Part shown: piece after piece, positions 1 to 64,000 of the stretch | Position numbering within the stretch: the first letter of the stretch is position 1 | Layout: each line of letters opens with the position of its first letter | From: Streptomyces hyaluromycini | GTDB taxonomy: Bacteria > Actinomycetota > Actinomycetes > Streptomycetales > Streptomycetaceae | Assembly (NCBI RefSeq): GCF_002217755.1 | Contig: NZ_BCFL01000018.1 | Span: 682,001-746,000, forward strand | DNA: 64,000 bases | Direction of reading: 5' to 3' | Notes under the pieces: model-generated | Seen by the model: the letters and a program-made list of their open reading frames with translations, nothing else | What the model was told of the DNA's origin: nothing | The model's database searches: none | Program-made: the position numbers and the translations under genes

Positions 1-2
1 TC

Positions 3-3000
3 TACCTCGTGGAGAAGGTCGTCAGGGTCACCGCGCCGCCCGACACCAGGGCCCCGCTCGCCAAGGACCGGCCGAACACCGCGCAGGGGCCCGCGAAGCT
101 GCGCAAGAACTCGCCCCGGAGCTGGAGCCGGAAGCCGGAGACCAGGGAGTTCCGGACCTGGAGCCTGGAACGCCTGCCGCTCCCCGAGGCCCGCCGGCTG
201 GCCGAACCGGCCGGGCCGCGGCAGCAGCCGCCCGGCGCCGAGCCGGCCGCTCCCCCGTACCTGACGAAGGACCGGCCGCCGACGCTCGGCATGAGCCACG
301 TCGAGGAGTTCACCTTCGCCGACGACAGGCACACCCACGAGGACGGCGACGGCACGCACCGCACGCTGCCCGAGCACTTCGCCGACCAGGTGCTGAGGGC
401 CGTGGCCCAGGCGTATCCGGACCTGGTCGCCCCCCTCGACGAACTCGATCCGCGCAACCCCCGCTGGCGGGACGGCGACCACTTCCAGCTCGTCCTCGGC
501 AACACCCAGGAGGTGCTGAACACCCTCGCCTACCAGAACATGGCCGGGAACCTGGAGCGGATGACGACCACGGGGCTGCCGATCGCCCTGGTCGGCTCCA
601 GCCGTACCACCCGGGAGCGCCGGTACGTGTGGGTGGACGCGCAGCTGTCGGAGCGGCGTTACGAGGGCCTGCGCGAGGATCTGCGGCTGCGGTACAGCGC
701 GCCGGGCAGCGAGAACCTCGCCGGGCAGCAGGCGGGGAGCAGGGGTCTGCAGGGCGGGGTGGAGGCGGTGCTGTCGACGCGTGACCAGGCCAGCGACGAC
801 ATCGGCGCGCCCCTGCACGCGGGCACCGTGTCGCTGGGGGCCTCCTACGGCAGGCGCGCGGAGTCCGAGAGCGGATACGGCAACGCCGCCTCGCACGAGG
901 CGATGTCGATCGGTACGAAGGGCTCGCACCTCTACAGCTACCGGCTGACGCTGACGGCGAAGCGCGGCGGCTTCCGGCGGCCGCGCGGCCTGCTGCGCGG
1001 CCCGCTCCTGCTGAACCTGCTCGGCACCCAGCCGTTCGTCCTCTCCGAGCCGGAGACCGACCTGATCGGCGGGAACGTCCAGGGCACGCGCGAGGGCGGT
1101 CCGGTGACGGGCCGGGTGCTGCTGAGCATCCCCGTCGAGCACGTTCCCACCGAGGCCACCGAGGCCTGGGACGGGACGGCCGCCGATGTCGTACGCATGG
1201 AGCGGCACGAGGCCCTGGGCCTGGCGCTCGCCGAACACCCGCCGGCCGGCCGGGGCACGGACGGCCTTCCGGCGGCGTTCGGGAAGCACCCGCACCAGAC
1301 CATCGCCGTGGTCGCCGATCCCGCGATCACCAGGTCCGTGGAGGAGGTGCTGGGCGCGTCGTCCGACGGCTCGTGGCTGCTGACCCGGCAGGGCGCGCCC
1401 GCGCACGACGCGGCGCTGCGGGTGTTCCAGAGCCAGTACCTGACCGCCAACTTCGACCAGACGTCGACGGCCGCGGGCTGGCGGGTGTCGGGTCTGTGGT
1501 CCAAGAAGCCGTATCTCGATCGGACGTCGGTCGTCGCGCACCGGACCCGGATCCTGCCCGACCGCCTGGTCGCGCTGACGCGCGGGGTGACGGTCGACAC
1601 CGAGACCACGGTCGGCGGGTCCACGACGGTCAGCGGACGCGACGCCAGGACGAGCACGTTCTTCGTGGGCGGGCAGGTCGCGTACCAGAACGCGCACGGG
1701 GTGGGGCCGGGTGTCGTCGGCACCTACGGTCTGGCGGCGAGCCCGTACCGGCTGGACCGGTCCGAGTGGCGGACGGTCACGCGCACCGCGATCGCGGAGA
1801 TGACCCGCAGGGACGCGAACCGTCATGTCCTGGTCGTGGGTGACGTGGCGCACGAGATCGCGGCCGCCTCCAGCGTCGTCGGCGAGAGGGCGACCCGCCT
1901 TCGGCGCCTGGAGGGCCGGCTGGCCGGGGTCGCCGGACGCCGGGTGACGGTCGAGCGCGGCTGGATGGGCCATGTCCCGGAGAAGAGCGCCTACCGGCTC
2001 GGGCTGCTGCGCGACTCGTACGGGGACGTGCCGCGGTACGACCAGGGGCGGTCCTGGTCGCCGCAGCCCTGGCTGCTCGACCACCCCTTCGGCAGCTTCC
2101 CGGTCAACTCCCTCGACGCCACCGCGGTGTTGAGCGACTTCGACGGCAAGCTCCGGCCGCTGGGGCTGTCCGTCACCGACCGGGACACGATCCACCGGCT
2201 GGTGTCGGCCCGGGTCGCCCGCGCGCTCGGCAAGGAGCAGCGGGGACCGGGTTCCTCGGTCCCGGCGCGGCTCGGCCGCTGGGGCTCGGAGACCGTGGGG
2301 GTCTGGGTCGGGCACCGGCCGGTCCGGGTACGGGCGGAGCTGGTCCCGGTCCGGGTGGCGCGGCAGAACGACGGCGCCGAGGGCCCGGGCTTCGGCGGGC
2401 TGGGGCACAGCGTGGAGCTGGAGGAGCCCCGGCACGCCGTGGAGACGGTCCAGCAGGGCCGCAGCCGGGTGTCCGGCAGGACGGTCGGCACGACCGTCGC
2501 CATGGCCGTGCACGTCCACAACGACACCGTCAGGGCTGCCGGTCCCGCCCTGTCGACGGTGGGCATCACCCAGCGGGGCATCACCGGCAACCAGTCGGAG
2601 GGCAGCGTCAGGATCGCCACCACCGCGACCTCGCAGGCGCACGGCGAGTACGTCACCCGGTACCGGCTGCGGCTCACCGCCGAGCTCTCCGGGCGTGCCC
2701 CGATCCGCACCGAGGGCGAGGTCGGCGACCTGGTCGAGCACTACCCGCTCAGCCTCATGCGCCCGGACCCGGCCGGTACCGCCGCCGCGACGCCGGACGA
2801 CCGGCTGGCCCCGCCGGCGCTGCCCGTGCACGGCGGCTCCCGCCGGGTCGACGTGCCGCGTACCGGAGCCGGCGGGTGGCACGACGTACGGCATCCCGGC
2901 GACGGCACCACGAAGCCGTTCGCCCTGCCCGAGGAAGGCTTCAGGGTCCGCCGGATCGTCGGCCTGGAGGCCCTGCGGGAGGCGAACACGGTGGCGATGG

Positions 3001-5369
3001 CCGCCGCCTACGACACGTCCTTCCCGCTCACCGGCGACCTGACCGAAGAGCTGCTGGACCGGGCCGGGAAGACGCCGCTGACCGCTCCCGGCTCGGGGGC
3101 GGCACAGAACCTGGAGGACGGCACCGGCAACAGCGCCCTCACCGCGTTCTACGACCGGACCCTGACCGCCGGCGGCTACGACGTGCCGGGACTGGACGAC
3201 CGCGGTTTCCTCGGCGGCTCGCACGGCGACCTCAGGCTGTACTCCAGGCCCGACTTCGGCAACGCGCAGCTGCTGGCCGTCGCCGACGGGCTGAAGTTCG
3301 AGTCCCCCCGGCGGGACGTGAACGGCGTCGCCACGTCCGCCGCCCGCCAGGGGGCGACGCAGGCGGCGCTGGGCGGCGGCCCCTTCGTGTCCTCGCAGAG
3401 CACCGGCACGACCCAGATGACGGCGGGTCCCGCCGACAACTCCGCCGACTCCGACGCCCTGGCCGCCGGCGGCGACCGGCTCACCTCGGTGAACGTCAAG
3501 CCGGGCGCGGTCCGTACGTTCCTCTTCGCCATCCCCACCACCTGGCTGTCCGTCGCCGAGGTACGGCACCACGTGAAGGACAGCCGGCTGGGCAGCGCGG
3601 CCCGCAGCGTCTTCGGTCACCCCCGCCGCGGGCCGCAGGCGAGGGAGACCGACACCACGGTCCTGGCCTGGGTCCGTGAGGACGTCGCCCGCACCCTGGG
3701 GCTGATCGACGACTCGGGCTTCCCGAAGCAGGTGGCCGAGGCATGGGACGCGGTCACCCAGGCCGACAAGGAATGGACCGCCGCCGACAAGAAGTACTGG
3801 GACCTGCGCCGGGACAACGGCGACCGGCACGACAGGGAGCTGAGCGCGGCCGAGCAGCGGTCGACGGCGGCGCAGTCGGACGTGACCGCCGCCGAGGAGG
3901 CGATCGCCCGCCTCGACGCGGAGGACGCGGCGGGCGCCGAACCCGCGCACGGGGACAGGGCCGACCTCCACGACAGCGAACGCCGGAGCGCTCAGGAGCG
4001 GCTGGCGGACGCGCGGCGGGAGGCCGCCGACGCCTCGGCCGTCCTGGACACCGCCCTGGCCCGGCAGGCCGCCTTCGCCGACAGCCTGCGGGCCCACCGG
4101 GACTTCGCCGAGGCCCTCGCCGAGGAGTACGCCCGGGTGCGCGAGGCCACCGACCGACTGACCCGCTGGCACCAGCTGCACGCCACCGCGGACGGCCGCG
4201 GACGGCTCGGCAGCACGCCCGAACCGGATGCGGTGGCCTTCGAGCCGCCCGCGGCCCCGAAGCCGGAGGAGCAGACGGAGCAGGAGAAGCCGGAGAAGCA
4301 GGAGAAGCAGGAGAAGGACGGCGGCGAGGGCAGCGCCTCCGGGAAGGGGAAGGCGCGGGAGGAGACGGCCCCGGAGGAGAAGGCTCCGGAGCAGGAGTCG
4401 CCCCGGGCGGAGACCGCGACGCCCGGTCCGCGGCACGACGACGGCGCCCCGCGGCCGGAGGCCGAGCCGCTGCCCGCCCACCACCGCCCGCCGTGGCAGC
4501 CCGGCGGTGCCGTGGGCACGGGTGCGCGCCGCTTCGACACCGTCACCGACCACCGCACCCTGACCGCCACCGACCCCGACGGGAGCACCCATGTGTACGA
4601 CCTGTTGGCGCCGGACGACGACGGCAACGGCTTCTACGCCGCCGTCCAGGGCGCCCGGGGCCGCGACGCCGACCGGACGCAGGGAGCCGACCTCGCCCGT
4701 CTGGTGGCCTTCGGCCGGCTGCCTGCCCGGGCGGCGCTCGACCCCGGGGCCACCTTCCACGTCGGCGAGCTCACGGAGCGGCTGGACCGAGGCTTCCGGA
4801 GCGACCTGGCACTGCAGGCCGCGATCGAGGAGCGGGGCGGTGTGCTGCCCGGCGACCTGCACGCCGGTCTCACCGGCCCGCAGCGCCGGAACCTGGTGCG
4901 GCTCAACCTCCGGACGGCCCGCCGGTGGGACACCGCGACGGCCGGCCTGGCCGCCTCGCTCACCGCGCGAGCCCTCCGCATCGGCCTCACCGTCGTCGAC
5001 GAGGACGGCGGCTACCGGTACTTCTCCGGTGCCGGGCCGGACACCGACCGCGCGCTGCCGCAGGTGACCGTGTACCGGCGGGGCGACGACTACCTCGCCG
5101 CCCGCCCGCGCGGGACCGCCCCGGTGCCGGCTCCCCCGGACGCGCCGCTGCACCCCGACATGCTGGACGACAAGGGCGAGTTGACCGAGCCAGGTGAGCC
5201 GACCGAGCCCGGCGAGCCGACCGAGCCCGGCGAGCCGGACCCGGCGGACGGACCGCGGGCCCCGGCCGGCCCGTCCACGGTCGCCGACCGTATCGTCGAG
5301 ATCCTGACGGGCCTGGAGCCGGGGCCTTCGGAGACCGCCGGGCACACCCGGCCCGGCATCCCCGACTGA
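3..5369 (+). CDS. Giant modular protein, 5' end missing
   Basis: The frame is already open at the window edge and continues without a start that has a ribosome site, so the N terminus is missing; about 1,788 residues are visible. Two beta-rich segments (roughly residues 230-560 and 830-1110) resemble each other, sharing patterns such as YRLTLTA/YRLRLTA and a following hydrophobic stretch, which suggests internal duplication. Residues about 1245-1390 are alanine/glutamate/arginine-rich and likely coiled coil; 1410-1500 is a low-complexity E/K/P/Q linker. A C-terminal domain follows, with DGNGFYAAV (about 1538) and GDDY (about 1692) at places resembling the Cys and His motifs of OTU-like peptidases, but without Cys or His. 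The tail carries EPGEPT repeats. There is no recognisable signal peptide in the visible part. The next gene, a beta-helix/AAA+ protein, starts 81 bases downstream and is probably co-transcribed. Function unknown; large size plus an EccA-like partner suggest an exported or surface-associated role, which is inference. Confidence 0.75.
5187..5240 (+). repeat. 18-bp tandem repeat encoding EPGEPT
   Basis: Three near-identical 18-base units encode EPGEPT hexapeptides just before the C terminus of the giant protein. The unit is a multiple of three, so copy-number change would keep the frame. It likely forms a flexible acidic/proline linker. Confidence 0.85.
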
Positions 5370-5449
5370 CCACCCGGCCCGCACCGTGCGGCAGCGACAC
5401 CCGCAACCACCAGCACAGAGAACCACCGAGAACCGAGGAGGACCGGCCC

Positions 5450-8400
5450 GTGGCACGCCAGCTTCTGACCGTAGGCCAGGACGGCACGGGCGAGTTCCCG
5501 ACGATCGGGGAGGCGCTGGCCCGGGCCCATTCCGGCGCGGTGATACGGATCCTGCCCGGGAGTTACGCGGAGGCGCTGACCGTCCGGACCCGGGTGACGC
5601 TGGTCGCCGAGGGCCCCCGTGCCTCGGTGCGGATCGAGCCGGTGCGCGGCAGCGCGATCACGCTCGCCGCCGACGCCGTGCTCCTCACCGACCTGGTGCT
5701 GCGGGCGGGCGAGGGCGACCTGCCGGTGGTGGACGCGGTGCGCGGCCAGGTCGCGCTGGACGGCTGCGAGGTGACCGGCGGCGGCTGGACGGCCGTACTG
5801 AGCCGCGGCACCGGCTCGCTCGCGATGCGCGGCTGCCGGGTCACCAACCCGGTCGGCGCCGGCATCGTGGAGACGGCCGCCGCGGGCAGCATCATCGAGG
5901 GCTGCCTGGTGGAGAACCTGGGCACCTCGGCGATCGTGATCAGCGAGCAGGGCCGGGCCACCGTACGGCACTGCACGCTCCGCGACGCCCGGGGCAACGG
6001 CCTGCTGGCGAACGGGAGTTCGCGCGGCTCGGTGGAGGACTGCGAGATCTCCTCGACGGACAAGCCGGCGCTGGCCCTGGAGGGCGGCACCGCGCTGTCG
6101 GCGGCCCGGGTCCAGGTGCACGGCGGTGCGATCGGCGTCTATGCGGCGAGTTCGGCGCGGGTGTCGCTGACGGACGTACGGGTCGACGGCACCCGCGGGC
6201 ACGGTTTCGTGGTGGCCGCCGGCAGCGACCCGCAGCTGCGGGCCTGCGGCAGCGCCCGCACCGGGGGCGGCGGTCTGGTGGTCACCGAGCGGTCCCGGGG
6301 CACGTACACGGACTGCGAGTTCACGGGTGCGGCCGAACCGGGCGTGTACGTGGGCGAGTCGAGCGCGCCGGTGCTGGTCGGGGTGCGGGTCGCCGACTGC
6401 GCGGGGATCGGGGTGCAGCTGGTGGACGAGTCGGCGGCCGAGTTCGACCGGCTGACGGTCGCGGACAGCGGGGGGATCGGGGTGTCGATCCGCTCCGGTG
6501 CGAATCCGCTGCTGCGGCGGGCGCTGGTGACCGGCGCCCGGGGTCCCGGTGTGCTGGTCGCGGAGGACGGGCGGGGCCGTCTGGAGGACTGCACCGTCGA
6601 GTCGGCGGGCGGGCACGGGCTGCGCACGGAGGGGCACGGCAACCCGCACGTCGGGGACTCGGTGATCCGCGGGGCGGGCAAGTCCGGTGTGTCGGTGGGC
6701 GCCCGCGGGCTGGGCTCGCTGCGGGACTGCGAGGTGAGCGGCTCGGCCGACTCCGGGGTGACGGTGGAGGAGGGCGGCGAGGTGGCGCTGGTACGGCTGC
6801 GGGTCGCCGGTTCCGGCCGGCACGGGGTGCTGGTGGCGGCCGGGGGGCGGGCCGCGCTCAGCGGCTGCGAGGTCTCGGAGAACGGCGCGGACGGTGTCCG
6901 GATCGACAGCGGCGAGCAGGTGTCGGTGACCGGGTGTGCGGTGCGCGGCAACAAGGGCGCCGGGCTGCGGGCCGGGAAGCCCGGACCGCGGCTGTCGGTG
7001 TCCGGGCTGACCAGTACGGACAACCACCGGCCGGACGCCTGGCCGGGCGCCGAGCCGGGACCGCTCGCGGAGGGCGCGGAGGGCGCGGAGGAGGAACCCG
7101 CCGAGCCGCAGGGGCCGTTCGCGGAACTCGACAACCTGGTCGGGCTGGCCGGGGTCAAGCACCAGGTCAACACCCTGGTGAACCTGGGCCGGCTGGCGCA
7201 GCGCCGGGCCGAACTGGGCATCCCGGCACCGCCGATGAGCCGCCACCTGGTCTTCGCCGGTCCGCCCGGCACCGGCAAGACCACCGTGGCCCGGCTCTAC
7301 GGCAGCATCCTCGCCGACCTCGGCATGCTGTCCTCCGGGCACATCGTCGAGGTGTCCCGCTCCGACCTGGTCGCCCAGGTCATCGGCGGGACCGCCATCA
7401 AGACCACGGAGGTCTTCGAACGGGCCCTGGGCGGTGTGCTGTTCGTCGACGAGGCGTACACGCTGCTGTCGGACAGCAAGGGGTCGGGCGCTGACTTCGG
7501 GCGGGAGGCGATCGACACCCTGGTGAAGCTGGTGGAGGACCACCGCGACGAGGTCGTGGTGATCGTCGCCGGGTACTCGAAGGAGATGCAGGACTTCCTG
7601 GCCGCCAACCCGGGCCTCGCCTCCCGGTTCACCCGCACCATCGAGTTCGCCAACTACTCGGTGGACGAGCTGGTCACCATCACCGAGAACATGTGTGCCG
7701 CGCACCGCTATGTCCTCGACCCGCTGGCGATGCAGGCGCTGCACCTGCACTTCGGCCGGATGCAGCGGGACGCGACCTTCGGCAACGGCCGTGCCGCGCG
7801 CCGGGTGTTCGAGGAGATGGTGGACCGGCAGTCGTTCCGGCTGGCGTCGCTGCCCGAGGCGACCGAGGCCGACCTGCTGCTGATCCTGCCCGAGGACGTG
7901 GGCGAGGCGGAGGCCGCCGAGGTCCGCGGCGGCGGCACGGCGGCGCCCGGCGACTCCGACGTGCTGGCCCGGCTGAACGGCATGATCGGTCTGGGCGCGG
8001 TCAAGCGCGAGGTGCGCGGCATCCTGGACCTGCTGACCACCACCCGGCAGCGGCAGGCGGTCGGGCTGCCCACCCCGAAGGTCAGCCACCACCTGGTCTT
8101 CTCCGGCCCGCCCGGCACCGGCAAGACCACCGTGGCCCGGCTCTACGCCGACCTGCTGCGCTCCTTCGGGATCCTGCCGCGCGGCCAGCTGGTCGAGGTG
8201 GCCCGCGCCGACCTGGTGGGCCGCTACATCGGGCACACCGCGCAGCTCACCGCCGAGGCCTTCGAGAAGGCCCTCGGCGGGGTGCTGTTCATCGACGAGG
8301 CGTACACCCTCACCCCCGAGAACGCGCCGCAGGACTTCGGCCGGGAGGCGGTCGACACGCTGCTGAAGCTGATGGAGGACCACCGCGACGAGGTGGTGGT

Positions 8401-8785
8401 GATCGTCGCCGGCTATCCGCGGGAGATGGGACGGTTCCTGGACTCCAACCCCGGTCTGGCGTCCCGGTTCTCCCGGCATGTGCGGTTCGAGGACTACACG
8501 ACGGCCGAACTCCTGGAGATCGTCGGGGAGATGACCGCGAGCGCCGGCTACAAGTGCGCCCCGGCCACCCTGGAGGCCCTGCACGCCCACCTGGACGCGG
8601 TTCCGCGCGACCGGTCGTTCGGCAACGCCCGGCTGGCCCGCCGGCTGGTCGAGTCGATGATGACCCGGCAGGCGGGCCGGCTGGGCGGCATCGCCAGCCC
8701 GGACCTGGAGGCCCTCACCCTGCTGCTGCCGCAGGACCTGCCGCACACCGAGGAGCAGGGGGCGCAGGCCGGTCTGCCGGGCTGA
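5450..8785 (+). CDS. Right-handed beta-helix protein with two CbxX-type AAA+ domains
   Basis: This 1,111-residue protein has three parts. Residues about 15-510 are short repeating beta-strand turns (patterns like G-V-x-V, CxV, G-x-G-V) typical of a pectate-lyase-like right-handed parallel beta-helix. Two AAA+ modules of the CbxX/CfqX/SpoVK type follow: Walker [10 protein letters not shown] at about 604 and 886, Walker [11 protein letters not shown] at about 662 and [10 protein letters not shown] at about 943, each followed by a sensor/arginine-finger region (ASRFTR, ASRFSR). The AAA+ type is that of EccA, the cytosolic ATPase of type VII secretion, and beta-helix/AAA fusions are known in Streptomyces; whether this one serves secretion is inference. 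GTG start at 5450 is preceded by GAGGAGG. It follows the giant protein in the same orientation, and the two probably act together. No eccB/C/D/E or WXG100 gene is visible in the window. Confidence 0.9.
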
Positions 8786-8798
8786 CGCACAGGTCCGC

Positions 8799-8840
8799 GT
8801 CCGCCCGGCCCCGGACGGCGGACATGTGTCCCGGGCGGAC
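8799..8840. terminator. Bidirectional hairpin between convergent genes
   Basis: GTCCGCCCGG at 8799-8808 is perfectly complementary to CCGGGCGGAC at 8831-8840, giving a 10-bp GC stem between two convergent genes. There is no T-tract, as is usual for Streptomyces terminators. Confidence 0.6.
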
Positions 8841-8851
8841 CGGGAGCGGTG

Positions 8852-9415
8852 TCAGGCTCCGGCCTCCGGTGCCGACAGGGTGTAGAAGACCGCCCGGCCC
8901 TGCTTGGTGCGCCGGACCCGGTTCCTGGCGACGAGGTTCTCCAGCGTCGTACGGATCACCGTCGTCTTGATGGTGCGGCCGGGCTGACCGGCCCTGATCG
9001 CCTCGGCGACGTCGGTCGCGGAGCGCGGCTCGCGCTGCTCGGCGAGATAGGTGTGGACGGCCTCGACGAGGCTCGGCTTCGGCCCCGCGGGGCTCGGCTG
9101 CGCGGAGTCGGCGCGGTGCGGCGCGGGCTCGGTCCGCTGGTGCGGGACGGCGGCCTCGACGGCATCGGTGACGTCGGCCGCTTCGGCGATCCCGGCGGCC
9201 CCGGCGGCCCCGGGTACGGAGGCGGTGGCCTGCGGAGTGAGCGCCTGCTGCAGCCGCTCCAGCACCACCCTGTTCTCCCGTACCGCGCGCAACCGCTCTT
9301 CCAGGGCGGCGATCTCGGTGGCGAGACGGTCCTGTTCCGCTGTGTTGAGTTCCAGGTCCTGCGCGATCCGCGCGCTGTACTCGGACGCCAGCTCGGTGCC
9401 GGATGACTCGGACAT
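8852..9415 (-). CDS. Coiled-coil protein with winged-helix-like C terminus
   Basis: Protein of 187 residues (start MSESSGTELA). Residues about 15-60 form a leucine/glutamate-rich coiled coil (LNTAEQDRLATEIAALEERL). An alanine/proline-rich linker follows, and residues about 120-185 look like a winged helix: a helix (SLVEAVHTYL), a helix-turn-helix (SATDVAEAIRAG, TIKTTVIRTTLENLV) and a wing (ARNRVRRTKQGRAVFYTL). That C-terminal form recurs in small actinobacterial proteins related to BlaI/MarR-like regulators. A start 30 bases further upstream is open but has no better ribosome site. It is probably a DNA-binding or partner protein. It is separated by a hairpin from the convergent AAA+ gene; the family is not identified with certainty. 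Confidence 0.75.
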   Translation of the reverse strand: MSESSGTELASEYSARIAQDLELNTAEQDRLATEIAALEERLRAVRENRVVLERLQQALTPQATASVPGAAGAAGIAEAADVTDAVEAAVPHQRTEPAPHRADSAQPSPAGPKPSLVEAVHTYLAEQREPRSATDVAEAIRAGQPGRTIKTTVIRTTLENLVARNRVRRTKQGRAVFYTLSAPEAGA

Positions 9416-9529
9416 GCGGTCGTGCCTCTCGTCGATGTGCGCCACGCGGGGACGCCGTTGTGCTCCGCGCGGGGCTACAGCGTACGCACACGGAGCGTGC
9501 CAGGGGCGTGACTCGGGCCGACGGGTGTC

Positions 9530-10207
9530 TCAACCGGTGGCGGTGGCCCGCTCGATGACATCGACGACCACCTCGGGCCGCGACACATAGATGGCATGGC
9601 TGCCGGGCACCTCGACGACCGTGGCGCCCGCGCGCTCGGCCATCGACCGCTGGGCCAGCGGCGGGATCATCCGGTCGTCGGCCGCGACCAGGTACCAGCT
9701 GGGCCTGGTCCGCCACGCGGGTTCGCCGACGCTCCCGCACAGCGCCTCGGATCCCCACGGCACCTGCGAGTCGGCCATGAACCGCGCCCGCGCCTCGGGC
9801 AGGTCACCGGCGAAGGAGGCGTGGAACCGGTCGCGGTCGAGCAGCACATAGCCGTCGCGCATCGGCAGGAACGGCGGCACCGACACGCCCGGCGGCGGGT
9901 CGGCGATCAGGGAGTCGACGGACTCGCCGCGGTCCGGCGCGAACGCGGCGACGTAGACGAGGGCGGACACCTTGGGGTCGACACCGGCCTCGGTGGTGAC
10001 GACACCGCCGTAGGAGTGCCCCACCAGGGTCACCGGCCCGTCCTGCAGGGCGATGAGCCGCCGGACCGCCGCGACGTCCTCGGCGAGGGACCGGGTGGCG
10101 TTCTGCGCGACGGTGACCCGGTATCCCGCGCCGACGAGGCGCTCGTGCACCCCCGCCCAGCCGGATCCGTCCACGAACGCGCCGTGGACGAGAATCACGT
10201 TCCGCAC
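9530..10207 (-). CDS. Alpha/beta hydrolase
   Basis: A compact alpha/beta hydrolase of 225 residues. The N terminus has the strand-turn VILVHGAFVDGSGW (oxyanion HGxF region). The nucleophile elbow is GHSYGG (Ser about 80) and the C-terminal catalytic His lies in PGSHAIYVSRPE. An acid in SWYLVAADDRMI completes a plausible triad. There is no signal peptide, so it is cytosolic. Length and motifs fit the esterase/haloalkane-dehalogenase-like group often annotated as alpha/beta fold hydrolase; the substrate cannot be told. GTG start is preceded by GGGGAAGA. It is divergent from the LAL regulator at 10490, with about 280 bases between them that hold only short CCGAAC repeats and no gene. Confidence 0.9.
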   Translation of the reverse strand: MRNVILVHGAFVDGSGWAGVHERLVGAGYRVTVAQNATRSLAEDVAAVRRLIALQDGPVTLVGHSYGGVVTTEAGVDPKVSALVYVAAFAPDRGESVDSLIADPPPGVSVPPFLPMRDGYVLLDRDRFHASFAGDLPEARARFMADSQVPWGSEALCGSVGEPAWRTRPSWYLVAADDRMIPPLAQRSMAERAGATVVEVPGSHAIYVSRPEVVVDVIERATATG

Positions 10208-10489
10208 AGATCTTCCCCTTGTCGTGACGGGCCGTCGGGCTCCGCACCGTGTCCGGGCCGCTTCGCCGTCCTCACTGTACGAGGCCGTGACATGCGCCGT
10301 ACCGACAAGATGACCTGATCGCCCGCACGGGCAGGCAGGACAGCCCGTCTGTCACTGTGACGCACGCCACTACGGCACGTCCGAACTTTCGGCACCGGTC
10401 CACCATCCAGTCGCAGAGCCCGAACCCGAACCCGAACCGAACCCGGCCCGACTCGATCCGGTCCGACCACGATGGGAAGCTGTTTCATC

Positions 10490-13342
10490 ATGTCGTCCCC
10501 CACACCCCCGGCCGCGGAAGACGGCGAACACCTCGCCGGCGACCCCGGCGTACCAGGCGGTCCCGGCGTACCAGGCGGTCTCGTCGGGCGTTCGGCGGAG
10601 CTGGCGCTCCTCGACGGGTTCTTCGGTTCCGTCGCCGCGCGGGGCCGGGCGCTGATGCTGACCGGTGAGGCGGGGGTGGGGAAGACCGCCCTGCTGGACG
10701 CGGCGGCGCGGCGGGCGCGGGACGCGGGTTTCCAGGTGCTGCGGGTGGTGGGTTCGCAGTTCGAGGTGAGTGTCAGCTTCGCCGCCCTGAACCAGGTACT
10801 CCAGTCGCTGACGGCGGAGATCGCCGATCTGCCCCCGTGGCAGGCGGAGACGCTGCGGGCGGTGCGCGGGGTGTCGGACGAGCAGCCGACCGAACTCCTC
10901 GCCGTCGCGGGCGCGGTGCAGGTCCTGCTGTCCCGGAAGGCCGCGCGCAGCGGGCCCGTGACGATCGTGATCGACGACGTGGCGTGGCTGGACCGGCCCA
11001 GCGCCATCGTGCTGGGCACCGTCGCCCGCTACACCCAGAGCGCGCCGGTGGCGCTGCTGGCGGCGTCCCGGACCGGTGACGAGTCCTTCCTGAGCACTAC
11101 CGGGATACCGGCGCACGAGGTCAGACCGCTGGACGAGGCTGCCGCGCACCAACTGGTGGCGCAGCGGTTCCCGGCGATGGCGCCCCGGGTACGGCAGCGG
11201 CTGGTCACGGAGGCGGCCGGCAACCCGCTGGCCCTGCTGGAGCTGCCGGGCACCCTCAACGAGGCGCAGCAGCAGGAACGCGGGCCGCTGCCGGCCGTGC
11301 TCCCGTTGCCCGAGCGGCTGAAGAAGGTCTTCGCCGTACGGGTCGGCGCGCTGCCGGACCGGACCCGGGAGCTGCTGCTGCTCGCCGTGCTCGACGGATC
11401 GGGCGGGCTGCACATCCTGGAACGGGCCCTGGACGGGGGCGATGTGCTGACCGGGCTGGGCCCGGCCGAGCAGGCGGGCCTGGTGCGGGTCGACTCCGCC
11501 ACCGGCCGGCTGGCCTTCCGGCACCCGCTGACCCGGTCCGCGGTGATGGAGCTGTCGACGGGCGGGGAGCGGCGGCGCGGGCATCTGGCGCTGGCCCGGG
11601 AGTTCCCGGAGGGGTCCGAGCACCGGGCCCGGCACCTGGCCAACGCCGCGGTCGGCCCGGACGACGAGGTGGCCGCCCTGCTGCACGAGGTGGCCTACAG
11701 CACGCTGCGCCGCGGGGACGCCGTCGGCGCCATCACCACCCTGCTGCGCGCCTCCGACCTGAGCAGCACGGGCGGGGCCCGGGGGCGGCTGCTGGCCGAG
11801 GCGGCCTGCCTGGGCGCCAACATCACCGGTGACCTCCGCAACGTACACGCGCTGCTGGACAACGCCCTGCTCGCGGACCCGGTGGGCAGCGGTTCGCTCG
11901 CCGCCGCGACCGCGGCCGCCAGCCGGCTCATCAACAGCGAGGGCGACGTGGACACCGCCCACCGACTGCTCACGGGGGCGGTCCGCAACCACGCCGGGAC
12001 GGGCGGTGCCGACGACGACATCCTGAACGAGGCACTGCTCACCCTGCTCATGGTGTGCTTCCACAGCGGCCGGCCCGAGCTGTGGCGGCTCTTCGACGCC
12101 GAGGTGGCCAAGGCCCAGCAGCTCTCCCCCGACCACCTGCTGTGCGTGCTGCGCGGCACCTTCGGCGATCCCGCGCACGTGCCGCCGCACGTCCTGGACC
12201 TCCTCGACGACATGGTCGCGGACCTGCACCGGGAGACCGACCCCCGGCGCATCGCCCGTACGGCGGTCGCCGCCGCCTATGTCGACCGGCTGCCCGGCTG
12301 CCGCAGCGCGCTGCGGCGGGTCGTCGACGACGGCCGGGACGGCGGCGCCATCACCATGGCCATCGAGGCGTTCTTCCTGCTCGCCAACGACGCCTACTTC
12401 AGCGGCCAGTGGGACGACCTGCCCAAGCTCACCGAGGAGGGCCTGCGCTGGTGCACCATGTACAACTACCGTCTGACGGCGGAGCCGGGCCGGTTCCTGC
12501 GGGGGCTGCTGGCGGCCGCCCAGGGTGACACCCACACCGCCCAAAGGACCGCCGACCGCCTCGTGGCCTGGGGGAACCCGCGGGGACTCGGGCTGCTGCG
12601 GGTGTACGCCGCGCACATCCGGGCGCTGTCCGCGCTCGGCGCCGCGGACTTCGAGAGCGCCTACTGCCACCTGCGGTCGGTGATCACCCCCGGTGAGATT
12701 CCGGCGCACCTCCCCCACGCCCTGTGGCTCTTCCTGGACTTCGCCGAGGCCGCGGCCCGCACCGGCCGGCACGCCGAGGCGGCCGCGCACGTGGCGGCGG
12801 TGCGCGGGACCGGGATCCCCGCCGTCTCGCCGCGGCTGGCCATGATGGCCGACGCGGCCCAGGCCATCGCCACCCCCGACGTCATCGACCACGAGCTGTT
12901 CCGGCGGGCCGTCGACACCCCCGACGCGGAACGCTGGCCGTTCGAGTGGGCGCGGATCCGCCTGGCCTACGGCGAGCGGCTGCGCCGGGCGAAGGCGGGT
13001 GCCGAGGCCCGGGGCCATCTGGACGCCGCGCTCGGCACGTTCCGGCGGCTGGGGGCCGAGCCGTGGAGCGCGCGGGCCGCGAACGAGCTGCGGGCGAGCG
13101 GCATCCCCGTCGGCGCCGCGGCCCCCGGCGCCGGCCGGCCCGCACTGCTGACCCCGCAGGAGCTGCAGGTCGCCCGGCTGGCCGCCACGGGGCTGACCAA
13201 CAAGCAGATCGCCGCCCAGCTCTTCCTGTCGCCCCGCACGGTGGCCGGGCACCTGAGCAAGGCCTTCCCGAAGCTGAACGTCACCTCCCGCGCGGGCCTG
13301 CGCGACGCGCTCACCGGCCTGGCCCCGGAACAGACCGCCTGA
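10490..13342 (+). CDS. LAL-type LuxR transcriptional regulator
   Basis: A large ATP-binding regulator (about 950 residues) of the LAL/MalT type. Near the N terminus is a Walker A (TGEAGVGKTALLD, about residue 60) and a Walker B (VTIVIDDVAWLD, about 165). A long helical TPR-like sensor region follows, and a C-terminal LuxR helix-turn-helix occupies about residues 890-945 (LTPQELQVARLAATG, NKQIAAQLFLSPRTVAGHL). Such proteins bind ATP and an inducer, then activate promoters of catabolic or secondary-metabolite genes. ATG at 10490 is preferred because GGGAAG lies 10 bases before it; an ATG at 10472 in frame has no ribosome site. Its 3' end is only 4 bases from that of the convergent sigma factor. 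The window holds a second LAL gene at 17195-19972. Confidence 0.92.
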   Translation: MSSPTPPAAEDGEHLAGDPGVPGGPGVPGGLVGRSAELALLDGFFGSVAARGRALMLTGEAGVGKTALLDAAARRARDAGFQVLRVVGSQFEVSVSFAALNQVLQSLTAEIADLPPWQAETLRAVRGVSDEQPTELLAVAGAVQVLLSRKAARSGPVTIVIDDVAWLDRPSAIVLGTVARYTQSAPVALLAASRTGDESFLSTTGIPAHEVRPLDEAAAHQLVAQRFPAMAPRVRQRLVTEAAGNPLALLELPGTLNEAQQQERGPLPAVLPLPERLKKVFAVRVGALPDRTRELLLLAVLDGSGGLHILERALDGGDVLTGLGPAEQAGLVRVDSATGRLAFRHPLTRSAVMELSTGGERRRGHLALAREFPEGSEHRARHLANAAVGPDDEVAALLHEVAYSTLRRGDAVGAITTLLRASDLSSTGGARGRLLAEAACLGANITGDLRNVHALLDNALLADPVGSGSLAAATAAASRLINSEGDVDTAHRLLTGAVRNHAGTGGADDDILNEALLTLLMVCFHSGRPELWRLFDAEVAKAQQLSPDHLLCVLRGTFGDPAHVPPHVLDLLDDMVADLHRETDPRRIARTAVAAAYVDRLPGCRSALRRVVDDGRDGGAITMAIEAFFLLANDAYFSGQWDDLPKLTEEGLRWCTMYNYRLTAEPGRFLRGLLAAAQGDTHTAQRTADRLVAWGNPRGLGLLRVYAAHIRALSALGAADFESAYCHLRSVITPGEIPAHLPHALWLFLDFAEAAARTGRHAEAAAHVAAVRGTGIPAVSPRLAMMADAAQAIATPDVIDHELFRRAVDTPDAERWPFEWARIRLAYGERLRRAKAGAEARGHLDAALGTFRRLGAEPWSARAANELRASGIPVGAAAPGAGRPALLTPQELQVARLAATGLTNKQIAAQLFLSPRTVAGHLSKAFPKLNVTSRAGLRDALTGLAPEQTA

Positions 13343-13346
13343 ACCG

Positions 13347-14018
13347 TCAGGAGGCCAGCGTGGTGCGGGCCAGCTCCTCCCGCGCGGCGTCGAGCATCCG
13401 GCGCGCCTCGGTCCGGCTGGCCCGGACCCGTTGCCCGGCGTCGCCGTGCGGGGCGTCCGCGGTGGCGGCCAGCGCGACGGCGAGTTTGGCCCGCCCCTGG
13501 CTGAGCCGGCTGCGCACGGTGCCCAGCGGGATCCCGCAGGCGAGGGCGATCAGCTCGTACGAGGCGCCCTCCGCGGTGAAGTAGCGCAGCACCAGCGGCA
13601 TGCGCAGCACCGGGGAGAGTTCCTCCAGCGCCGCCCAGAGCCAGTCCCGCACCGCGTTGCGCTCCAGCCACTGTTCCGGGCCGGCGTCCTGCGACGGCGC
13701 GGCCAGCTCCTCCACCGGCAGCACCAGGGCGGAGTACCGCAGCACGGACCGGCTCCCGTTGCGCACGATCATGCGCAGCCAGGCGCCCACCGCCGCCGGG
13801 TCGCGGACGTCTCCGATCCGCAGCAGCGCCGTCAGCGCCGCGTCCTGCAGGACGTCGTCGACGTCCGCCGCCCGCCCCAGCACGCTCAGCGCGACTGCCC
13901 GCATGCCCGCCCGGTGCCGCTCCAGCAGCACCCCCAGCGCGGCGACCTCGCCCGACTGGGCCGCCCGCGTCAGCACCGCGTCCTCGGCGCCCGCGCCCTC
14001 CGCGGCTTCCCGAACCAT
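13347..14018 (-). CDS. ECF-type RNA polymerase sigma factor
   Basis: A 223-residue sigma-70-family factor without region 3. Region 2 is seen in SGEVAALGVLLERHRAGMRAV through VDDVLQDAALTALLRI and AVGAWLRMIVRN. Region 4 is LRMPLVLRYFTAEGASYELIALACGIPLGTVRSRLSQGRAKL with a good helix-turn-helix. The C-terminal 45 residues are an arginine-rich extension. ATG at 14018 is chosen because GGAGGGG lies 8 bases upstream; the open frame continues 33 codons further without a ribosome site. No obvious anti-sigma gene sits next to it: the next genes in the same direction are two tiny proteins (14107-14493). Converges on the LAL gene with a 4-base gap. Confidence 0.9.
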   Translation of the reverse strand: MVREAAEGAGAEDAVLTRAAQSGEVAALGVLLERHRAGMRAVALSVLGRAADVDDVLQDAALTALLRIGDVRDPAAVGAWLRMIVRNGSRSVLRYSALVLPVEELAAPSQDAGPEQWLERNAVRDWLWAALEELSPVLRMPLVLRYFTAEGASYELIALACGIPLGTVRSRLSQGRAKLAVALAATADAPHGDAGQRVRASRTEARRMLDAAREELARTTLAS

Positions 14019-14106
14019 GAGATCCCCCTCCTGCCCGGCACCGCTCCCCCGGTCGCGCCGACGCCGGCACCCCGCGGAAACGACCCGGACGGCAGGCCGT
14101 GACCGG

Positions 14107-14262
14107 TCAGCCGGCATCCGGCAGCCACCTGACGGGGAGACCGGCGGCCCGGCACCGGGACGGGCGACCGACGTCGGCTTCGGTTTCGGCTTCGGGGATC
14201 ACAGGGCCGGTGGTCTCGTCCGGCAGCGGTGCGAGGGGCGGCGGGGTCTTGCTCGTGGTCAT
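14107..14262 (-). CDS. Small hypothetical protein (51 aa)
   Basis: A short frame, 51 codons plus stop, beginning MTTSKTPPPLAPLPDETTG and ending in an arginine-rich stretch (RPSRCRAAGLPVRWLPDAG). It is supported mainly by a strong ribosome site, GGAAGGAG, 7 bases before the ATG. It lies 42 bases downstream of another tiny minus-strand frame and may share its transcript. The sequence is proline-rich and probably disordered. No family recognised; it could be a truncated remnant. Confidence 0.4.
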   Translation of the reverse strand: MTTSKTPPPLAPLPDETTGPVIPEAETEADVGRPSRCRAAGLPVRWLPDAG

Positions 14263-14304
14263 GGGAACTGCTCCTTCCGGCGAAGCGGTCGGCGTGGGCG
14301 GTGG

Positions 14305-14493
14305 TCAGGAGGTCGCGGCCTGCCGGGCCCGCAGGGCCTGCACGCGGGCCTGGACGCGGGCCCGGACGCGGGCGGGGTGGCGGGCGGTGAAGACCGCGGG
14401 GCCGGCCACCGCTCCCCAGCGCCAGTCGGCGGCGGTCACGAACCCTGCGGCGATCCAGGGGCAGAACCCTCGTGCGTAAGCCACGAAGCCCAC
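14305..14493 (-). CDS. Small hydrophobic protein, possibly a truncated membrane protein
   Basis: A 62-residue frame starting at GTG 14493, with AAGGAC about 8 bases upstream. The sequence GFVAYARGFCPWIAAGFVTAADWRWGAVAGPAVF gives one or two hydrophobic segments, followed by a basic tail with a duplicated RARVQ motif. The opening resembles the N terminus of longer Streptomyces integral membrane proteins, so it may be a remnant; this is a tentative impression. It is divergent from the PadR gene at 14624 across an operator-rich gap, an arrangement typical of a PadR target gene. Confidence 0.45.
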   Translation of the reverse strand: MGFVAYARGFCPWIAAGFVTAADWRWGAVAGPAVFTARHPARVRARVQARVQALRARQAATS

Positions 14494-14516
14494 GATGTGT
14501 GTCCTTGGATTCGAGA

Positions 14517-14601
14517 TTCCAACGTTGACATGTGGAACGTAGAAGTTCCTTCGCCAACATGTCAAGGCTGGAATGTGGGATGCGACCTGTCAACATTGGA
14601 A
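14517..14601. promoter_or_regulatory. Putative PadR operator cluster
   Basis: The gap between the tiny membrane-like gene and padR holds nested inverted repeats. TTCCAACGTTGACA at 14517-14530 matches the reverse complement of TGTCAACATTGGAA at 14588-14601 at 13 of 14 positions. TTGACATGT at 14525-14533 is the exact reverse complement of ACATGTCAA at 14557-14565. The three TTGACA-type half-sites lie about 30-32 bases apart, on nearly the same face of the helix. PadR proteins commonly bind ATGT/ACAT dyads and repress their own divergent promoters. Confidence 0.55.
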
Positions 14602-14623
14602 TAAGAGAGTTAGAGTGAGGGAC

Positions 14624-15190
14624 ATGAGCCTTCGCCACGCCCTCTTGGGCCTGCTTGTCTTCCGCCCCGGCAGCGGCTACGACCTGCTGAAGATCTTCAA
14701 CACCTCACTGGGCCAGGTCTGGCCGGCCAGGCAGAGCCAGGTCTACGGCGAGCTGACGAAGCTGGACGCCACCGGCCTGATCACGGTGACCGACGAGGGC
14801 CCGCGGGGCCGCAAGCAGTACGCGCTGACCCCCGAGGGGCACGCGGAGGCGCGCCGCTGGCTGGCCGAGCGGGAAGAGCACCAGCCGCAGCGCAACCCGA
14901 TGCTCCTGCAGACGTTCTTCCTGGGGCTCCTGCCCCCCGAGGAGGCCGTGGCGCGCCTCCTGCGGTACGCGGACACCGCGGCCAGGGAGTACGACGACCT
15001 GGTGGCGCTGCGGGACGCGGAGCCGTGGGACCGGGACGCGATGGCCGAGTGCGGCCGGCTCGTCCTGGAGTACGGCCTGCGCCAGCGCGCCCTGGAGCAG
15101 GAGTGGGCCCGCTGGGCGGCCGAGCGGCTCCGCGAGAGGCGGCTCACCGCGCCGGCCGCCGGGCAGCCGGAGATACCGGAACCCGCCTAG
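14624..15190 (+). CDS. PadR-family transcriptional regulator
   Basis: A 188-residue PadR regulator. The N-terminal winged helix is clear: SLRHALLGLLVFRPGSGYDLLKIF, then QVYGELTKLDATGLI and a wing around RGRKQYALTPEGH. The C-terminal half (about 95-175) is the Vir_C-like helical dimerisation domain. Members repress stress, drug-efflux or detoxification genes and are released by small ligands. ATG 14624 is chosen because the frame begins the conserved SLRHALL motif there. The divergent partner is a very short hydrophobic gene, and the shared gap holds an inverted-repeat cluster that probably serves as operator for both. Confidence 0.92.
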   Translation: MSLRHALLGLLVFRPGSGYDLLKIFNTSLGQVWPARQSQVYGELTKLDATGLITVTDEGPRGRKQYALTPEGHAEARRWLAEREEHQPQRNPMLLQTFFLGLLPPEEAVARLLRYADTAAREYDDLVALRDAEPWDRDAMAECGRLVLEYGLRQRALEQEWARWAAERLRERRLTAPAAGQPEIPEPA

Positions 15191-15215
15191 GAACGGGACG
15201 GCGCGGTCGTACCCC

Positions 15216-16922
15216 TCAGGTCACGGGCGGCAGAGCGGGGCCGGTGGTGCCGAGCTGCTCGGCGGCGACCACCTGCGGCACCGGCCAGGTCACCCCGGGC
15301 GGCGGCCAGCTCTGCCCGGTCTCCCGGAGGAAGGCGGCCGGCGGCTGGTAGAGCGGCGGCTGGGTGCCGTCGGGAATCATCGACGCCCAGGCGACACCCT
15401 GGGTGCGGTCCTCGAACTCCTGCCGCATCGCCGCCAGTCGGTCCGGCTGCTCGATCAGGTCGACGGCGGCGGCCGCCAGGTACCGGGCCGCGGAGAGCAG
15501 CGCCTGGTGGCCGATGTTGGTGGCCGCGGTCGCGGTGACGCCCCAGTTGTGGTTGGGGATCCCGGGCGGGTAGGCGGCGGACAGCAGGACGGCGGTGGGT
15601 GCCTGCCAGCTGATGTCGGCCGTGTCGGTGGACAGTCCGCCCGTGTACGACGCGGCCGGCGGGGTCAGCGGGGTCAGCTCCGTCGGCATGCCCGTCTCCG
15701 GCTTGCCCAGCGACTTCTGCACGGCCTTCGCCAGCGCGTGGTCGGCGTCGGTGAACCGCGGCGCCCCGATCTGCCGCATGTTGTCGTTGAGCAGCTCCGC
15801 GCCGGCCTTGTTGGCCAGCAGGTTCCAGGTCGCGGAGTGGAACCTGTGCACCAGCCGGGTCTGGCTGGCCTGGGCGGCGGCCTGCGCACACGCCACGATC
15901 TTGTCGTAGAGGACGCGGGCGCGCTCCGGGCTGCCCTCGCGGACGAAGAACCAGATGGAGCACATGTCCGGGGTCACGTTCGGGGCGCCGCCCCCGTTGA
16001 TGACCGCGTAGTGGAAGCGGCCGGAGGCGGCGACGTTCTTCTCCCGCAGGTACTCCGACATCGTCGCCATCAGCAGGGCGCCGTCCAGGCCACTCTTGTT
16101 GCCGAGCGGCGAGCCGCCGTGCCCGGAGGCGCCGAGGAAGGTGAAGGTGGCCGAGATCAGGGCGCTGGTGGTGTTCCAGAACGGCATCGTGACGTTGAAG
16201 GGGTGCCAGTCGAGGAAGGCGTCGAGGCCGTCGTAGACACCGGCCTTGACGGCGTACGCCTTGCCGACGAGCTGCTCCTCGCCGGCGCTGCCGAACAGCT
16301 TCACGGTGGCCTTCAGGCCGTGCGTGCGGATCGCGTGCGCCGTCGCGATCGCCGCCGCGGTGCCGCCCGCGCCGAGGGTGTTGTGGGCGTCGCCGTGCCC
16401 GGCGCCGTACGAGGGGCCGTAGGCGTCGTAGTTGTAGGCCAGCGGGTCGTGGCTGCCTGCGCCCTTCTTCTGGGACAGGCCCGGCAGGGCGTCGTACTCG
16501 GCGTTGAAGCCGAGGACCGGGCCGCCCGGACCGCCGTTGCCGTAGGTGGCGACGAAGGCGGTCGGGAAGCCGGCGGGGCCCCAGGTGATGTCGAACCCGT
16601 TGGCCTTCAGCAGCCGGGCGGTGGCGAGGGAGGAGTTCCACTCGCGCAGGGACAGTTCGGCGTGCTCCCACACCTCGTCGCTCAGCCGCGTTATCGCGCC
16701 CTCGTGGGTGCCGATCCAGTCGAGCGCCGTCCGCTTCGCGTCGGTGTCCTCGGCGAGACCCGTGGGTGCCCGGTAGTCGGCGGGAGAGACCCCGGTCCGC
16801 TCGTCGTATCCCAGGGTCGCCGCCAGCACCGGGTCCGCCTGGAGTACGGCGGCCGTGGTCGCGGTGGCACTCAGGCCGAACATCTTCAGCAGGCGTCTGC
16901 GGCCCATGGTCACGTCTGTCAT
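15216..16922 (-). CDS. Tat-exported M20 peptidase/amidohydrolase (AbgB-like)
   Basis: A 568-residue zinc amidohydrolase of the M20 family, closest in form to p-aminobenzoyl-glutamate hydrolase subunit B-like proteins. The N terminus carries a twin-arginine signal (GRRRLLKMFGLSATATTAAVLQADPVLA). Metal-site motifs follow: GHGDAHNTLGAGG, the catalytic Glu in GSAGEEQLVGKAY, and DWHPF. The inserted dimerisation domain begins near FLGASGHGGSPLGNKSG. Expected reaction: hydrolysis of an amide or peptide bond, outside the membrane after folding. The start is set by the signal peptide; only a weak ribosome site (GAGAGA) is seen. It lies downstream of the second LAL regulator in the same direction, with about 270 non-coding bases between. 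The substrate is unknown. Confidence 0.88.
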   Translation of the reverse strand: MTDVTMGRRRLLKMFGLSATATTAAVLQADPVLAATLGYDERTGVSPADYRAPTGLAEDTDAKRTALDWIGTHEGAITRLSDEVWEHAELSLREWNSSLATARLLKANGFDITWGPAGFPTAFVATYGNGGPGGPVLGFNAEYDALPGLSQKKGAGSHDPLAYNYDAYGPSYGAGHGDAHNTLGAGGTAAAIATAHAIRTHGLKATVKLFGSAGEEQLVGKAYAVKAGVYDGLDAFLDWHPFNVTMPFWNTTSALISATFTFLGASGHGGSPLGNKSGLDGALLMATMSEYLREKNVAASGRFHYAVINGGGAPNVTPDMCSIWFFVREGSPERARVLYDKIVACAQAAAQASQTRLVHRFHSATWNLLANKAGAELLNDNMRQIGAPRFTDADHALAKAVQKSLGKPETGMPTELTPLTPPAASYTGGLSTDTADISWQAPTAVLLSAAYPPGIPNHNWGVTATAATNIGHQALLSAARYLAAAAVDLIEQPDRLAAMRQEFEDRTQGVAWASMIPDGTQPPLYQPPAAFLRETGQSWPPPGVTWPVPQVVAAEQLGTTGPALPPVT

Positions 16923-17194
16923 GCGGTCTCTCGTTTCACCGGGAGCGTGGGGTGAACCGCCGTACGGCGGGCGTCGGTTCGGGAACGCCGTTGCTCGGCC
17001 GACGACCTGCGGCCCATGGCGGACTCCGATGACGTGTGGGGGGATGCCCTGCCGGTATATCAGCCGTCCCGGACCACGCCCCGGGCGTCCCGCACGCCGC
17101 TGGCCGAAGGTGAAAGGACTCGGTGCGAAAAGGCACCCGGGTGCCGGTCCCGGCTGCCTGCCCGGTGTCCCCTGCCCGGTGTCCCCTGCCCTGC

Positions 17195-19972
17195 CTACCC
17201 GTCCAGTCGCTCCAGTTGCTCCAGTGCGTCGCGCAGGGCGGCGCGGGAGGTGACGCCCAGTTTGGGGAAGGCCTGGTAGAGGTGGGTCGAGACGGTGCGG
17301 GGGGAGAGGAAGAGCCGTTCCGCTATCTGCTTGTTGGACAGGCCTGCGGCCGCCAGGCTCGCGATCTCCCGTTGCTGCGGTGTCAGCGCCGGCAGGTCCC
17401 GGGCCCGCGCCGGGGCGCCGCAGGCGCGCAGTTCCGCGTCGGCCCGCTCGGCCCACGGACGGGCGCCGAGCCGCCGGAAGGCCTCGGCGGCGGCCGCGAG
17501 TTGCTCACGCGCCCGGGCCGACGACCTGCCGCGGCGCAGCCGTTCGCCGTAGTAGAGCCGGATACGGGCGTGGTCGAAGGGCCAGCGTTCGGCGCCCTCG
17601 ACGGCCAGCGCCCGGTCGAACCCGCGGACCGCCGCCGCACCGCTCCCGGCGGCCAGCGCGGCGGAGCCGAGCAGCACCATGCGCAGCCGCGGTGACACCG
17701 CATCGAGCCCCGCGTCCCGGGCCGCCCGGACATGCTCCACGGCCTCCTGCCGGCGGCCGGTGCGCACCGCGGCCTCCGCCAGGTCCAGGATCGCCCACAG
17801 CGCGTGTCCCGCGAACGGCGCGAACGTCCCGGCCGGCGAGATCGTGCACACATGCCGGTAGGCCGCCTCGAAGTCGCCCTGCGACAGCGCGATCAGCGTC
17901 CTTGCGTGGGCCGCGTAGCAGCGGACGGCATGGCCCCGGCGGGAGCCGGCCCACTGGTCCATCTGGTCCGCGAACCCGCGCGCGTCCTCGAAGTCACCGC
18001 AGGCCGCGGCGGTACAGGCCAGGACGAACTTGCCGGTCCAGGACCGCAGCGGGTAGTCGAGATCCTCGCACCAGCGCAGGCCCTGGTGGGCCACCCGGCG
18101 CAGCTCCGGCCACTGGCCGGTGAACCAGGCGTGGCTGGCCCACAGAAACGAGGCCTGGATGGCCGGGAAGATGTTCTCGCCGCGCAGTCCGCCGCGGGCG
18201 GTGAGCAGCAGCGGCTCCTCGATCGCGCCGAGCCGGTCCGCGTAGGCGCCGGCCGTGGCGATCCGTACGATCCGCACCGGGTCCGGCGTGCCGGGCAGCG
18301 CCCGGACGGCGGCGTCCAGCCGGGCCCAGTCGGCCGGGCGGGCCCGGGCCGGGTCGCCGAAGGTGGCCCGCATCAGCCGCACGGTGTCCGGGACCGAGGT
18401 GCACTTCGCCAGCGTCGCGTCGAAGTCCGCCCACAGCTCGGACCGGCCGGCGTGCACGCACACCATGAACAGGGTGCTGAGCGCTTCGAGCAGCGTGACG
18501 TCGGAGAGGTCGTACGGCTCGGGCTGCAGGGCGATCGCGCCGGACAGCAGGCGGTGTGCGGTGTCGATGTCGCCGTAGCTGTTGAGGAGGTGCAGCGCGG
18601 CGGCCACCGCGACCGCCGGGGACTCCGCGTCCGGGGCGGCCTGCCGGGCGTCGTCGAGCAGCCGGGGTACGTCGCGCACGCTGCCGGTGAGGTTCGCGCC
18701 GACGTACGCCGCCTTGGCCAGCCGCCGGGCGTACCCGGAGCCCGCCGGGCTCAGTTCGGCGGCACGCACCAGGGCCGCGACCGCGTTCGGCCCGTCACCG
18801 CGATGGGCGGCGACCTCGGCGGTCTCCTCCAGCAGCTCGGCGATCCCCTCGTCGGGTTCGACGGCGGCCTGCGCCAGATGCCAGGCCCGCTGCTCGGGCA
18901 CCCCGTACCAGGCTTCGGCGAGCGCGCGGTGCACGTTGCGCCGCTGGTCGCCGGTGGACAGCTCCACCACGGCCGAGCGGATGAGCGAGTGCCGGAAGGC
19001 CAGCCGCCCGGCCGTCTCGTCGACCCGTACGAGCCGCGCGCGTTCCGCCGGGACCAGGTACTTCAGGGCATGTCCCCAGGCCCCCGCCCGGCGCACGACC
19101 ACCAGGTTGCCGCTGCCCTCCAGCGCGGCCACCAGCAGCAGGTGCCTGGTGAGGGGCGGCAGTGTCCTGATGCGGGCGGCGAAGGTCGACTGGAGCCGTT
19201 CGGTCAGCGGAATGCGGGCCGGCAGGGCCTGGGACGCGATGCGCTGGGACTCGCTCAGCGCGGCCGGGAGTTCCAGCAGCGCCAGGGGGTTGCCCTCGGC
19301 CTCGGCGATCAGCCGCCGCCGGACCCCTGACGCCATCTCCGGGAACCGTCGGCCGAGCAGCGCGCCGGCGGCAGTCTCGCCGAGCGGGCCCAGTTCGTGC
19401 GACGGCAGCCCGCTGTGGTCGAAGAAGCTCTCCTCACCGGGCCGGGCCGCGCAGACCAGCCCCGTTCCGGTGCCGGCGAGCCGGCGCGCCGCCTGCCCCA
19501 GGACGACGGCGCTGGCCCGGTCCAGCCACTGGGCGTCGTCCAGCACGAGCAGCGTGGGCATGTCATGGGAGAGCTCCGCGGCAAGCGCCACCACGGCCTC
19601 GGTGACCGCGTCGGGCCCGGGCGCCGTGCCCCGCTCGAAGCCGAGGGCCCCGGCGAGGACGGGGCTCCGCGCCGCCCTCGACTGGATCTCCGGCGCCGAC
19701 GTCAGCAACTGCTGCAGCGCGCCGTAACCGGTCTGCGCCCGGTACTGCACCCCCGCGGCCTGCAGCACCCGCAGCCCCGCGGCCTCGCCCCGGCGGACGG
19801 CCTCGGCAAGCAGCGCGCTCTTCCCGGCCCCCGGGTCCCCCAGCACCACCAGCGAGCCGCCCTGCCGCGGGATCCCGGCGAGGAAGCCGTCCAGCCGCTC
19901 CAGGTCGGCCTCGCGTCCGAGCAGAGGCTCTTCGCTGTGGGCAAAGTGCTCGGCGGCCCGGCCGTCGGTCAT
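17195..19972 (-). CDS. LAL-type LuxR transcriptional regulator, second copy
   Basis: A 925-residue LAL regulator similar in layout to that at 10490-13342. Walker A is LGDPGAGKSALLAEAVRR (about residue 42), Walker B is TLLVLDDAQWLDRA, and the middle is an alpha-helical TPR-like sensor. The C-terminal LuxR helix-turn-helix is LTPQQREIASLAAAG, NKQIAERLFLSPRTVSTHL, ending KLGVTSRAALRDALEQL. ATG 19972 has AGGAG 9 bases upstream; the frame is open 24 codons further. The two proteins end almost identically (AFPKL-VTSRA-LRDAL), so they are paralogues. It could activate the M20 hydrolase gene downstream; this is inferred only from adjacency. Confidence 0.92.
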   Translation of the reverse strand: MTDGRAAEHFAHSEEPLLGREADLERLDGFLAGIPRQGGSLVVLGDPGAGKSALLAEAVRRGEAAGLRVLQAAGVQYRAQTGYGALQQLLTSAPEIQSRAARSPVLAGALGFERGTAPGPDAVTEAVVALAAELSHDMPTLLVLDDAQWLDRASAVVLGQAARRLAGTGTGLVCAARPGEESFFDHSGLPSHELGPLGETAAGALLGRRFPEMASGVRRRLIAEAEGNPLALLELPAALSESQRIASQALPARIPLTERLQSTFAARIRTLPPLTRHLLLVAALEGSGNLVVVRRAGAWGHALKYLVPAERARLVRVDETAGRLAFRHSLIRSAVVELSTGDQRRNVHRALAEAWYGVPEQRAWHLAQAAVEPDEGIAELLEETAEVAAHRGDGPNAVAALVRAAELSPAGSGYARRLAKAAYVGANLTGSVRDVPRLLDDARQAAPDAESPAVAVAAALHLLNSYGDIDTAHRLLSGAIALQPEPYDLSDVTLLEALSTLFMVCVHAGRSELWADFDATLAKCTSVPDTVRLMRATFGDPARARPADWARLDAAVRALPGTPDPVRIVRIATAGAYADRLGAIEEPLLLTARGGLRGENIFPAIQASFLWASHAWFTGQWPELRRVAHQGLRWCEDLDYPLRSWTGKFVLACTAAACGDFEDARGFADQMDQWAGSRRGHAVRCYAAHARTLIALSQGDFEAAYRHVCTISPAGTFAPFAGHALWAILDLAEAAVRTGRRQEAVEHVRAARDAGLDAVSPRLRMVLLGSAALAAGSGAAAVRGFDRALAVEGAERWPFDHARIRLYYGERLRRGRSSARAREQLAAAAEAFRRLGARPWAERADAELRACGAPARARDLPALTPQQREIASLAAAGLSNKQIAERLFLSPRTVSTHLYQAFPKLGVTSRAALRDALEQLERLDG

Positions 19973-20050
19973 GCGCGGGCTCCTGACGAAGGGGTGCGGG
20001 CAGGGATGTCCCATGATGCGGGACGGGATGCCGATCGCCCTCATCGTTCG

Positions 20051-20095
20051 TCGTCTCGTCCGTCGTCTCGTCCGTCGTCTCGTCCGTCGTCGCGG
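20051..20095. repeat. 12-bp tandem repeat upstream of LAL gene
   Basis: Three and a half copies of TCGTCTCGTCCG lie between the oxidoreductase 3' end and the LAL start. Spacers are absent, so it is not CRISPR. It may be replication slippage; no function seen. Confidence 0.85.
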
Positions 20096-20174
20096 ACGGG
20101 CGCGTGCCGTCCGGTCCGCGGCGCCCGCGGAGCCCGGGGCCGGGCCGACGGCCCCCAGGAGGTGGCGGCGGCCC

Positions 20175-22508
20175 TCAGGAGGTGGCGGCGGACCGGCCGA
20201 TCGTCGCCCGGATGTGCTTCATCAGCGGCTGGTCGCTCTGTTCGCTGTAGTCGCACAGGGCGATCAGCACGTTCATCTCGGGCATGTACCCGGCCGCGCA
20301 GCCGCGGGGCAGGTCGTACGGAACGGCGAGGAAGCCGTTCAGGACCCGGGTGCTGCCGTCCTTGGCGGTACTGGTGATGTCGACCGGGTCGAACTCCTCG
20401 ATGCCGCGTTCGCGCATGTCGGCCGCGTTCATGAAGACGAGGGTGCGCAGGTTCCTGATCCCCCGGTAGCGGTCGTCGTCGGAGTAGATGGTGGTGTTCC
20501 ACTGGTCGTGCGAGCGCATGGTGCCGAGCGCCAGGGTGCCGGGCGCGGGTACGACGTCGGGCAGCGGCGCCGAGGAGAACTCGGCGCGCCCGGAGGGGGT
20601 ACGGAAGACGAGTTCCCGCGCGGGCTGCCGGATCCGGAACCCCAGCGGCAGCCGTACCCGCCGGTTGAAGTCCTCGAAGCCGTCCAGGACCTGCGCCATG
20701 GTGTCGCGGATCCGGTCGTAGTCCTCGACGTACCAGGCCCAGGGCGTACGGCTGTCGGGGAGCGCCGCTCGGGCGATACCGGCGATGACGGCGGGCTCGG
20801 ACAGCAGGTGCCCGGAAGCCGGCTTCTTCATGCCGACCGACAGATGCACCATGCTCATCGAGTCCTCGACCGAGCTGCTCTGGACGCCGCAGCGCTGGTG
20901 GTCCTTCTCGGTACGGCCGAGGCAGGGCAGGATCAGCGCCTGCCGGCCGTGGACCAGGTGGCTGCGGTTGAGCTTGGTGCTCACCTGGACGGTGAGTTCG
21001 CAGGAGCGCAGGGCCTCGTAGGTGGCCCGGGTGTCGGGCGCGGCGAGGGCGAAGTTGCCGCCCATGCCGACGAAGACCCTGACGTCGCCGCGTTGCATCG
21101 CCCGGATGGTGCCGACGGTGTCGAGCCCGTGCTCGCGGGGCGGATCGATCCCGCACACCTCGGCCAGCCGGTCCAGGAACTGCGGCTCGGGCCGGTGGTC
21201 GATGCCGCACGTACGGTTCCCCTGCACGTTGCTGTGCCCGCGCACCGGCGAGGGACCGGCGCCCTCCCGTCCGAGGTTGCCGCGCAGCAGGAGCACATTG
21301 ACGATCTCCCGCACGGTGTCGACCCCGTGCTCGTGCTGACTGACACCGAGGCACCAGCAGACGATGGAGCGGTCGGCGTCCCGGTATACCCGGGCCGCGC
21401 GCAGAATGTCGGCCCGGCCGATCCCGGACTGCCGCTCGATCTCCTCCCAGGGCGTGGCCTCGCACAGCTTCCGGTAGTCCTCGAAGCCGCTGGTGTACCG
21501 GTCGATGAACTCCTGGTCGAGTGCCTTGGGATCCGACGTGGCCTGGTCGAGGACGGCCTTGGCGATCCCCCGCAGCAGCGCCATGTCACCGCCGACGCGC
21601 ACCTGGAGGTCGAGGGTGCCGGTGCGGGTGGAGTGGAGAGAGGCCATGTCCACGAAGTCGTGCGGGATGATCGCCCGCCGCGACGCCGCCTCGATCAGCG
21701 GATTGACGTGCACGATCTGGGCGCCGCGCCGGTAGGCGTCAGAGAGGGCGGTGAGCATCCGGGGCGCGTTCGACGCGGCGTTCACGCCCATGATGAAGAG
21801 GGCGTCCGTGGCGTCCCAGTCCTGGAGGTCGACGGTGCCCTTGCCGGTGCCCAGCGAGGCGGCGAGGGCCCGCCCGCTGGCCTCGTGGCACATGTTGGAG
21901 CAGTCCGGCAGGTTGTTGGTACCGAGTTCGCGGGCCATGAGCTGGTACAGGAAGGTGGCCTCGTTGCCGAGCCGCCCGGAGGTGTAGAAGGCCGCCCGGT
22001 TCGGATCGCCCAGCCCCCGCAGCACCTGCCCGACCAGCGCGAACGCGTCACACCAGCTGATCGGCCGGTAGTGGTCCGACTCGGCGTCGTACACCATGGG
22101 CTCGGTCAGCCGCCCCTGGTCCTCCAGCGCGAAGTCGCTCCACTCGGACAGCTCGCCGACGGAGTGGGCGGCGAAGAACTCCCGCCCGACCCGCTTCCGG
22201 GTCATCTCCCAGGTGACGTGCTTGACCCCGTTCTCACAGAGATCGAGCCGCAGCCCCTTCATGTCGTCGGGCCACGCGCACCCCGGACAGTCGAACCCCT
22301 CGCCCTCGTGATTCATCTTCATGATCGCGCGGGGCCCCTCGACGAGCGCCCGCTCCCGCAGCAGGAACTTGCTCACGCTCTTGGCGGCGCCCCAGCCGGC
22401 GGCGGGATGGTGATACGGGTGGAAGAACGGCTCGCCCTCCGGCCGGGGCCCGACCTGCTCCCCCTCGTTGCGTCGCAGCCGCTTCTGCTCGTCGTGGGAG
22501 GTGCTCAC
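20175..22508 (-). CDS. Molybdopterin oxidoreductase, YdeP/FdhF-like alpha subunit
   Basis: A 777-residue protein of the molybdopterin oxidoreductase superfamily, of the type annotated FdhF/YdeP. It has the family's hallmark GFDCPGCAWPD (Cys about 74 and 77), then SNMCHEASGRALAASLGTGKGTV, GVNAASNAPRMLTAL and HVNPLIEAA of the cofactor-binding fold, and a C-terminal MopB domain with RSHDQWNTTIYSDDDRYRG. It would carry a bis-MGD molybdenum centre. The two-cysteine N-terminal motif differs from the four-cysteine 4Fe-4S motif of true formate dehydrogenases. There is no Tat signal, so it is cytosolic. Substrate unknown; E. coli YdeP is linked to acid resistance. GTG 22508 has GAAGGG about 9 bases upstream; GTG 22517 is the alternative. 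No electron-transfer subunit gene is adjacent. Confidence 0.88.
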   Translation of the reverse strand: MSTSHDEQKRLRRNEGEQVGPRPEGEPFFHPYHHPAAGWGAAKSVSKFLLRERALVEGPRAIMKMNHEGEGFDCPGCAWPDDMKGLRLDLCENGVKHVTWEMTRKRVGREFFAAHSVGELSEWSDFALEDQGRLTEPMVYDAESDHYRPISWCDAFALVGQVLRGLGDPNRAAFYTSGRLGNEATFLYQLMARELGTNNLPDCSNMCHEASGRALAASLGTGKGTVDLQDWDATDALFIMGVNAASNAPRMLTALSDAYRRGAQIVHVNPLIEAASRRAIIPHDFVDMASLHSTRTGTLDLQVRVGGDMALLRGIAKAVLDQATSDPKALDQEFIDRYTSGFEDYRKLCEATPWEEIERQSGIGRADILRAARVYRDADRSIVCWCLGVSQHEHGVDTVREIVNVLLLRGNLGREGAGPSPVRGHSNVQGNRTCGIDHRPEPQFLDRLAEVCGIDPPREHGLDTVGTIRAMQRGDVRVFVGMGGNFALAAPDTRATYEALRSCELTVQVSTKLNRSHLVHGRQALILPCLGRTEKDHQRCGVQSSSVEDSMSMVHLSVGMKKPASGHLLSEPAVIAGIARAALPDSRTPWAWYVEDYDRIRDTMAQVLDGFEDFNRRVRLPLGFRIRQPARELVFRTPSGRAEFSSAPLPDVVPAPGTLALGTMRSHDQWNTTIYSDDDRYRGIRNLRTLVFMNAADMRERGIEEFDPVDITSTAKDGSTRVLNGFLAVPYDLPRGCAAGYMPEMNVLIALCDYSEQSDQPLMKHIRATIGRSAATS

Positions 22509-22712
22509 GGCTCTCACCCTTCACCGTCGAGAGCGCACACCGCCGGGCCCGACGGCGTCCTTCCCATGCTAGGCACGCCGATCAGGGGAGGCGAGGCGAG
22601 CCGGGAGAGGCCGGACGAGCCGCGAGAGGCGCACGACAGGCGCGTATCACTCTGTGTGAAGGCCGCGTCACGACTGCCGCGGGACGGCGGAGCGGCCGGC
22701 CCTCGGGAGGGG

Positions 22713-23234
22713 TCAGGTGGCGGTCCCGAACTCCGACTGGCCGAGGTCGAAGTAGTCCACCCAGGAGGTGAACTGCCGGAAGTCCGGCGTCAGCTCGAAG
22801 ACACCGACGATCGGGAGGTCGACGTCGTGGTCGGCGTTCGTGTAGCGGTACGAGTCGACGCGTATCGCGATGACCGTGTTCCGCCAGGAAACGGCCTTCT
22901 GGATGTGGAGGGTGGTGTACCGGAGAATCCGGATCTGCTCCGCGAGGGCCTGCTGGATCGCGTCGCGTCCCGTGATGACACCCGGCAGGGGAACGTTCTG
23001 GTAGGTGGCGTCCTGGGCGAAGAAGGCGGCCAGTTCGGCGGCGTCCAGGTTCGACCACGCGGCACAGAACCGCTGGACGAGGGCGGTTCCCGGGCCCGGT
23101 TCCAGCGCGCCGCCGGTCTCCGGGAGCGACGGCGCCGCCGAGGCGGGCCCCCCGGCCGTCCCTAACCCGATGACGCCGAGGGAAGCACCCCCGGCGGCCC
23201 GGAAGAGTCCTCTTCTGGTGGAGCGGATGGCCAT
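22713..23234 (-). CDS. Exported limonene-1,2-epoxide hydrolase-like protein
   Basis: A 173-residue protein with a twin-arginine-type signal (STRRGLFRAAGGASLGVIGLG... PASA) and a SnoaL/NTF2-like fold resembling limonene-1,2-epoxide hydrolase. The active-site set of that enzyme can be matched: Tyr and Asn in TYQNVPLPG, the Arg-x-Asp pair in AIRVDSY, and Trp and Asp in SWVDYFDLG. If functional, it would open an epoxide with water outside the membrane; the natural substrate is unknown. Other NTF2-fold proteins have similar scaffolds, but retention of all these residues favours the hydrolase. ATG 23234 has GGAG about 11 bases upstream. It lies upstream of the molybdopterin oxidoreductase in the same direction, with about 200 bases between. 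Confidence 0.8.
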   Translation of the reverse strand: MAIRSTRRGLFRAAGGASLGVIGLGTAGGPASAAPSLPETGGALEPGPGTALVQRFCAAWSNLDAAELAAFFAQDATYQNVPLPGVITGRDAIQQALAEQIRILRYTTLHIQKAVSWRNTVIAIRVDSYRYTNADHDVDLPIVGVFELTPDFRQFTSWVDYFDLGQSEFGTAT

Positions 23235-23363
23235 GCCGAACTCCGTTGCTCGTGCGGCGGATTGTGCCGCCTGTGTAGCAGCGGGCGGCCATGGCGCCGT
23301 GAACGTGACGCGGGTAGCCGACCGAAGGGGAAGAGGCTCCGCCCGAAGGGGAGCCTCTCCGGG

Positions 23364-24203
23364 CTATTTGACCGACCCCGCCATCACGCCCTGCACGAAG
23401 TGCCGCTGGAAGGCGAAGAACACCACCACGGGCACCACGAGGGACAGGAACGCGCCCGGCGCCAGCACGTCGATGTTGCTGCCGAACTGCCTGATCTGCG
23501 ACTGGAGTTCGACGGTCAGCGGCTGCGAGGAGCTGTCCGCGAACAGCAGGGCCACCAGCATGTCGTTCCAGACCCACAGGAACTGGAAGATGGCGAGGCT
23601 GGCGATCGCCGGCCGCCCCACCGGAAGCACAAGGCGGGTGAAGATCCGCCACTCGCTGCCGCCGTCCATCCGGGCGGCCTCCAGCATCTCCTTGGGCATC
23701 TCGGCGAAGTAGTTCCGCAGCAGGAACACCGCGAACGGCAGTCCGTACGCCACGTGGAACAGCACCACACCGGGAATCGTGCCGAACAGGCCCAGTTGCC
23801 CGAAGAGTTTGGCGACGGGCAGCAGGCCGATCTGCACCGGTACCACCAACAGGGCGACCACCAGCAGGAACACGGGTTCACGGCCCGGGAAGTCCAGCCA
23901 GGCGAAGGCGTATCCGGCCAGCGCCGCCACCACGACCACCAGCGTGGTCGCCGGTACCGAGATCAGCACGGTGTTCCAGAAGGCCTGGGTCATGCCCGAG
24001 TTCTTCAGCAGGGCCGAGTAGTTGTCGAAGGACAGCTGCCCGGGACTGGTGAACGCCGTCCACCAGCCGCTGCTCGCCGAGTCCTGCGAGGACCGCAGCG
24101 AGGACAGCAGCAGCCCGGCGAGGGGGGTGAGCCAGACCAGCCCGACCACCACGAGGAAGGCCTGCACCACGGCGTTGCCCAGGCCGCGCCTGATCACGTT
24201 CAT
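23364..24203 (-). CDS. Sugar ABC transporter permease, MalG/AglG type
   Basis: A 279-residue integral membrane permease with about six membrane segments. It carries the EAA loop that docks the ATPase (EMLEAARMDGGSEWRIFTRLVLPVGRPA), and its C terminus is typical of MalG-like carbohydrate permeases (FVQGVMAGSVK). It is last in an operon of glucosidase, binding lipoprotein and two permeases. Its ATG overlaps the stop of the preceding permease in ATGA, so the two are translationally coupled; GGAGGAG lies upstream. No ATPase gene is in the operon. In Streptomyces such importers share the multitasking ATPase MsiK encoded elsewhere, so that is expected. Confidence 0.93.
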   Translation of the reverse strand: MNVIRRGLGNAVVQAFLVVVGLVWLTPLAGLLLSSLRSSQDSASSGWWTAFTSPGQLSFDNYSALLKNSGMTQAFWNTVLISVPATTLVVVVAALAGYAFAWLDFPGREPVFLLVVALLVVPVQIGLLPVAKLFGQLGLFGTIPGVVLFHVAYGLPFAVFLLRNYFAEMPKEMLEAARMDGGSEWRIFTRLVLPVGRPAIASLAIFQFLWVWNDMLVALLFADSSSQPLTVELQSQIRQFGSNIDVLAPGAFLSLVVPVVVFFAFQRHFVQGVMAGSVK

Positions 24204-25564
24204 CGCTGACTCCTCCGGAAGCGCCGGACGTTGAAGGCCATGGCCGGGATCACCAGGACCAGCAGCAGCACGCCGAGCGCGCTGCCGAGCCCCTGGTTGT
24301 TGCCGCCGCCGAAGGACACCAGCCACATCTGGGTCGCGAGGACGGTCGCGTCCTCCTGCACCGGCCCCGGCGCGATGATGTAGACGAGGTCGAAGACCTT
24401 CATCACGTTGATGACGAGGGTCACGAACACCACGGTGAGCACCGGCGCCAGCAGCGGCACGGTGATGCGCCGGAAGATCTGCCACTCGTTCGCGCCGTCC
24501 ATCCGGGCGGCCTCAAGGGCGTCCCGGGGCAGAGCGGCCAGCCCGGCGCCGATCAGCACCATCGCGAACCCGGTCCAGATCCACAGGTAGGCCCCGATGA
24601 TGGCGGGTGTGACGAGGGCGGGTCCGAGCCAGGAGACGCCCTGGTAGGGCTGGGCGAAGTTGGAGGCGGGCAGCTCGACCCCGTAGGAGCCGGCCGCCAG
24701 TCCCGTGAAGCGGAAGGAGCCGTCGGCCGCGGTGCTGGTGCTCGCGACCGTCTTGCCGTCGTCGGCGCGCACCGCCTCGACCTTCATCCGCGGCAGCCCG
24801 CTCTCCTTGCGGTCGACCACACCGGGTCTGCCGCCGCCGCCCGGGGTGAAGTCCAGGTAGACCACCCCGCTCAGTTCACCGGCCGCGGCCCGGCGCTGCG
24901 CCGCCGGGTAGGCGGGCCGCGCACCGCCCGGCAGGTCCTTCGGTGCGACGCCCACCAGCCCGAGGTTCACCGTGTCGCCCGGTCCGAGGTTCGCGGCCGT
25001 GCGGTACGAGCCGTCCTTCTCCGCGGTGAGGTCCTGGCCGGTGCGGGCGCGGGCGGTCGGGTACTCGGCGGTGCCCTTGAACGCGTTGTGCACGGTGACC
25101 ACGGCCGCGTTGAGCACGCCCTTGTGCGGGTCCTCGTCGTAGGCGAGCCGGAAGATGATGCCGGCGGCCAGGAAGGACACCGCCATCGGCAGGAACAGCA
25201 GCAGCTTGAAGGCGGTCGCCCAGCGCACCTTCTCCACCAGCACGGCGAGGATCAGGCCGAGCCCGGTGAGCAGGGTGGGGGCCACCAGCACCCAGATCAC
25301 GGTGTTGCGGATGGCCTTGAGGGTCGCCGGGTCACTGAACATCTCGGTGTAGTTGTCGCCGCCGACGAACCGGGTGCCGGACGCGTCGAAGAAGCTGCGG
25401 CCGATCGAGAACAGCACGGGGTAGACGACCAGCGCGCCCAGCAGGAGCAGGGCCGGGAAGACGAAGAGCAGGGCGATGATCCGCCCGCGGCGCCGGGTCC
25501 GCCGGGCGCGTTCGGCCTGCCCGGTGACGGGTGGTCCGGTCTGTGGAGCCACAGTCGCGGTCAC
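24200..25564 (-). CDS. Sugar ABC transporter permease with extracytoplasmic domain insertion (MalF/AglF type)
   Basis: A 454-residue permease, much longer than the usual 290-330. Segments at about 30-50, 88-108 and 118-140 precede an inserted soluble region of about 165 residues (roughly 145-312); the remaining membrane segments and the EAA loop (EAARMDGANEWQIFRRITVPLLAPVL, about 357) follow. The insertion contains GVVYLDF, MKVEAVRADDGKTVASTSTAADGSF and TGLAAGSYGVELP, a beta-sandwich pattern of Cna-B/carboxypeptidase-regulatory-like domains. It would face outward, where MalF also carries a periplasmic loop, and may help hold the binding protein. GTG 25564 lies 6 bases after the lipoprotein stop. 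Confidence 0.9.
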   Translation of the reverse strand: MTATVAPQTGPPVTGQAERARRTRRRGRIIALLFVFPALLLLGALVVYPVLFSIGRSFFDASGTRFVGGDNYTEMFSDPATLKAIRNTVIWVLVAPTLLTGLGLILAVLVEKVRWATAFKLLLFLPMAVSFLAAGIIFRLAYDEDPHKGVLNAAVVTVHNAFKGTAEYPTARARTGQDLTAEKDGSYRTAANLGPGDTVNLGLVGVAPKDLPGGARPAYPAAQRRAAAGELSGVVYLDFTPGGGGRPGVVDRKESGLPRMKVEAVRADDGKTVASTSTAADGSFRFTGLAAGSYGVELPASNFAQPYQGVSWLGPALVTPAIIGAYLWIWTGFAMVLIGAGLAALPRDALEAARMDGANEWQIFRRITVPLLAPVLTVVFVTLVINVMKVFDLVYIIAPGPVQEDATVLATQMWLVSFGGGNNQGLGSALGVLLLVLVIPAMAFNVRRFRRSQR

Positions 25565-25569
25565 GGCCG

Positions 25570-26901
25570 TCAGCCCTTGTACGCCTTGGCCGCGGCGGTC
25601 TCCAGCTGTGCGGCGGCCGCCTTCGGGTCGGACGGGTCGGCGAGGAAGTCCTGGAGGATCTTCCACTCGCCGGCGCCCTTGGTGCCGCCGAAGGCCGCGG
25701 GTGCCTGGTCGGACATGTCGAAGCGGACCGAGTCGCCGCCGCCCACCAGGGACTTGGCGATCTCCCGGGTGACGTCGTCACTGTAGGAGGACAGGTCCAG
25801 GTTCTTGTTCGGGGACAGGAAGCCGCCCTCCTTCGCCCAGACGGCCGCGGCCTCCGGAGTGGCCAGGTACTCCAGGAGCTTCATGCCGGCCGTGGTGTTC
25901 TTGCCGGCCTTCAGGACGACCGCCGCGTCACCGCCGCTGACCACGGGCGCCGTGCCGCCGTCGACGGCCGGGAAGGGGAAGAACGTGGCGTCCGTGCCGA
26001 TCGTCTTGCCGAACTGGTCGTGCGCGACCCCGGCGACGAAGTCGCCCTCGTAGACCATGGCGGCCTCCGGCTTGGGCCCGAAGACCTTCTCGACGGAGCC
26101 CGGGAAGTCGGTGTTGAGGGCCTCCTTCTGGCCGCCCGCGATCAGCTGCTTGTCCTTGAAGAGGGTGCCGAGCGTGCCGAGTGCCTTGACCACGGACGCG
26201 TCGGTCCACGGGAGCTTGTGGGCGGCGAGGGCGTCGTACTTCTCGGGGCCGGCCTGGGAGAGGTAGATGTTCTCGAACCAGTCGGTGAGGGTCCAGCCGT
26301 CCTCGCCGCCTATGGAGAAGGCGGCGAGCCCCGAGTCGGAGACGGTGTGCCCGGCCTTCAGCAGGTCGGCCCAGGTGGTGGGCGGCTTGACGCCGGCCTG
26401 GTCGAGGGCGTCGGGGCTGTACCAGACGGTGGACTTGTCGGCGGCCTTGAAGTAGAGGCCGTAGAGAGTGCCGCCGACGCTGCCGTAGTTCTTCCAGACC
26501 GGCGCGAAGTTGCTGTCCACGGACTGCTGGGTGGTCTTGGAGAGCGGCTTGAGCCAGCCGCTCTTCGCGAACTGCTGGAGCACGCCGACCTGCGGGACCA
26601 TGACGACGTCGGGGGCGTTGCCGCCCTCGATCTTGCTGCCGATGACGGTGGAGACGTTGTCGCCGGTGGAGACGAACTGGGTCTTGGCGCCGGTCTTCGC
26701 GCTGAACGCGTCGAGGACCTTCTGGAAGCTCTTCAGTTCGTCGCCGGACCAGACGCCGGCCACGGTGACGGTCTGGCCGCTGAGCGCCTTGTCGCCGCCG
26801 CCGGCCGAGACCGGGCCGCCGCTGCCTCCGCAGGCGGTGGCGCCGAGCGCGAGGACGAGGGCGGTGCAGCCGGTGAGAAGGGTGGTACGTCGTCGCATCA
26901 T
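25570..26901 (-). CDS. Sugar-binding lipoprotein of ABC transporter (AglE-like)
   Basis: A 443-residue extracellular solute-binding protein, family 1. The signal MMRRRTTLLTGCTALVLALG leads to a lipobox ATAC followed by GGSGG, so the mature protein would be lipid-anchored at the Cys. The body has the two-lobe pattern seen in NAPDVVMVPQVGVLQQFAKSGWLKPL and WYSPDALDQAGVKPPTTWADL, with late motifs VVSGGDAAVVLKAGKNTTAGMKLLEYLATPEAA. It binds an oligosaccharide, probably an alpha-glucoside given the glucosidase next door, and hands it to the two permeases downstream. Start ATG 26901 has AAGGGA about 10 bases upstream. It follows the glucosidase by 44 bases. Confidence 0.93.
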   Translation of the reverse strand: MMRRRTTLLTGCTALVLALGATACGGSGGPVSAGGGDKALSGQTVTVAGVWSGDELKSFQKVLDAFSAKTGAKTQFVSTGDNVSTVIGSKIEGGNAPDVVMVPQVGVLQQFAKSGWLKPLSKTTQQSVDSNFAPVWKNYGSVGGTLYGLYFKAADKSTVWYSPDALDQAGVKPPTTWADLLKAGHTVSDSGLAAFSIGGEDGWTLTDWFENIYLSQAGPEKYDALAAHKLPWTDASVVKALGTLGTLFKDKQLIAGGQKEALNTDFPGSVEKVFGPKPEAAMVYEGDFVAGVAHDQFGKTIGTDATFFPFPAVDGGTAPVVSGGDAAVVLKAGKNTTAGMKLLEYLATPEAAAVWAKEGGFLSPNKNLDLSSYSDDVTREIAKSLVGGGDSVRFDMSDQAPAAFGGTKGAGEWKILQDFLADPSDPKAAAAQLETAAAKAYKG

Positions 26902-26945
26902 CGTTGATGTCCCTTCGGAAAAGCACGAGTTGAACGGGGGCGGGG

Positions 26946-28637
26946 TCAGAGGTCGTTGATCCACCAGGCGGCGGTGGAGCCGGGCAGTACTCCGGCGGGG
27001 CAGGGGCCGCTGGCGAGCAGGGGGGTGCCGGAGACGGGGGCGGGGGTGGGCGCCGTACCGAAGTTGACGGCGCAGACCAGGCCGTCGCCGCGGTTCAGGC
27101 CGTCGCCGCGGACGAAGCCGAGGACGCCGGGCGGGGTGTCCAGCCACTCCAGCGCGCCGTCTCCCAACTGGGGCAGCCGGGACCTGAGTTGGAGTCCGTC
27201 GCGGTACAGGTGCCAGAAGGAGCGGGTGTCGGCGAGGGCGCGGTCGGTGGCGTACTCGGCGAAGTAGTCGGGCTGCGGCAGCCAGGGCCGGGCCCCCTCG
27301 GCGCCGGAGGTGAAGCCGAACGGGGAGGCCTGGCCCGACCACGGAAGCGGGACCCGGCAGCCGTCGCGGATCCGGGCCCGGCTGCCGGTGCGCCGGAAGA
27401 TCGGGTCGGTGAGCACGTCGTCGGGCAGGTCGACGACCTCGGGCAGGCCCAGTTCCTCGCCCTGGTAGATGTAGGCGGCGCCGGGCAGCGCCAGCATCAG
27501 CAGGGCGGCGGCGCGGGCGCGGGCGGCGCCGAGTCCGCTGCCCTCGGGGGTGGGTTCGCCGTAGCGGGTGACCGTGCGGACCTGGTCGTGGTTGTTGAGG
27601 ACCCAGGTGACCGTGGAGCCGGTGCCGGCGATGTCCTGCATGGCCTCGCCGATGACCTTGCGGAAGGCGTCGGCGTTCCACGGCGCGCTCAGCAGGTCGA
27701 AGAAGAAGGCCTGGTGGAGCTCGTCGGGGCGGACGTACAGCGCGTGGTCGCGGGCGGTGGGCACCGACACCTCGCCGACGAGGAGGCGTTCGCGCCCGTC
27801 GCGTGCCGTGTACTCCTCGCACACCGCGCGCCAGTGCCGCCAGACGTCGTGCACCTCGGGCTGGTTCCAGGCGAGGGGGTTGACCGAGTCACGGGTGCGG
27901 GCGTCGGCCTCCGGGTCCGGGGAGTCGGGCAGTTCGGGGTGCTTGAAGAGGCCGGCGGCGACGTCGACACGGAAACCGTCGACGCCCCGGTCCAGCCAGA
28001 AGCGGAGCACCTGGTCGAACTCGGCGGCGACCTCGGGGGTGCGCCAGTTCCAGTCGGGCTGCTCGGGCGCGAACATGTGCAGGTACCACTGCCCGGGCCG
28101 GCCGTCCGCCTCGGTGACCCGGGTCCAGGCCGGGCCGCCGAACATGGAGTGCCAGTTGTTGGGCGGTTCGGAGCCGTCGGGACCCCGGCCGTCGGCGAAG
28201 TGGAAGCGGCCGCGCTCCCGGCTGCCGGGTGCGGCGGCGAGGGCCTGCCGGAACCACGGGTGCTCGTCGGAGCAGTGGTTGGGGACGATGTCCAGCAGCA
28301 CCTTCATGCCGAGCCGCCGGGCGGCCGCCGTCAGCAGGTCGAACTCGGCGAGGTCGCCGAAGAGCGGGTCCACGTCGCAGTAGCCGGCCACGTCGTAGCC
28401 GTGGTCGTGCTGCGGCGAGGGATAGAAGGGGCTCAGCCAGATCCCGTCGACACCGAGCTTCTTCAGGTACGGCAGCCCGGCCCGGACGCCGGCCAGATCG
28501 CCGATGCCGTCGCCGGTGCTGTCCAGGAAGCTGCGGACGTACACCTGGTAGATCACTGCGTCACGCCACCAAGGGTGCCGGTTCAACACGTTGTTCAACC
28601 CGTTGACCTGTCTCTGCGAAGGGCAGCAGTTATGCAT
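26946..28637 (-). CDS. GH13 alpha-glucosidase (AglA-like)
   Basis: A family GH13 alpha-glucosidase/oligo-1,6-glucosidase-like enzyme of about 563 residues. Conserved regions: WWRDAVIYQVYVRSF at the N terminus, DIVPNHCSDEHPWF, GFRVDVAAGLFK (nucleophile Asp about 225), LLVGEVSVP (acid/base Glu) and VLNNHDQVR (transition-state Asp). It would hydrolyse terminal alpha-glucosidic bonds of imported oligosaccharides in the cytosol. The start is uncertain. ATG 28637 could be leaderless, since TTGACA lies about 30 bases upstream; GTG 28589 gives 547 residues, nearer the family length. No clear ribosome site supports either. Two tandem 12-base repeats fall in this N-terminal stretch and may be an operator. 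Confidence 0.9.
   Translation of the reverse strand: MHNCCPSQRQVNGLNNVLNRHPWWRDAVIYQVYVRSFLDSTGDGIGDLAGVRAGLPYLKKLGVDGIWLSPFYPSPQHDHGYDVAGYCDVDPLFGDLAEFDLLTAAARRLGMKVLLDIVPNHCSDEHPWFRQALAAAPGSRERGRFHFADGRGPDGSEPPNNWHSMFGGPAWTRVTEADGRPGQWYLHMFAPEQPDWNWRTPEVAAEFDQVLRFWLDRGVDGFRVDVAAGLFKHPELPDSPDPEADARTRDSVNPLAWNQPEVHDVWRHWRAVCEEYTARDGRERLLVGEVSVPTARDHALYVRPDELHQAFFFDLLSAPWNADAFRKVIGEAMQDIAGTGSTVTWVLNNHDQVRTVTRYGEPTPEGSGLGAARARAAALLMLALPGAAYIYQGEELGLPEVVDLPDDVLTDPIFRRTGSRARIRDGCRVPLPWSGQASPFGFTSGAEGARPWLPQPDYFAEYATDRALADTRSFWHLYRDGLQLRSRLPQLGDGALEWLDTPPGVLGFVRGDGLNRGDGLVCAVNFGTAPTPAPVSGTPLLASGPCPAGVLPGSTAAWWINDL
28581..28604. promoter_or_regulatory. Tandem operator-like repeats at glucosidase start
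   Basis: Two adjacent 12-base units of the form GTTCAACNCGTT (28581-28592 and 28593-28604) each contain the dyad CAAC-N2-GTTG. They overlap the annotated N terminus of the glucosidase, just after its likely promoter. Spacing of 12 bases puts them near one helical turn apart. A LacI- or ROK-type repressor is a plausible binder; none is encoded in the operon. Confidence 0.45.
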
Positions 28638-28659
28638 GCATGTTAAGTAGGCGTGTCGA

Positions 28660-28665
28660 GAGGGT
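28660..28665 (-). promoter_or_regulatory. Likely -35 box of the glucosidase operon
   Basis: Read on the minus strand, a consensus TTGACA lies here, about 25-30 bases before the ATG at 28637, with TACTTAAC-like sequence in -10 position. Transcription would begin at or next to that ATG, consistent with leaderless translation or a later start. Confidence 0.45.
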
Positions 28666-28782
28666 GTCAACGAGTAGAGCAGAAGCTACTGCCAAGTTGG
28701 GCGGCCATGTCAGGAAATATTGCCCCTCGAAGGACACAGAAGAGACCGTCGCGTTACCTAACAAGTAACTAGCGGCAGGTAT

Positions 28783-30054
28783 CTATCGATCGGAGAGGGC
28801 GGCCAGTTCCCGTGCCAGTCGGCGCACCGCCGCCGCGGGCGTCTCGTGCCCGGTCATCGCGTCGTGCACGACGGCCTGCACCACCAGGCTGACCTGGTCG
28901 TAGCGCGGGCTCTTGGGGCGCGGCCGGGCCGCCTGCACGCTGGCCCGCAGCGTCGGCAGATAGGGGAACTCCCGGATCAGCGCGGGGTCGTCGTACAGCG
29001 CGGCGCGCACCGGCGGCAGGGCGCCGCGGGTGAGGACCTGGCGCTGCACGGGCGCGCTGGTGAGGTACGCGATCAGCCGCGCGGCCGAGTCGGGGTGCCG
29101 GGCATGCGTGTTGACGGCCAGGTTGGAGCCGCCGAGGACACTGGTCCCCGGCCCGTCGGGCCCGGGCAGCGGTACGGCACCGATCTTGCCGGCGACCGCG
29201 GAGCCCCGGGCCGAGGCGCCGACGTACGCGTACGGCCAGTTGCGCAGGAAGAGCAGGTGGCCGTCCTGGAAGGCCTGCTTGGACTCCTCCTCCGTGTACG
29301 TCAGCGCGGCCTTCGGGATCCAGCCCTCCCGCACCCCGCGGGTGAGGAACCCGATGCCCTCGCGGGCCGCCGCGGAGTCGACGGTGACCTTGGCGCCCTC
29401 GTCCCCGAGGATGGTTCCGCCGGCCGAGTAGACGGCCTCGGCGGCGTTCACGGTGAGCCCCTCGTAGGGCAGAAACTGGCCCGCGTAGCCGCCGAGTCCG
29501 TACTTCGGCGCGATGGTCTTCGCGTCCTGCTCCAGCTCGGCCCAGGTGCGCGGCGGGCGCACCCCCTCCTTGGCGAGGATGTCCGCGCGGTACAGGAGCA
29601 GGCCGGCGTTGGTGACGTACGGGACCGCGTACAGCCGTCCGTCGTAGGTCGCCGTGTCGACGACCCTCGGCAGGAAGGTGCTCAGCGGGAAGCGGTCGCG
29701 GGGCAGCGGCCGGATCCAGCCCGCCGCGGCGAACTCCGAGGTCCAGGCGACGTCGATGTTGAGGACGTCGAACCGGCTGCGGTCGCCGCCGCGCAGGTCG
29801 GTGACCATCTGCGCATGGGCCTCGTCGGCGGAGTCGGGGAGTTCGACGAGGGTGACCCGCTCGCCCGGGTGGGTGCGGTTCCAGCCCTCCAGGAGCGGGC
29901 CGAGGTAGCCCGTGAGGTCCCCGGCGGTGGCCACGGTCAGCGGGCCGCGCCCCCCGCCGGCCCCCTGTCCGGAGTGTGCGCCGGAGGCGACGTATCCGGT
30001 CATGACCACGACGAGAGCGAGGAGGCCCCTACCCGCGGCACGCAACCACCGCAT
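28783..30054 (-). CDS. Extracellular solute-binding protein, sugar type, orphan
   Basis: A 423-residue solute-binding protein, family 1. The N terminus is a basic region and a hydrophobic segment (RWLRAAGRGLLALVVVMTGYVASGA), with no Cys, so it looks secreted or membrane-anchored rather than a lipoprotein, unusual for a Gram-positive binding protein. Body motifs: FDVLNIDVAWTSEFAAAGWIRPL, VPYVTNAGLLLYRADILAKEG, PRTWAELEQDAKTIA, and GGSNLAVNTHARHPDSAARLIAYLTS. ATG 30054 follows GGGAGGAACCT, a strong ribosome site. It has no permease gene of its own; it sits upstream of the glucosidase operon with about 145 bases between and may share its permeases or another system. Divergent from padR at 30181. 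Confidence 0.9.
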   Translation of the reverse strand: MRWLRAAGRGLLALVVVMTGYVASGAHSGQGAGGGRGPLTVATAGDLTGYLGPLLEGWNRTHPGERVTLVELPDSADEAHAQMVTDLRGGDRSRFDVLNIDVAWTSEFAAAGWIRPLPRDRFPLSTFLPRVVDTATYDGRLYAVPYVTNAGLLLYRADILAKEGVRPPRTWAELEQDAKTIAPKYGLGGYAGQFLPYEGLTVNAAEAVYSAGGTILGDEGAKVTVDSAAAREGIGFLTRGVREGWIPKAALTYTEEESKQAFQDGHLLFLRNWPYAYVGASARGSAVAGKIGAVPLPGPDGPGTSVLGGSNLAVNTHARHPDSAARLIAYLTSAPVQRQVLTRGALPPVRAALYDDPALIREFPYLPTLRASVQAARPRPKSPRYDQVSLVVQAVVHDAMTGHETPAAAVRRLARELAALSDR

Positions 30055-30115
30055 AGGTTCCTCCCTGTGCACCGCGACCGCACGGGGCACCTTCACCCCG
30101 AGTCGGAGGCCATGT

Positions 30116-30130
30116 ATACCTGTTAGGTAT
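30116..30130. promoter_or_regulatory. Palindromic operator between binding-protein gene and padR
   Basis: ATACCTGTTAGGTAT is a perfect dyad (6-base arms, GTT centre) midway between the divergent starts at 30054 and 30181. A GATACT -10-like box for padR follows directly. The position suits repression of both promoters by the PadR protein encoded next to it. Confidence 0.6.
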
Positions 30131-30180
30131 GGGCGATACTAGGGTGCGGAGCACAATCGGTAGACAGGAGGACTGCACAC

Positions 30181-30696
30181 GTGCGCCTGCCCCTCCTGGC
30201 ACTCCTCGCGCGCGGTCCGGCCCACGGCTACGAGCTGAAGCAGGACCTTGAGCAACTGCTGGGCTCCGCGTACCCTCAGCCGAACATCGGCCAGGTCTAC
30301 GTGACCCTGGGCCGCCTGGAGAAGCAGGGGCTGATCGAGGGCGAGGACGTCGAGCAGTCCAGCCGTCCCAACAAGAAGGTCTACCACCTCACCGAGGCCG
30401 GGCAGGACGAACTCCGCGCCTGGTTCGAGAAACCCGAGGACGAGCCCCGGGTGCGGGACGAGTTCTTCATGAAGCTGGCGCTCGCTCCGCGGACCGGACT
30501 CGCCGACCAGATCGCCCTGATCAACCGGCAGCGTCGGCAGTACCTGACCACCATGCGCAGCCTGTCGAAGCTGGCCGCCGCCGAGAACCGCGACAACCGG
30601 ATCGCCCACCTGCTGATCGAGGGCGCGATGCTGCACCTGCAGGCCGACCTGGACTGGCTGGAACGGTGCCAGGAGGAACTGGAGGAGTTGGAATGA
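30181..30696 (+). CDS. PadR-family transcriptional regulator
   Basis: A 171-residue PadR regulator. The winged helix is at the very N terminus (LPLLALLARGPAHGYELKQDLEQLLG, NIGQVYVTLGRLEKQGLIEGE, wing around NKKVYHLTEAGQDEL). The C-terminal part (95-171) is helical and mediates dimerisation. GTG 30181 is preceded by AGGAGGA. It is translationally coupled to the ABC ATPase gene (ATGA overlap), which is followed by an FtsX-type permease. PadR-ABC-FtsX modules are common in Streptomyces and usually self-repressed through a dyad like that at 30116-30130. Confidence 0.93.
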   Translation: MRLPLLALLARGPAHGYELKQDLEQLLGSAYPQPNIGQVYVTLGRLEKQGLIEGEDVEQSSRPNKKVYHLTEAGQDELRAWFEKPEDEPRVRDEFFMKLALAPRTGLADQIALINRQRRQYLTTMRSLSKLAAAENRDNRIAHLLIEGAMLHLQADLDWLERCQEELEELE

Positions 30697-31472
30697 GCGA
30701 GACTCCCGCTCCTGCGCCGCGCGCCGAGGGCCCGGCCACTCCTGTGCTGCGCGCCGAGGGCCTGGTCAAGACACACCACGGCGAGGGCGCCTCGGCCCGT
30801 GCCGTACGCGGGGTGGACCTCGCCCTGCGGCCGGGCGAGTTCGTCGCCGTCACCGGTCCGTCCGGGGCCGGCAAGTCGACGCTGCTGCACCTGCTGGGCG
30901 GACTCCAGCGGCCGGACGCCGGCAGCGTCTGGCTGGACGGCACCCGCGCGGACGACTGGAGCGAGGCCCGCTGGGCCGTGGAGCGCCGCAAGCGGATCGG
31001 GATCGTCTTCCAGTTCTTCAACCTGGTGTCGAACCTGTCGGTCGCCGACAACGTGGAGCTGCCCGCACTGCTCGCCGGTGTCCCCCCGAAGCAGGCGCGC
31101 GCCAAACGCATCGAACTCCTGGCCGAACTGGGCCTCGACGGCAAGGACCGCAGCCTGCCCGGCGAACTGTCCGGCGGCGAACAACAGCGGGTCGCGCTCG
31201 CCCGCGCCCTGGTCAACCACCCCCCGCTCCTCCTCGCCGACGAACCCGCGGGCAGCCTGGACAGCAAGGGCACCCGCGAGGTGATGCGACTCCTTTCCCG
31301 CTTCCACGGCCGCGGCCAGACGATCCTGCTGGTCACCCATGACGCCCGGCTGGCCAGCGCCGCGGACCGGGTGATCAGCTTCTTCGACGGCCGGATAGCC
31401 GACGACGCGGAACTGGACGGCATGCCCACCCGCGGCACCGGGATATCCGGCGTGCTGGAACTGACGGACTGA
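30693..31472 (+). CDS. ABC transporter ATP-binding protein, LolD/MacB type
   Basis: A 259-residue ABC ATPase. Walker A is TGPSGAGKSTLLHLL (about 52), signature LSGGEQQRVALARAL (about 152), Walker B LLLADEPAGSLD (about 173), switch His in ILLVTHDARLA. The Q-loop motif IVFQFFNLV and EPAGSLD are typical of the LolD/MacB family, which pairs with FtsX-type permeases and works as a mechanotransmitter on lipoproteins, peptides or envelope stress rather than as a classical importer. ATG 30693 overlaps the padR stop; the alternative at 30666 lies inside padR and has no advantage. The permease gene follows 47 bases later. Confidence 0.95.
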   Translation: MSETPAPAPRAEGPATPVLRAEGLVKTHHGEGASARAVRGVDLALRPGEFVAVTGPSGAGKSTLLHLLGGLQRPDAGSVWLDGTRADDWSEARWAVERRKRIGIVFQFFNLVSNLSVADNVELPALLAGVPPKQARAKRIELLAELGLDGKDRSLPGELSGGEQQRVALARALVNHPPLLLADEPAGSLDSKGTREVMRLLSRFHGRGQTILLVTHDARLASAADRVISFFDGRIADDAELDGMPTRGTGISGVLELTD

Positions 31473-31519
31473 CGGACCGACATGCGGACGTACGACGTCC
31501 CCCGAAGGGGCTGAGCCGT

Positions 31520-33823
31520 ATGCGGGCGACCTTGCGCTGGGCACACTCCGATCTGCGCACACACCGCGGCGAGGCGCTGTTCCTGGTCCTGGCCACGGTA
31601 GGAATCGTCCTCTCCCTGCTCCTCGCAACAGCCCTGTTCGGCTACGCCACCAACCCCTGGCAGCGCGTCTTCGAGCAGAGCCGCGGCGCCCACGTATGGC
31701 TGCACACCTCCCGGTCCGCACAGCTGTCGAAGCTCACCGGGCTGGACGGCGTCGAATCCGAGGCCGGCCCGTACGCCACCGAGACCACCACCCTCACCTC
31801 CCACGGCACCCGAGCCGCCGTGGAACTCCGCGCCACCCCCCAGCACCTCACGATCGCCCGCCCGCTCCTCCTCTCCGGCCACTGGCTCGACCCGGCGAGC
31901 CCCGACGGCGTGGTCCTGGAGAGCCATCTGGCCCGCGCCCTGCTCGCCGAGCCCGGCGACACGCTCACCCTGCTGGGCACCGCCCGGACGGTGACCGTAC
32001 TCGGCATCGCCGACAGCGCCGAGCCGCGCTACGACCCGGACGAGCAGCCCGGCCTGGTCTGGGCCCCTCCCTCAGTCGTCCACACCCCGAACGGCCAGGT
32101 CATCGGCCTGCGCCTGACCAACCCCGACGACACGGACTACGCCGTGCAGCGCGCCGTGACCGTCCTGGGCGCCGGCGTGATCGGCGAGGTCGCCACCTGG
32201 CAGCAGGCGCGCGCCGAGGCACAGGGCGACAACCGGCTGCTCGGCCAGGTACTGGGCCTGTTCGGCCTGGGCGCACTGATAGCCGCGGGCCTGGCGGTCC
32301 ACGGCGCGATCACCACCCGCATCCGCGGCCACCTCCGCGACATCTCCATCCTCAAAGCCATCGGCTTCACCCCGGACCAGGTGGTCCGCGTCTTCCTCCT
32401 CCAGCACATCGCCTACGCACTCCTCGGCGCGGTGACCGCAGCCGCCCTGACGCGATCCCTGGGCAGCAGACTCCCCGGCCGCCTCGGCGACGCGATCGCC
32501 CTCTGGCAGAGCCTGCCCGGTCACGCGGTGACACTCGTGGCGATCCCGGCCGGCGCGGTCCTGTTCATAGCCGCAACCACAGGCCTGGCAGCCTGGCGCG
32601 CGGGCCGCGTCCCACCGGTACCGACACCCCTCCCCTCGGTCCGGGGCGGCGCCGCCACCCCGCAGGCGGGCGCGCGGCTCTCGGCCCTTGCCCGCCGCGC
32701 CCTGGGCCTGCGGGTACCCCCCGCACTGGTCCTGGGCTGGCACACCGCCTTCGCCCGCCGCACACGCTCACTGACGACAGTGGCGCGTCTGGCCCTCCCC
32801 CTCCTCCTCATCGTCGTGGCGATGAGCGCGTGGACCACGATCAGCCGCTTCCACAGCGAACCCGGCCGGATCGGCCTCCCGGCCGCGCTCACCGTCCACG
32901 CGGACGCGGGCCTCGACGACCGGGACACCCGCGCCCTGCTGGCCCGCGACCCACAGGTCGCCGCCGCCTACCCGGGCGTAGAGGTGGCCGCACTGGTCCC
33001 GGGCCAGACGGCCACGATCGCCCTGCGCGGCTTCGGCACCCACCAGGCCCCCTACCCGTACGCACTCGCCGAAGGCCGTCCCGCCCGCGGCGCCGACGAG
33101 GCGGTGGCCGGCCAGGGCCTGCTCGACCTGCTGGACGTGCGCGTCGGCGACTGGGTACGGATGACCGTCAGCAACCAGCCGCAGATCCTGCACATCGTCG
33201 GCCGCAGCATCGAGACGGAGAACGCCGGCCGGGTCATCTCCACGTCCCTGGACACCCTGCGCGAGAACGACCCCACGCTCACGCCCACCCTCTACCAGGT
33301 CCGACTGCGCCCCGGCACCGACGTAAGCCAGGCCGCCCACCGCCTGACCACCGCCGGCCACGGCCGCCTGGACGTGCACACCGTGACCAACCCGGCGGAC
33401 GGCCTCTCCCCCCTGCGCGGAGTGGCGGCCGGCGTGATCGCCGTCCTCGCCCTGATCGGCCTGATCGAACTCCTCACCACCATCGGCGGCACGGTACGCG
33501 AGGGCGAACGCGACCTGCTCGCCCTCAAGGCCATAGGCCTCTCCCCCCGCCAGATCACGGCGATCACCGTCACGGCCACCGGCTGCACAGCTCTGGCCGC
33601 GGCCCTGGCGGGCACGGCCCTCGGCACCCCCCTCGCCCACTGGCTGATCAACACCCAGGGCAGATCGAGCGGCATCGGCGCGGGCATCGCACAGGGCCCG
33701 CCGCTGGTACTGCTGGCCGCGTTCGGCACGGCGGCGGTCGTCGGCGCGGCGGCCCTGTCCGCCCTCCCGGCAACCCGAGCGGCCCGCCGCCGCCTGACGG
33801 ACACGCTGAGCGCGGTGGCCTGA
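31520..33823 (+). CDS. FtsX-like ABC transporter permease
   Basis: A 767-residue membrane protein with two FtsX domains. There is a membrane segment near residues 20-45 followed by a large extracellular domain, a first FtsX bundle (about 245-365, FGLGALIAAGLAVHGAITTRIRGHLRDISILKAIGFTPDQV), a second extracellular domain, and a second bundle (about 635-760, GLIELLTTIGGTVREGERDLLALKAIGLSPRQI). Such permeases with a LolD-like ATPase export antimicrobial peptides or lipoproteins or sense envelope stress. ATG 31520 is preceded by GAAGGGGCTGAG. Last gene of the padR operon and converges on the DUF574 gene, leaving 31 bases. Confidence 0.93.
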   Translation: MRATLRWAHSDLRTHRGEALFLVLATVGIVLSLLLATALFGYATNPWQRVFEQSRGAHVWLHTSRSAQLSKLTGLDGVESEAGPYATETTTLTSHGTRAAVELRATPQHLTIARPLLLSGHWLDPASPDGVVLESHLARALLAEPGDTLTLLGTARTVTVLGIADSAEPRYDPDEQPGLVWAPPSVVHTPNGQVIGLRLTNPDDTDYAVQRAVTVLGAGVIGEVATWQQARAEAQGDNRLLGQVLGLFGLGALIAAGLAVHGAITTRIRGHLRDISILKAIGFTPDQVVRVFLLQHIAYALLGAVTAAALTRSLGSRLPGRLGDAIALWQSLPGHAVTLVAIPAGAVLFIAATTGLAAWRAGRVPPVPTPLPSVRGGAATPQAGARLSALARRALGLRVPPALVLGWHTAFARRTRSLTTVARLALPLLLIVVAMSAWTTISRFHSEPGRIGLPAALTVHADAGLDDRDTRALLARDPQVAAAYPGVEVAALVPGQTATIALRGFGTHQAPYPYALAEGRPARGADEAVAGQGLLDLLDVRVGDWVRMTVSNQPQILHIVGRSIETENAGRVISTSLDTLRENDPTLTPTLYQVRLRPGTDVSQAAHRLTTAGHGRLDVHTVTNPADGLSPLRGVAAGVIAVLALIGLIELLTTIGGTVREGERDLLALKAIGLSPRQITAITVTATGCTALAAALAGTALGTPLAHWLINTQGRSSGIGAGIAQGPPLVLLAAFGTAAVVGAAALSALPATRAARRRLTDTLSAVA

Positions 33824-33854
33824 GCCGCACTCCTAGCGTTACGGCTTCCGCACG

Positions 33855-34679
33855 TTACGGCTTCCGCGCAAGCCCACCATGCTCGGCAACGACCTCCTGA
33901 GTGCCCGAACCGCCCTCACCAGCCTCCGGCCGCCACTCCGTCACCGACACGACACCGGGTTCGACGAGCTCCAGCCCCTCGAAAAACATGGTGATCTCAT
34001 CAATGCTGCGCAGGTTGTACGGCACGGCACCGCTGTTGTTGTAGGCGTCCTGGGCCTGCTCGAAGACGGGGTCGATGCCACGCGACCCGTCGTTGATGGA
34101 GAGGTAACTGCCCGAGGGCAGCGCTTCCATCAGCGTGGCGACAATGGAACGGGCCTGGTCGTGGTCGGCGACGTGCCCCAGGATGTTGCTGAGAATGAGC
34201 GCGGTGGGACGACCGAAGTCCAACGTCTTGGCGGCGACCTCCAGAATGCGCCCCGGGTCCGTCACGTTGGCGTCGATGTACGCGGTCGCCCCCTCCTTGC
34301 TGGAGTAGAGGAGCGTGCGGGCGTGCGCGAGCACCATCGGATCGTTGTCGACGTACACGATCCGAGCCTCGGGAGCGAGCCCCTGAGCGACCTCGTGGGT
34401 GTTCTGCGCGGTAGGAAGCCCGGTACCGACATCCAGGAACTGCCGGATACCCGCCTCGGCCACGAGATACGCGATGTTCCGCCGCAGGAAGGCCCGGCTG
34501 GACCGGGCGATGGTGACGATCCCCGGGAACACCTCGGTGTACGCGTCACCGGCCGCTTGGTCGACGGCGTAGTTGTCCTTGCCACCGAGCCAGTAGTTCC
34601 AGATCCGGGCGGAGTGCGGCACCGTCGTGTCGATCTTCTGCTGCTCGGCCGGGTCGGGCGTTATCACGTGGTCGGTCAT
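33855..34679 (-). CDS. SAM-dependent methyltransferase, DUF574 (Methyltransf_19)
   Basis: A 274-residue DUF574 protein of the type expanded in Streptomyces. The opening PHSARIWNYWLGGKDNYAVDQ is diagnostic. The SAM-binding motif I is FLDVGTGLPTAQNTHE, followed by the acidic loop VYVDNDPMVLAHARTLL and NILGHVADHDQA. Substrate unknown; members are often found beside regulatory sets, and their enzymatic role is unproven. ATG 34679 with GAAGGACG somewhat upstream. Convergent with the FtsX permease gene; downstream of the DUF429 gene in the same direction with about 140 bases between. Confidence 0.93.
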   Translation of the reverse strand: MTDHVITPDPAEQQKIDTTVPHSARIWNYWLGGKDNYAVDQAAGDAYTEVFPGIVTIARSSRAFLRRNIAYLVAEAGIRQFLDVGTGLPTAQNTHEVAQGLAPEARIVYVDNDPMVLAHARTLLYSSKEGATAYIDANVTDPGRILEVAAKTLDFGRPTALILSNILGHVADHDQARSIVATLMEALPSGSYLSINDGSRGIDPVFEQAQDAYNNSGAVPYNLRSIDEITMFFEGLELVEPGVVSVTEWRPEAGEGGSGTQEVVAEHGGLARKP

Positions 34680-34817
34680 GGGTCGGGCACGTCCTTCGGC
34701 CGGGGCGGGATCATTCGCGGCACATCCTACGAGCGAACTCCCTTTCCACGCTTGCTAGTTCATGTCTTCCTTCCGGCTGGCCGGGACAGCGACGCGCGGT
34801 CCTCGATCGACCGGGGT

Positions 34818-35657
34818 TCAGCTCGCTTCGCGGCCACGCCTCTGCTCGGGGCGGGCAGGCGCGATGATGGTGGGAGCCTGTCCGGGAGGCAGGAGGCTGT
34901 CCGCTCCAAGTACTTGGCAGCGCGCCAGTCCGTGCCGGGACCACAGTGCGGCTGTCCACGCACAGAGCAGCGCGTCGATGAGATCTTCCCGATGCTTGTA
35001 GTCGGCCGCCTTGTGGGGTGAGGGCTCAGAGAGCAGCCGACGGGAGGCCGGGTGGGAGGAGAGCAGGAGGGGCGGATCGGTGGCGGCCAGCCCCGCCACG
35101 CGCGCGATCAGCCTGTCGCACTCCGCAGCCCGTACCGCTCGCCACTTCGCCGTCGGAACTCGTGCCGGCCGACGCTTGTACGTAGGGCGTTCCTCCTGGT
35201 CGTAGCCCAGTTCGGCGGCTCCGACCAAGGTCGTGTACGGATAGCACTCGGAGAAGACCCGACCGCCGGTCGGCGGTCCGCTCCTGCCGTCGTCGTAGAT
35301 CCAGCCCGACTCCTGCAGCCATTCCCGTAACAGCACTCCAGCCTGTCGAGGAGAGCTCTGGTTGGTGCTGTTCACGCTCACCTTCCAACGGCCGTACCGC
35401 TGGCCGACCTCCCGCTCGCACGTCCGCTGGCCAACCGGGTTGTCGACGACCAGCGGTGCGTCGACGAATGCCAGGGTCGATCCGTCGACAGCTGTCCTGG
35501 CCAGCCATGACATCGTCTCTTCGAGTCCGCGGGTCCAACCGCATGCGATCACGATGCCATGCCTGTCGACGGTGGCTACGCTGGTCTCATTGGGCTTGGT
35601 ACGGGCTCTGCTCTGCGCCCAGGCGAGGTCGATGCCGATGAACCGTTCAATCCCCAT
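34818..35657 (-). CDS. DUF429 protein, predicted RNase H-like fold
   Basis: A 279-residue DUF429 protein. The start GIERFIGIDLAWAQ is the first strand of the RNase H-like fold with its Asp; later acids are in LAFVDAPLVV and HREDLIDALLCAWTAAL, making a plausible metal site. Conserved motifs include FSECYPYTTLVGA and YKRRPA. DUF429 proteins are predicted nucleases of unknown role and occasionally lie near defence genes. Here it lies about 1.4 kb outside the left boundary of the defence island. Start ATG 35657 has no strong ribosome site. Confidence 0.85.
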   Translation of the reverse strand: MGIERFIGIDLAWAQSRARTKPNETSVATVDRHGIVIACGWTRGLEETMSWLARTAVDGSTLAFVDAPLVVDNPVGQRTCEREVGQRYGRWKVSVNSTNQSSPRQAGVLLREWLQESGWIYDDGRSGPPTGGRVFSECYPYTTLVGAAELGYDQEERPTYKRRPARVPTAKWRAVRAAECDRLIARVAGLAATDPPLLLSSHPASRRLLSEPSPHKAADYKHREDLIDALLCAWTAALWSRHGLARCQVLGADSLLPPGQAPTIIAPARPEQRRGREAS

Positions 35658-36152
35658 GCATCCGTGGTACCAGAGAACCGGCCACCGGCATGGCGTGGTC
35701 TTCTTCTTCCTCGCTGATCAGCCGGCACGCACCGCTCCGACGGGATCGCGAGCGGTCCCCAACCTCTGTATCTCGTCAACCGAACGGCGTCCTCCCCCTC
35801 AACTGGTGTCGTCGACGAGCCGGGAAGGAACAGAAGTGCGGGAATGGACCTGGCCCTTCCCGGTCGCCGTTACATGATCGACCGTGAGGCACCCGACCCC
35901 GATAGGGGCCGACAGTCCCTTCCCGGGCCCGCCGATAGGGCCGAACGGCCCTTCTTCGCGCCGCCGAGCGGACAGGCGCACCTCCCCCGCACCGCGGCCG
36001 CACGCTGCCGGGACCCGACCGGCCCGGGAGCGCCCCCCCCCGCCGGCCACCGATCCCTTTACGAACCCATGACGAGCCCAAAAGGTTCTACGGAACCCTC
36101 GCATCCGTATGTCTGTGTGTGCGGGATCCGAAGAACCGGATCAGGAGACACG
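35658..36152. other. Intergenic region with two DevR-like boxes
   Basis: About 495 bases between divergent genes hold no convincing coding frame. Two GC dyads of DevR/OsdR type lie at 35904-35920 (AGGGGCCGACAGTCCCT) and 35937-35952 (AGGGCCGAACGGCCCT), each preceded by GAT, with centres about 32 bases apart. The ribosome site AGGAGA at the right end serves the DUF4142 gene. Confidence 0.6.
35904..35952. promoter_or_regulatory. Pair of putative DevR/OsdR-type hypoxia boxes
   Basis: The right box, AGGGCCGAACGGCCCT, is a perfect dyad with 7-base arms; the left, AGGGGCCGACAGTCCCT, fits the same pattern less well. The known Streptomyces OsdR and mycobacterial DosR motifs are GGGxCC-type dyads controlling hypoxia and dormancy genes. 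The nearest starts are about 200-250 bases away on either side. Confidence 0.4.
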
Positions 36153-36878
36153 GTGCTCTTTTCACGGAAGGCGGCGGGAACTCTCTTCGTGGGTGGTGCG
36201 ATCAGCATGACCCTCGGCTCCCTCCTCTACCCCTCCATGCTCGGAGTTCAGAAGGTCAGCAGCGCTCCAGAGCGAGTCGTCGCCACCCCGGCGACCGGAC
36301 CGCTGACGGAAGCCGACCGGGATTTCGTGGTCAAGGTGCGCTCGGCAGGACTGTGGGAGTACCCCGTCGGTCAGAAGGCATCGAAGAAGGGGACGACGAA
36401 GGCAGTCAGGAACGCCGGGAAGCATCTGGTCGACGGGGACGCCTCGTTGGACGCCGCCTGTCGCGATGTCGCCAATCAGCTGGGCATCACGCTGCCCAAC
36501 CAGCCGTCGCCACAACAGCAGGGCTTCGAATCCCGGTTGAGTGCGGAAAGCGGCAAGCAGTTCGACGCAGACATGGCCACCACGGTGCGCGCGACGAACG
36601 GCCAGTTCCTCACCACGATCGCGAGCATCCGCTCCACCACGAGGAACTCGCTGGTCCGCGCACTGGCCGACCAGGCCAACGACACCGTCCTGGACCACAT
36701 CACGGTCGTGGAGAAAACCGGCCTGGTCGACTTCGCCCAGGCCCTCGCCCAGGAAACCACCTCGCCCAACCTCCCGGCCCAGGACCTGACCCCACCACCC
36801 GCGGTCGCGGGCCAGCCACAGGTCGTCCTCACTCCACCGGCAAACAGCACGGCCTCACCGAGTCCTACGGTGGGGTGA
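36153..36878 (+). CDS. Secreted/membrane-anchored DUF4142 protein
   Basis: A 241-residue protein with a single N-terminal hydrophobic segment (AAGTLFVGGAISMTLGSLLYP) and a DUF4142 domain: LTEADRDFVVKVRSAGLWEYPVGQKASKKGTTKAVRNAGKHLVDGD and later FDADMATTVRATNGQFLTTIA. DUF4142 is a ferritin-like helical domain of unknown function found in exported proteins. The C-terminal 35 residues are Pro/Ser/Thr-rich. GTG 36153 follows AGGAGA; the frame is open upstream but without a ribosome site. A nested GC hairpin follows at 36971-37008. It is the last chromosomal gene before the island. Confidence 0.88.
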   Translation: MLFSRKAAGTLFVGGAISMTLGSLLYPSMLGVQKVSSAPERVVATPATGPLTEADRDFVVKVRSAGLWEYPVGQKASKKGTTKAVRNAGKHLVDGDASLDAACRDVANQLGITLPNQPSPQQQGFESRLSAESGKQFDADMATTVRATNGQFLTTIASIRSTTRNSLVRALADQANDTVLDHITVVEKTGLVDFAQALAQETTSPNLPAQDLTPPPAVAGQPQVVLTPPANSTASPSPTVG

Positions 36879-36970
36879 GGACCTGGGCCGAGCCCCCTAC
36901 GCCGGCCAAGCCGCCGCTGTGTTCGGCCCCAGCCTCCCGCCGTCCCCCGGCAGCGCGCTGCTGATCGGCA

Positions 36971-37008
36971 CCTCTCCGGGCGGCGGGTCCACCGCCGTAC
37001 CGGAGAGG
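36971..37008 (+). terminator. Hairpin after DUF4142 gene
   Basis: CCTCTCCGG (36971-36979) pairs with CCGGAGAGG (37000-37008), and inside it CGGCGG pairs with CCGCCG. The nested GC stem without T-tract is a typical Streptomyces terminator. Confidence 0.7.
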
Positions 37009-37030
37009 CCCGTCAGGCACGGCCGGCCGA

Positions 37031-37048
37031 TTTCCGCGGCCGCGGAAA
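37031..37048. terminator. Perfect 18-bp palindrome, possibly the former rnpB terminator
   Basis: TTTCCGCGGCCGCGGAAA is a perfect palindrome lying 3 bases beyond the left rnpB fragment. Read on the minus strand, it would have directly followed the 3' end of rnpB before the island was inserted, so it may be the displaced transcription terminator. Confidence 0.55.
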
Positions 37049-37051
37049 CAA

Positions 37052-37083
37052 AGAGCGGCAGACGAGTCGGGCTGTACGCCGGG
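37052..37083. repeat. Left attachment-site repeat (rnpB 3' fragment)
   Basis: These 32 bases are identical to 57544-57575, the 3' end of the RNase P RNA gene plus four bases beyond. Nothing else of rnpB is here. A short isolated copy of an RNA gene's 3' end opposite an intact copy is the standard mark of site-specific integration. Confidence 0.85.
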
Positions 37084-37137
37084 GAGAGTCACCGCAACAC
37101 TATGACCTGCACAAACGTGCAGGGAGGGCGCTTGTGT

Positions 37138-37158
37138 GGCTACCTTGATGGCTACGCA
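37138..37158. repeat. Left copy of GGCTAC double motif
   Basis: GGCTACCTTGATGGCTACGCA, matching 57419-57439 at 20 of 21 positions in the same orientation. It contains two GGCTAC units 12 bases apart. Likely a protein-binding site used in recombination of the island; inference from position only. Confidence 0.6.
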
Positions 37159-37485
37159 AGACGACTTCCCGCCCCGAAGCACTCCGGACGGGGTCTTCGT
37201 CGCTATTGGGGTCAGACAGTCTGCTCGATGCGCTCGACGATGCCCGGGTCCGACTCCATTCGGCCGCCTTCGCATACTGCAGCAAACCCGACGCTGGTCA
37301 CGTAGACCGCGAGCCCATCAACGGCTGGGCAGAGCGGAGCCTCAGCAGGAGCATGGACACGAGGTGGTTCCCCAGGGGACAAGTGACTCCTGCGGGTGGG
37401 GGTATGTCCTCGCGCAGGGGAAGCCTGTCGGTCCGCAATCGGTGCGAGTGTTCTTCGTTACCCATGGACGTGTTGGACAAGCCCG

Positions 37486-39189
37486 CTACGCGGCCAGGCG
37501 GCGGATTCCCGCCCGGCTCGGGGTCGCCGTCGCAGCCTGGATCCCGGTGACCTCGACCGCGACGCCCCACGCCTCAAGGATCTTGGCCGTCTGTACGAGG
37601 GTGACCTGTGAAAACGGGAAGAGCGTATCGGCAGTGAGGTCGGTTCCGTTCTTGAGCAGGATCGCGAAGACGACCTTCGAAGGCCGGAAGCCTTCCGGCA
37701 GCCCGTTGCCAGGTCGAGCCGCGTCCACCTTCCGAGCGAACCCGTCCACGGCCTCCGGCGAGTGCAGCAGGGTCTGCACCGCGACCACGCCCTGGCCGAA
37801 CAGATGGCTCAGCGCGTCGGACCCCTTGGCCCGCTTCACCATGACGAGGACGTTGTCCGGGCTCAGGAGGTCGCAGATCTCCACGCCGTTACCCCGGTGC
37901 AGCGCCGTCCGGACGTTGTCGCGGTCGAAGCAGACGTATCCGGGCCGCAGGTCGGGCACCGACTCGTTGTAGTCCCGCTCCTTGTCCCCGAGCACCCAGG
38001 CCGGAAGGTCGACCGAGGGCGTGCCGGTGATGAGCCGCTCGACCTGCGAACGAATCGCCGCCAGATACGCCTCGCCGATCTCATACCACTGCCCGTCCAG
38101 CAGGAAGAACCGGCGGGCGCCGAGCGCCACCTCCGCTTCGATCCAGCGCAGCACGTGCGAGGTCCGGATGACGTCGTCCTTCGCCGCCCGGGTGTGCGAG
38201 TGGAGGGTGACCGTGCCGTCCCGGAGCGCGGCGAAGCGCGTTCCGGGCCTCTGCGCACGTGCCCGGTTGAGGACGTACTCCAGGCTGAAGTCGTCGGTGA
38301 GGTACGCCTCCGGGCTGTGCACCTTGGTGGCGAACGCCTGGGCGGCAGCGTAGTCGTCCCAGTGGTCGGACGGGACGGCGACGGCGATACGTCCGTCAGG
38401 CGGCTCGCCGAGCATGTCGTCGAGCCGCTCCTCCAGCCGCGTGACGAGGTCGCCGTCCTTGACCGGGACGATGTGCTCGACGAATTCCAGTGCCTGACTC
38501 GGGTCCTCTTCCCGGAGAACACGGGCGATGGCCCTGATGTCCGCGACCAGGTCCGCGGGGTCGACGCCGAGCCGCATCCGCAGCCCGGTGCCGCCCTCGA
38601 CGCTGGAGACCTTCGTACGGTTGTCCCGACCGATCGTGAGCTGCATCCGCTCCAGCCGACCGCCCAGCCGACGCACGATCTGCGCGTGCTCGTGGACACC
38701 CAGACTCCAGACCGGAGTGCCGCCCGGCACGAGGGTGATGTCGGTCCGGCCGCCGCCCGGCGTATGGGCGACCAGGTCGCGGATCTGGGCGGGGTCCACC
38801 CTGCGGATCACGAAACTCAGTCCGAACCGCCGATCCTTGACACGGTCGGGCACCAGGCGGAACCCCTGGTCGTAGCCGATGGCGTACACCTCGCCGTCGA
38901 CCGCGAGCATCAGCAGCCCCGCCGACCGGTTCACCGGCCGCGACACCTCGCACCCGGTCGTGCGGTTGATCTCGCCGCACCAACTCGCCTCGGACTGCTC
39001 GAAACTGCCCGAAACCAACAGTGCCGGAACCCCCAGGTGCTCCTCCGGGAACTGCAGTTCCGCGTCGACAGCTTCGAGCTGCTCGGGGTCAAGAACGTCG
39101 AACATCGCGTCGACCGTGGGAGCGACGCCCGTGAGCCGGTACAGGGTGCGCTTGGAGGTGCTGGAGGGACTGGAGGTCCTGGTTGCCAT
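37486..39189 (-). CDS. TIGR04141-family sporadically distributed protein (DUF6119)
   Basis: A 567-residue protein of the TIGR04141/DUF6119 family. The C-terminal half has the family's hallmark run: YNESVPDLRPGYVCFDRDNVR, then GNGVEICDLLSPDN, VMVKRAKGSDALSHLFGQG and a late FAILLKNG. No catalytic motif of known type is obvious; the Asp in CFDRDNV and the Lys in MVKRAKGSD are candidates. The family is scattered across bacteria and often found in defence islands beside restriction genes; its activity is unknown to me. Here it is the first island gene on the left, divergent from the HTH-methylase with about 190 bases between. Start ATG 39189 has only a weak ribosome site. It contains no membrane segment. 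Confidence 0.88.
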   Translation of the reverse strand: MATRTSSPSSTSKRTLYRLTGVAPTVDAMFDVLDPEQLEAVDAELQFPEEHLGVPALLVSGSFEQSEASWCGEINRTTGCEVSRPVNRSAGLLMLAVDGEVYAIGYDQGFRLVPDRVKDRRFGLSFVIRRVDPAQIRDLVAHTPGGGRTDITLVPGGTPVWSLGVHEHAQIVRRLGGRLERMQLTIGRDNRTKVSSVEGGTGLRMRLGVDPADLVADIRAIARVLREEDPSQALEFVEHIVPVKDGDLVTRLEERLDDMLGEPPDGRIAVAVPSDHWDDYAAAQAFATKVHSPEAYLTDDFSLEYVLNRARAQRPGTRFAALRDGTVTLHSHTRAAKDDVIRTSHVLRWIEAEVALGARRFFLLDGQWYEIGEAYLAAIRSQVERLITGTPSVDLPAWVLGDKERDYNESVPDLRPGYVCFDRDNVRTALHRGNGVEICDLLSPDNVLVMVKRAKGSDALSHLFGQGVVAVQTLLHSPEAVDGFARKVDAARPGNGLPEGFRPSKVVFAILLKNGTDLTADTLFPFSQVTLVQTAKILEAWGVAVEVTGIQAATATPSRAGIRRLAA

Positions 39190-39319
39190 GGTTCTGATCC
39201 GTTCGAAGGTGTTGTGGGCAGAGGGATGCCCGGGAGTCCCGGGGAAGCCGGGAGGCCGGGTGAAAGCACTCCCAGTACATCTCCAACAGAAAGCACTGTC
39301 AAACGATTCACATCAGTGA

Positions 39320-39345
39320 GGCGCTGGTATAGAGTGGGACCGTCC
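39320..39345 (+). promoter_or_regulatory. Candidate promoter of the methylase gene
   Basis: TTCAC-ATCA-GTGAG forms a small dyad and TATAGA follows about 15 bases after TTCACA, giving a -35/-10-like pair about 40 bases before the ATG at 39380. The short spacer makes the -35 uncertain. Confidence 0.35.
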
Positions 39346-39379
39346 AGCCCGCCCACCCCTACGTCACCGGCAGGAGCCC

Positions 39380-41506
39380 ATGAACCAGCAGGCCAGTGCC
39401 CTCGTGACCGCCGCCGACATCTCCCGGCTGGCCGGGGTCACCCGTGCCACGGTGAGCAACTGGCGCCGTCGGCACGCGGACTTTCCCGCCCCGGCCGGAG
39501 GCACGGACACCAGCCCCACCTACGACGTCGACGCCGTACGCGCCTGGCTCTCGGCCCGTGGCCAACTCCCCGAGGACACGCCGGCGGACGAACTCCGCAC
39601 CGCGTTGCGCGCCCACCCCGGCGACGCGGACCTGGCCCTCCACCTGCTCCCTGCGGTGCTCGCAGCCGCCCGACTGGACCGGAGAAAACGCGAAGCCCTC
39701 CCAGAACTGCGTGACGACGCGCTGCTGCGATGGGCCCGAGCGGTGACGGCCGACAAGGCGGATGACGTTCCCGGATTCGCAGGCCTCGCATACGGCGCCG
39801 ACGCGGCCGGGCCGCTCAGGGCCTTGCTGCGAAGCGTCGCCGCGGACGGTGCCGAGGCCACGACGGACGTCCTGGCCGAACGTCTGCTGGAGGACGCCGG
39901 AGGCACAGGCACTTACCGCACGCCGCGCCCCCTGGCCGACCTCATGGCCCGGCTTCTGATCAACAGCACGGGCGACGACTTCCCCGCGAGCGTTCTCGAT
40001 CCCGCGTGCGGCACCGGCTCGCTGCTCGCCGCGGCGGCATCCGCCGGGGCGACCGAACTGCGCGGCCAGGACATCCTGGTCGCCCAGGCCGCCCAGGCCG
40101 CCGCGAGGCTCCGGCTGAGCGCCCCCGAGGCGGTGATCTCCGTACGTACCGGGGACAGCCTGCGCTCCGACGCCTTCAAGGGCCTGGCCACGGACGCCGT
40201 CCTGTGCAATCCGCCGTACGGCGTCCGTGACTGGGGGCACGAGGATCTGGCCTACGACCAACGCTGGGCGTACGGCGTGCCGCCCAAGGGCGAGCCCGAA
40301 CTCGCCTGGGTCCAGCACTCCCTGGCGCACCTCGCGCCCGGCGGCCGTGCCGTGCTCCTCATGCCGCCCGCCGTCGCGGAACGCACCGCCGGCCGGCGTA
40401 TCCGAGCGCAGCTCGTACGCGACGGAGCCCTCCGCGCGGTCGTCTCGCTTCCCCAGGGCGCGGCCACCCCGCTCCACATCGGCCTGCACGTGTGGGTGCT
40501 CGAACGGCCCGATCCGCAGGCCGAACCTCCGGGGACGGTTCTACTCGTCGACGCCGCCGCTGCCGAGAACCGGGACCTCGACTGGGCGGCCATCCACAAC
40601 ACAGTGCTCTCAGCGTGGCGGCCTTACCTCGCCGACCGGGACGGCTTCACAGGGGTCCCGGGCATCACGGGTGCCGTGCCGATCACGGACCTCCTCACCG
40701 AGGCCGTGGACCTGACCCCGGCCCGCCACATCCGAACGGCTTCCCGGCAGGCTCTACGCCCTGCCCTGCTGGCCCGGCAGGCATCGGAGTCGTACGGCCG
40801 ACTCCGCCGAGCCGCGCAGGATCTGACCGACCTCAGCGCCGACGGCGACTGGCCACCGGCCGACGACCGTCCCCGCGACTGGCGTACGGCGACGGTCGCG
40901 GATCTTCTTCGCGGCGGCGCTCTCACTCTGCTTCGCACCGCGCCCGCGAGCCGCCGGACTCGTAGCGTCGAACCGCTGCCGCGGCCCGAACCAGAACCCG
41001 GCGGAAGGCCGACGCTCACAGCCACGGATGTCGTGAAGGACCGACCCGCCTCCGGAACGAAAGCGGACCTGCCCGCCGATGCCCCCCTCCCCTCGATCCA
41101 GGAAGGTGACGTGCTGCTCACGGAGACGCTCCGCGTAGGACACAGCACCGTGGCCCGGGTCGTCGAGCCGGACGAGTCAGGCTGTTTCCTGGGGCCCCAT
41201 CTGCTCCTCTTCCGTCCGGATCAACGCCGTCTCGACCCCTGGTTCCTGGCCGGGTTCCTGGCAGCGGAACAGAACGTCAACGCCGCGGCCACCGGTACAT
41301 CCATCGTTCGGGTGGACCCCCGACGACTCCGCGTTCCCCTGCTCCCGCTCGCCGAACAGCAGCGCTACGGCGCGGCGTTCCGCCACCTGCACGAACTGCG
41401 CACCGCCGCACGTCGTGCCGACCAGGCCGCTGAGGACGTCACACGTCTCCTCGGCACCGGACTCACGGGCGGCGCGCTGTTGCCGAACGGCCACGGATCG
41501 GCGTGA
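39380..41506 (+). CDS. HTH-DNA adenine methylase fused to an HsdS-like recognition tail
   Basis: A 708-residue protein. Residues about 9-30 are a MerR/excisionase-like helix-turn-helix (TAADISRLAGVTRATVSNWRRRH). Residues about 150-430 are an N6-adenine methylase of HsdM type, with SAM motif DPACGTGSLL (about 207) and catalytic NPPYG (about 277). The C-terminal part (about 555-690) looks like half of an HsdS subunit: IQEGDVLLTETLRVGHSTVARVV, then ISIVRVDPRRL-like VPLLPLAEQQRYGAAFRHL. So one chain appears to hold DNA reading and methylation, without a nuclease domain. It may be a solitary methylase or an antirestriction/self-marking enzyme for the island. ATG 39380 follows CAGGAGCCC. A hairpin separates it from hsdM 77 bases downstream. 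Confidence 0.88.
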   Translation: MNQQASALVTAADISRLAGVTRATVSNWRRRHADFPAPAGGTDTSPTYDVDAVRAWLSARGQLPEDTPADELRTALRAHPGDADLALHLLPAVLAAARLDRRKREALPELRDDALLRWARAVTADKADDVPGFAGLAYGADAAGPLRALLRSVAADGAEATTDVLAERLLEDAGGTGTYRTPRPLADLMARLLINSTGDDFPASVLDPACGTGSLLAAAASAGATELRGQDILVAQAAQAAARLRLSAPEAVISVRTGDSLRSDAFKGLATDAVLCNPPYGVRDWGHEDLAYDQRWAYGVPPKGEPELAWVQHSLAHLAPGGRAVLLMPPAVAERTAGRRIRAQLVRDGALRAVVSLPQGAATPLHIGLHVWVLERPDPQAEPPGTVLLVDAAAAENRDLDWAAIHNTVLSAWRPYLADRDGFTGVPGITGAVPITDLLTEAVDLTPARHIRTASRQALRPALLARQASESYGRLRRAAQDLTDLSADGDWPPADDRPRDWRTATVADLLRGGALTLLRTAPASRRTRSVEPLPRPEPEPGGRPTLTATDVVKDRPASGTKADLPADAPLPSIQEGDVLLTETLRVGHSTVARVVEPDESGCFLGPHLLLFRPDQRRLDPWFLAGFLAAEQNVNAAATGTSIVRVDPRRLRVPLLPLAEQQRYGAAFRHLHELRTAARRADQAAEDVTRLLGTGLTGGALLPNGHGSA

Positions 41507-41547
41507 AACCTTCGGCCCGGCACCGTGAGCAGCCAGACTTGCCCTCT

Positions 41548-41564
41548 CCGTCCTTCGAGGACGG
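41548..41564 (+). terminator. Hairpin between methylase gene and hsdM
   Basis: CCGTCC-TTCGA-GGACGG: a 6-base perfect stem with a TTCGA loop just before the hsdM ribosome site (GGAAGGA). Either a weak terminator or an attenuator that separates expression of the two units. Confidence 0.4.
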
Positions 41565-41582
41565 CGAAACTCCGGAAGGACA

Positions 41583-43652
41583 GTGTTGAACAGCAGTAAG
41601 CACACGGAACTGGCGAACCACGCGTGGTCGGTCGCCGACCTCCTGCGCGGCGACTACAAGCAGTCCGACTACGGCAAGGTGATCCTGCCGTTCACGGTGC
41701 TGCGGCGCCTGGAGTGCGTCCTGGCTCCGACCAAGGACAAGGTCCTGGAGGTCGCCGCCCGCTACGAGAACCAGGACATCAACCCCGACCGCTTCCTGCG
41801 CAAGGCGTCCGGCCACAGCTTCTACAACACCAGCACGTACACCCTGAAGGCCATCACGGGCGACGCCTCACACGCGGCGAAGTACCTCAACGAGTACTAC
41901 GGCGCCTTCTCCCCCAACGCGCGGGAGGTCCTGGAGCGGTACGACTTCGCCCAGCAGATCAAGCGACTGGCCGCGGCGGACCTGCTGTACCAGGTGGTCG
42001 GGCGGTTCGCCGACCTCGACCTTCGGCCGGTGAAGAGGGACGAAGACGGCGAACTCGTGCTCGGCGAGAACGGCAAGCCGATCGAGATCGTCACCAACCA
42101 TCAGATGGGCTACATCTTCGAGGAACTGATCCGGCGCTTCGCCGAGCAGTCCAACGAGACGGCCGGTGAGCACTTCACACCGCGGGAAGTCATCAGGCTG
42201 ATGGTCAACCTGCTCGTCGCACCGGACACCGACGCGCTGGCCCTGCCGGGCACCGTCCGCACGGTCATGGACCCGGCCTGCGGCACCGGCGGCATGCTCA
42301 GCGCGGCCGAGGAGCACATCACCGCCCACAACCGGGACGCCACGGTCAAGGTCTTCGGCCAGGAACTCAACCCCGAGTCCTGGGCCATCTGCCGGTCGGA
42401 CATGATGATCAAGGGCCAGGATCCGGAGAACATCAAGTTCGGCAACTCCTTCAGCGACGACGGCCACGCCGACGCCACCTTCGACTACCTGCTGGCCAAC
42501 CCGCCGTTCGGCGTGGAGTGGAAGAAGGTCAAGGACGCGGTCGAGGACGAACACGAACGCCTCGGTGACAGCGGGCGGTTCGGGGCCGGCCTGCCGCGCA
42601 TCAACGACGGGTCGCTGCTCTTCCTCCAGCACATGATCTCGAAGATGAAGCCGGTGGACGCGTCGGGGGCGGGCGGCAGCCGCATCGCGATCGTCTTCAA
42701 CGGCTCCCCGCTGTTCACGGGGGCGGCGGAGTCGGGTGAGTCCAGGATCCGGCAGTGGATCCTGGAGAACGACTGGCTGGAGGGCATCGTCGCCCTGCCC
42801 GACCAGCTCTTCTACAACACCGGTATCTCCACGTACTTCTGGGTGCTCAGCAACCGCAAGGCCAGGGACCGGCGCGGCAAGGTCGTCCTGCTGGACGCGC
42901 GCGACTACTGGCGCAAGATGCGAAAGTCGCTCGGCGACAAGCGCAAGGAACTGGGCGAGCAGCACATCTCCGAGATCACACGGCTCTACACGGAGGCGCT
43001 GGCGGTCGTCGACGCGGCGAAGAAGGGCGGCGGCCACGACCTGGCCGACCGCGCCGGGAAGGTCAAGGTCTTCCGCAACGAGGACTTCGGCTACCACCGG
43101 ATCACCGTCGAACGGCCGCTGAAGCTCCGCTTCGAGGTGACGGAGGAGACGCTGACGGCCCTCACCGCGTCCAAGCCGATCACACGGGCCACGGACGCGG
43201 AGGCGTTCGCGGAGGCGTTGCGCCCACTGGTCGGCAAGTCCTGGACGACGAAGTCCGACGCGTGGATCGACCTCAAGGACGCGGTCGTCGCGGCCGGCCG
43301 GTTGTGGCCGACGGGCGCACCGTTCGGCAAGGCGCTGCGGGAGGTGGTCGGCGTGCGGGACCCGGGGGGTGAGGTCCAGTACATCAAGGGCGAGAAGGAA
43401 CCCGATCCGGAGCTGCGGGACTACGAGAACGTTCCGTTGGAGGAGGACGTGGAGGAGTACTTGCGGCGGGAGGTGCTGCCACATGTTCCGGATGCGTGGA
43501 TCGACCACAGCAAGACGAAGATCGGGTACGAGATCCCGTTCACGCGGCATTTCTATGTGTACAAGCCGCCGCGGCCGTTGGGGGAGATCGACGCGGAGCT
43601 GAAGGCTCTGGAGGGCGAGATTCAGGCGCTGCTTGGGGAGGTGACGGGATGA
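41583..43652 (+). CDS. hsdM: Type I restriction-modification system, DNA methylase subunit
   Basis: A 689-residue HsdM. The N-terminal helical HsdM_N domain is seen in ELANHAWSVADLLRGDYKQSDYGKVILPFTVLRRLECVL. SAM motif I is DPACGTGGMLSAAEEH (about 230) and the catalytic NPPFGVEW lies at about 306. The usual GEHFTPREVIRLMV precedes. It methylates adenine within the sequence chosen by HsdS and also forms part of the restriction complex with HsdR. GTG 41583 has GGAAGGA upstream. It is the first gene of hsdM-hsdS-AAA-DUF4276-hsdR; its stop overlaps the hsdS start in ATGA. Confidence 0.96.
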   Translation: MLNSSKHTELANHAWSVADLLRGDYKQSDYGKVILPFTVLRRLECVLAPTKDKVLEVAARYENQDINPDRFLRKASGHSFYNTSTYTLKAITGDASHAAKYLNEYYGAFSPNAREVLERYDFAQQIKRLAAADLLYQVVGRFADLDLRPVKRDEDGELVLGENGKPIEIVTNHQMGYIFEELIRRFAEQSNETAGEHFTPREVIRLMVNLLVAPDTDALALPGTVRTVMDPACGTGGMLSAAEEHITAHNRDATVKVFGQELNPESWAICRSDMMIKGQDPENIKFGNSFSDDGHADATFDYLLANPPFGVEWKKVKDAVEDEHERLGDSGRFGAGLPRINDGSLLFLQHMISKMKPVDASGAGGSRIAIVFNGSPLFTGAAESGESRIRQWILENDWLEGIVALPDQLFYNTGISTYFWVLSNRKARDRRGKVVLLDARDYWRKMRKSLGDKRKELGEQHISEITRLYTEALAVVDAAKKGGGHDLADRAGKVKVFRNEDFGYHRITVERPLKLRFEVTEETLTALTASKPITRATDAEAFAEALRPLVGKSWTTKSDAWIDLKDAVVAAGRLWPTGAPFGKALREVVGVRDPGGEVQYIKGEKEPDPELRDYENVPLEEDVEEYLRREVLPHVPDAWIDHSKTKIGYEIPFTRHFYVYKPPRPLGEIDAELKALEGEIQALLGEVTG

Positions 43653-44818
43653 CTGATCGTCTCCCATTGAGGCGCATTGCCCGCCTGGCGTATGGGGACG
43701 CGCTTTCTGCGGACATTCGCGTCGAAGGCAAGTACGCAGTCGTGGGATCAGGTGGCACGTCTGGAACTCACAACTCCCGTAATTTCCGGGCTCCGGGAAT
43801 CGTCATCGGCCGAAAGGGTAGCTACGGCTCCATTCACTGGGTTCCCGGCGGCGGATTCGCCATCGACACCGCGTATTTCATTGATGAGACATGCACATCG
43901 GCGGATCTCCGCTGGCTCTATTACGCACTCCAAGCAGTGGATCTACGTGGAGTGTCGCAAGACGTTGGCGTTCCTGGGCTATCCAGGGAGTCGGCCTACC
44001 AGGTACTGCTACCTGCAGCACCGTCACTGGAGGAGCAGCACCGCATCGCCGACTTCCTCGACGCCGAAACCTCCCGCATCGATGAAGTCACCAATGCGAT
44101 GCAGTCAGAGATTGGTTTGCTTATCCAGCGCCGGGTGCAGACCATCGATCGGATTTGGGGGCACGTCAACAGCGTCCCTCTCATGAGGCTCGGATATGCG
44201 ACCAGCCTCGTGACAAGCGGATCACGCGGATGGAGTGACTATGTATCCGATTCGGGCGCACTCTTCTTCCGCAGCGCCAATCTTCGACCTGACAGAATCC
44301 AACCAAAGCTGACAAATTCAGTCTATGTTCAGATTCCCTCCGATTCTGCAACAGAGGCCACCAGGGCACGCATCACTGACGGCGACGTCCTGGTGGGTAT
44401 CACAGGCGCAAATTGCGGCTGGGTCGCACTCGCGAATGGTGCGGTCGCTGGCGGATACGTAAGCCAGCATGTCTGTTTGGTACGCCCGGACAGGCACCGA
44501 ATCAGCAGCAAGTGGCTTGCATACCTCATCGCTTCGCGATCAGTGCAGGACAGACTTATGGGCAGTCAGTACGGCGGGACCAAGACCCAATTGTCGCTTC
44601 CAGACATTCGCGATCTACGCGTACCAGTCATTCCTATTGCGGATCAGGAGAAGCTGAGCGGCGAGATCACACTGCAAGTCAACCGGATCGACAGCCTGCG
44701 CAGTCTAAGATTCCGTCAGCTCGACCTCCTCGCCGAACGCCGCCAAGCCCTGATCACCGCCGCCGTCACCGGTCAGATCGACGTGTCCACCGCCAGTGGA
44801 CGAGGGATCGAGGAATGA
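43649..44818 (+). CDS. hsdS: Type I restriction-modification system, specificity subunit
   Basis: A 389-residue HsdS with two target-recognition domains. The first ends in LPAAPSLEEQHRIADFLDAETSRIDEVTNAM, the second in VPVIPIADQEKLSGEITLQVNRIDSLRSL; both tails are the conserved helical spacers that bind HsdM. Middle motifs DGDVLVGITGANCG and YGGTKTQLSLPDIR are typical. It dictates the bipartite DNA site. The recognition domains are visibly poorer in G+C than all neighbouring genes, a usual sign of exchange of specificity domains. ATG overlaps the hsdM stop; the AAA gene starts 7 bases after the hsdS stop. Confidence 0.95.
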   Translation: MTDRLPLRRIARLAYGDALSADIRVEGKYAVVGSGGTSGTHNSRNFRAPGIVIGRKGSYGSIHWVPGGGFAIDTAYFIDETCTSADLRWLYYALQAVDLRGVSQDVGVPGLSRESAYQVLLPAAPSLEEQHRIADFLDAETSRIDEVTNAMQSEIGLLIQRRVQTIDRIWGHVNSVPLMRLGYATSLVTSGSRGWSDYVSDSGALFFRSANLRPDRIQPKLTNSVYVQIPSDSATEATRARITDGDVLVGITGANCGWVALANGAVAGGYVSQHVCLVRPDRHRISSKWLAYLIASRSVQDRLMGSQYGGTKTQLSLPDIRDLRVPVIPIADQEKLSGEITLQVNRIDSLRSLRFRQLDLLAERRQALITAAVTGQIDVSTASGRGIEE

Positions 44819-44825
44819 TCGCGCC

Positions 44826-46067
44826 ATGAGTGCCGCCGTGCCCCACCGCCCGTTGCCGTTCATCACCCGTGTCCGGATCGAGAACTACAAATCCATCGCT
44901 CATTGCGACGTGACTCTCGGCCGGTTCACCGTGCTGCTCGGGCTGAACGCCGCAGGTAAGTCGAACTTCCTCGATGCCCTGCGCTTTGTCCGCGACGCGT
45001 TGGCGAACGGCCCGGCCGAGGCCGTGGCGATGCGCGGCGGGTGGGAGGAGGTGCTGCGCCGGGTCCCTGAGCCGGCAATCTCCTGCACGATCGGGCTGGA
45101 GTTTCATCTGCCGACGATCGCCCATGACGGGGAGCCCTGGGTAGGGCGGTACGAGATCACCCTCGCACCGGCGACAGCCACCAGGCGGGGGCGAGACGCG
45201 GGGTCCGGTGTCCGTGTCCAGCGTGAGTTCTGCGAAATGCGTCACCCTGGTGCCAAGGGCGGGACTGACGCCGAGCGATTCCTGGTGCGAGACCGCGCGG
45301 AAACGGGACGTCGTCTGAAGCTGCTGAGGCTTTCACGAATGTCTGGCACAGAGGCGTTCGGTGACCTTCACGAGACTCTCGCGGAGATGTTTTTCTACAG
45401 CCCTGACCTGTCCAGCCTTCGTAAGGCCCGCCCCAACCCCGTGTTCTTCGAAGGCCTGGGCGAAGAAGGCGGCGACCTCGGCCCGGCCTTGGCCGCGCTC
45501 GGGGAGCAGGAGCGTCACCGCGTCTCGCAGTACCTGGGGGCGATCGTGCCCGGAGTCGTGGAGGTCGGTCCCACCGACCCCGCCGCCGACTACATCGCGG
45601 CGCGGATCAGCTTCGCCATCGACGGCGAGAGCGAACCGCACGTCTTCCGGGCCGAGTCCATGTCGGAAGGGACTATCCGAGCGATCGGTCTGCTGACCGC
45701 ACTCTTCCAACCCGCTGCCCGCGAAGGCTGGATCCCACTCATCGCCATCGAGGAGCCCGAGTTGGCGCTGCACCCACTCGCGGCCGGAGCCCTCTACGAC
45801 GCGCTCACGGAAGCAAGTGAGCACGTACAGGTCCTTGCCATCACGCAGAGCGCGGAACTGTTCGACCGTAAGGAGGCCGATCTGTCGGCCATCCGCGTGG
45901 TCGCCGCCGAGCACGGGGTGACAGTGATCGGCGAGGTGGACCCCGTAAGCCGGTCGATCGTCGCCGACGGCCTGGCCACCACGGCCGAACTGCTGCGCTC
46001 CGACCAACTGCGCCCGGTCGTCGAACCCCCAGCCCGACCGGACGAGCAACCGGAGGCTGAGGAGTGA
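44826..46067 (+). CDS. AAA ATPase embedded in type I operon (OLD/AAA_21 type)
   Basis: A 413-residue ABC/OLD-like ATPase. N-terminal FITRVRIENYKSIAHCDVTLGRFTVLLGLNAAGKSNFLDAL holds Walker A (GLNAAGKS, about 42). A signature-like MSEGTIRAIGLLTAL and Walker B WIPLIAIEEPELALHPLAAGAL follow near the end. The usual switch THS is TQS here (VQVLAITQSAEL), so the His is replaced by Gln. Such ATPases pair with TOPRIM-type effectors (for example OLD-Gabija- and PARIS-like systems). The next gene, DUF4276, overlaps it by 4 bases (GTGA), so the two are a unit. ATG 44826 is the best start; the frame is open 10 codons upstream inside hsdS. Confidence 0.9.
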   Translation: MSAAVPHRPLPFITRVRIENYKSIAHCDVTLGRFTVLLGLNAAGKSNFLDALRFVRDALANGPAEAVAMRGGWEEVLRRVPEPAISCTIGLEFHLPTIAHDGEPWVGRYEITLAPATATRRGRDAGSGVRVQREFCEMRHPGAKGGTDAERFLVRDRAETGRRLKLLRLSRMSGTEAFGDLHETLAEMFFYSPDLSSLRKARPNPVFFEGLGEEGGDLGPALAALGEQERHRVSQYLGAIVPGVVEVGPTDPAADYIAARISFAIDGESEPHVFRAESMSEGTIRAIGLLTALFQPAAREGWIPLIAIEEPELALHPLAAGALYDALTEASEHVQVLAITQSAELFDRKEADLSAIRVVAAEHGVTVIGEVDPVSRSIVADGLATTAELLRSDQLRPVVEPPARPDEQPEAEE

Positions 46068-46678
46068 ACCAGCCGAGAGTCACGATCGCCTCCGTCGTCG
46101 AAGGCGAGGGCGAGATCAGCGCGCTGCCCGTCCTCCTCCGGCGGCTGATGTACGAGGCGGAGATCTGGGACGCCGACATCCAGCCGCCCTTCCTGGTCGA
46201 CCGTGGCCGACTCGTCCGGCCAGGCGGCGTGGAAAACGCAGTAGAAGCCCAGGCGCGACGCGTACCCGCCGACCACCCGGGCGGCATTCTGGTCGTGATC
46301 GACGCCGACGACGACTGCCCGGCCAGCCTCGGGCCTGCGCTCCTGGCCAGGGCCGAGGACACCCGCTCGGACCGCCGCACGGCAGTCGTCCTCGCGAACC
46401 GGGAGTTCGAGGCCTGGTTCCTCGCCTCAGCGCCCTCACTCGGCGGCCGGGCGGGGCTAGCCGAAGACCTGGAGGTCCCGGCCGACAGCGAAACACGACG
46501 CGACTGCAAGGGCTGGCTGACCCACCACCGTGAGGACGGGGTGCGGTACCGCCCCCGCGTGGACCAGCCGGCCCTGACCCACGCCATCGACCTCGACCTT
46601 GCCCGCGCCAACTCACCGTCCTTCGACAACTTCTGCCGTGACATCACGTTCCTGATCACCGGAAAGCGGGGGGAATAG
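46064..46678 (+). CDS. DUF4276 protein, TOPRIM-like effector candidate
   Basis: A 204-residue DUF4276 protein. The N-terminal strand-turn SVVEGEGEISALP supplies an acidic motif (Glu 13-17), VVIDADDD (Asp 80-84) supplies the acidic pair, and ANREFEAWFL (about 111-120) is the family's signature, reminiscent of RloB-type proteins. This pattern is consistent with a TOPRIM-like metal-dependent fold. DUF4276 proteins usually accompany AAA ATPases; the ATPase gene just before overlaps by four bases. Likely role: effector released or activated by the ATPase on phage infection (inference). The gene ends 6 bases before hsdR. Confidence 0.85.
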   Translation: MNQPRVTIASVVEGEGEISALPVLLRRLMYEAEIWDADIQPPFLVDRGRLVRPGGVENAVEAQARRVPADHPGGILVVIDADDDCPASLGPALLARAEDTRSDRRTAVVLANREFEAWFLASAPSLGGRAGLAEDLEVPADSETRRDCKGWLTHHREDGVRYRPRVDQPALTHAIDLDLARANSPSFDNFCRDITFLITGKRGE

Positions 46679-46684
46679 CAGCTC

Positions 46685-49600
46685 ATGTCCGTCCACGACG
46701 AAGCAGCCTTCGGAAACGCCATAGTCGCCGCCTTGCTTGAGCGCGGTTGGACTGAGGGAAACAAGCACGACTACCGACCCCAACTCGGCCTGGACACCGC
46801 CCAGCTCACCGAGTTCATCGGCAGGACCCAGGCCGACGACTGGGCCGAACTGATCGCCCTCTACGGCGACGACGCCAACGCCGCCCAGGCCGGGTTCGCC
46901 AAGCGCGTGGACCAGGCGATCGGAACCGACGGCGTCCTGGACGTCCTCCGCAAGGGCGTGAAGGACCACGGCATCCTGATCAGGCTCGCCTACTTCAAGC
47001 CGTCGCTCGTCGCCTCGGACGCCGTCCTGGACGACTACCGGGCGAACCGGCTGACCTTCGTCAAGGAGTTGCAGTACGCGGCGAAGCAGGCGGACAAGGG
47101 CAACGAGTTGGACCTCACCCTTTTCCTCAACGGAATCCCGCTGGCGACCGCCGAGTTGAAGAACGCCCTCACACGGCAGGGGGCGGAGCAGGCCAAGGAG
47201 CAGTACCGACTCAAGCGGGACCCCACCGAGCTGATCTTCGCGCGCCGCGTCATCGCGAACTTCGCCATCGACACCGACGTGGTCTACGTCGCGCCCGAGC
47301 TGCGCGGCAAGCTCACACGGTTCCTGCCGTTCAACACCGGCTCGGAAGGCCCGGGGAAGCCCGGCGGCGCGGGGAATCCGGAGCCCACCGTCCCCGGGAC
47401 GTACGCGACTTCCTACCTCTGGGAGCAGATCTGGGAGCGGGACACCTGGCTCGACCTGATCGAGCGGTTCGTGCACCTCAGCAAGGAGAAGGGCCCGGAC
47501 GGGCGGACGCGGAAGAAGCTGATCTTCCCGCGCTACCACCAGTGGGACATCGTCACGAAGCTCACCGGCCACGCGGCCCGCCACGGCGCCGGTCACAACT
47601 ACCTCGGCATGGCCTCCGCCGGTTCCGGCAAGTCGAACACCATCGGGTGGCTGGCTCATCGCCTGTCGTCGCTGCACACGCCGACCAACCCCGCCGAGAT
47701 CGACCCCGACGCCCTGGCCGATGGCCTCAAGCCCGGTGCACCCGTGTTCGACAAGGTCGTGATCATCACCGACCGCCGCAATCTCGACGCCCAACTCCGC
47801 GAAACCGTCGGCAGTTTCGAGAAGAACGCCGGTCTGGTCGTGAAGATCGACGAGAAGCACGGCGCGAAGTCGGAACAGCTCGCCAAGGCACTGTCCCGCG
47901 AGACCGGGAAGATCATCACGGTCACGCTGCACACTTTCCCCGCCCTCATCGACTACCTGCGCCGCAGTCCGACCGAGATACAGGGCCGCAACTTCGCGAT
48001 CATCGTGGACGAGGCGCACTCCTCCCAGTCCGGCGACGCGGCGACAGCCGTACGCGCGGCACTGCGTGACCTCGGCCTGGACTCCGACTCCGACGACGCC
48101 GGGGCAACCAAGGTGGAAGCAGAGGCGGCCACCACCGACGCCAAGCTCATCCGCAAGGCCACCCAGCGCGGCAAGGCCTCCAACCTGTCCTACTTCGCGT
48201 TCACGGCCACGCCCAAGGCCAAGACCCTCGAACTCTTCGGCACCCTGGACACCGTCAACGGCAAGCCGGCGTACGTCCCCTTCCACACGTACTCGATGCG
48301 CCAGGCCATCGAGGAAGGGTTCATCCTCGACCCCCTGCGTACCTACGTCACGTACGACACGTACTGGAAGCTGGTGAACAAGAACCCGGACGAACGCGAG
48401 GTGGACCCGTCCAAGGCGAATCCGCTGCTCGCCCGGTACGCGCTCACACACGACTCCACGGTAACCCAGCAGGCGCAGGTGATCGTCGAGCACTTCCGCA
48501 CGCACACCGCCGGCCGACTCGGCGGGCGCGCCAAGGCCATGGTGGTGACGGCCTCCCGGCACAGCGCCGTGCAGATGGCCCGCGCGATCAGGAAGTACGT
48601 CGGCGACAACGCTTACGCCGACCCCGGCGTCCTGGTCGCGTTCTCCGGCAGCCTGACGTACGACGGCGAGGAGACGACCGAGCCGAAGGAGAACGGCGGG
48701 CTGGCCGAGTCCGCGCTGCCGAAGGCGTTCGCGTACACGCGCAAGGACGACAAGGCCGTGCGCACCGGCGGGACGGCGACTCAGCGCGAGTACCGCATCC
48801 TGGTCGTCGCCGAGAAGTACCAGACCGGCTTCGACCAGCCGCTGCTCACCACCATGTACGTGAACAAGAAGCTCGCGGGCATCAGCGCCGTCCAGACCCT
48901 CTCCCGGCTGAACCGCACCGCAGACCGCAAGTCGCAGGCGGACCTCGCCGTACTGGACTTCGTCAACGACGCCGAGGACATCAAGGAGTCCTTCCGCCCG
49001 TACTTCGAGGAGGCCAACACCCTTCCCTCCGACCCCAACCTCCTCTACATCGCGCAGAGCCAGGTCATGCAGCCCGACATCCTCGTCGAGGAGGAGATGC
49101 GGGAGTTCGCGGACGCCTATCTGGCAGCCGAGGAGAAGGCGGCGGGCTCGGCCGCCCGCTGGGAGAGGCTCCACGCGGAGCTGTACCGGCAACTCGCCCC
49201 CGCCGTCGGGCGGTTCACCGACCTGCTGGACCGCAGGGACGAGGCGGGCGACCCCGACGAGGAAGCCGCCGAGGCCGCCGAGAAGTTCCGCGCGGATCTC
49301 AACGACTACGTACGGAAGTACGGCTTCCTCTCGCAGATCGTGCCCTACCGCGACGCCGACCTCGAATGCCTCTACCTGTACGGCCGCCACCTGCTCAACC
49401 GCCTGCCGCGACGCGGTGACGGCGGTGTCGACATCGGGGACGTCGACCTCAGTCATCTGCGCATCCAGAAGACCGGCGAGCACGACCTCACCCTGACCTC
49501 CGAGGGAGCGGCGGAGCTGCGCGGCTTCGGCGAGGGCGCGGGCGGCGCCAAGGAGCAGGAGAAGTCGCTCCTGTCAGAGCTGATCGAGAAGTTCAACGAC

Positions 49601-49888
49601 AAGTTCGGCACCGACTTCAGCGATCAGGACGTGATCACGCCGTTCTCCGAGGCGAAGGCGGACCCGAAGGTCCGCGCCGCCGCGGTCAACGACGAGGAGA
49701 ACTTCGGACTCGTCTTCGACGAGGTCTTCGAGGACAAGATGGCCGAACACATCGACACCATCGCCGACATGGGACGCCAGTACTTCAGCCACGACGACAG
49801 CTTCAAGCAGTCGCTCAACCAGAGTGCGCGCCGGGCGGCCTGGCGGATGATCCGCCGGGAGGAGAACATCGACGACGAGGCGGCCTGA
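46685..49888 (+). CDS. hsdR: Type I restriction enzyme, R subunit
   Basis: A 1,067-residue HsdR. The N-terminal nuclease (HSDR_N) is visible in LDLTLFLNGIPLATAELKNALT, with the ExK of a PD-(D/E)xK site at about 156-158. The helicase motor follows: Walker A MASAGSGKSNTIGWL (about 312), DEAH in IIVDEAHSSQSG (about 442), motif III YFAFTATPKAKTLELFG, and later motifs KYQTGFDQPLL and LSRLNRTADRKSQ. It translocates DNA and cuts unmethylated targets together with HsdM and HsdS. ATG 46685 follows the DUF4276 stop closely, so all five genes form one transcript. The C terminus is an acidic helical region that binds the methylase core. Confidence 0.95.
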   Translation: MSVHDEAAFGNAIVAALLERGWTEGNKHDYRPQLGLDTAQLTEFIGRTQADDWAELIALYGDDANAAQAGFAKRVDQAIGTDGVLDVLRKGVKDHGILIRLAYFKPSLVASDAVLDDYRANRLTFVKELQYAAKQADKGNELDLTLFLNGIPLATAELKNALTRQGAEQAKEQYRLKRDPTELIFARRVIANFAIDTDVVYVAPELRGKLTRFLPFNTGSEGPGKPGGAGNPEPTVPGTYATSYLWEQIWERDTWLDLIERFVHLSKEKGPDGRTRKKLIFPRYHQWDIVTKLTGHAARHGAGHNYLGMASAGSGKSNTIGWLAHRLSSLHTPTNPAEIDPDALADGLKPGAPVFDKVVIITDRRNLDAQLRETVGSFEKNAGLVVKIDEKHGAKSEQLAKALSRETGKIITVTLHTFPALIDYLRRSPTEIQGRNFAIIVDEAHSSQSGDAATAVRAALRDLGLDSDSDDAGATKVEAEAATTDAKLIRKATQRGKASNLSYFAFTATPKAKTLELFGTLDTVNGKPAYVPFHTYSMRQAIEEGFILDPLRTYVTYDTYWKLVNKNPDEREVDPSKANPLLARYALTHDSTVTQQAQVIVEHFRTHTAGRLGGRAKAMVVTASRHSAVQMARAIRKYVGDNAYADPGVLVAFSGSLTYDGEETTEPKENGGLAESALPKAFAYTRKDDKAVRTGGTATQREYRILVVAEKYQTGFDQPLLTTMYVNKKLAGISAVQTLSRLNRTADRKSQADLAVLDFVNDAEDIKESFRPYFEEANTLPSDPNLLYIAQSQVMQPDILVEEEMREFADAYLAAEEKAAGSAARWERLHAELYRQLAPAVGRFTDLLDRRDEAGDPDEEAAEAAEKFRADLNDYVRKYGFLSQIVPYRDADLECLYLYGRHLLNRLPRRGDGGVDIGDVDLSHLRIQKTGEHDLTLTSEGAAELRGFGEGAGGAKEQEKSLLSELIEKFNDKFGTDFSDQDVITPFSEAKADPKVRAAAVNDEENFGLVFDEVFEDKMAEHIDTIADMGRQYFSHDDSFKQSLNQSARRAAWRMIRREENIDDEAA

Positions 49889-49933
49889 CCCGCCCGGCCT
49901 TCCGTCCCCTCCCTGCCGACCACTCCCCCCTGG

Positions 49934-50347
49934 TCAGCCTCCCTGGCGGAACGAGAGCCCCGCGATCACGGACGTTCCGCGCATGGGGCGGGGCCGGACG
50001 GTCCAGGCAGTGGCGAGGCCTTCGACGAGGATCAGGCCCCGGCCGCTCTCGGAGTCGGCGTCCGGGTGCGCCAGAGCGGGCTTGCCGGCACCCGGGTCGG
50101 AGACGGCCAGCCAGTAGTGGCCGTCGGCCGGCCACAGAACGAGTTCGATGAGGTCCTCGTCCTCCCGGTACGCGCCGTGCCGAATGGCGTTGGTGACCAG
50201 TTCAGAGGTCAACAGGCCCAGGTCGTCGCCAAGGTGAGGACGGAGAGCGTCCGGCAGCACTTCGACGACGGCGTGCCGGGCCCGCCGTACGGAGGCGGGC
50301 TGGGCAGGGAAGCGCCAGTGAGCGGGTACGAGGGGGATCTCGGGCAT
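49934..50347 (-). CDS. HATPase_c_2 ATP-binding protein (RsbW-like anti-sigma type)
   Basis: A 137-residue ATP-binding protein of the RsbW/SpoIIAB-like class. N box LTSELVTNAIRHGA, G1 box VSDPGAGKPA and G2 box SGRGLILVEGLA are clear. Such small HATPase proteins are abundant in Streptomyces and commonly lie divergent from XRE-DUF397 pairs of the WhiJ type; some act as anti-sigma factors by serine phosphorylation. ATG 50347 (MPEIPLVPAHWRF) has GGAG 11 bases upstream; the open frame extends 35 codons further. Divergent from the XRE gene at 50590, leaving about 240 bases for control. Converges on hsdR. Confidence 0.9.
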   Translation of the reverse strand: MPEIPLVPAHWRFPAQPASVRRARHAVVEVLPDALRPHLGDDLGLLTSELVTNAIRHGAYREDEDLIELVLWPADGHYWLAVSDPGAGKPALAHPDADSESGRGLILVEGLATAWTVRPRPMRGTSVIAGLSFRQGG

Positions 50348-50589
50348 GGCGAACTCCACGACTCTGTGAGGGGTTTGGGGTCGCCGGTGGCCTACCGCCC
50401 TGGTCGCGGACACACCCGTCCCAGGGCGGACGGGCATGCTCACGCGGTGCACTTCCGGCGTTGCGGTGTGTAGCGTGCACGGTACTCACAGTAGGGCAAC
50501 GGGGGTACATGTGCTACCAAGTCCCGAAGGTCCGTTGGAACGAACTTCGCTTCGCGGCAAACTGAGCCGCACGCGACGAGAGGGAACCG

Positions 50590-51441
50590 ATGCCGCCGAG
50601 GAGCAATCCGACCGCACGCCAGCAGCGTCTGGGCGCAGAGCTTCGCAAGCTACGGGAAGGGGCGGGACTGTCCACCGAACAGGCCGCCATACTGCTGGAC
50701 ACGAAACGAACCGTGATCACCAGCACCGAGGCGGGACGTCACGGCGTCAGCCCGGAGCGTGTCCGGCGCATTGCCTTCCGGTACGAGTGCACGGACCAGG
50801 CTCTGGTAGACGCGCTGGTCTCCATGTGCGGCGACCGCACGACCGGCTGGTGGGAGGAGTATCGCGACCTCCTGCCCGCGACATTCCTGGACATCGCCGA
50901 GTTGGAGTGGCACGCCCGAGGCTTGCGTGTCAGCACGATGACACACATGCCGGGCCAGCTGCAGACCGAGGCATACGCACACGCCCTCTTCCAAGCTGCC
51001 ATCCCGCCGCTGCCCACCGAGGAGTTCGAGGCCAGGGTCGCCCACCGCGTGCAAAGGCACCAGGCCATCGACCGGCCAGGGGCTCCGGACTACGTGCTGA
51101 TCATCCATGAGGCCGCCCTCCGGATCGAAGCAGGTGGACGCGCGGTGCTACGAGACCAGCTTGGTCACCTCATGACAGCCGCAGACCGCGACAACGTCAC
51201 AATCCAGGCCATCCCCTTCTCCGCAGGGGCGTTCCCCGGTTCAGGCCAGTCGATCCTGTACGCCCTCGGCCAGATGCCTCCACTCGACACCGTGCAACTG
51301 GACCGCGCCACGGCAGGAGAATTCCTTTATTCAGGTGCCCACTTGTGCAAGTACCGTCTGCAACTCAACGAGATGCAGAGGATCGCGCTCAAGCCTGAGG
51401 AGACCCTCGATCTCATGCACGCCATTTCCCAGAGCCTTTAG
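50590..51441 (+). CDS. XRE-family regulator with DUF5753 (WhiJ-like)
   Basis: A 283-residue regulator. The helix-turn-helix lies at about 18-60 (LRKLREGAGLSTEQAAILLDTKRTVITSTEAGRHGVSPERVRRI). Residues about 95-275 are DUF5753, with STMTHMPGQLQTEAYAHAL, RVQRHQAI, YVLIIHEAALR and the late GAHLCKYRLQLNEMQ. WhiJ-like proteins of this layout control development or secondary metabolism together with a DUF397 partner. ATG 50590 follows GAGAGGGAACCG. The DUF397 gene begins 11 bases after the stop. Why such a set sits in a defence island is not known; it may control the flanking genes. Confidence 0.92.
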   Translation: MPPRSNPTARQQRLGAELRKLREGAGLSTEQAAILLDTKRTVITSTEAGRHGVSPERVRRIAFRYECTDQALVDALVSMCGDRTTGWWEEYRDLLPATFLDIAELEWHARGLRVSTMTHMPGQLQTEAYAHALFQAAIPPLPTEEFEARVAHRVQRHQAIDRPGAPDYVLIIHEAALRIEAGGRAVLRDQLGHLMTAADRDNVTIQAIPFSAGAFPGSGQSILYALGQMPPLDTVQLDRATAGEFLYSGAHLCKYRLQLNEMQRIALKPEETLDLMHAISQSL

Positions 51442-51452
51442 GAGAGTTGGTC

Positions 51453-51644
51453 ATGCCTGCTATCAGCTGGGAAGCACCCTTCTGCCAGGACGCGAGCAAC
51501 TGCTTCCGCTTCGGTACCGATGCCGAAGGCAACGCCTACATAGCCGTCAACGGCCAGGAGGATCACCACCTCACTGACTCCCTCGAAGCCCTGCGCACCC
51601 TCATCACCGACATCAAGGCGGGCAAGGCCGACCACCTGCTGTAG
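51453..51644 (+). CDS. DUF397 protein, WhiJ partner
   Basis: A 63-residue DUF397 protein (family that includes BldB-like small proteins). Family pattern: ISWEAPFCQDASNCFRF and EALRTLITDIKAGKADHLL. ATG 51453 has AGGAGA 7 bases upstream; it follows the XRE gene by 11 bases, as is standard for whiJ-type pairs. It probably binds or modulates its cognate regulator. Confidence 0.92.
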   Translation: MPAISWEAPFCQDASNCFRFGTDAEGNAYIAVNGQEDHHLTDSLEALRTLITDIKAGKADHLL

Positions 51645-51734
51645 GACCTCTGTAGGACCTGCCGCGCACCCCGCCAATAGGTACCGTGTACAGCGATCGA
51701 CTGACGAGGCATCAGGACGACGGGGGCGCAACGC

Positions 51735-53351
51735 GTGTCGCAGGCAAGGAGAATCGGCGAGCAGGGCCGCTACGAGCTGATCGAGGAGATCGAGTCCGGT
51801 GGCATGGGCACGGTCTGGCGCGGCTACGACGCCGTTCTCGACCGGGAGATCGCGGTCAAGCTCATCCGGCCCGACGTCGTCGCGTCGCCCGCGCAGGCGC
51901 AGGAGTTCGCCCGCCGCTTCGAACGTGAGGCGCGCGTCACCGCTCGGATTGGGCATCACGGGGTGCCGCAGGTGTTCGACGCGGTGCTGGACGAGGCGTC
52001 GTACGACCGGCTGTACCTGGTGATGGAGTACGTGCGCGGGATCTCCCTGCGCAGGCTGCTGGCAGGCGCGGAGGACGAAGCGGCGGCCCGGCTCCCGGTG
52101 AGCTGGGCCGCGTCGATCGCCGCGCAGATCTGCACCGTCCTGTCGTACGCGCACGCCATCCCGGTCGTGCACCGCGACCTGAAGCCGGACAACGTCCTGA
52201 TCGCCGCTGACGGCACGGTCAAGGTGCTGGACTTCGGCATCGCGAAGCTGTTGCGTACGGATGTCACCCGGCTCACGGCCACCGGCAGCCGGATCGGTAC
52301 CAGCCGTTACATGCCGCCCGAGCAGATCGACGGCGCGCAGATCACCCCGCTGAGCGACCTCTACGCGCTCGGCTGTGTGCTGCACGAACTCCTCGCCGGG
52401 GAGCCGGTGTTCAGCGGCGACAACGAGTACCAGCTTCTGCACCAGCACATGAAGGCGCCGCCGAAGCCGTTGCGCACACTGCGGCCCGAGGCACCGGAGG
52501 ACCTGGAGACGCTGATCCTCGACCTGCTGGCCAAGGTGCCCGAGCAGCGTCCGGCCGACGCGTACGCGGTCTACGAGCGTCTGTCGCCACACCTGCCGCA
52601 ACCGGGCTCGGCGGCTGCCCCCGTGGTCTTCACCGACGGTGATTCCCCCTCCGTCGTTCCCGACCCGACGGTGGTCTACCGGCAGCCGAACGCGCCCCTG
52701 CGGCGGACCACGGCGCCCTCGCCCGCACCCGAGCCGACAGCGCCCGTGCCAGTCCCCGGGCGGGTCGACACCGCGCTCCGGGACGCCATCCGGGACGCCT
52801 ACGCCCGGTCCGCGGACCTCGCCGAAAGCGGACGGTTCGCCCAGGCCGCGGACGTCCTCAAGGCCGTGATCGCCACGGCCGCCACCGCTCTCGGCGAGCA
52901 CAACCCCCGTGTACTCGGCCTGCGGCGGCAGCGCGCGGCGGTCCTCATGGCCGGCGAGGACTTCCGGCGTGCCTTGCCGGAGTTCGACGCGCTGGCCGCC
53001 GTCTACGCCCGTACGGCGGGACCGGCCGACGAAAACACCCTGGAGTGCCGTCGGCACGCCGCCCACTGCCGGGCCAACCTCGGTCAGGCCACGGTCGCCC
53101 TACGGGAGTTCCAGGAGGTCCTGGAGGTCGTGTCCGACGCAGCCGGGGACGCCTCCGAGACCGCTCTCGACCTGCGCCGAAGCATCGGCCTCCTCCTCTT
53201 CTCCGAGGGCCGCCGCACCGAGGCCGAGGGTGTTCTCGACGCCCTCCACGAGGACATGTGCGTACTCCTCGGCGAGGACCACGAGGAGACCCGCGAGATT
53301 GCCGATCTCCTCGCCCGGCTGCGCGGCCCGGAGGGCTCGGGCCCCTACTGA
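51735..53351 (+). CDS. Soluble Ser/Thr protein kinase with repeat-like C terminus
   Basis: A 538-residue Hanks-type kinase. Glycine loop ESGGMGTVWRG, catalytic Lys in EIAVKLIRP, catalytic loop VVHRDLKPDNVLIA, DFG as DFGIAKLL, and activation/P+1 loop GTSRYMPPEQIDG are intact. After a Pro/Ala/Thr-rich linker (about 300-345), residues 350-530 are helical repeats of the tetratricopeptide kind (AESGRFAQAADVLKAVIATAATALGEHNPRVL, then a second and third unit). There is no membrane segment or PASTA domain, so it is cytosolic. Kinases with this layout recur in Streptomyces and in defence islands; a role in defence signalling is inference. GTG 51735 has only a weak ribosome site. Converges on the AIPR gene. 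Confidence 0.92.
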   Translation: MSQARRIGEQGRYELIEEIESGGMGTVWRGYDAVLDREIAVKLIRPDVVASPAQAQEFARRFEREARVTARIGHHGVPQVFDAVLDEASYDRLYLVMEYVRGISLRRLLAGAEDEAAARLPVSWAASIAAQICTVLSYAHAIPVVHRDLKPDNVLIAADGTVKVLDFGIAKLLRTDVTRLTATGSRIGTSRYMPPEQIDGAQITPLSDLYALGCVLHELLAGEPVFSGDNEYQLLHQHMKAPPKPLRTLRPEAPEDLETLILDLLAKVPEQRPADAYAVYERLSPHLPQPGSAAAPVVFTDGDSPSVVPDPTVVYRQPNAPLRRTTAPSPAPEPTAPVPVPGRVDTALRDAIRDAYARSADLAESGRFAQAADVLKAVIATAATALGEHNPRVLGLRRQRAAVLMAGEDFRRALPEFDALAAVYARTAGPADENTLECRRHAAHCRANLGQATVALREFQEVLEVVSDAAGDASETALDLRRSIGLLLFSEGRRTEAEGVLDALHEDMCVLLGEDHEETREIADLLARLRGPEGSGPY

Positions 53352-53367
53352 CGGCCCGCCGGTAGCG

Positions 53368-55476
53368 TCACGCTTCGCCTTCTTCTTCCTCTTCGCTGTG
53401 GATGCCCTTCGCCAGGTCCCACAGGCTGCGGCCGTCCGCGAGGAGCCAGCGAGTCGTCCCCTGGTTGGCCACCGGCCGTTCGTCCCATTCGGCATCCGCC
53501 CACATCTTCGACACCAGCCCGGACGGCGAGTACTGCTGCTCGTCGTACGCCCACAGGATCGACTTGGTTCGGTGATTGACCCAGGTCGCCTGACGCCGCC
53601 GTTCGTCCTGGACAAGCCACTCTTCCATGGCGTCGCGCTCGGGCTCGTTCTGAGCCACGTACTGGAGAGGGGCTCCGTCCTTGATCACACGGCGGTCGAC
53701 CAGGAGCGGCACGGTGTTCGGGCGACGCTGCTTGCGCTCCTTCGCGGGAGGTACGGGAACGGCAACGCCCTCGGCCAGGTCGCCGAGGACGTGCTTCGCT
53801 AGCTCTCGGCACGTCTCCGCGGTCTGGAAGGCGGTCCTGATCTGGGGACGTGGCCCGTAACGAGCGACGATCTGGTGCGTCAGCCGACGCACCAGATCCG
53901 GTACGAGGGCAGGGATCTTCTCCAGGACCTCGCTGTCCCAGTCGAAGTCGGGGTCATCAATGCTCGTGGCACCGAGATGCTGGAAGATCAGGTGGGTGAC
54001 GAGAAAACCACCATGCTCCGCGGTTGCCGCCTCGCGGCTGTTCTGCCCACTGCCCAGTTCGTAGACCGCGCTCCGTGCCGCGCGCAGCGTGAGCACGGAC
54101 CGCCACACCTTCTGCGGCGAGGGTTCACGTTTGAACAGCAGGGTGTGGCTGCCCTTGGGGCCCTGCTCCCAGAGGTTCTCCGTGGAACTGGCGGCCCGGG
54201 CGGCCTGTTCCGCATCCGGGTGCAGGCACGCGAGTGCGAGAGCGACTTCGTCCAGTGAGCAACCGGTCTCGGGCGCAGCAACCGGCTCGCCGCGCTTGAT
54301 CACGTACTGCTTGCGCAGCTCGGCGCGCAGGTTGGCCTTGATCGCCTGGTGCACCGGTTCCAGCGCGATGTGATCGCGCTGCTCGATGGCGTTCTGCCGG
54401 TTCGCCGCCTGCGAGACCTGGACGCCGAATTCCCGGTCTTTCTGCGTGTTGATGACCTTGATGCTCAGGGTGGCGTTGGCTGCGGCCTCACCATCGTCGT
54501 GCATCGACCTGGCGACAGCCCGTACCGTCTGAGCGCCGTTGACGATGCTCGCCCCCGTCACGGTGAGAGTGGTCGGCTTGCTCTGCGGTGCCCTGGCGCT
54601 GTCGTTCTCCGCCGTGAGCGAGTCGCAGATCATGGTGATGCCGTTGTTCAGGTGCCAGAACCTGGTGGGATCGGAGGTAAGAGTCAGACCGATCTCCGCA
54701 TTGGTGACGGTGGTCCCGAGTGGGGCCCGGAGATTCTGCTCGAACAGGCCCGTACCGTGCGTCTCGTACCACTCGGCGACGCTCTCGGCGGATACCGTGC
54801 CCTGATAAGCCTTGAGTGGTCCCTTCTGCTCGTACCAGTCGTCAAGGCGTACCTTCAGACAGATCGGCTCCGGCCGAAGATCCGCATGGATCTGGTCATG
54901 GAAGTCCGCGGCGTACAGCACCTCGACGCTCATGCGGGCACCATGCTTGTTGAACTCGGCGAGAGCGTTGTCGAGAACCTCGCGCGCGGGTGGAGAGGGC
55001 TCTACAGTGCCCATCAGCGCGATGACCAGAGTGGCTCGCTCGTTGATGATGAACGGCCGGGCCTCCAAGGCGAGCGCGCCGGCACGCTGGTTGAACTGGT
55101 CGTACAACTCGTTCTCGATACGGTTCAGACCGTCCACCATCGCCTTGGCGGCGCCCACGTCGAAGGTCGCCGTGCCCTTGTCGCTCCACTTCGCCTGGAC
55201 GAGCAGAGCCCGCCCGCTGTCTGGCAGGGGAGCGATGGCGTCCATTCCCTGGTCCGCGATGCCGTCCGTGACGAACCGAGCCGCCTCGGCCACACTGCAC
55301 TTGGCCACGCGTCGTACCGCGAGGGCTGCAAGAGCACGGGAGAGAAAACGCTGTTCGTAGTTGTCGCCTCGGAAGTGGGCGATATCGCTGTCGTCTATCA
55401 CCCCGTCGAATGTCTCGTGCAGCTGCTCGCGCACCTGCGTGACCTGGCGAGGTGTGTCCGCCCCCGAGGTGGCCAT
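53368..55476 (-). CDS. AIPR-family abortive phage resistance protein
   Basis: A 702-residue AIPR-family protein (PF10592). Central hallmark motifs are FWHLNNGITMICDSL, ASIVNGAQTVRAVA and VSQAANRQNAIEQRDHIAL. Near the N terminus is a PD-(D/E)xK-like site: GMDAI (Asp 79) and LLVQAKW (Gln 94, Lys 96). The family is named after the lactococcal AbiA-type resistance context and is frequent in defence islands, usually beside restriction or helicase genes. It probably cuts nucleic acid. ATG 55476 is preferred (GGGAAGG upstream); GTG 55494 is an alternative. It is second in a two-gene unit; the partner (55528-56880) ends 51 bases upstream. Ends with an acidic EEEEEGEA tail. Confidence 0.88.
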   Translation of the reverse strand: MATSGADTPRQVTQVREQLHETFDGVIDDSDIAHFRGDNYEQRFLSRALAALAVRRVAKCSVAEAARFVTDGIADQGMDAIAPLPDSGRALLVQAKWSDKGTATFDVGAAKAMVDGLNRIENELYDQFNQRAGALALEARPFIINERATLVIALMGTVEPSPPAREVLDNALAEFNKHGARMSVEVLYAADFHDQIHADLRPEPICLKVRLDDWYEQKGPLKAYQGTVSAESVAEWYETHGTGLFEQNLRAPLGTTVTNAEIGLTLTSDPTRFWHLNNGITMICDSLTAENDSARAPQSKPTTLTVTGASIVNGAQTVRAVARSMHDDGEAAANATLSIKVINTQKDREFGVQVSQAANRQNAIEQRDHIALEPVHQAIKANLRAELRKQYVIKRGEPVAAPETGCSLDEVALALACLHPDAEQAARAASSTENLWEQGPKGSHTLLFKREPSPQKVWRSVLTLRAARSAVYELGSGQNSREAATAEHGGFLVTHLIFQHLGATSIDDPDFDWDSEVLEKIPALVPDLVRRLTHQIVARYGPRPQIRTAFQTAETCRELAKHVLGDLAEGVAVPVPPAKERKQRRPNTVPLLVDRRVIKDGAPLQYVAQNEPERDAMEEWLVQDERRRQATWVNHRTKSILWAYDEQQYSPSGLVSKMWADAEWDERPVANQGTTRWLLADGRSLWDLAKGIHSEEEEEGEA

Positions 55477-55527
55477 GAATGATTGCCTTCCCACTGATGG
55501 TGTCTTGTTGATGGCCTGGGCCAGCGC

Positions 55528-56880
55528 CTAGATCCCCGAGCCGTTGCCACGCTGCCGGAGGCTGAAGTCCACGACCAGCAAAGCAACGCCAGCCGTGTCG
55601 ATCGAGGCCTCCACCCACTCCAAGGCCACCTGGAAGGGCACGCCGCTCGCGCCGAGCCAACCGTCGCGCACCAGCCCGGCAAAGCTGGTGTGTGCCAGGT
55701 GGCGGGTGAGCACGCGCAAGGAAAGGCCGGGGAGACCGGTCTCCCCTGCGTCCGAGATCGCTCCGGCGAACTGGCCGTAGGGGTAGATCGCACCGGAACT
55801 CGTCCGGTGCAGAGCGGCGGTGAAGGGCTCCGGCTCATGAACGCGGAGGAAGAGAGGGTCGTCCAGCAAGCTGTAATCGTCGGCGCTCCGCCAGTCGCGT
55901 GTCGACAGGCGGTGAGCACGGCTGCGGAACTCGTCCAGGCCGCGCCAGGTGTCAGGGGAGAGGAATCCGTTGGGGCCGGGACGCAGGTAGCGCAGCGTGA
56001 CGAGCGTCCGGGTGTCGAAGTGGTAGTAGTGGGCGTCGAGGGAGCCCTCCCCGCCTTCGACCACCCGCTGATCGGTTATCGACGTGGCTTCCAAGTCATA
56101 ACTATGGCGGCCTTTGCGATTCGAGAACGCGCGGACGACGACCTCTCCGGCACCACGGAACCTCTCCGCCGCCTGCCCACGGACATCGTCGAACATCGGC
56201 TGAATCTCAGTCCCTGTCAGCCCGCTGACAAAGGCTGCCCGGGCGGCTGTCCTGTCCCAGCGACGCACCTCGGAGAAGTCGCTCGGGGTCAGCCCGGCTA
56301 TCTTGGCGAAAAGCAGAAGGGCGTCGCGCTCATCACGCCAGCGGAGCTCTCCCTCGCTCCAGCCTTCGGCTTCGTCGAGCAGCGGCAGCAGCCTCTGGAC
56401 TTCGGCCTCGACATCAGGGGAGATCCGCCTCAGATTGGCGAACACGGTGCCCGCACCGACCGTGACAGGACCGCTTTCCGGTAACGACACGGAGAGCTCG
56501 GCGTCTGACTCGCCGTCGGCGCACCAGAGCCCTGAGACAGGCACCAGGCTTCGAAGGCTTCGTGCACGGGTAACGACGACCTTCCGGTCTCGGTCGGTCT
56601 GTCGAGCAGGGCGCACGATGCCCAGGCCCCAGATCCGCTCCTGTTGCTCCCGGTCGCGTTCATCGCCCTGCTCGTCGGAAGGAACAAGCAGGATCGCGAG
56701 GTGTGACTTGACCTCGGGCCAGTCACGGCAGGACTCGGAGTAGGACCTTTCCTTGGTGCGGCCTTTGGTGAGGTCCTCAGCGAGCAGACGAAGAAAGCCA
56801 CTGTCAGGGCGCAGAATCGCCAGCCGCGGCGATCGCGCCGAAGACGGTAAATCTGCCCGCCTCGGTTGTGCGAATGTCAT
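55528..56880 (-). CDS. Unrecognised protein partnered with AIPR gene
   Basis: A 450-residue protein that I do not recognise. The N-terminal 160 residues look like a beta-rich domain (AILLVPSDEQ, WGLGIVRPARQTDRDRKVVVTRARSLRSLVP). The centre is helical with RDALLLFAKIAGLTPSDFSEVRRWDR, then VVVRAFSNRKGRHSYDLEATSI, a possible metal/nuclease-like patch. The C-terminal half has LFLRVHEPEPFTAALHR and ends in ASIDTAGVALLVVDFSLRQRG. No Walker motif, membrane segment or signal is seen. It is the first gene of a two-gene unit with the AIPR protein and is therefore a strong candidate defence component. ATG 56880 is preceded by GGGGGAG. Downstream spacing is 51 bases. Confidence 0.8.
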   Translation of the reverse strand: MTFAQPRRADLPSSARSPRLAILRPDSGFLRLLAEDLTKGRTKERSYSESCRDWPEVKSHLAILLVPSDEQGDERDREQQERIWGLGIVRPARQTDRDRKVVVTRARSLRSLVPVSGLWCADGESDAELSVSLPESGPVTVGAGTVFANLRRISPDVEAEVQRLLPLLDEAEGWSEGELRWRDERDALLLFAKIAGLTPSDFSEVRRWDRTAARAAFVSGLTGTEIQPMFDDVRGQAAERFRGAGEVVVRAFSNRKGRHSYDLEATSITDQRVVEGGEGSLDAHYYHFDTRTLVTLRYLRPGPNGFLSPDTWRGLDEFRSRAHRLSTRDWRSADDYSLLDDPLFLRVHEPEPFTAALHRTSSGAIYPYGQFAGAISDAGETGLPGLSLRVLTRHLAHTSFAGLVRDGWLGASGVPFQVALEWVEASIDTAGVALLVVDFSLRQRGNGSGI

Positions 56881-57543
56881 CCACTCCCCCGAACCGCCTG
56901 CCACCACGCCGAGCCAGGCTCAGGGGGATGGTAGCGCGCCAGTTCCAGCATCCGGCTTACACGTCCCTAGTTCTCGCCGTTCTCGCCGCCCCGGCCGGCT
57001 CCGTTACGTCTTCGCCCAGTTCCTCGGGGACCGGGCCGACGGACTCACCGTTTGCCTGGCACGCGCGCAGGTCGCCGTCCCCGCGTCAAACGGCCCCCTG
57101 GAATCGATGTTGTCCCGCATGGTCGTCGAGCCGATCGAAGAGACTTCGGCCACCACTCTGCGGTCCTTCGTCGCCAATTGAGGCCCGCACGGGACAGGTG
57201 CGCCATCGACACCATGTCCGGCTCCGCCACCTTCGCCGCACATCCCCCGTTCACCGTACTCACCCCGACCCCGTCCACCTCACCACCCAATGCACCGGAC
57301 TCATCACCTTGATCAAGCCTGACGCGCTCGCGGGCGACATCCCGCGCCACTCTCCACTCGACAACGCGTGTATGGCTGCCCAAATCCCACACAGCCGTTC
57401 TCCAACCTGGCGCACTACGGCTACTTTGATGGCTACGCACGTAGCCGCGCGACCCCGTTTGAACGGGTACGGAACGGGGTTTGATCAGCCCCTCTCTTCC
57501 AACAATAAGGGCTCTGACCAGCAGATTCGCTGGCCAATGGGCC
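56881..57543. other. Gene-poor right end of the island
   Basis: About 660 bases before rnpB hold no convincing gene. A plus-strand stretch near 57000-57180 reads as YVFAQFLGDRADGLTV to SATTLRSFVAN and may be a decayed gene end. The GGCTAC motif is at 57419-57439, a dyad CCGTT-TG-AACGG near 57450, and a hairpin CTGGCC-AATG-GGCCAG at 57531-57546. Confidence 0.6.
57419..57439. repeat. Right copy of GGCTAC double motif
   Basis: GGCTACTTTGATGGCTACGCA, 20 of 21 identical to 37138-37158 and in the same orientation. Lies 104 bases inside the right attachment repeat. It is followed by CGTAGCC, an inverted half-site. Confidence 0.6.
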
Positions 57544-57546
57544 AGA
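57531..57546 (-). terminator. Hairpin just beyond the present rnpB 3' end
   Basis: CTGGCC-AATG-GGCCAG forms a 6-base perfect stem overlapping the end of the attachment repeat. Being island DNA, it may now terminate rnpB in place of the palindrome left at 37031-37048. Confidence 0.5.
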
Positions 57547-57575
57547 GCGGCAGACGAGTCGGGCTGTACGCCGGG
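57544..57575. repeat. Right attachment-site repeat (rnpB 3' end)
   Basis: Identical over 32 bases to 37052-37083. It comprises the last 27 bases of rnpB (including the 3' strand of helix P1) and five bases or so beyond. Integration here keeps rnpB intact. Confidence 0.85.
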
Positions 57576-57961
57576 TTCTGTACCCCGGTCCCTCGCGGGT
57601 GCCGGGGCGACGGCCATCCATCTAGGGCCGGTGTTGCCACCGGCCTCGTGCGGTCTACCCGGGGGCTCGGGCGGGCAGCCCTCGAACGTCCCCGCAGAAG
57701 CACCGGGGTGCTTCCTCTTGACCTTGCTCCGGGTGGGGTTTACCTAGCTGCCCAGGTCGCCCTGGGCACTGGTGGTCTCTTACACCACCGTTTCACCCTT
57801 ACCGAGGACCGAGGTCCCCGGCGGTTTGCTTTCTGTGGCACTGTCCCGCGAGTCGCCTCGGGTGGCCGTTAGCCACCACCCTGCCCTGTGGAGCCCGGAC
57901 GTTCCTCGGGAAGCCCCCCGTCAAGGGGACTCCACGCGGCCGTCCGCCCGGCTCGTCTGCC
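57549..57961 (-). ncRNA. rnpB: RNase P RNA, type A
   Basis: The catalytic RNA of RNase P, which trims tRNA 5' ends. Read on the minus strand, the conserved core GAGGAACGTCCGGGCTCCAC (about 57886-57905) is followed by ACAGGGCAGGGTGGTGGC, and the 3' part has the matching GAACCCGGCGTACAG and CGACTCGTCTG. Helix P1 is the 10-base pairing of 57952-57961 (GGCAGACGAG on the minus strand) with 57549-57558, which sets the ends within a few bases. Also present are the ACAGAAAGCAAACCGCC segment and GGTAAGGGTGAAA of the actinobacterial form. The 5' end overlaps the last 41 bases of the EamA gene, whose transcript continues in the same direction. Confidence 0.95.
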
Positions 57962-58856
57962 GTGTCGACCATGTTACCGGGCGGGCCGGGGTCTTCGGTG
58001 CCGAGGACGCCGTCGCCAGCACCGAACCCGCCAGGATCAACGCGAAGGACACGGCGATCGTCGGGGTGAAGCTCTCGCCCAGGAACAGCGCGCCCGCCGC
58101 CACCGCCACCGCCGGGTTGACGTACGTGATCACCGTCGAGCGGGTCGGGCCTATCTCCTTGATCAGTTCCAGGAAGGCCACGAAGGCCACCGCCGTGCAC
58201 AGGACGCCGAGGGCGAGGAGGGAGAGCAGCGCGTTCGTCGAGGGGAGGGAGGAGGGCCAGGTCGCTGCCGCCGCCGGCGCGTAGACCAGGGTCGCCAGGG
58301 TGAGGCACGGCGCTATCAGCTGCAGGGTCGGGACGTCCTTCAGGCGGCGGGCCGCTATCAGGGGCGCTGTCGCGTAGCCGATGACCGTCAGGAGGACCTC
58401 GCCGAGGGAGCGGGCGTCGCCGCCGGTGAGGTGGGGGACGGTGAGGACCGCCACTCCGGCGAGGCCGATCAGGAGGCCGGTGATGCGTCGTACGCCCAGG
58501 TGCTCGCGTTCGCCGCCGAAGTAGCGCGCCGCCACCACGCCCACGATCGGTACACCCGCTATCAGCAGGCCCGCCGTCGAGCTGGACAGGTGGCGTTCCG
58601 CGTCGGTCAGGGTGAACCAGGGGCCCATGATCTCTATGCACGCGAAGGCCAGCATCGGGCGCCAGTGGGTGCGGATGGTGAGGAACAGGCCGCCCTTGCG
58701 GATCGCCAGCGGGAGGAGGAGCAGCGCGCCCACCGCGCAGCGGGCGAAAACCACCATCGACGGGGACACCTCGTCCACCGCCACCTTGATCATCAGATAG
58801 GGGATGCCCCAGATCACTCCCATGAGGGAGAACAGGAACCAGCCGCGTGCAGTCAT
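57921..58856 (-). CDS. EamA/DMT-family transporter
   Basis: A 311-residue membrane protein with about ten hydrophobic segments in two EamA repeats (residues about 5-135 and 150-285). Typical pieces are GVIWGIPYLMIKVAVDEVSPSMVVFARC and, in the second half, TRSTVITYVNPAVAVAAGALFLGESFTPTIAVSFALILAGSVLA. It exports or imports a small metabolite; substrate unknown. It lies 16 bases downstream of the AraC gene and is probably co-transcribed and controlled by it. Its last 41 bases, coding the hydrophilic tail, lie inside the 5' end of rnpB. Confidence 0.92.
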   Translation of the reverse strand: MTARGWFLFSLMGVIWGIPYLMIKVAVDEVSPSMVVFARCAVGALLLLPLAIRKGGLFLTIRTHWRPMLAFACIEIMGPWFTLTDAERHLSSSTAGLLIAGVPIVGVVAARYFGGEREHLGVRRITGLLIGLAGVAVLTVPHLTGGDARSLGEVLLTVIGYATAPLIAARRLKDVPTLQLIAPCLTLATLVYAPAAAATWPSSLPSTNALLSLLALGVLCTAVAFVAFLELIKEIGPTRSTVITYVNPAVAVAAGALFLGESFTPTIAVSFALILAGSVLATASSAPKTPARPVTWSTRQTSRADGRVESP

Positions 58857-58872
58857 GCGGCAAGCTTCGCTG

Positions 58873-59700
58873 TCAGTACCGTGACGCGTCTTGAACGCTG
58901 TTGCGGTACGCCGCCGGGGTCACCCCCAGCACCCGGCGGAACCAGCGGGTCATGTGGGCCTGGTCCGCGAAGCCGACGAGCGTGGCGGCCTCCGCGGGGC
59001 GCAGGCCCGAATCCAGGAGGGCACGGGCCCGGGTCACCCGGTACTGGGCCAGCCAGGCGTACGGCGGGACGCCCATCGTCGTACGGAAGGTCCGGAGCAG
59101 CTGGTAGCGGGAGAGGCCCAGGTCGGCCGCCAGGTCGGCGAGGGAGGGCGGGCAGGTCAGTTCGTCGGCGAGGCGGTCTCGGACGAGGAGGGATATGCCG
59201 TGGGCTCCGGGGACCTCGTCCCGCGCCGGTCGCGCCGTGGAGTGGCGGTGGGACAGAGCGGTCAGCAGCCAGGGGAGGCGGGTTTCGGCCTCCAGCGGGT
59301 CCGGGCAGGCGGCCAGCTCGGTGTGGGCCCGGCGGAAGGCCGCGGCCAGTTCCGGGTCGTCGACGACCGGGTCCCGGAAGTGCGGTACGGCGTCCAGCGT
59401 GCCGTCCGCCAGCAGGGACGGGTCCGCGTACAGGGCACGGTAGGCGTAGCCCTCGGTCGGGGTGGCCGGGCCGCCGGTGTGCATCTCGCCCGGGGCCAGG
59501 ACGACGATCGAACCGGGGCCGGTGTGGATGTGGCCGCCCCGGTAGGCGATCACCTCGGAACCGTCGACGCACACCCCGATCGTGAACTCGGCGTGCGCGT
59601 GCGGGGCGTACACGTGCTTGTCGAAGCGCGCCGTCAGCATGTCGAGCGACGGGCCGCAGCGGCCCAGCCGTGCCCTTGTCCACCGTGCGTGTTCAGCCAC
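58873..59700 (-). CDS. AraC-family transcriptional regulator
   Basis: A 275-residue AraC regulator. The N-terminal cupin-like ligand domain covers about 25-95 (YAPHAHAEFTIGVCVDG, GSIVVLAPGEMHTGGPAT). Two helix-turn-helices at the C terminus: PSLADLAADLGLSRYQLLRTFRTTMGVPPYAWLAQYRVTRA and AATLVGFADQAHMTRWFRRVLGVTPAAYRNS. GTG 59700 is preferred because AAGGGGGT lies at proper distance; GTG 59709 has no spacing to it. Followed closely by the EamA transporter gene, its likely target. Confidence 0.93.
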   Translation of the reverse strand: MAEHARWTRARLGRCGPSLDMLTARFDKHVYAPHAHAEFTIGVCVDGSEVIAYRGGHIHTGPGSIVVLAPGEMHTGGPATPTEGYAYRALYADPSLLADGTLDAVPHFRDPVVDDPELAAAFRRAHTELAACPDPLEAETRLPWLLTALSHRHSTARPARDEVPGAHGISLLVRDRLADELTCPPSLADLAADLGLSRYQLLRTFRTTMGVPPYAWLAQYRVTRARALLDSGLRPAEAATLVGFADQAHMTRWFRRVLGVTPAAYRNSVQDASRY

Positions 59701-59718
59701 CTTCGGCACCCCCTTGCG

Positions 59719-60339
59719 CTAAGGGTGCAACGTCCTCAGGCCCCGTTTCCATGCCGCGTCCAGGTCGGCGTCCTCCGGGAAGCGACCGTGGATCTCCAGG
59801 ATCACCATCCCGTGCGCGAATGCCCAGGTGGCACGGGCCAGGTCGAGATCGCCGCCGCAGGCCCGCAGCAGGGGGCGAGCGGCCCTGTCCTCCAGGCCGG
59901 GCGGCAGAGCAGCACGCGGCAGGGGGCGTTCCGTGGCCAGGCAGTAGAGGTGGGGGTGGGCCAGGGCGTACACGCGGTACGCCTCCGCCAGCGTCTCCAG
60001 GGAGCCGGGGGTACGAGACTCCGCCGCCTCCGCCGCCTCCGCCGTCTCCGCCGCCTCCAGCGCCTCGGCCGACTCCTCCAGCATCTGCGCGATGAGTTCG
60101 ACCTCCACGGCGTGCTTGTCGGGGAAGTGCTTGTAGAGCGACGGGGCCTTGATGCCCAGGCGGTCGGCCAGGGTGCGCATGGTGAGGACAGCGGGGCCGG
60201 ACTCCTCCAGCAGGTCCCGGGCCGCCGCCACGATCTCCCGCGCCCTCGGCGTCAGCCGGTCGGGCACGTCGGTCACGTCGGGCACGTCAGTCACGTCAGT
60301 CACGTCAGTCACGTCAGTCGCCTCGGTCGCGTCAGTCAC
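59719..60339 (-). CDS. TetR-family regulator with N-terminal TDV repeats
   Basis: A 206-residue TetR regulator. The first 28 residues are repeats of TDV/PDV, produced by a 9-base DNA tandem repeat, and are unlike a usual TetR start. The helix-turn-helix is at about 30-76 (REIVAAARDLLEESGPAVLTMRTLADRLGIKAPSLYKHFPDK). The ligand domain has an AAETAEAAEAAES run and HPHLYCLATERPLP. A later start near DRLTPRA would remove the repeats, but the frame is overlapped by 8 bases with the DUF4260 gene upstream, which fits coupled translation from ATG 60339. Two palindromes upstream of the operon are probable operators. Confidence 0.9.
   Translation of the reverse strand: MTDATEATDVTDVTDVTDVPDVTDVPDRLTPRAREIVAAARDLLEESGPAVLTMRTLADRLGIKAPSLYKHFPDKHAVEVELIAQMLEESAEALEAAETAEAAEAAESRTPGSLETLAEAYRVYALAHPHLYCLATERPLPRAALPPGLEDRAARPLLRACGGDLDLARATWAFAHGMVILEIHGRFPEDADLDAAWKRGLRTLHP
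60262..60338. repeat. 9-bp tandem repeat coding TDV
   Basis: Imperfect copies of CACGTCAGT (plus strand) at the start of the tetR gene. The unit is in frame, so length changes alter only the N-terminal tail. Confidence 0.75.
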
Positions 60340-60754
60340 GCTGGAAACCCTCCTTCGTCCGCAGTCCGTAGCCGAAGGCGCGATCGTACGAGATGTGGGC
60401 CAGCCAGCCGCAGAGCGCGGCGAACGCTGGGGGCCAGGAGAAGTAGGGCTGCGCCGCGTACGCCGCCAGCAGGCCCAGCGGCACCAGCGCCCGGTGCATC
60501 GCGTTGTAGTACGGCACCGCGCGCGGCGCCAGCTGCCCCTTCGCCATCCGGGGCGCCTCGTCGAGGGCGACCAGGAAGGTGAGGTCCGGGAGGATCAGGA
60601 AGAGCACGGCGAGGGCGCCGGCGAGCCAGCCGTGGTGCACACCCTCCAGGACCGCGAACGCCGTCCAGAACAGGGCGGCGGCCAGCCACGCAGTGCGGCG
60701 GGCCACCACGGTGGCGGTGCGGAGGGCGGGGGTGACGTTCGTGGTGCTGGACAT
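60332..60754 (-). CDS. DUF4260 membrane protein
   Basis: A 140-residue DUF4260 protein with about four membrane segments: RTAWLAAALFWTAFAVL, WLAGALAVLFLILPDLTFLVAL, VPLGLLAAYAAQPYF and FAALCGWLAHISYDRAFGYGLR. The YYNAMHR and HISYDRAFGYGL motifs are the family's signature. Function unknown. ATG 60754; its stop overlaps the TetR start by 8 bases, so the regulator is made with it. Two identical palindromes lie 24-65 bases upstream. Confidence 0.9.
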   Translation of the reverse strand: MSSTTNVTPALRTATVVARRTAWLAAALFWTAFAVLEGVHHGWLAGALAVLFLILPDLTFLVALDEAPRMAKGQLAPRAVPYYNAMHRALVPLGLLAAYAAQPYFSWPPAFAALCGWLAHISYDRAFGYGLRTKEGFQRD

Positions 60755-60777
60755 GGCTGCCTCCCGAGGGCAATTCA

Positions 60778-60792
60778 GCTAACGCCGTTAGC
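60778..60792. promoter_or_regulatory. TetR operator candidate 1
   Basis: GCTAACGCCGTTAGC: a perfect dyad with 7-base arms, 24 bases before the DUF4260 start. The reverse complement of the second copy at 60805-60819; centres are 27 bases apart. Confidence 0.75.
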
Positions 60793-60804
60793 CACGACGG
60801 TACG

Positions 60805-60819
60805 GCTAACGGCGTTAGC
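60805..60819. promoter_or_regulatory. TetR operator candidate 2
   Basis: GCTAACGGCGTTAGC: a perfect dyad identical in arms to 60778-60792. The pair probably binds two dimers of the TetR protein encoded in the DUF4260 operon. Confidence 0.75.
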
Positions 60820-60840
60820 CGTCAAGCGAGTGCGGTGCGG

Positions 60841-61485
60841 TCACGGCACCATCCGCTCCAGCGCGTCGAACGCCGCCCCCATCCGCTCCCGGTGGTCCTC
60901 GACGATCTCCGCGAACCGGTCGCCCGCCAGCTGGCGGCGTACGGAGGCCACGCACACCGTGCGGTACGCGGCGACGGTCACCGCCGCCACCAGTTCCGGA
61001 TCGGCGAGCCCGGCCTCGGCCAGCGCAGCGGCCAGCGCCCGCTCCACCTCCTCGACCGCCTCGCGGGCACGGGCCCGCAGCGCCGGCGAGTCGGCCACGA
61101 CCGGCCAGAAGCCCGCGAAGTTCTCGCCCACACCGCCCAGCGGATGCCGCGCGTCGATGAAGCGGAAGGCCAGGCGGCGCAGCGCCGCGAGCGGGGGCTC
61201 GCCGGGCTCACGGCCCCGTACCGCGCCGGCGAAGGCCGCGACGGCCTCCGGGATGCGGTCGAGGAACAGGTCCTCCTTGCGCGGGAAGTAGTTGAAGACG
61301 GTCATCGCCGAGAATCCGGCCGCCCGCGCCACCTCCGCGACCGTCACCTGGTCGAAGCCGCGCTCCCGGAACATCACCGTCGCGACGTTCGAGATCCGCT
61401 GCCGCGTCTCCCGCTTCTTGCGCTCCCGCAGGGACTCCCCCGGCCTGTTCTCATCCATCGCGTCATCCATCACGTCATCCATCAC
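60841..61485 (-). CDS. TetR-family transcriptional regulator
   Basis: A 214-residue TetR regulator. The helix-turn-helix spans about 25-72 (KRETRQRISNVATVMFRERGFDQVTVAEVARAAGFSAMTVFNYFPRKEDLFLDR). The rest is a helical ligand domain with a late VAAYRTVCVASVRRQLAGD. The start region is a near-exact threefold repeat, ATGGATGACGYG, offering three in-frame ATGs; the first is at 61485. Divergent from the FAD monooxygenase gene, whose start is 46 bases away. The gap holds the dyad AAAACT-N13-AGTTTT, likely its operator, so it probably represses the monooxygenase. Confidence 0.92.
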   Translation of the reverse strand: MMDDVMDDAMDENRPGESLRERKKRETRQRISNVATVMFRERGFDQVTVAEVARAAGFSAMTVFNYFPRKEDLFLDRIPEAVAAFAGAVRGREPGEPPLAALRRLAFRFIDARHPLGGVGENFAGFWPVVADSPALRARAREAVEEVERALAAALAEAGLADPELVAAVTVAAYRTVCVASVRRQLAGDRFAEIVEDHRERMGAAFDALERMVP

Positions 61486-61488
61486 GAG

Positions 61489-61513
61489 AAAACTATAGCC
61501 GCTCGAAAGTTTT
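61489..61513. promoter_or_regulatory. Operator candidate between TetR and monooxygenase
   Basis: An AAAACT / AGTTTT inverted repeat separated by 13 bases lies in the 46-base divergent gap. On the plus strand a TACAGT -10-like box lies about 10 bases before the monooxygenase ATG; on the minus strand TATAGT lies within it. Both promoters would overlap the dyad. Confidence 0.5.
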
Positions 61514-61531
61514 AGTGACTACAGTGAAGCC

Positions 61532-63178
61532 ATGAGCACAAGCATGAGGACTGCACACAAGAACGATTACGACGTGGTGGTGGCCGGTGGCGGGCCCGTC
61601 GGGCTCTTCCTCGCCTGCGAGCTGCGGCTCGGCGGTGCGGACGTGCTGGTCGTGGAGCGGCTGGCCGAGGTGGACGAGACCATCAAGGCGGGCGGGATGA
61701 ACACGGCGGGCGCCGTGACCCTCTACCGGCGCGGGCTGCTGCCCGACCTCACGGCGGCCTGGGAGCGGAACCGGTGGCGGATGCGGGCCTTCCTCGGAGA
61801 CCGGGAGCAGGAGCCGAAGCAGAAGCAGAAGCAGAAGCAGAAGCAGAAGCAGGGTGCCGATGCTCCCCGGACTCCCCCGAAGTTCGCCGGGCACTTCGCC
61901 GGGATCATGATGCGCGGTGACCTGTTCGACGACTCCGACCCCGCGTTCGCCGACATCGGCCCCGCCGACGGCGTCGGCCTCGGTGTCCCGCAGGTGGAGC
62001 TGGAGCGGATCCTGGGCGCCCGTGCCGAGCGGCTCGGCGTCGAGGTCCGCCGGGGCGTGGAGCTGACCGGCTTCGACCCGGACGAGGACGCCGACGGTGT
62101 GGTCGTACACCTCGGGAGCGGCGAGGACGTCCGTACCGGGTGGCTCGTGGGGTGCGACGGCGGCCGGAGTACCGTCCGCAAGCTCGCCGGGTTCGACTTC
62201 CCCGGGACCGAGCCGGAGATCACCGGTTATCAGGCGGTCGTCGAGATGAGCGGGGGCGAGCGGCTGGGGGCCGGGTGGAACACCACCGACGTGGGGACGT
62301 ACGTCAACGGGCCCTTCCCCGGCCGGATCCTCACCGTCGAGTTCGACGGGCCGCCCGCCGACCTCCCCCACGCTCGGCTTCGCTCGCGCGGGGGGACCCC
62401 CATCGCGCCGATCACCGCCGAGGAGCTGCAGGCCGCGCTGCGCCGGGTGTCCGGCGTGGACGAGGTGACCATCCACGAGGTGCACTCCTCGACCCGGTTC
62501 ACCGACAACGCCCGGCAGGCGAGCGGCTATCGCAAGGGCCGGGTGCTGCTCGCGGGGGACGCGGCGCACGTGCACTCGCCGTTCGGCGGGCAGGGGCTCA
62601 ACCTCGGGCTCGGCGACGCCATGAACCTCGGCTGGAAGCTGGCCGCCGTGGTGCGCGGGGTCGCGCCCGAGACCCTCCTCGACAGCTACACCGCCGAACG
62701 GCACCCGATCGGCGCCTGGGTGCTCGACTGGACCCGCGCCCAGATCGCCGTGATGCGCCCCGACCGGCATGCCCGTGCCCTGCGCCGGGTGGTCACCGAT
62801 CTCGCGCTGACGTCGGCCGGGACGACGTACCTCGTCAAGCAGATCTCCGGGGTCTGGCAGCACTACGACCTCCCCGGCGACCACCCGCTGACCGGGCAGA
62901 GCGCCCCGGACCTCGAACTCGCCGACGGCACCCGGCTCGGCGACCACCTGCACGACGGCCGTGCCGTGCTCCTCGACCTCGTCGACGATCCGAAACTGCG
63001 CGCCCGCGCGGAGGGGTACGGCGACCGGGTGGACGTCGTCACCGTGGCCTGTCCGGGGCGGCCGGAGCTGACCGGTCTGCTCGTACGGCCCGACGGGTTC
63101 GTGGCCTGGGCCGCGGACCGGGGCGACGGCGGGCACGGGCTGGAGGAGACCCTGGACCACTGGTTCGTCGCCACGTGA
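61532..63178 (+). CDS. FAD-dependent aromatic monooxygenase
   Basis: A 548-residue class A flavoprotein monooxygenase (phenol hydroxylase/PgaE/rifampicin-monooxygenase kind). The dinucleotide fold VVVAGGGPVGLFLACELRLGGADVLVVER binds FAD; WLVGCDGGRSTVRKLAGF is the DG motif; GDAAHVHSPFGGQGLNLGLGDAMNLGWKLA is the second FAD motif. The C-terminal thioredoxin-like domain is at about 440-545. It would hydroxylate an aromatic or polyketide substrate with NAD(P)H and oxygen. Residues about 95-107 are a Lys-Gln dipeptide run from a hexanucleotide microsatellite, which is not in the family. Divergent from a TetR regulator, its likely repressor. ATG 61532 has GTGAAG upstream. Confidence 0.93.
   Translation: MSTSMRTAHKNDYDVVVAGGGPVGLFLACELRLGGADVLVVERLAEVDETIKAGGMNTAGAVTLYRRGLLPDLTAAWERNRWRMRAFLGDREQEPKQKQKQKQKQKQGADAPRTPPKFAGHFAGIMMRGDLFDDSDPAFADIGPADGVGLGVPQVELERILGARAERLGVEVRRGVELTGFDPDEDADGVVVHLGSGEDVRTGWLVGCDGGRSTVRKLAGFDFPGTEPEITGYQAVVEMSGGERLGAGWNTTDVGTYVNGPFPGRILTVEFDGPPADLPHARLRSRGGTPIAPITAEELQAALRRVSGVDEVTIHEVHSSTRFTDNARQASGYRKGRVLLAGDAAHVHSPFGGQGLNLGLGDAMNLGWKLAAVVRGVAPETLLDSYTAERHPIGAWVLDWTRAQIAVMRPDRHARALRRVVTDLALTSAGTTYLVKQISGVWQHYDLPGDHPLTGQSAPDLELADGTRLGDHLHDGRAVLLDLVDDPKLRARAEGYGDRVDVVTVACPGRPELTGLLVRPDGFVAWAADRGDGGHGLEETLDHWFVAT
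61817..61852. repeat. Hexanucleotide microsatellite in monooxygenase
   Basis: Six perfect copies of AAGCAG code for alternating Lys-Gln in the flavoprotein. Six-base units do not shift the frame, so copy change alters loop length only. Perfect identity suggests recent expansion. Confidence 0.95.
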
Positions 63179-63191
63179 CCGGCACCGCCGT

Positions 63192-63222
63192 TTGACCCTG
63201 CCGCGACGTCAACGTCTCTACT
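63192..63222 (+). promoter_or_regulatory. MerR-type promoter with 19-bp spacer
   Basis: TTGACC (63192-63197) and TCTACT (63217-63222) are separated by 19 bases that contain the dyad GACGT-CA-ACGTC. A 19-base spacer with a dyad is the hallmark of promoters twisted by MerR proteins. The ATG of the merR gene follows 6 bases after the -10, so the message is probably leaderless. Confidence 0.7.
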
Positions 63223-63228
63223 GGTCCC

Positions 63229-63993
63229 ATGCGGATCGGAGAACTCGCCGCCGCCGTCGGCGTCACCACGCGCACGGTGCGGCACTACCACCATCAGGGC
63301 CTGCTGCCCGAGCCCGAGCGGCTCTCGAACGGCTACCGGAACTACACCCTCCGGCACGCCGTCGTCCTCGCCCGGATCCGGCGGCTGACCGAGCTGGGGC
63401 TCGGGCTCGCCGAGGTGCGGGACGTGCTCGCGGACGACGCCGGCAAGGACCTCATCGAGGTGCTCACCGAACTGGACGGGGACCTCGCCCGGCAGGAGGC
63501 GGAGATCCACGAGCGGCGGCAGCGGCTGCGGGCCCTGCTGGACGCGGGCGAACTGCCCGCCGAGGGGCCCGTCTCGCCCGAACTGGCCGCCCTCTTCGCC
63601 GAGACGGCCCCGCGGCTCGCCGGTTCCCCGATGGCCGCCAAGGACCGTGAGGTGTTCGCCCTGATGGAGACGGTGGCCGACCCGGCGGACCGGGCACGGC
63701 TGATGTCCCTCGCCGGCGCCATCGCCGGTTCACCGCAGGCGACGGCCCGCGCGCACGAGGCCTACGCCCTGCTCGACGCGCTCGCCGACGCCGGCCTCGA
63801 CGACCCCCGGGTGGCCGAGGCCGCCCGGGTCATCGCCGGCTGCATCCCCCAGGAGGTGTTCCCCGACGCCGTCATCGACCACGAGGACAGCTTCCTGCGC
63901 GCCCTCTACGCCGACCTCGCCCCGGCCCAGGCGGCGGCGGTCCGCCGGGCCCTGGACATCGTCGTGGCCGGAAAAACCGGAGAGCGGCCGTGA
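63229..63993 (+). CDS. MerR-family transcriptional regulator
   Basis: A 254-residue MerR regulator. The winged helix-turn-helix is at the N terminus (MRIGELAAAVGVTTRTVRHYHHQGLLPEPERLSNGYRNYTLRH), then the dimerisation helix (ELDGDLARQEAEIHERRQRLRALL). The remaining 150 residues are a helical ligand domain without the Cys clusters of metal sensors, so it probably senses a small molecule. A 19-base-spacer promoter lies directly upstream and is likely self-controlled. The stop overlaps the next GTG start (GTGA). Confidence 0.93.
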   Translation: MRIGELAAAVGVTTRTVRHYHHQGLLPEPERLSNGYRNYTLRHAVVLARIRRLTELGLGLAEVRDVLADDAGKDLIEVLTELDGDLARQEAEIHERRQRLRALLDAGELPAEGPVSPELAALFAETAPRLAGSPMAAKDREVFALMETVADPADRARLMSLAGAIAGSPQATARAHEAYALLDALADAGLDDPRVAEAARVIAGCIPQEVFPDAVIDHEDSFLRALYADLAPAQAAAVRRALDIVVAGKTGERP

Positions 63994-64000
63994 AGGCGGC
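63990..64000 (+). CDS. Start of next gene, cut by window end
   Basis: A GTG start overlapping the merR stop opens a frame GTG AAG GCG that runs off the window. The overlap suggests translational coupling with merR. Nothing can be said of the product. Confidence 0.4.

Follow-up and report, generated by a model that had tools for sequence, protein, structure and literature searches.

The described systems closest to the genes analysed here are type IV restriction enzymes, AIPR/AbiU proteins such as MzaE of the MZA system, and kinase-containing defence, of which PglW of Pgl/BREX is a component. To our knowledge, how AIPR proteins choose their targets is an open question. Excerpts of two papers (PMC2292703, PMC3506569) already describe a linkage of AIPR to restriction genes, and in the second, from 2012, AIPR proteins are called toxins and assigned an N-terminal HEPN RNase domain. 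MspJI and LpnPI join an SRA-like reader to a PD-QxK nuclease, and the architecture of MspJI is given in an excerpt of PMC12707154 as a PUA-type reader with a PD-QxK nuclease. VcaM4I is an EVE-HNH modification-dependent restriction enzyme, with the nuclease given as HNH in the title of PMC7897488. Base reading does not follow from the presence of a PUA domain; according to an excerpt of PMC11037411, the one in HhiV4I apparently lacks this function.

Gene order in the window

The window, which is the whole 64,000-nucleotide stretch of streptomycete DNA analysed, holds on its minus strand the gene for a 450-aa protein, here called the partner (55528..56880, ATG at 56880, stop ending at 55528). 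After a spacer of 51 bases (55477..55527) it is followed by the gene for a 702-aa AIPR-family protein (53368..55476, minus strand, ATG at 55476, stop ending at 53368). Both open reading frames were found exactly where an earlier note had placed them as a two-gene leftward unit. A plus-strand gene for a 538-aa Ser/Thr protein kinase with C-terminal TPR (51735..53351; Pkinase E 5.2e-46, TPR_12 E 1.2e-6) converges on the AIPR gene, with 16 bases between the stops.

Next to the kinase gene, also on the plus strand, lie a 63-aa ORF (51453..51644) without a Pfam match, which we take to be DUF397-like, and an XRE-type regulator with HTH_31 and DUF5753 (50590..51441); a HATPase_c_2 protein is encoded on the minus strand (49934..50437). 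The type I restriction-modification set is complete in the window (41583-49888). It comprises HsdM (41583..43652), a 288-aa HsdS-like protein with Methylase_S (43952..44818) and a 1067-aa HsdR-like subunit (46685..49888), and it is accompanied by an AAA_21 ATPase (44826..46067, PADLOC HEC-01A), a DUF4276 protein (46064..46678) and a second N-6 DNA methylase (39380..41506), all on the plus strand. The kinase gene and the type I restriction island were absent from the earlier note. Pfam scans covered 14 window genes, and PADLOC was run on four.

The AIPR protein and its neighbours

The AIPR core (PF10592) was matched at residues 245-392 with 109.4 bits against a cut-off of 25 (E 3.8e-31), and the protein also matched phrog_1841 (Abi alpha-like, E 2.1e-53) and the AbiU model. 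The PD-(D/E)XK-like site previously read in its N-terminus lies exactly at Asp79, Gln94 and Lys96, and these residues were kept across the aligned homologues (D79 in 44/44, Q94 in 43/44 and K96 in 44/44). Judged by these residues, the AIPR N-terminus is apparently an intact nuclease, and the protein would be active as one. This D-QxK reading disagrees with the HEPN statement in the excerpt of PMC3506569.

The window AIPR has the core domain in common with AIPR/AbiU proteins, MzaE included, but missed the MzaE equivalog cut-off (41.6 of 1050 bits), and no MutL, Z1 or DUF4420 was present in the 14 Pfam-scanned window genes. As for Gabija, which pairs the OLD nuclease GajA with the UvrD protein GajB, the UvrD profile had no match (E <= 1e-5) up to roughly 7 kb from the window AIPR, and the AIPR protein was unmatched by GajA.

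We surveyed 44 AIPR loci, 40 of them the next by E-value, with the two identical copies in G254 counted once; the sample leans towards the window's type, with full-length homologues lower in the list lying outside it. As controls we took 40 positions, placed arbitrarily in 20 of these genomes. A Ser/Thr kinase was near 24/44 AIPR loci versus 1/40 controls, and HsdR was near 18/44 versus 0/40. An MTase was near 22 of the 44 and a UvrD helicase near seven; the AIPR, kinase, UvrD, HsdR and MTase profiles were built from Streptomyces proteins, and distant forms may escape them. The partner adjoined AIPR in four of the 44 loci, and the idea of a minimal pair as a general AIPR system is not supported; the recurrent neighbours are the kinase, type I genes and UvrD.

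Family and distribution of the partner

The partner showed no match in Pfam, NCBIfam, PHROG or PDB sequences and no Walker A motif, in agreement with the earlier description of an unrecognised protein without an ATPase motif. Its sole PADLOC match was a weak one to Csx19 (E 0.009, about 105 residues). A CRISPR reading was dropped, given the weakness of that match and the lack of any cas family in the 14 Pfam-scanned window genes.

An unnamed family emerged instead, with 78 loci across several phyla in one scan whose patterns favoured the D and Q-x-K motifs. Of the 78 relatives, the 12 with ORFs shorter than 400 aa were set aside; the alignment took in 46 of the other 66, and the tree was drawn without 12 near-copies. 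The profile of these 46 relatives, from which the window clade was excluded, recovered all four clade members (E 1.5e-20 to 2.7e-24), and the window partner itself was matched at E 6e-21 by a profile built without it; the next best match of the 46-relative profile among 5,919 frames was at E 0.26. On this profile evidence the partner belongs to the unnamed family. In three of the four clade members the matches leave profile positions ~207-308 uncovered, a region that includes the catalytic D (~258) and Q-x-K (~274-277); in L008 a second profile match begins at position 263.

Seven of 392 congeneric genomes matched the partner at E <= 0.001, four of them strongly, and AIPR adjoined in all four strong cases. 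A search for conserved pairs thus yielded four, which represent one orthologous site and not independent pairings. Outside the window clade the pairing was absent, with AIPR beside 0/78 partner relatives by local profiles made from Streptomyces proteins, which may miss distant forms. Absence of the partner beside other AIPR genes, one of two outcomes that the earlier note had named as refuting a distinct system, therefore holds outside the window clade. No partner matches were found among plasmids and phages. Against viral contigs, the clade profile gave no match and the wider-family profile gave one (L086). The phylum sample added one further distant relative, and the family sample seven weak ones including the already-seen G143.

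The other such outcome, a known family unrelated to defence, does not apply: the family has no name, and some members adjoin genes of DISARM, of type I systems or of a kinase-helicase type. In L140 and L148 the partner relatives have DrmB and DrmC as neighbours, and a GmrSD-like gene lies two genes away from the relative in L140. The neighbour tally of the wider family was modest (SWI2_SNF2 5, N6_Mtase 5; 99 of 182 listed proteins), and the family is therefore not bound to any single system.

Predicted folds and active site of the partner

The predicted layout of the partner is a PUA-like domain (residues ~15-172), a helical stretch and a PD-(D/E)XK-like domain. The N-terminus matched 1zce (Z 9.3, 128 residues, rmsd 3.1), VcaM4I (Z 8.6), THYN1 with 5mC DNA (Z 8.4), DrmAB chain A (Z 8.2), ASCH (Z 7.9) and YTH domains (Z about 6.4-7.1), although Z 7-9 is also reachable by unrelated models; the Z values are from VIA-align, which re-orders Foldseek's own list. 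The 50 rows of N-terminal matches comprised 42 named VcaM4I, THYN1, ASCH or YTH, two DrmAB and six structural-genomics entries (1zce, 2ar1, 2gbs, 2p5d, 1wmm and 2hd9), which are presumably EVE-type. MspJI and other SRA enzymes were absent among the matches listed, an absence that excludes nothing. Foldseek against the PDB at E <= 0.001 gave no match for the model of the window partner or of its relative L164; in the viral library there was a single match, to a phage protein with an ASCH domain (E 2.1e-4). The C-terminal domain of L164 matched Hjc (Z 9.0), RecU (Z 8.9) and I-Ssp6803I (Z 7.7).

By sequence, the N-terminus matched no PUA-like family in Pfam; the best hit of its profile among PDB sequences was a designed protein (E 0.011), and three domain profiles against PDB sequences gave nothing useful. 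The models predict that the partner combines a PUA-like (EVE/ASCH/YTH) reader with a PD-(D/E)XK nuclease domain. The family would then consist of candidate modification-dependent restriction enzymes, in which a PUA-like base reader is fused to a PD-QxK nuclease. Like MspJI and LpnPI, it is predicted to place a reader-type domain first and a D...QxK nuclease second. However, no Pfam family was found in common with them, and its predicted reader has closer kin in EVE/ASCH/YTH. In contrast to the HNH nuclease of VcaM4I, that of the partner is a predicted PD-(D/E)XK.

All 46 aligned relatives have the active-site columns E, D, Q, Y and K. In contrast, all four window-clade partners lack Q-x-K and have R-x-L/V instead, so the partner nuclease in this clade is probably dead, as far as its motifs tell. 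The window partner keeps D282 and reads R297-Y-L299 at the Q-x-K position. The tree places the window clade at the drawing root, with a branch length of 3.23 changes per column, so Q-x-K is best called missing and not lost. The clade also differs from MspJI and LpnPI in that a second, putative nuclease gene follows. We do not claim shared ancestry of the two nuclease-like domains, as their profile-profile alignment covered only D-x14-QxK at a probability of 1.4%.

Evolution of the pair and competing explanations

Both frames are open and their order is kept in all four clade members, with gaps of 26-51 bases by gene calls. Window positions 53457..57549 do not align to G291 (L117), although both flanks do. 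In that genome a GmrSD-RAMA type IV gene occupies the place of exactly the partner and AIPR, and the kinase remains; GmrSD-type DUF262 enzymes differ in domains, with no Pfam family common to AIPR or the partner. In G282 a deletion has taken the restriction genes and kinase residues 1-228, the bulk of the kinase domain, but has left the pair intact. Both genomes thus bear out the view of the two genes as a unit. Over the same six pairs, omega was 0.37-0.59 for the partner versus 0.10-0.13 for AIPR, a ratio of 3.4-4.4, and dS of the partner equalled that of AIPR in one pair and was 1.2 to 2.0 times higher in the others. Purifying selection acts on both genes, and the omega of the partner stayed under 1 in each of the six pairs.

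We tentatively favour, at just short of even probability, a split restriction cassette in which the dead reader targets the AIPR nuclease. The partner and AIPR would form one cassette inside the type I, kinase-containing island, and the N-terminal domain of the partner would bind modified or otherwise marked invading DNA. Since its nuclease site is missing in this clade, the partner is most likely a reader or adaptor; it would bring in or license AIPR, which would cut by its own D79-Q94-K96 nuclease. We infer a physical partnership of the two proteins, targeting driven by the partner, and reading of a modified base. An unlikely alternative makes the partner, as a dead nuclease relative, a guard or immunity protein that would restrain a toxic AIPR and free it on infection, as in toxin-antitoxin-like abortive infection. 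Its position shortly upstream of the effector, the naming of AIPR for abortive infection (phrog_1841, AbiU model) and the word toxin in the excerpt of PMC3506569 suit such a role, and the fast evolution of the partner is as compatible with guarding as with reading. However, 40/44 AIPR loci have no partner nearby, so most manage without such an inhibitor, and the two domains of the partner are still arranged as in a family of candidate restriction enzymes.

It is quite unlikely that the working system is kinase plus AIPR, with the partner an independent passenger defence gene. The kinase is near far more AIPR loci than the partner is, and the relatives lack AIPR in 78/78 loci, some of which belong to a different defence context, DISARM for example. 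Against this, G291 lacks both genes together while its kinase stays, G282 keeps both without the first 228 kinase residues, the four clade members preserve the close, ordered pair, and restriction by the partner alone is unlikely without Q-x-K. Improbable too, and more so, is a decaying restriction gene of no present function. The missing Q-x-K, the partner omega and the already decayed AIPR remnants in G150 agree with decay, but the frame is open in all four members with omega below 1 throughout, and the C-terminal RGNGSG is invariant in 4/4.

If the split cassette is true, it would supply a new design of phage-defence enzyme, a siteless reader with a second nuclease. It would answer the question of AIPR specificity concretely for one clade, the specificity subunit being a dead reader-nuclease. 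The locus further draws attention to a family of candidate modification-dependent nucleases that is widespread and has no name. Searches among open-licence PMC papers listed no title that combines AIPR with a kinase or with a PUA-like partner, which is no proof of absence.

The adjacent kinase

The kinase may tune the cassette, but the cassette can probably do without it, as the greater part of the kinase catalytic domain is gone in G282. A split, kinase-tuned modification-dependent restriction, in which an active-site-less reader-nuclease hands marked phage DNA to AIPR, is doubtful. If it were true, one Ser/Thr kinase would stand beside interchangeable arms for cutting or processing, namely AIPR, GmrSD-RAMA, UvrD helicases and PUA/PD-QxK proteins, near type I restriction and DISARM, and AIPR proteins would gain a targeting mechanism. 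More broadly, the Streptomyces kinase that recurs beside differing nuclease and helicase genes may be a control layer for restriction. Twenty kinase loci were picked by hand, 15 without adjacent AIPR and five with AIPR or a remnant, and these are counts and not rates. The window kinase domain scored on the PD-T4-6, mad6 (MADS) and MkoA (Mokosh) models; these matches cover mainly the kinase domain common to all, and the remaining parts of the three systems were not found at the window locus. Like kinase-containing defence systems, the window kinase lies within a methylase/restriction locus.

A two-gene AIPR unit beside a type I restriction island

The leftward unit described in the earlier note was found in place, with AIPR at 53368-55476 (- strand) and the partner gene upstream at 55528-56880 (- strand), separated by 51 bases. 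AIPR scored above the Pfam cut-off for PF10592 and was matched by phrog_1841 over residues 19-462. Its D-QxK site lies at Asp79, Gln94 and Lys96, as had been read from the sequence, and is near-invariant among 44 homologues. The partner had been described as matching nothing recognised and as lacking an ATPase motif; Pfam, NCBIfam and PHROGs assigned it no family, the PDB held no sequence relative, PADLOC gave a weak match only and no Walker A motif was found. These observations stand, and the reading of the genes as a minimal pair holds only in part. We consider the find a candidate modification-dependent restriction cassette that combines a probably dead reader-nuclease with an AIPR effector and lies in a type I island with a kinase gene.

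A kinase gene with a TPR tail (51735-53351) is convergent with AIPR, and 16 bases separate its end from the AIPR stop. Further leftward the island has XRE and HATPase genes, followed by HsdR, a DUF4276 protein, a HEC-01A-type AAA ATPase, HsdS, HsdM and a second methylase. The AAA ATPase (PADLOC HEC-01A, E 1.4e-123) and DUF4276 genes (44826-46678) sit between HsdS and HsdR, and a 567-residue DUF6119 protein (37486-39189, E 3.7e-119) marks the island edge.

The partner family and its predicted folds

Weak matches led to full-length partner relatives in other streptomycetes and another actinobacterial genome, and one relative was found in a phage contig. A scan of GTDB genomes gave 78 relative loci in Actinomycetota, Acidobacteriota, Planctomycetota, Bacteroidota, Chloroflexota, Pseudomonadota and others. 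When a profile was made from 46 relatives with the window clade left out (the four close partner proteins of the window genome, G024, G282 and G044), it recovered all four clade members among 5,919 frames at E 1.5e-20 or better, the next E being 0.26. The window partner was matched at profile positions 22-206 and 309-426, and the catalytic D (~258) and Q-x-K (~274-277) of the profile fall in its unmatched gap; for locus L008 the second match begins at 263. The E, D, Q, Y and K columns were conserved in 46/46 relatives, which partly reflects how the relatives were picked, since the scan patterns contained parts of the motif, and the D-to-Q spacing of 15 residues is the same as in AIPR. The window clade has the D, with R-Y-L or R-Y-V for Q-x-K. 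In the tree the clade members grouped together (100/100), and their branch, at the drawing root, measures 3.23 changes per column; with a branch of this length, the clade may have lost the site or never had it.

The AlphaFold2 model of the window partner (mean pLDDT 77.9, pTM 0.76) has an N-terminal domain resembling readers of the EVE, ASCH and YTH types (best Z 9.3), some of the EVE labels being presumed ones. The modelled C-terminal domain of the relative at L164 (pLDDT 76.0, pTM 0.68) resembles resolvases and restriction enzymes of the PD-(D/E)XK type (Hjc Z 9.0, RecU 8.9, I-Ssp6803I 7.7). Foldseek alone against the PDB gave nothing at E <= 0.001 for either model; the Z values are modest, and these predicted folds rest on the coherence of the match lists. 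According to PMC12707154 and PMC11037411, MspJI enzymes carry an SRA-like reader of the PUA superfamily and then a PD-QxK nuclease, the same order as predicted for the partner family.

Conservation and evolution of the pair

Partner matches at E <= 0.001 occurred in 7 of 392 genomes of the genus. Four were strong (the window clade), all with AIPR directly downstream, and three were distant or doubtful. Among 394 genomes sampled from the family, some of them shared with the genus set, there was no further close partner, and the 7 other matches were weak. The four strong pairs occupy one orthologous site and therefore represent one pairing event.

Identity in the other three clade genomes was 94, 94 and 87% to the window AIPR and 76, 66 and 60% to the window partner. 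Over six pairs, omega was 0.37-0.59 for the partner versus 0.10-0.13 for AIPR (3.4-4.4-fold), compared with 0.14-0.23 for the kinase (six pairs) and 0.13-0.14 for HsdR (three pairs). The dS of the two genes was equal in one pair and 1.2-2.0-fold higher for the partner in the others. The rapid change runs along the entire partner, and no single domain accounts for it. PMC7641849 reports rapidly evolving EVE domains in defence contexts, type IV restriction among them.

Alternative states of the site

In G291, which has the same flanks as the window and a kinase 92% identical, the stretch corresponding to 53457-57549 differs and carries a single gene, which encodes a RAMA-domain GmrSD protein. 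In this single case AIPR and partner are thus present or absent together, the alternative occupant being a type IV enzyme. In G282 (G282:C5:306001-325769), a deletion joins window positions ~38.8 kb and ~52.4 kb, bringing the island's DUF6119 end up against the C-terminal half of the kinase. Within the 19.8 kb covered, the type I genes and the regulators are missing, as are residues 1-228 of the kinase; AIPR and partner are intact. The pair can therefore outlast the kinase, which favours the pair as a unit and disfavours an indispensable kinase. The locus in G150 (L118, G150:C437) is a decayed copy with a stop within the kinase match, AIPR reduced to two fragments and no partner found.

The scheme we favour as most likely is a split restriction cassette, for which the gene layout, absent Q-x-K, selection pattern and alternative occupant are observed. 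The partner would read modified bases, AIPR would contact it and cut, and the kinase may tune the cassette by phosphorylation. A counterpoint to modified-base reading is HhiV4I, whose PUA domain appears not to sense modification (PMC11037411). A 2012 paper assigned an N-terminal HEPN RNase to AIPR proteins (PMC3506569), which if true would give the scheme a different chemistry. Alternatively, and with lower probability, the partner may act as a guard of AIPR or be a passenger.

Gene neighbourhoods of AIPR, partner relatives and kinase

AIPR relatives occur widely among genomes of the genus (128/392 genomes at E <= 0.001, many partial or distant). Profiles were run over ~7 kb on each side of 44 AIPR loci (the window, 3 close loci and the next 40 by E-value) and 40 control loci. 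A kinase of at least 200 bits was near 24/44 AIPR loci versus 1/40 controls (any kinase match at E <= 1e-5, 30/44 versus 3/40). HsdR (18/44), methylase (22/44), UvrD helicase of at least 200 bits (7/44) and partner (4/44) were each near 0/40 controls. Loci such as L049, L051 and L058 carry kinase, AIPR and UvrD helicase in that order on a single strand. The company of AIPR genes with restriction genes was already known (PMC2292703 and PMC3506569). A second arrangement, same-strand AIPR then a 455-476-residue kinase with a shorter tail, was seen in L060, L063, L064 and L067.

Profile search placed AIPR beside partner relatives at 0/78 loci, UvrD helicase at 8, some kinase at 7 (0 at 200 bits), HsdR at 5 and methylase at 10. 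In one close lineage (L140-L147) the relative is followed by a UvrD helicase; the L140 helicase shares 46% identity, over its length, with the UvrD helicase that neighbours AIPR in L049. DrmB and DrmC lie immediately upstream of the L140 relative (both scanned), with same-cluster genes in L141-L147. Downstream in L140 comes a GmrSD-like gene, and members of its cluster are present in L141, L142, L143 and L147. An HsdR-like gene directly precedes the relative in L161, L169 and L186, confirmed for L161 by a further scan. The next strongly matched same-strand frame in L149 and L152 encodes a Ser/Thr kinase bearing HRD and DFG motifs, followed in L152 by an SNF2-type helicase. The L152 relative, kinase and helicase (DrmD/BrxH-like) form one same-strand run (L152:5683-11510), a candidate three-gene system. 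On an IMG/VR contig, L086:4557-5936 encodes a family member with intact D-QYK among what we take to be phage structural genes; it may serve in superinfection exclusion or act as a homing-type nuclease.

The kinase-TPR subfamily (window 51735-53351; kinase loci L117-L136) recurs in streptomycetes. Among 20 hand-picked kinase loci, HsdR was matched in 11 and UvrD helicase, with a score of at least 200 bits, in 10, and the subfamily may be the centre of its own kinase-helicase system, also without AIPR.
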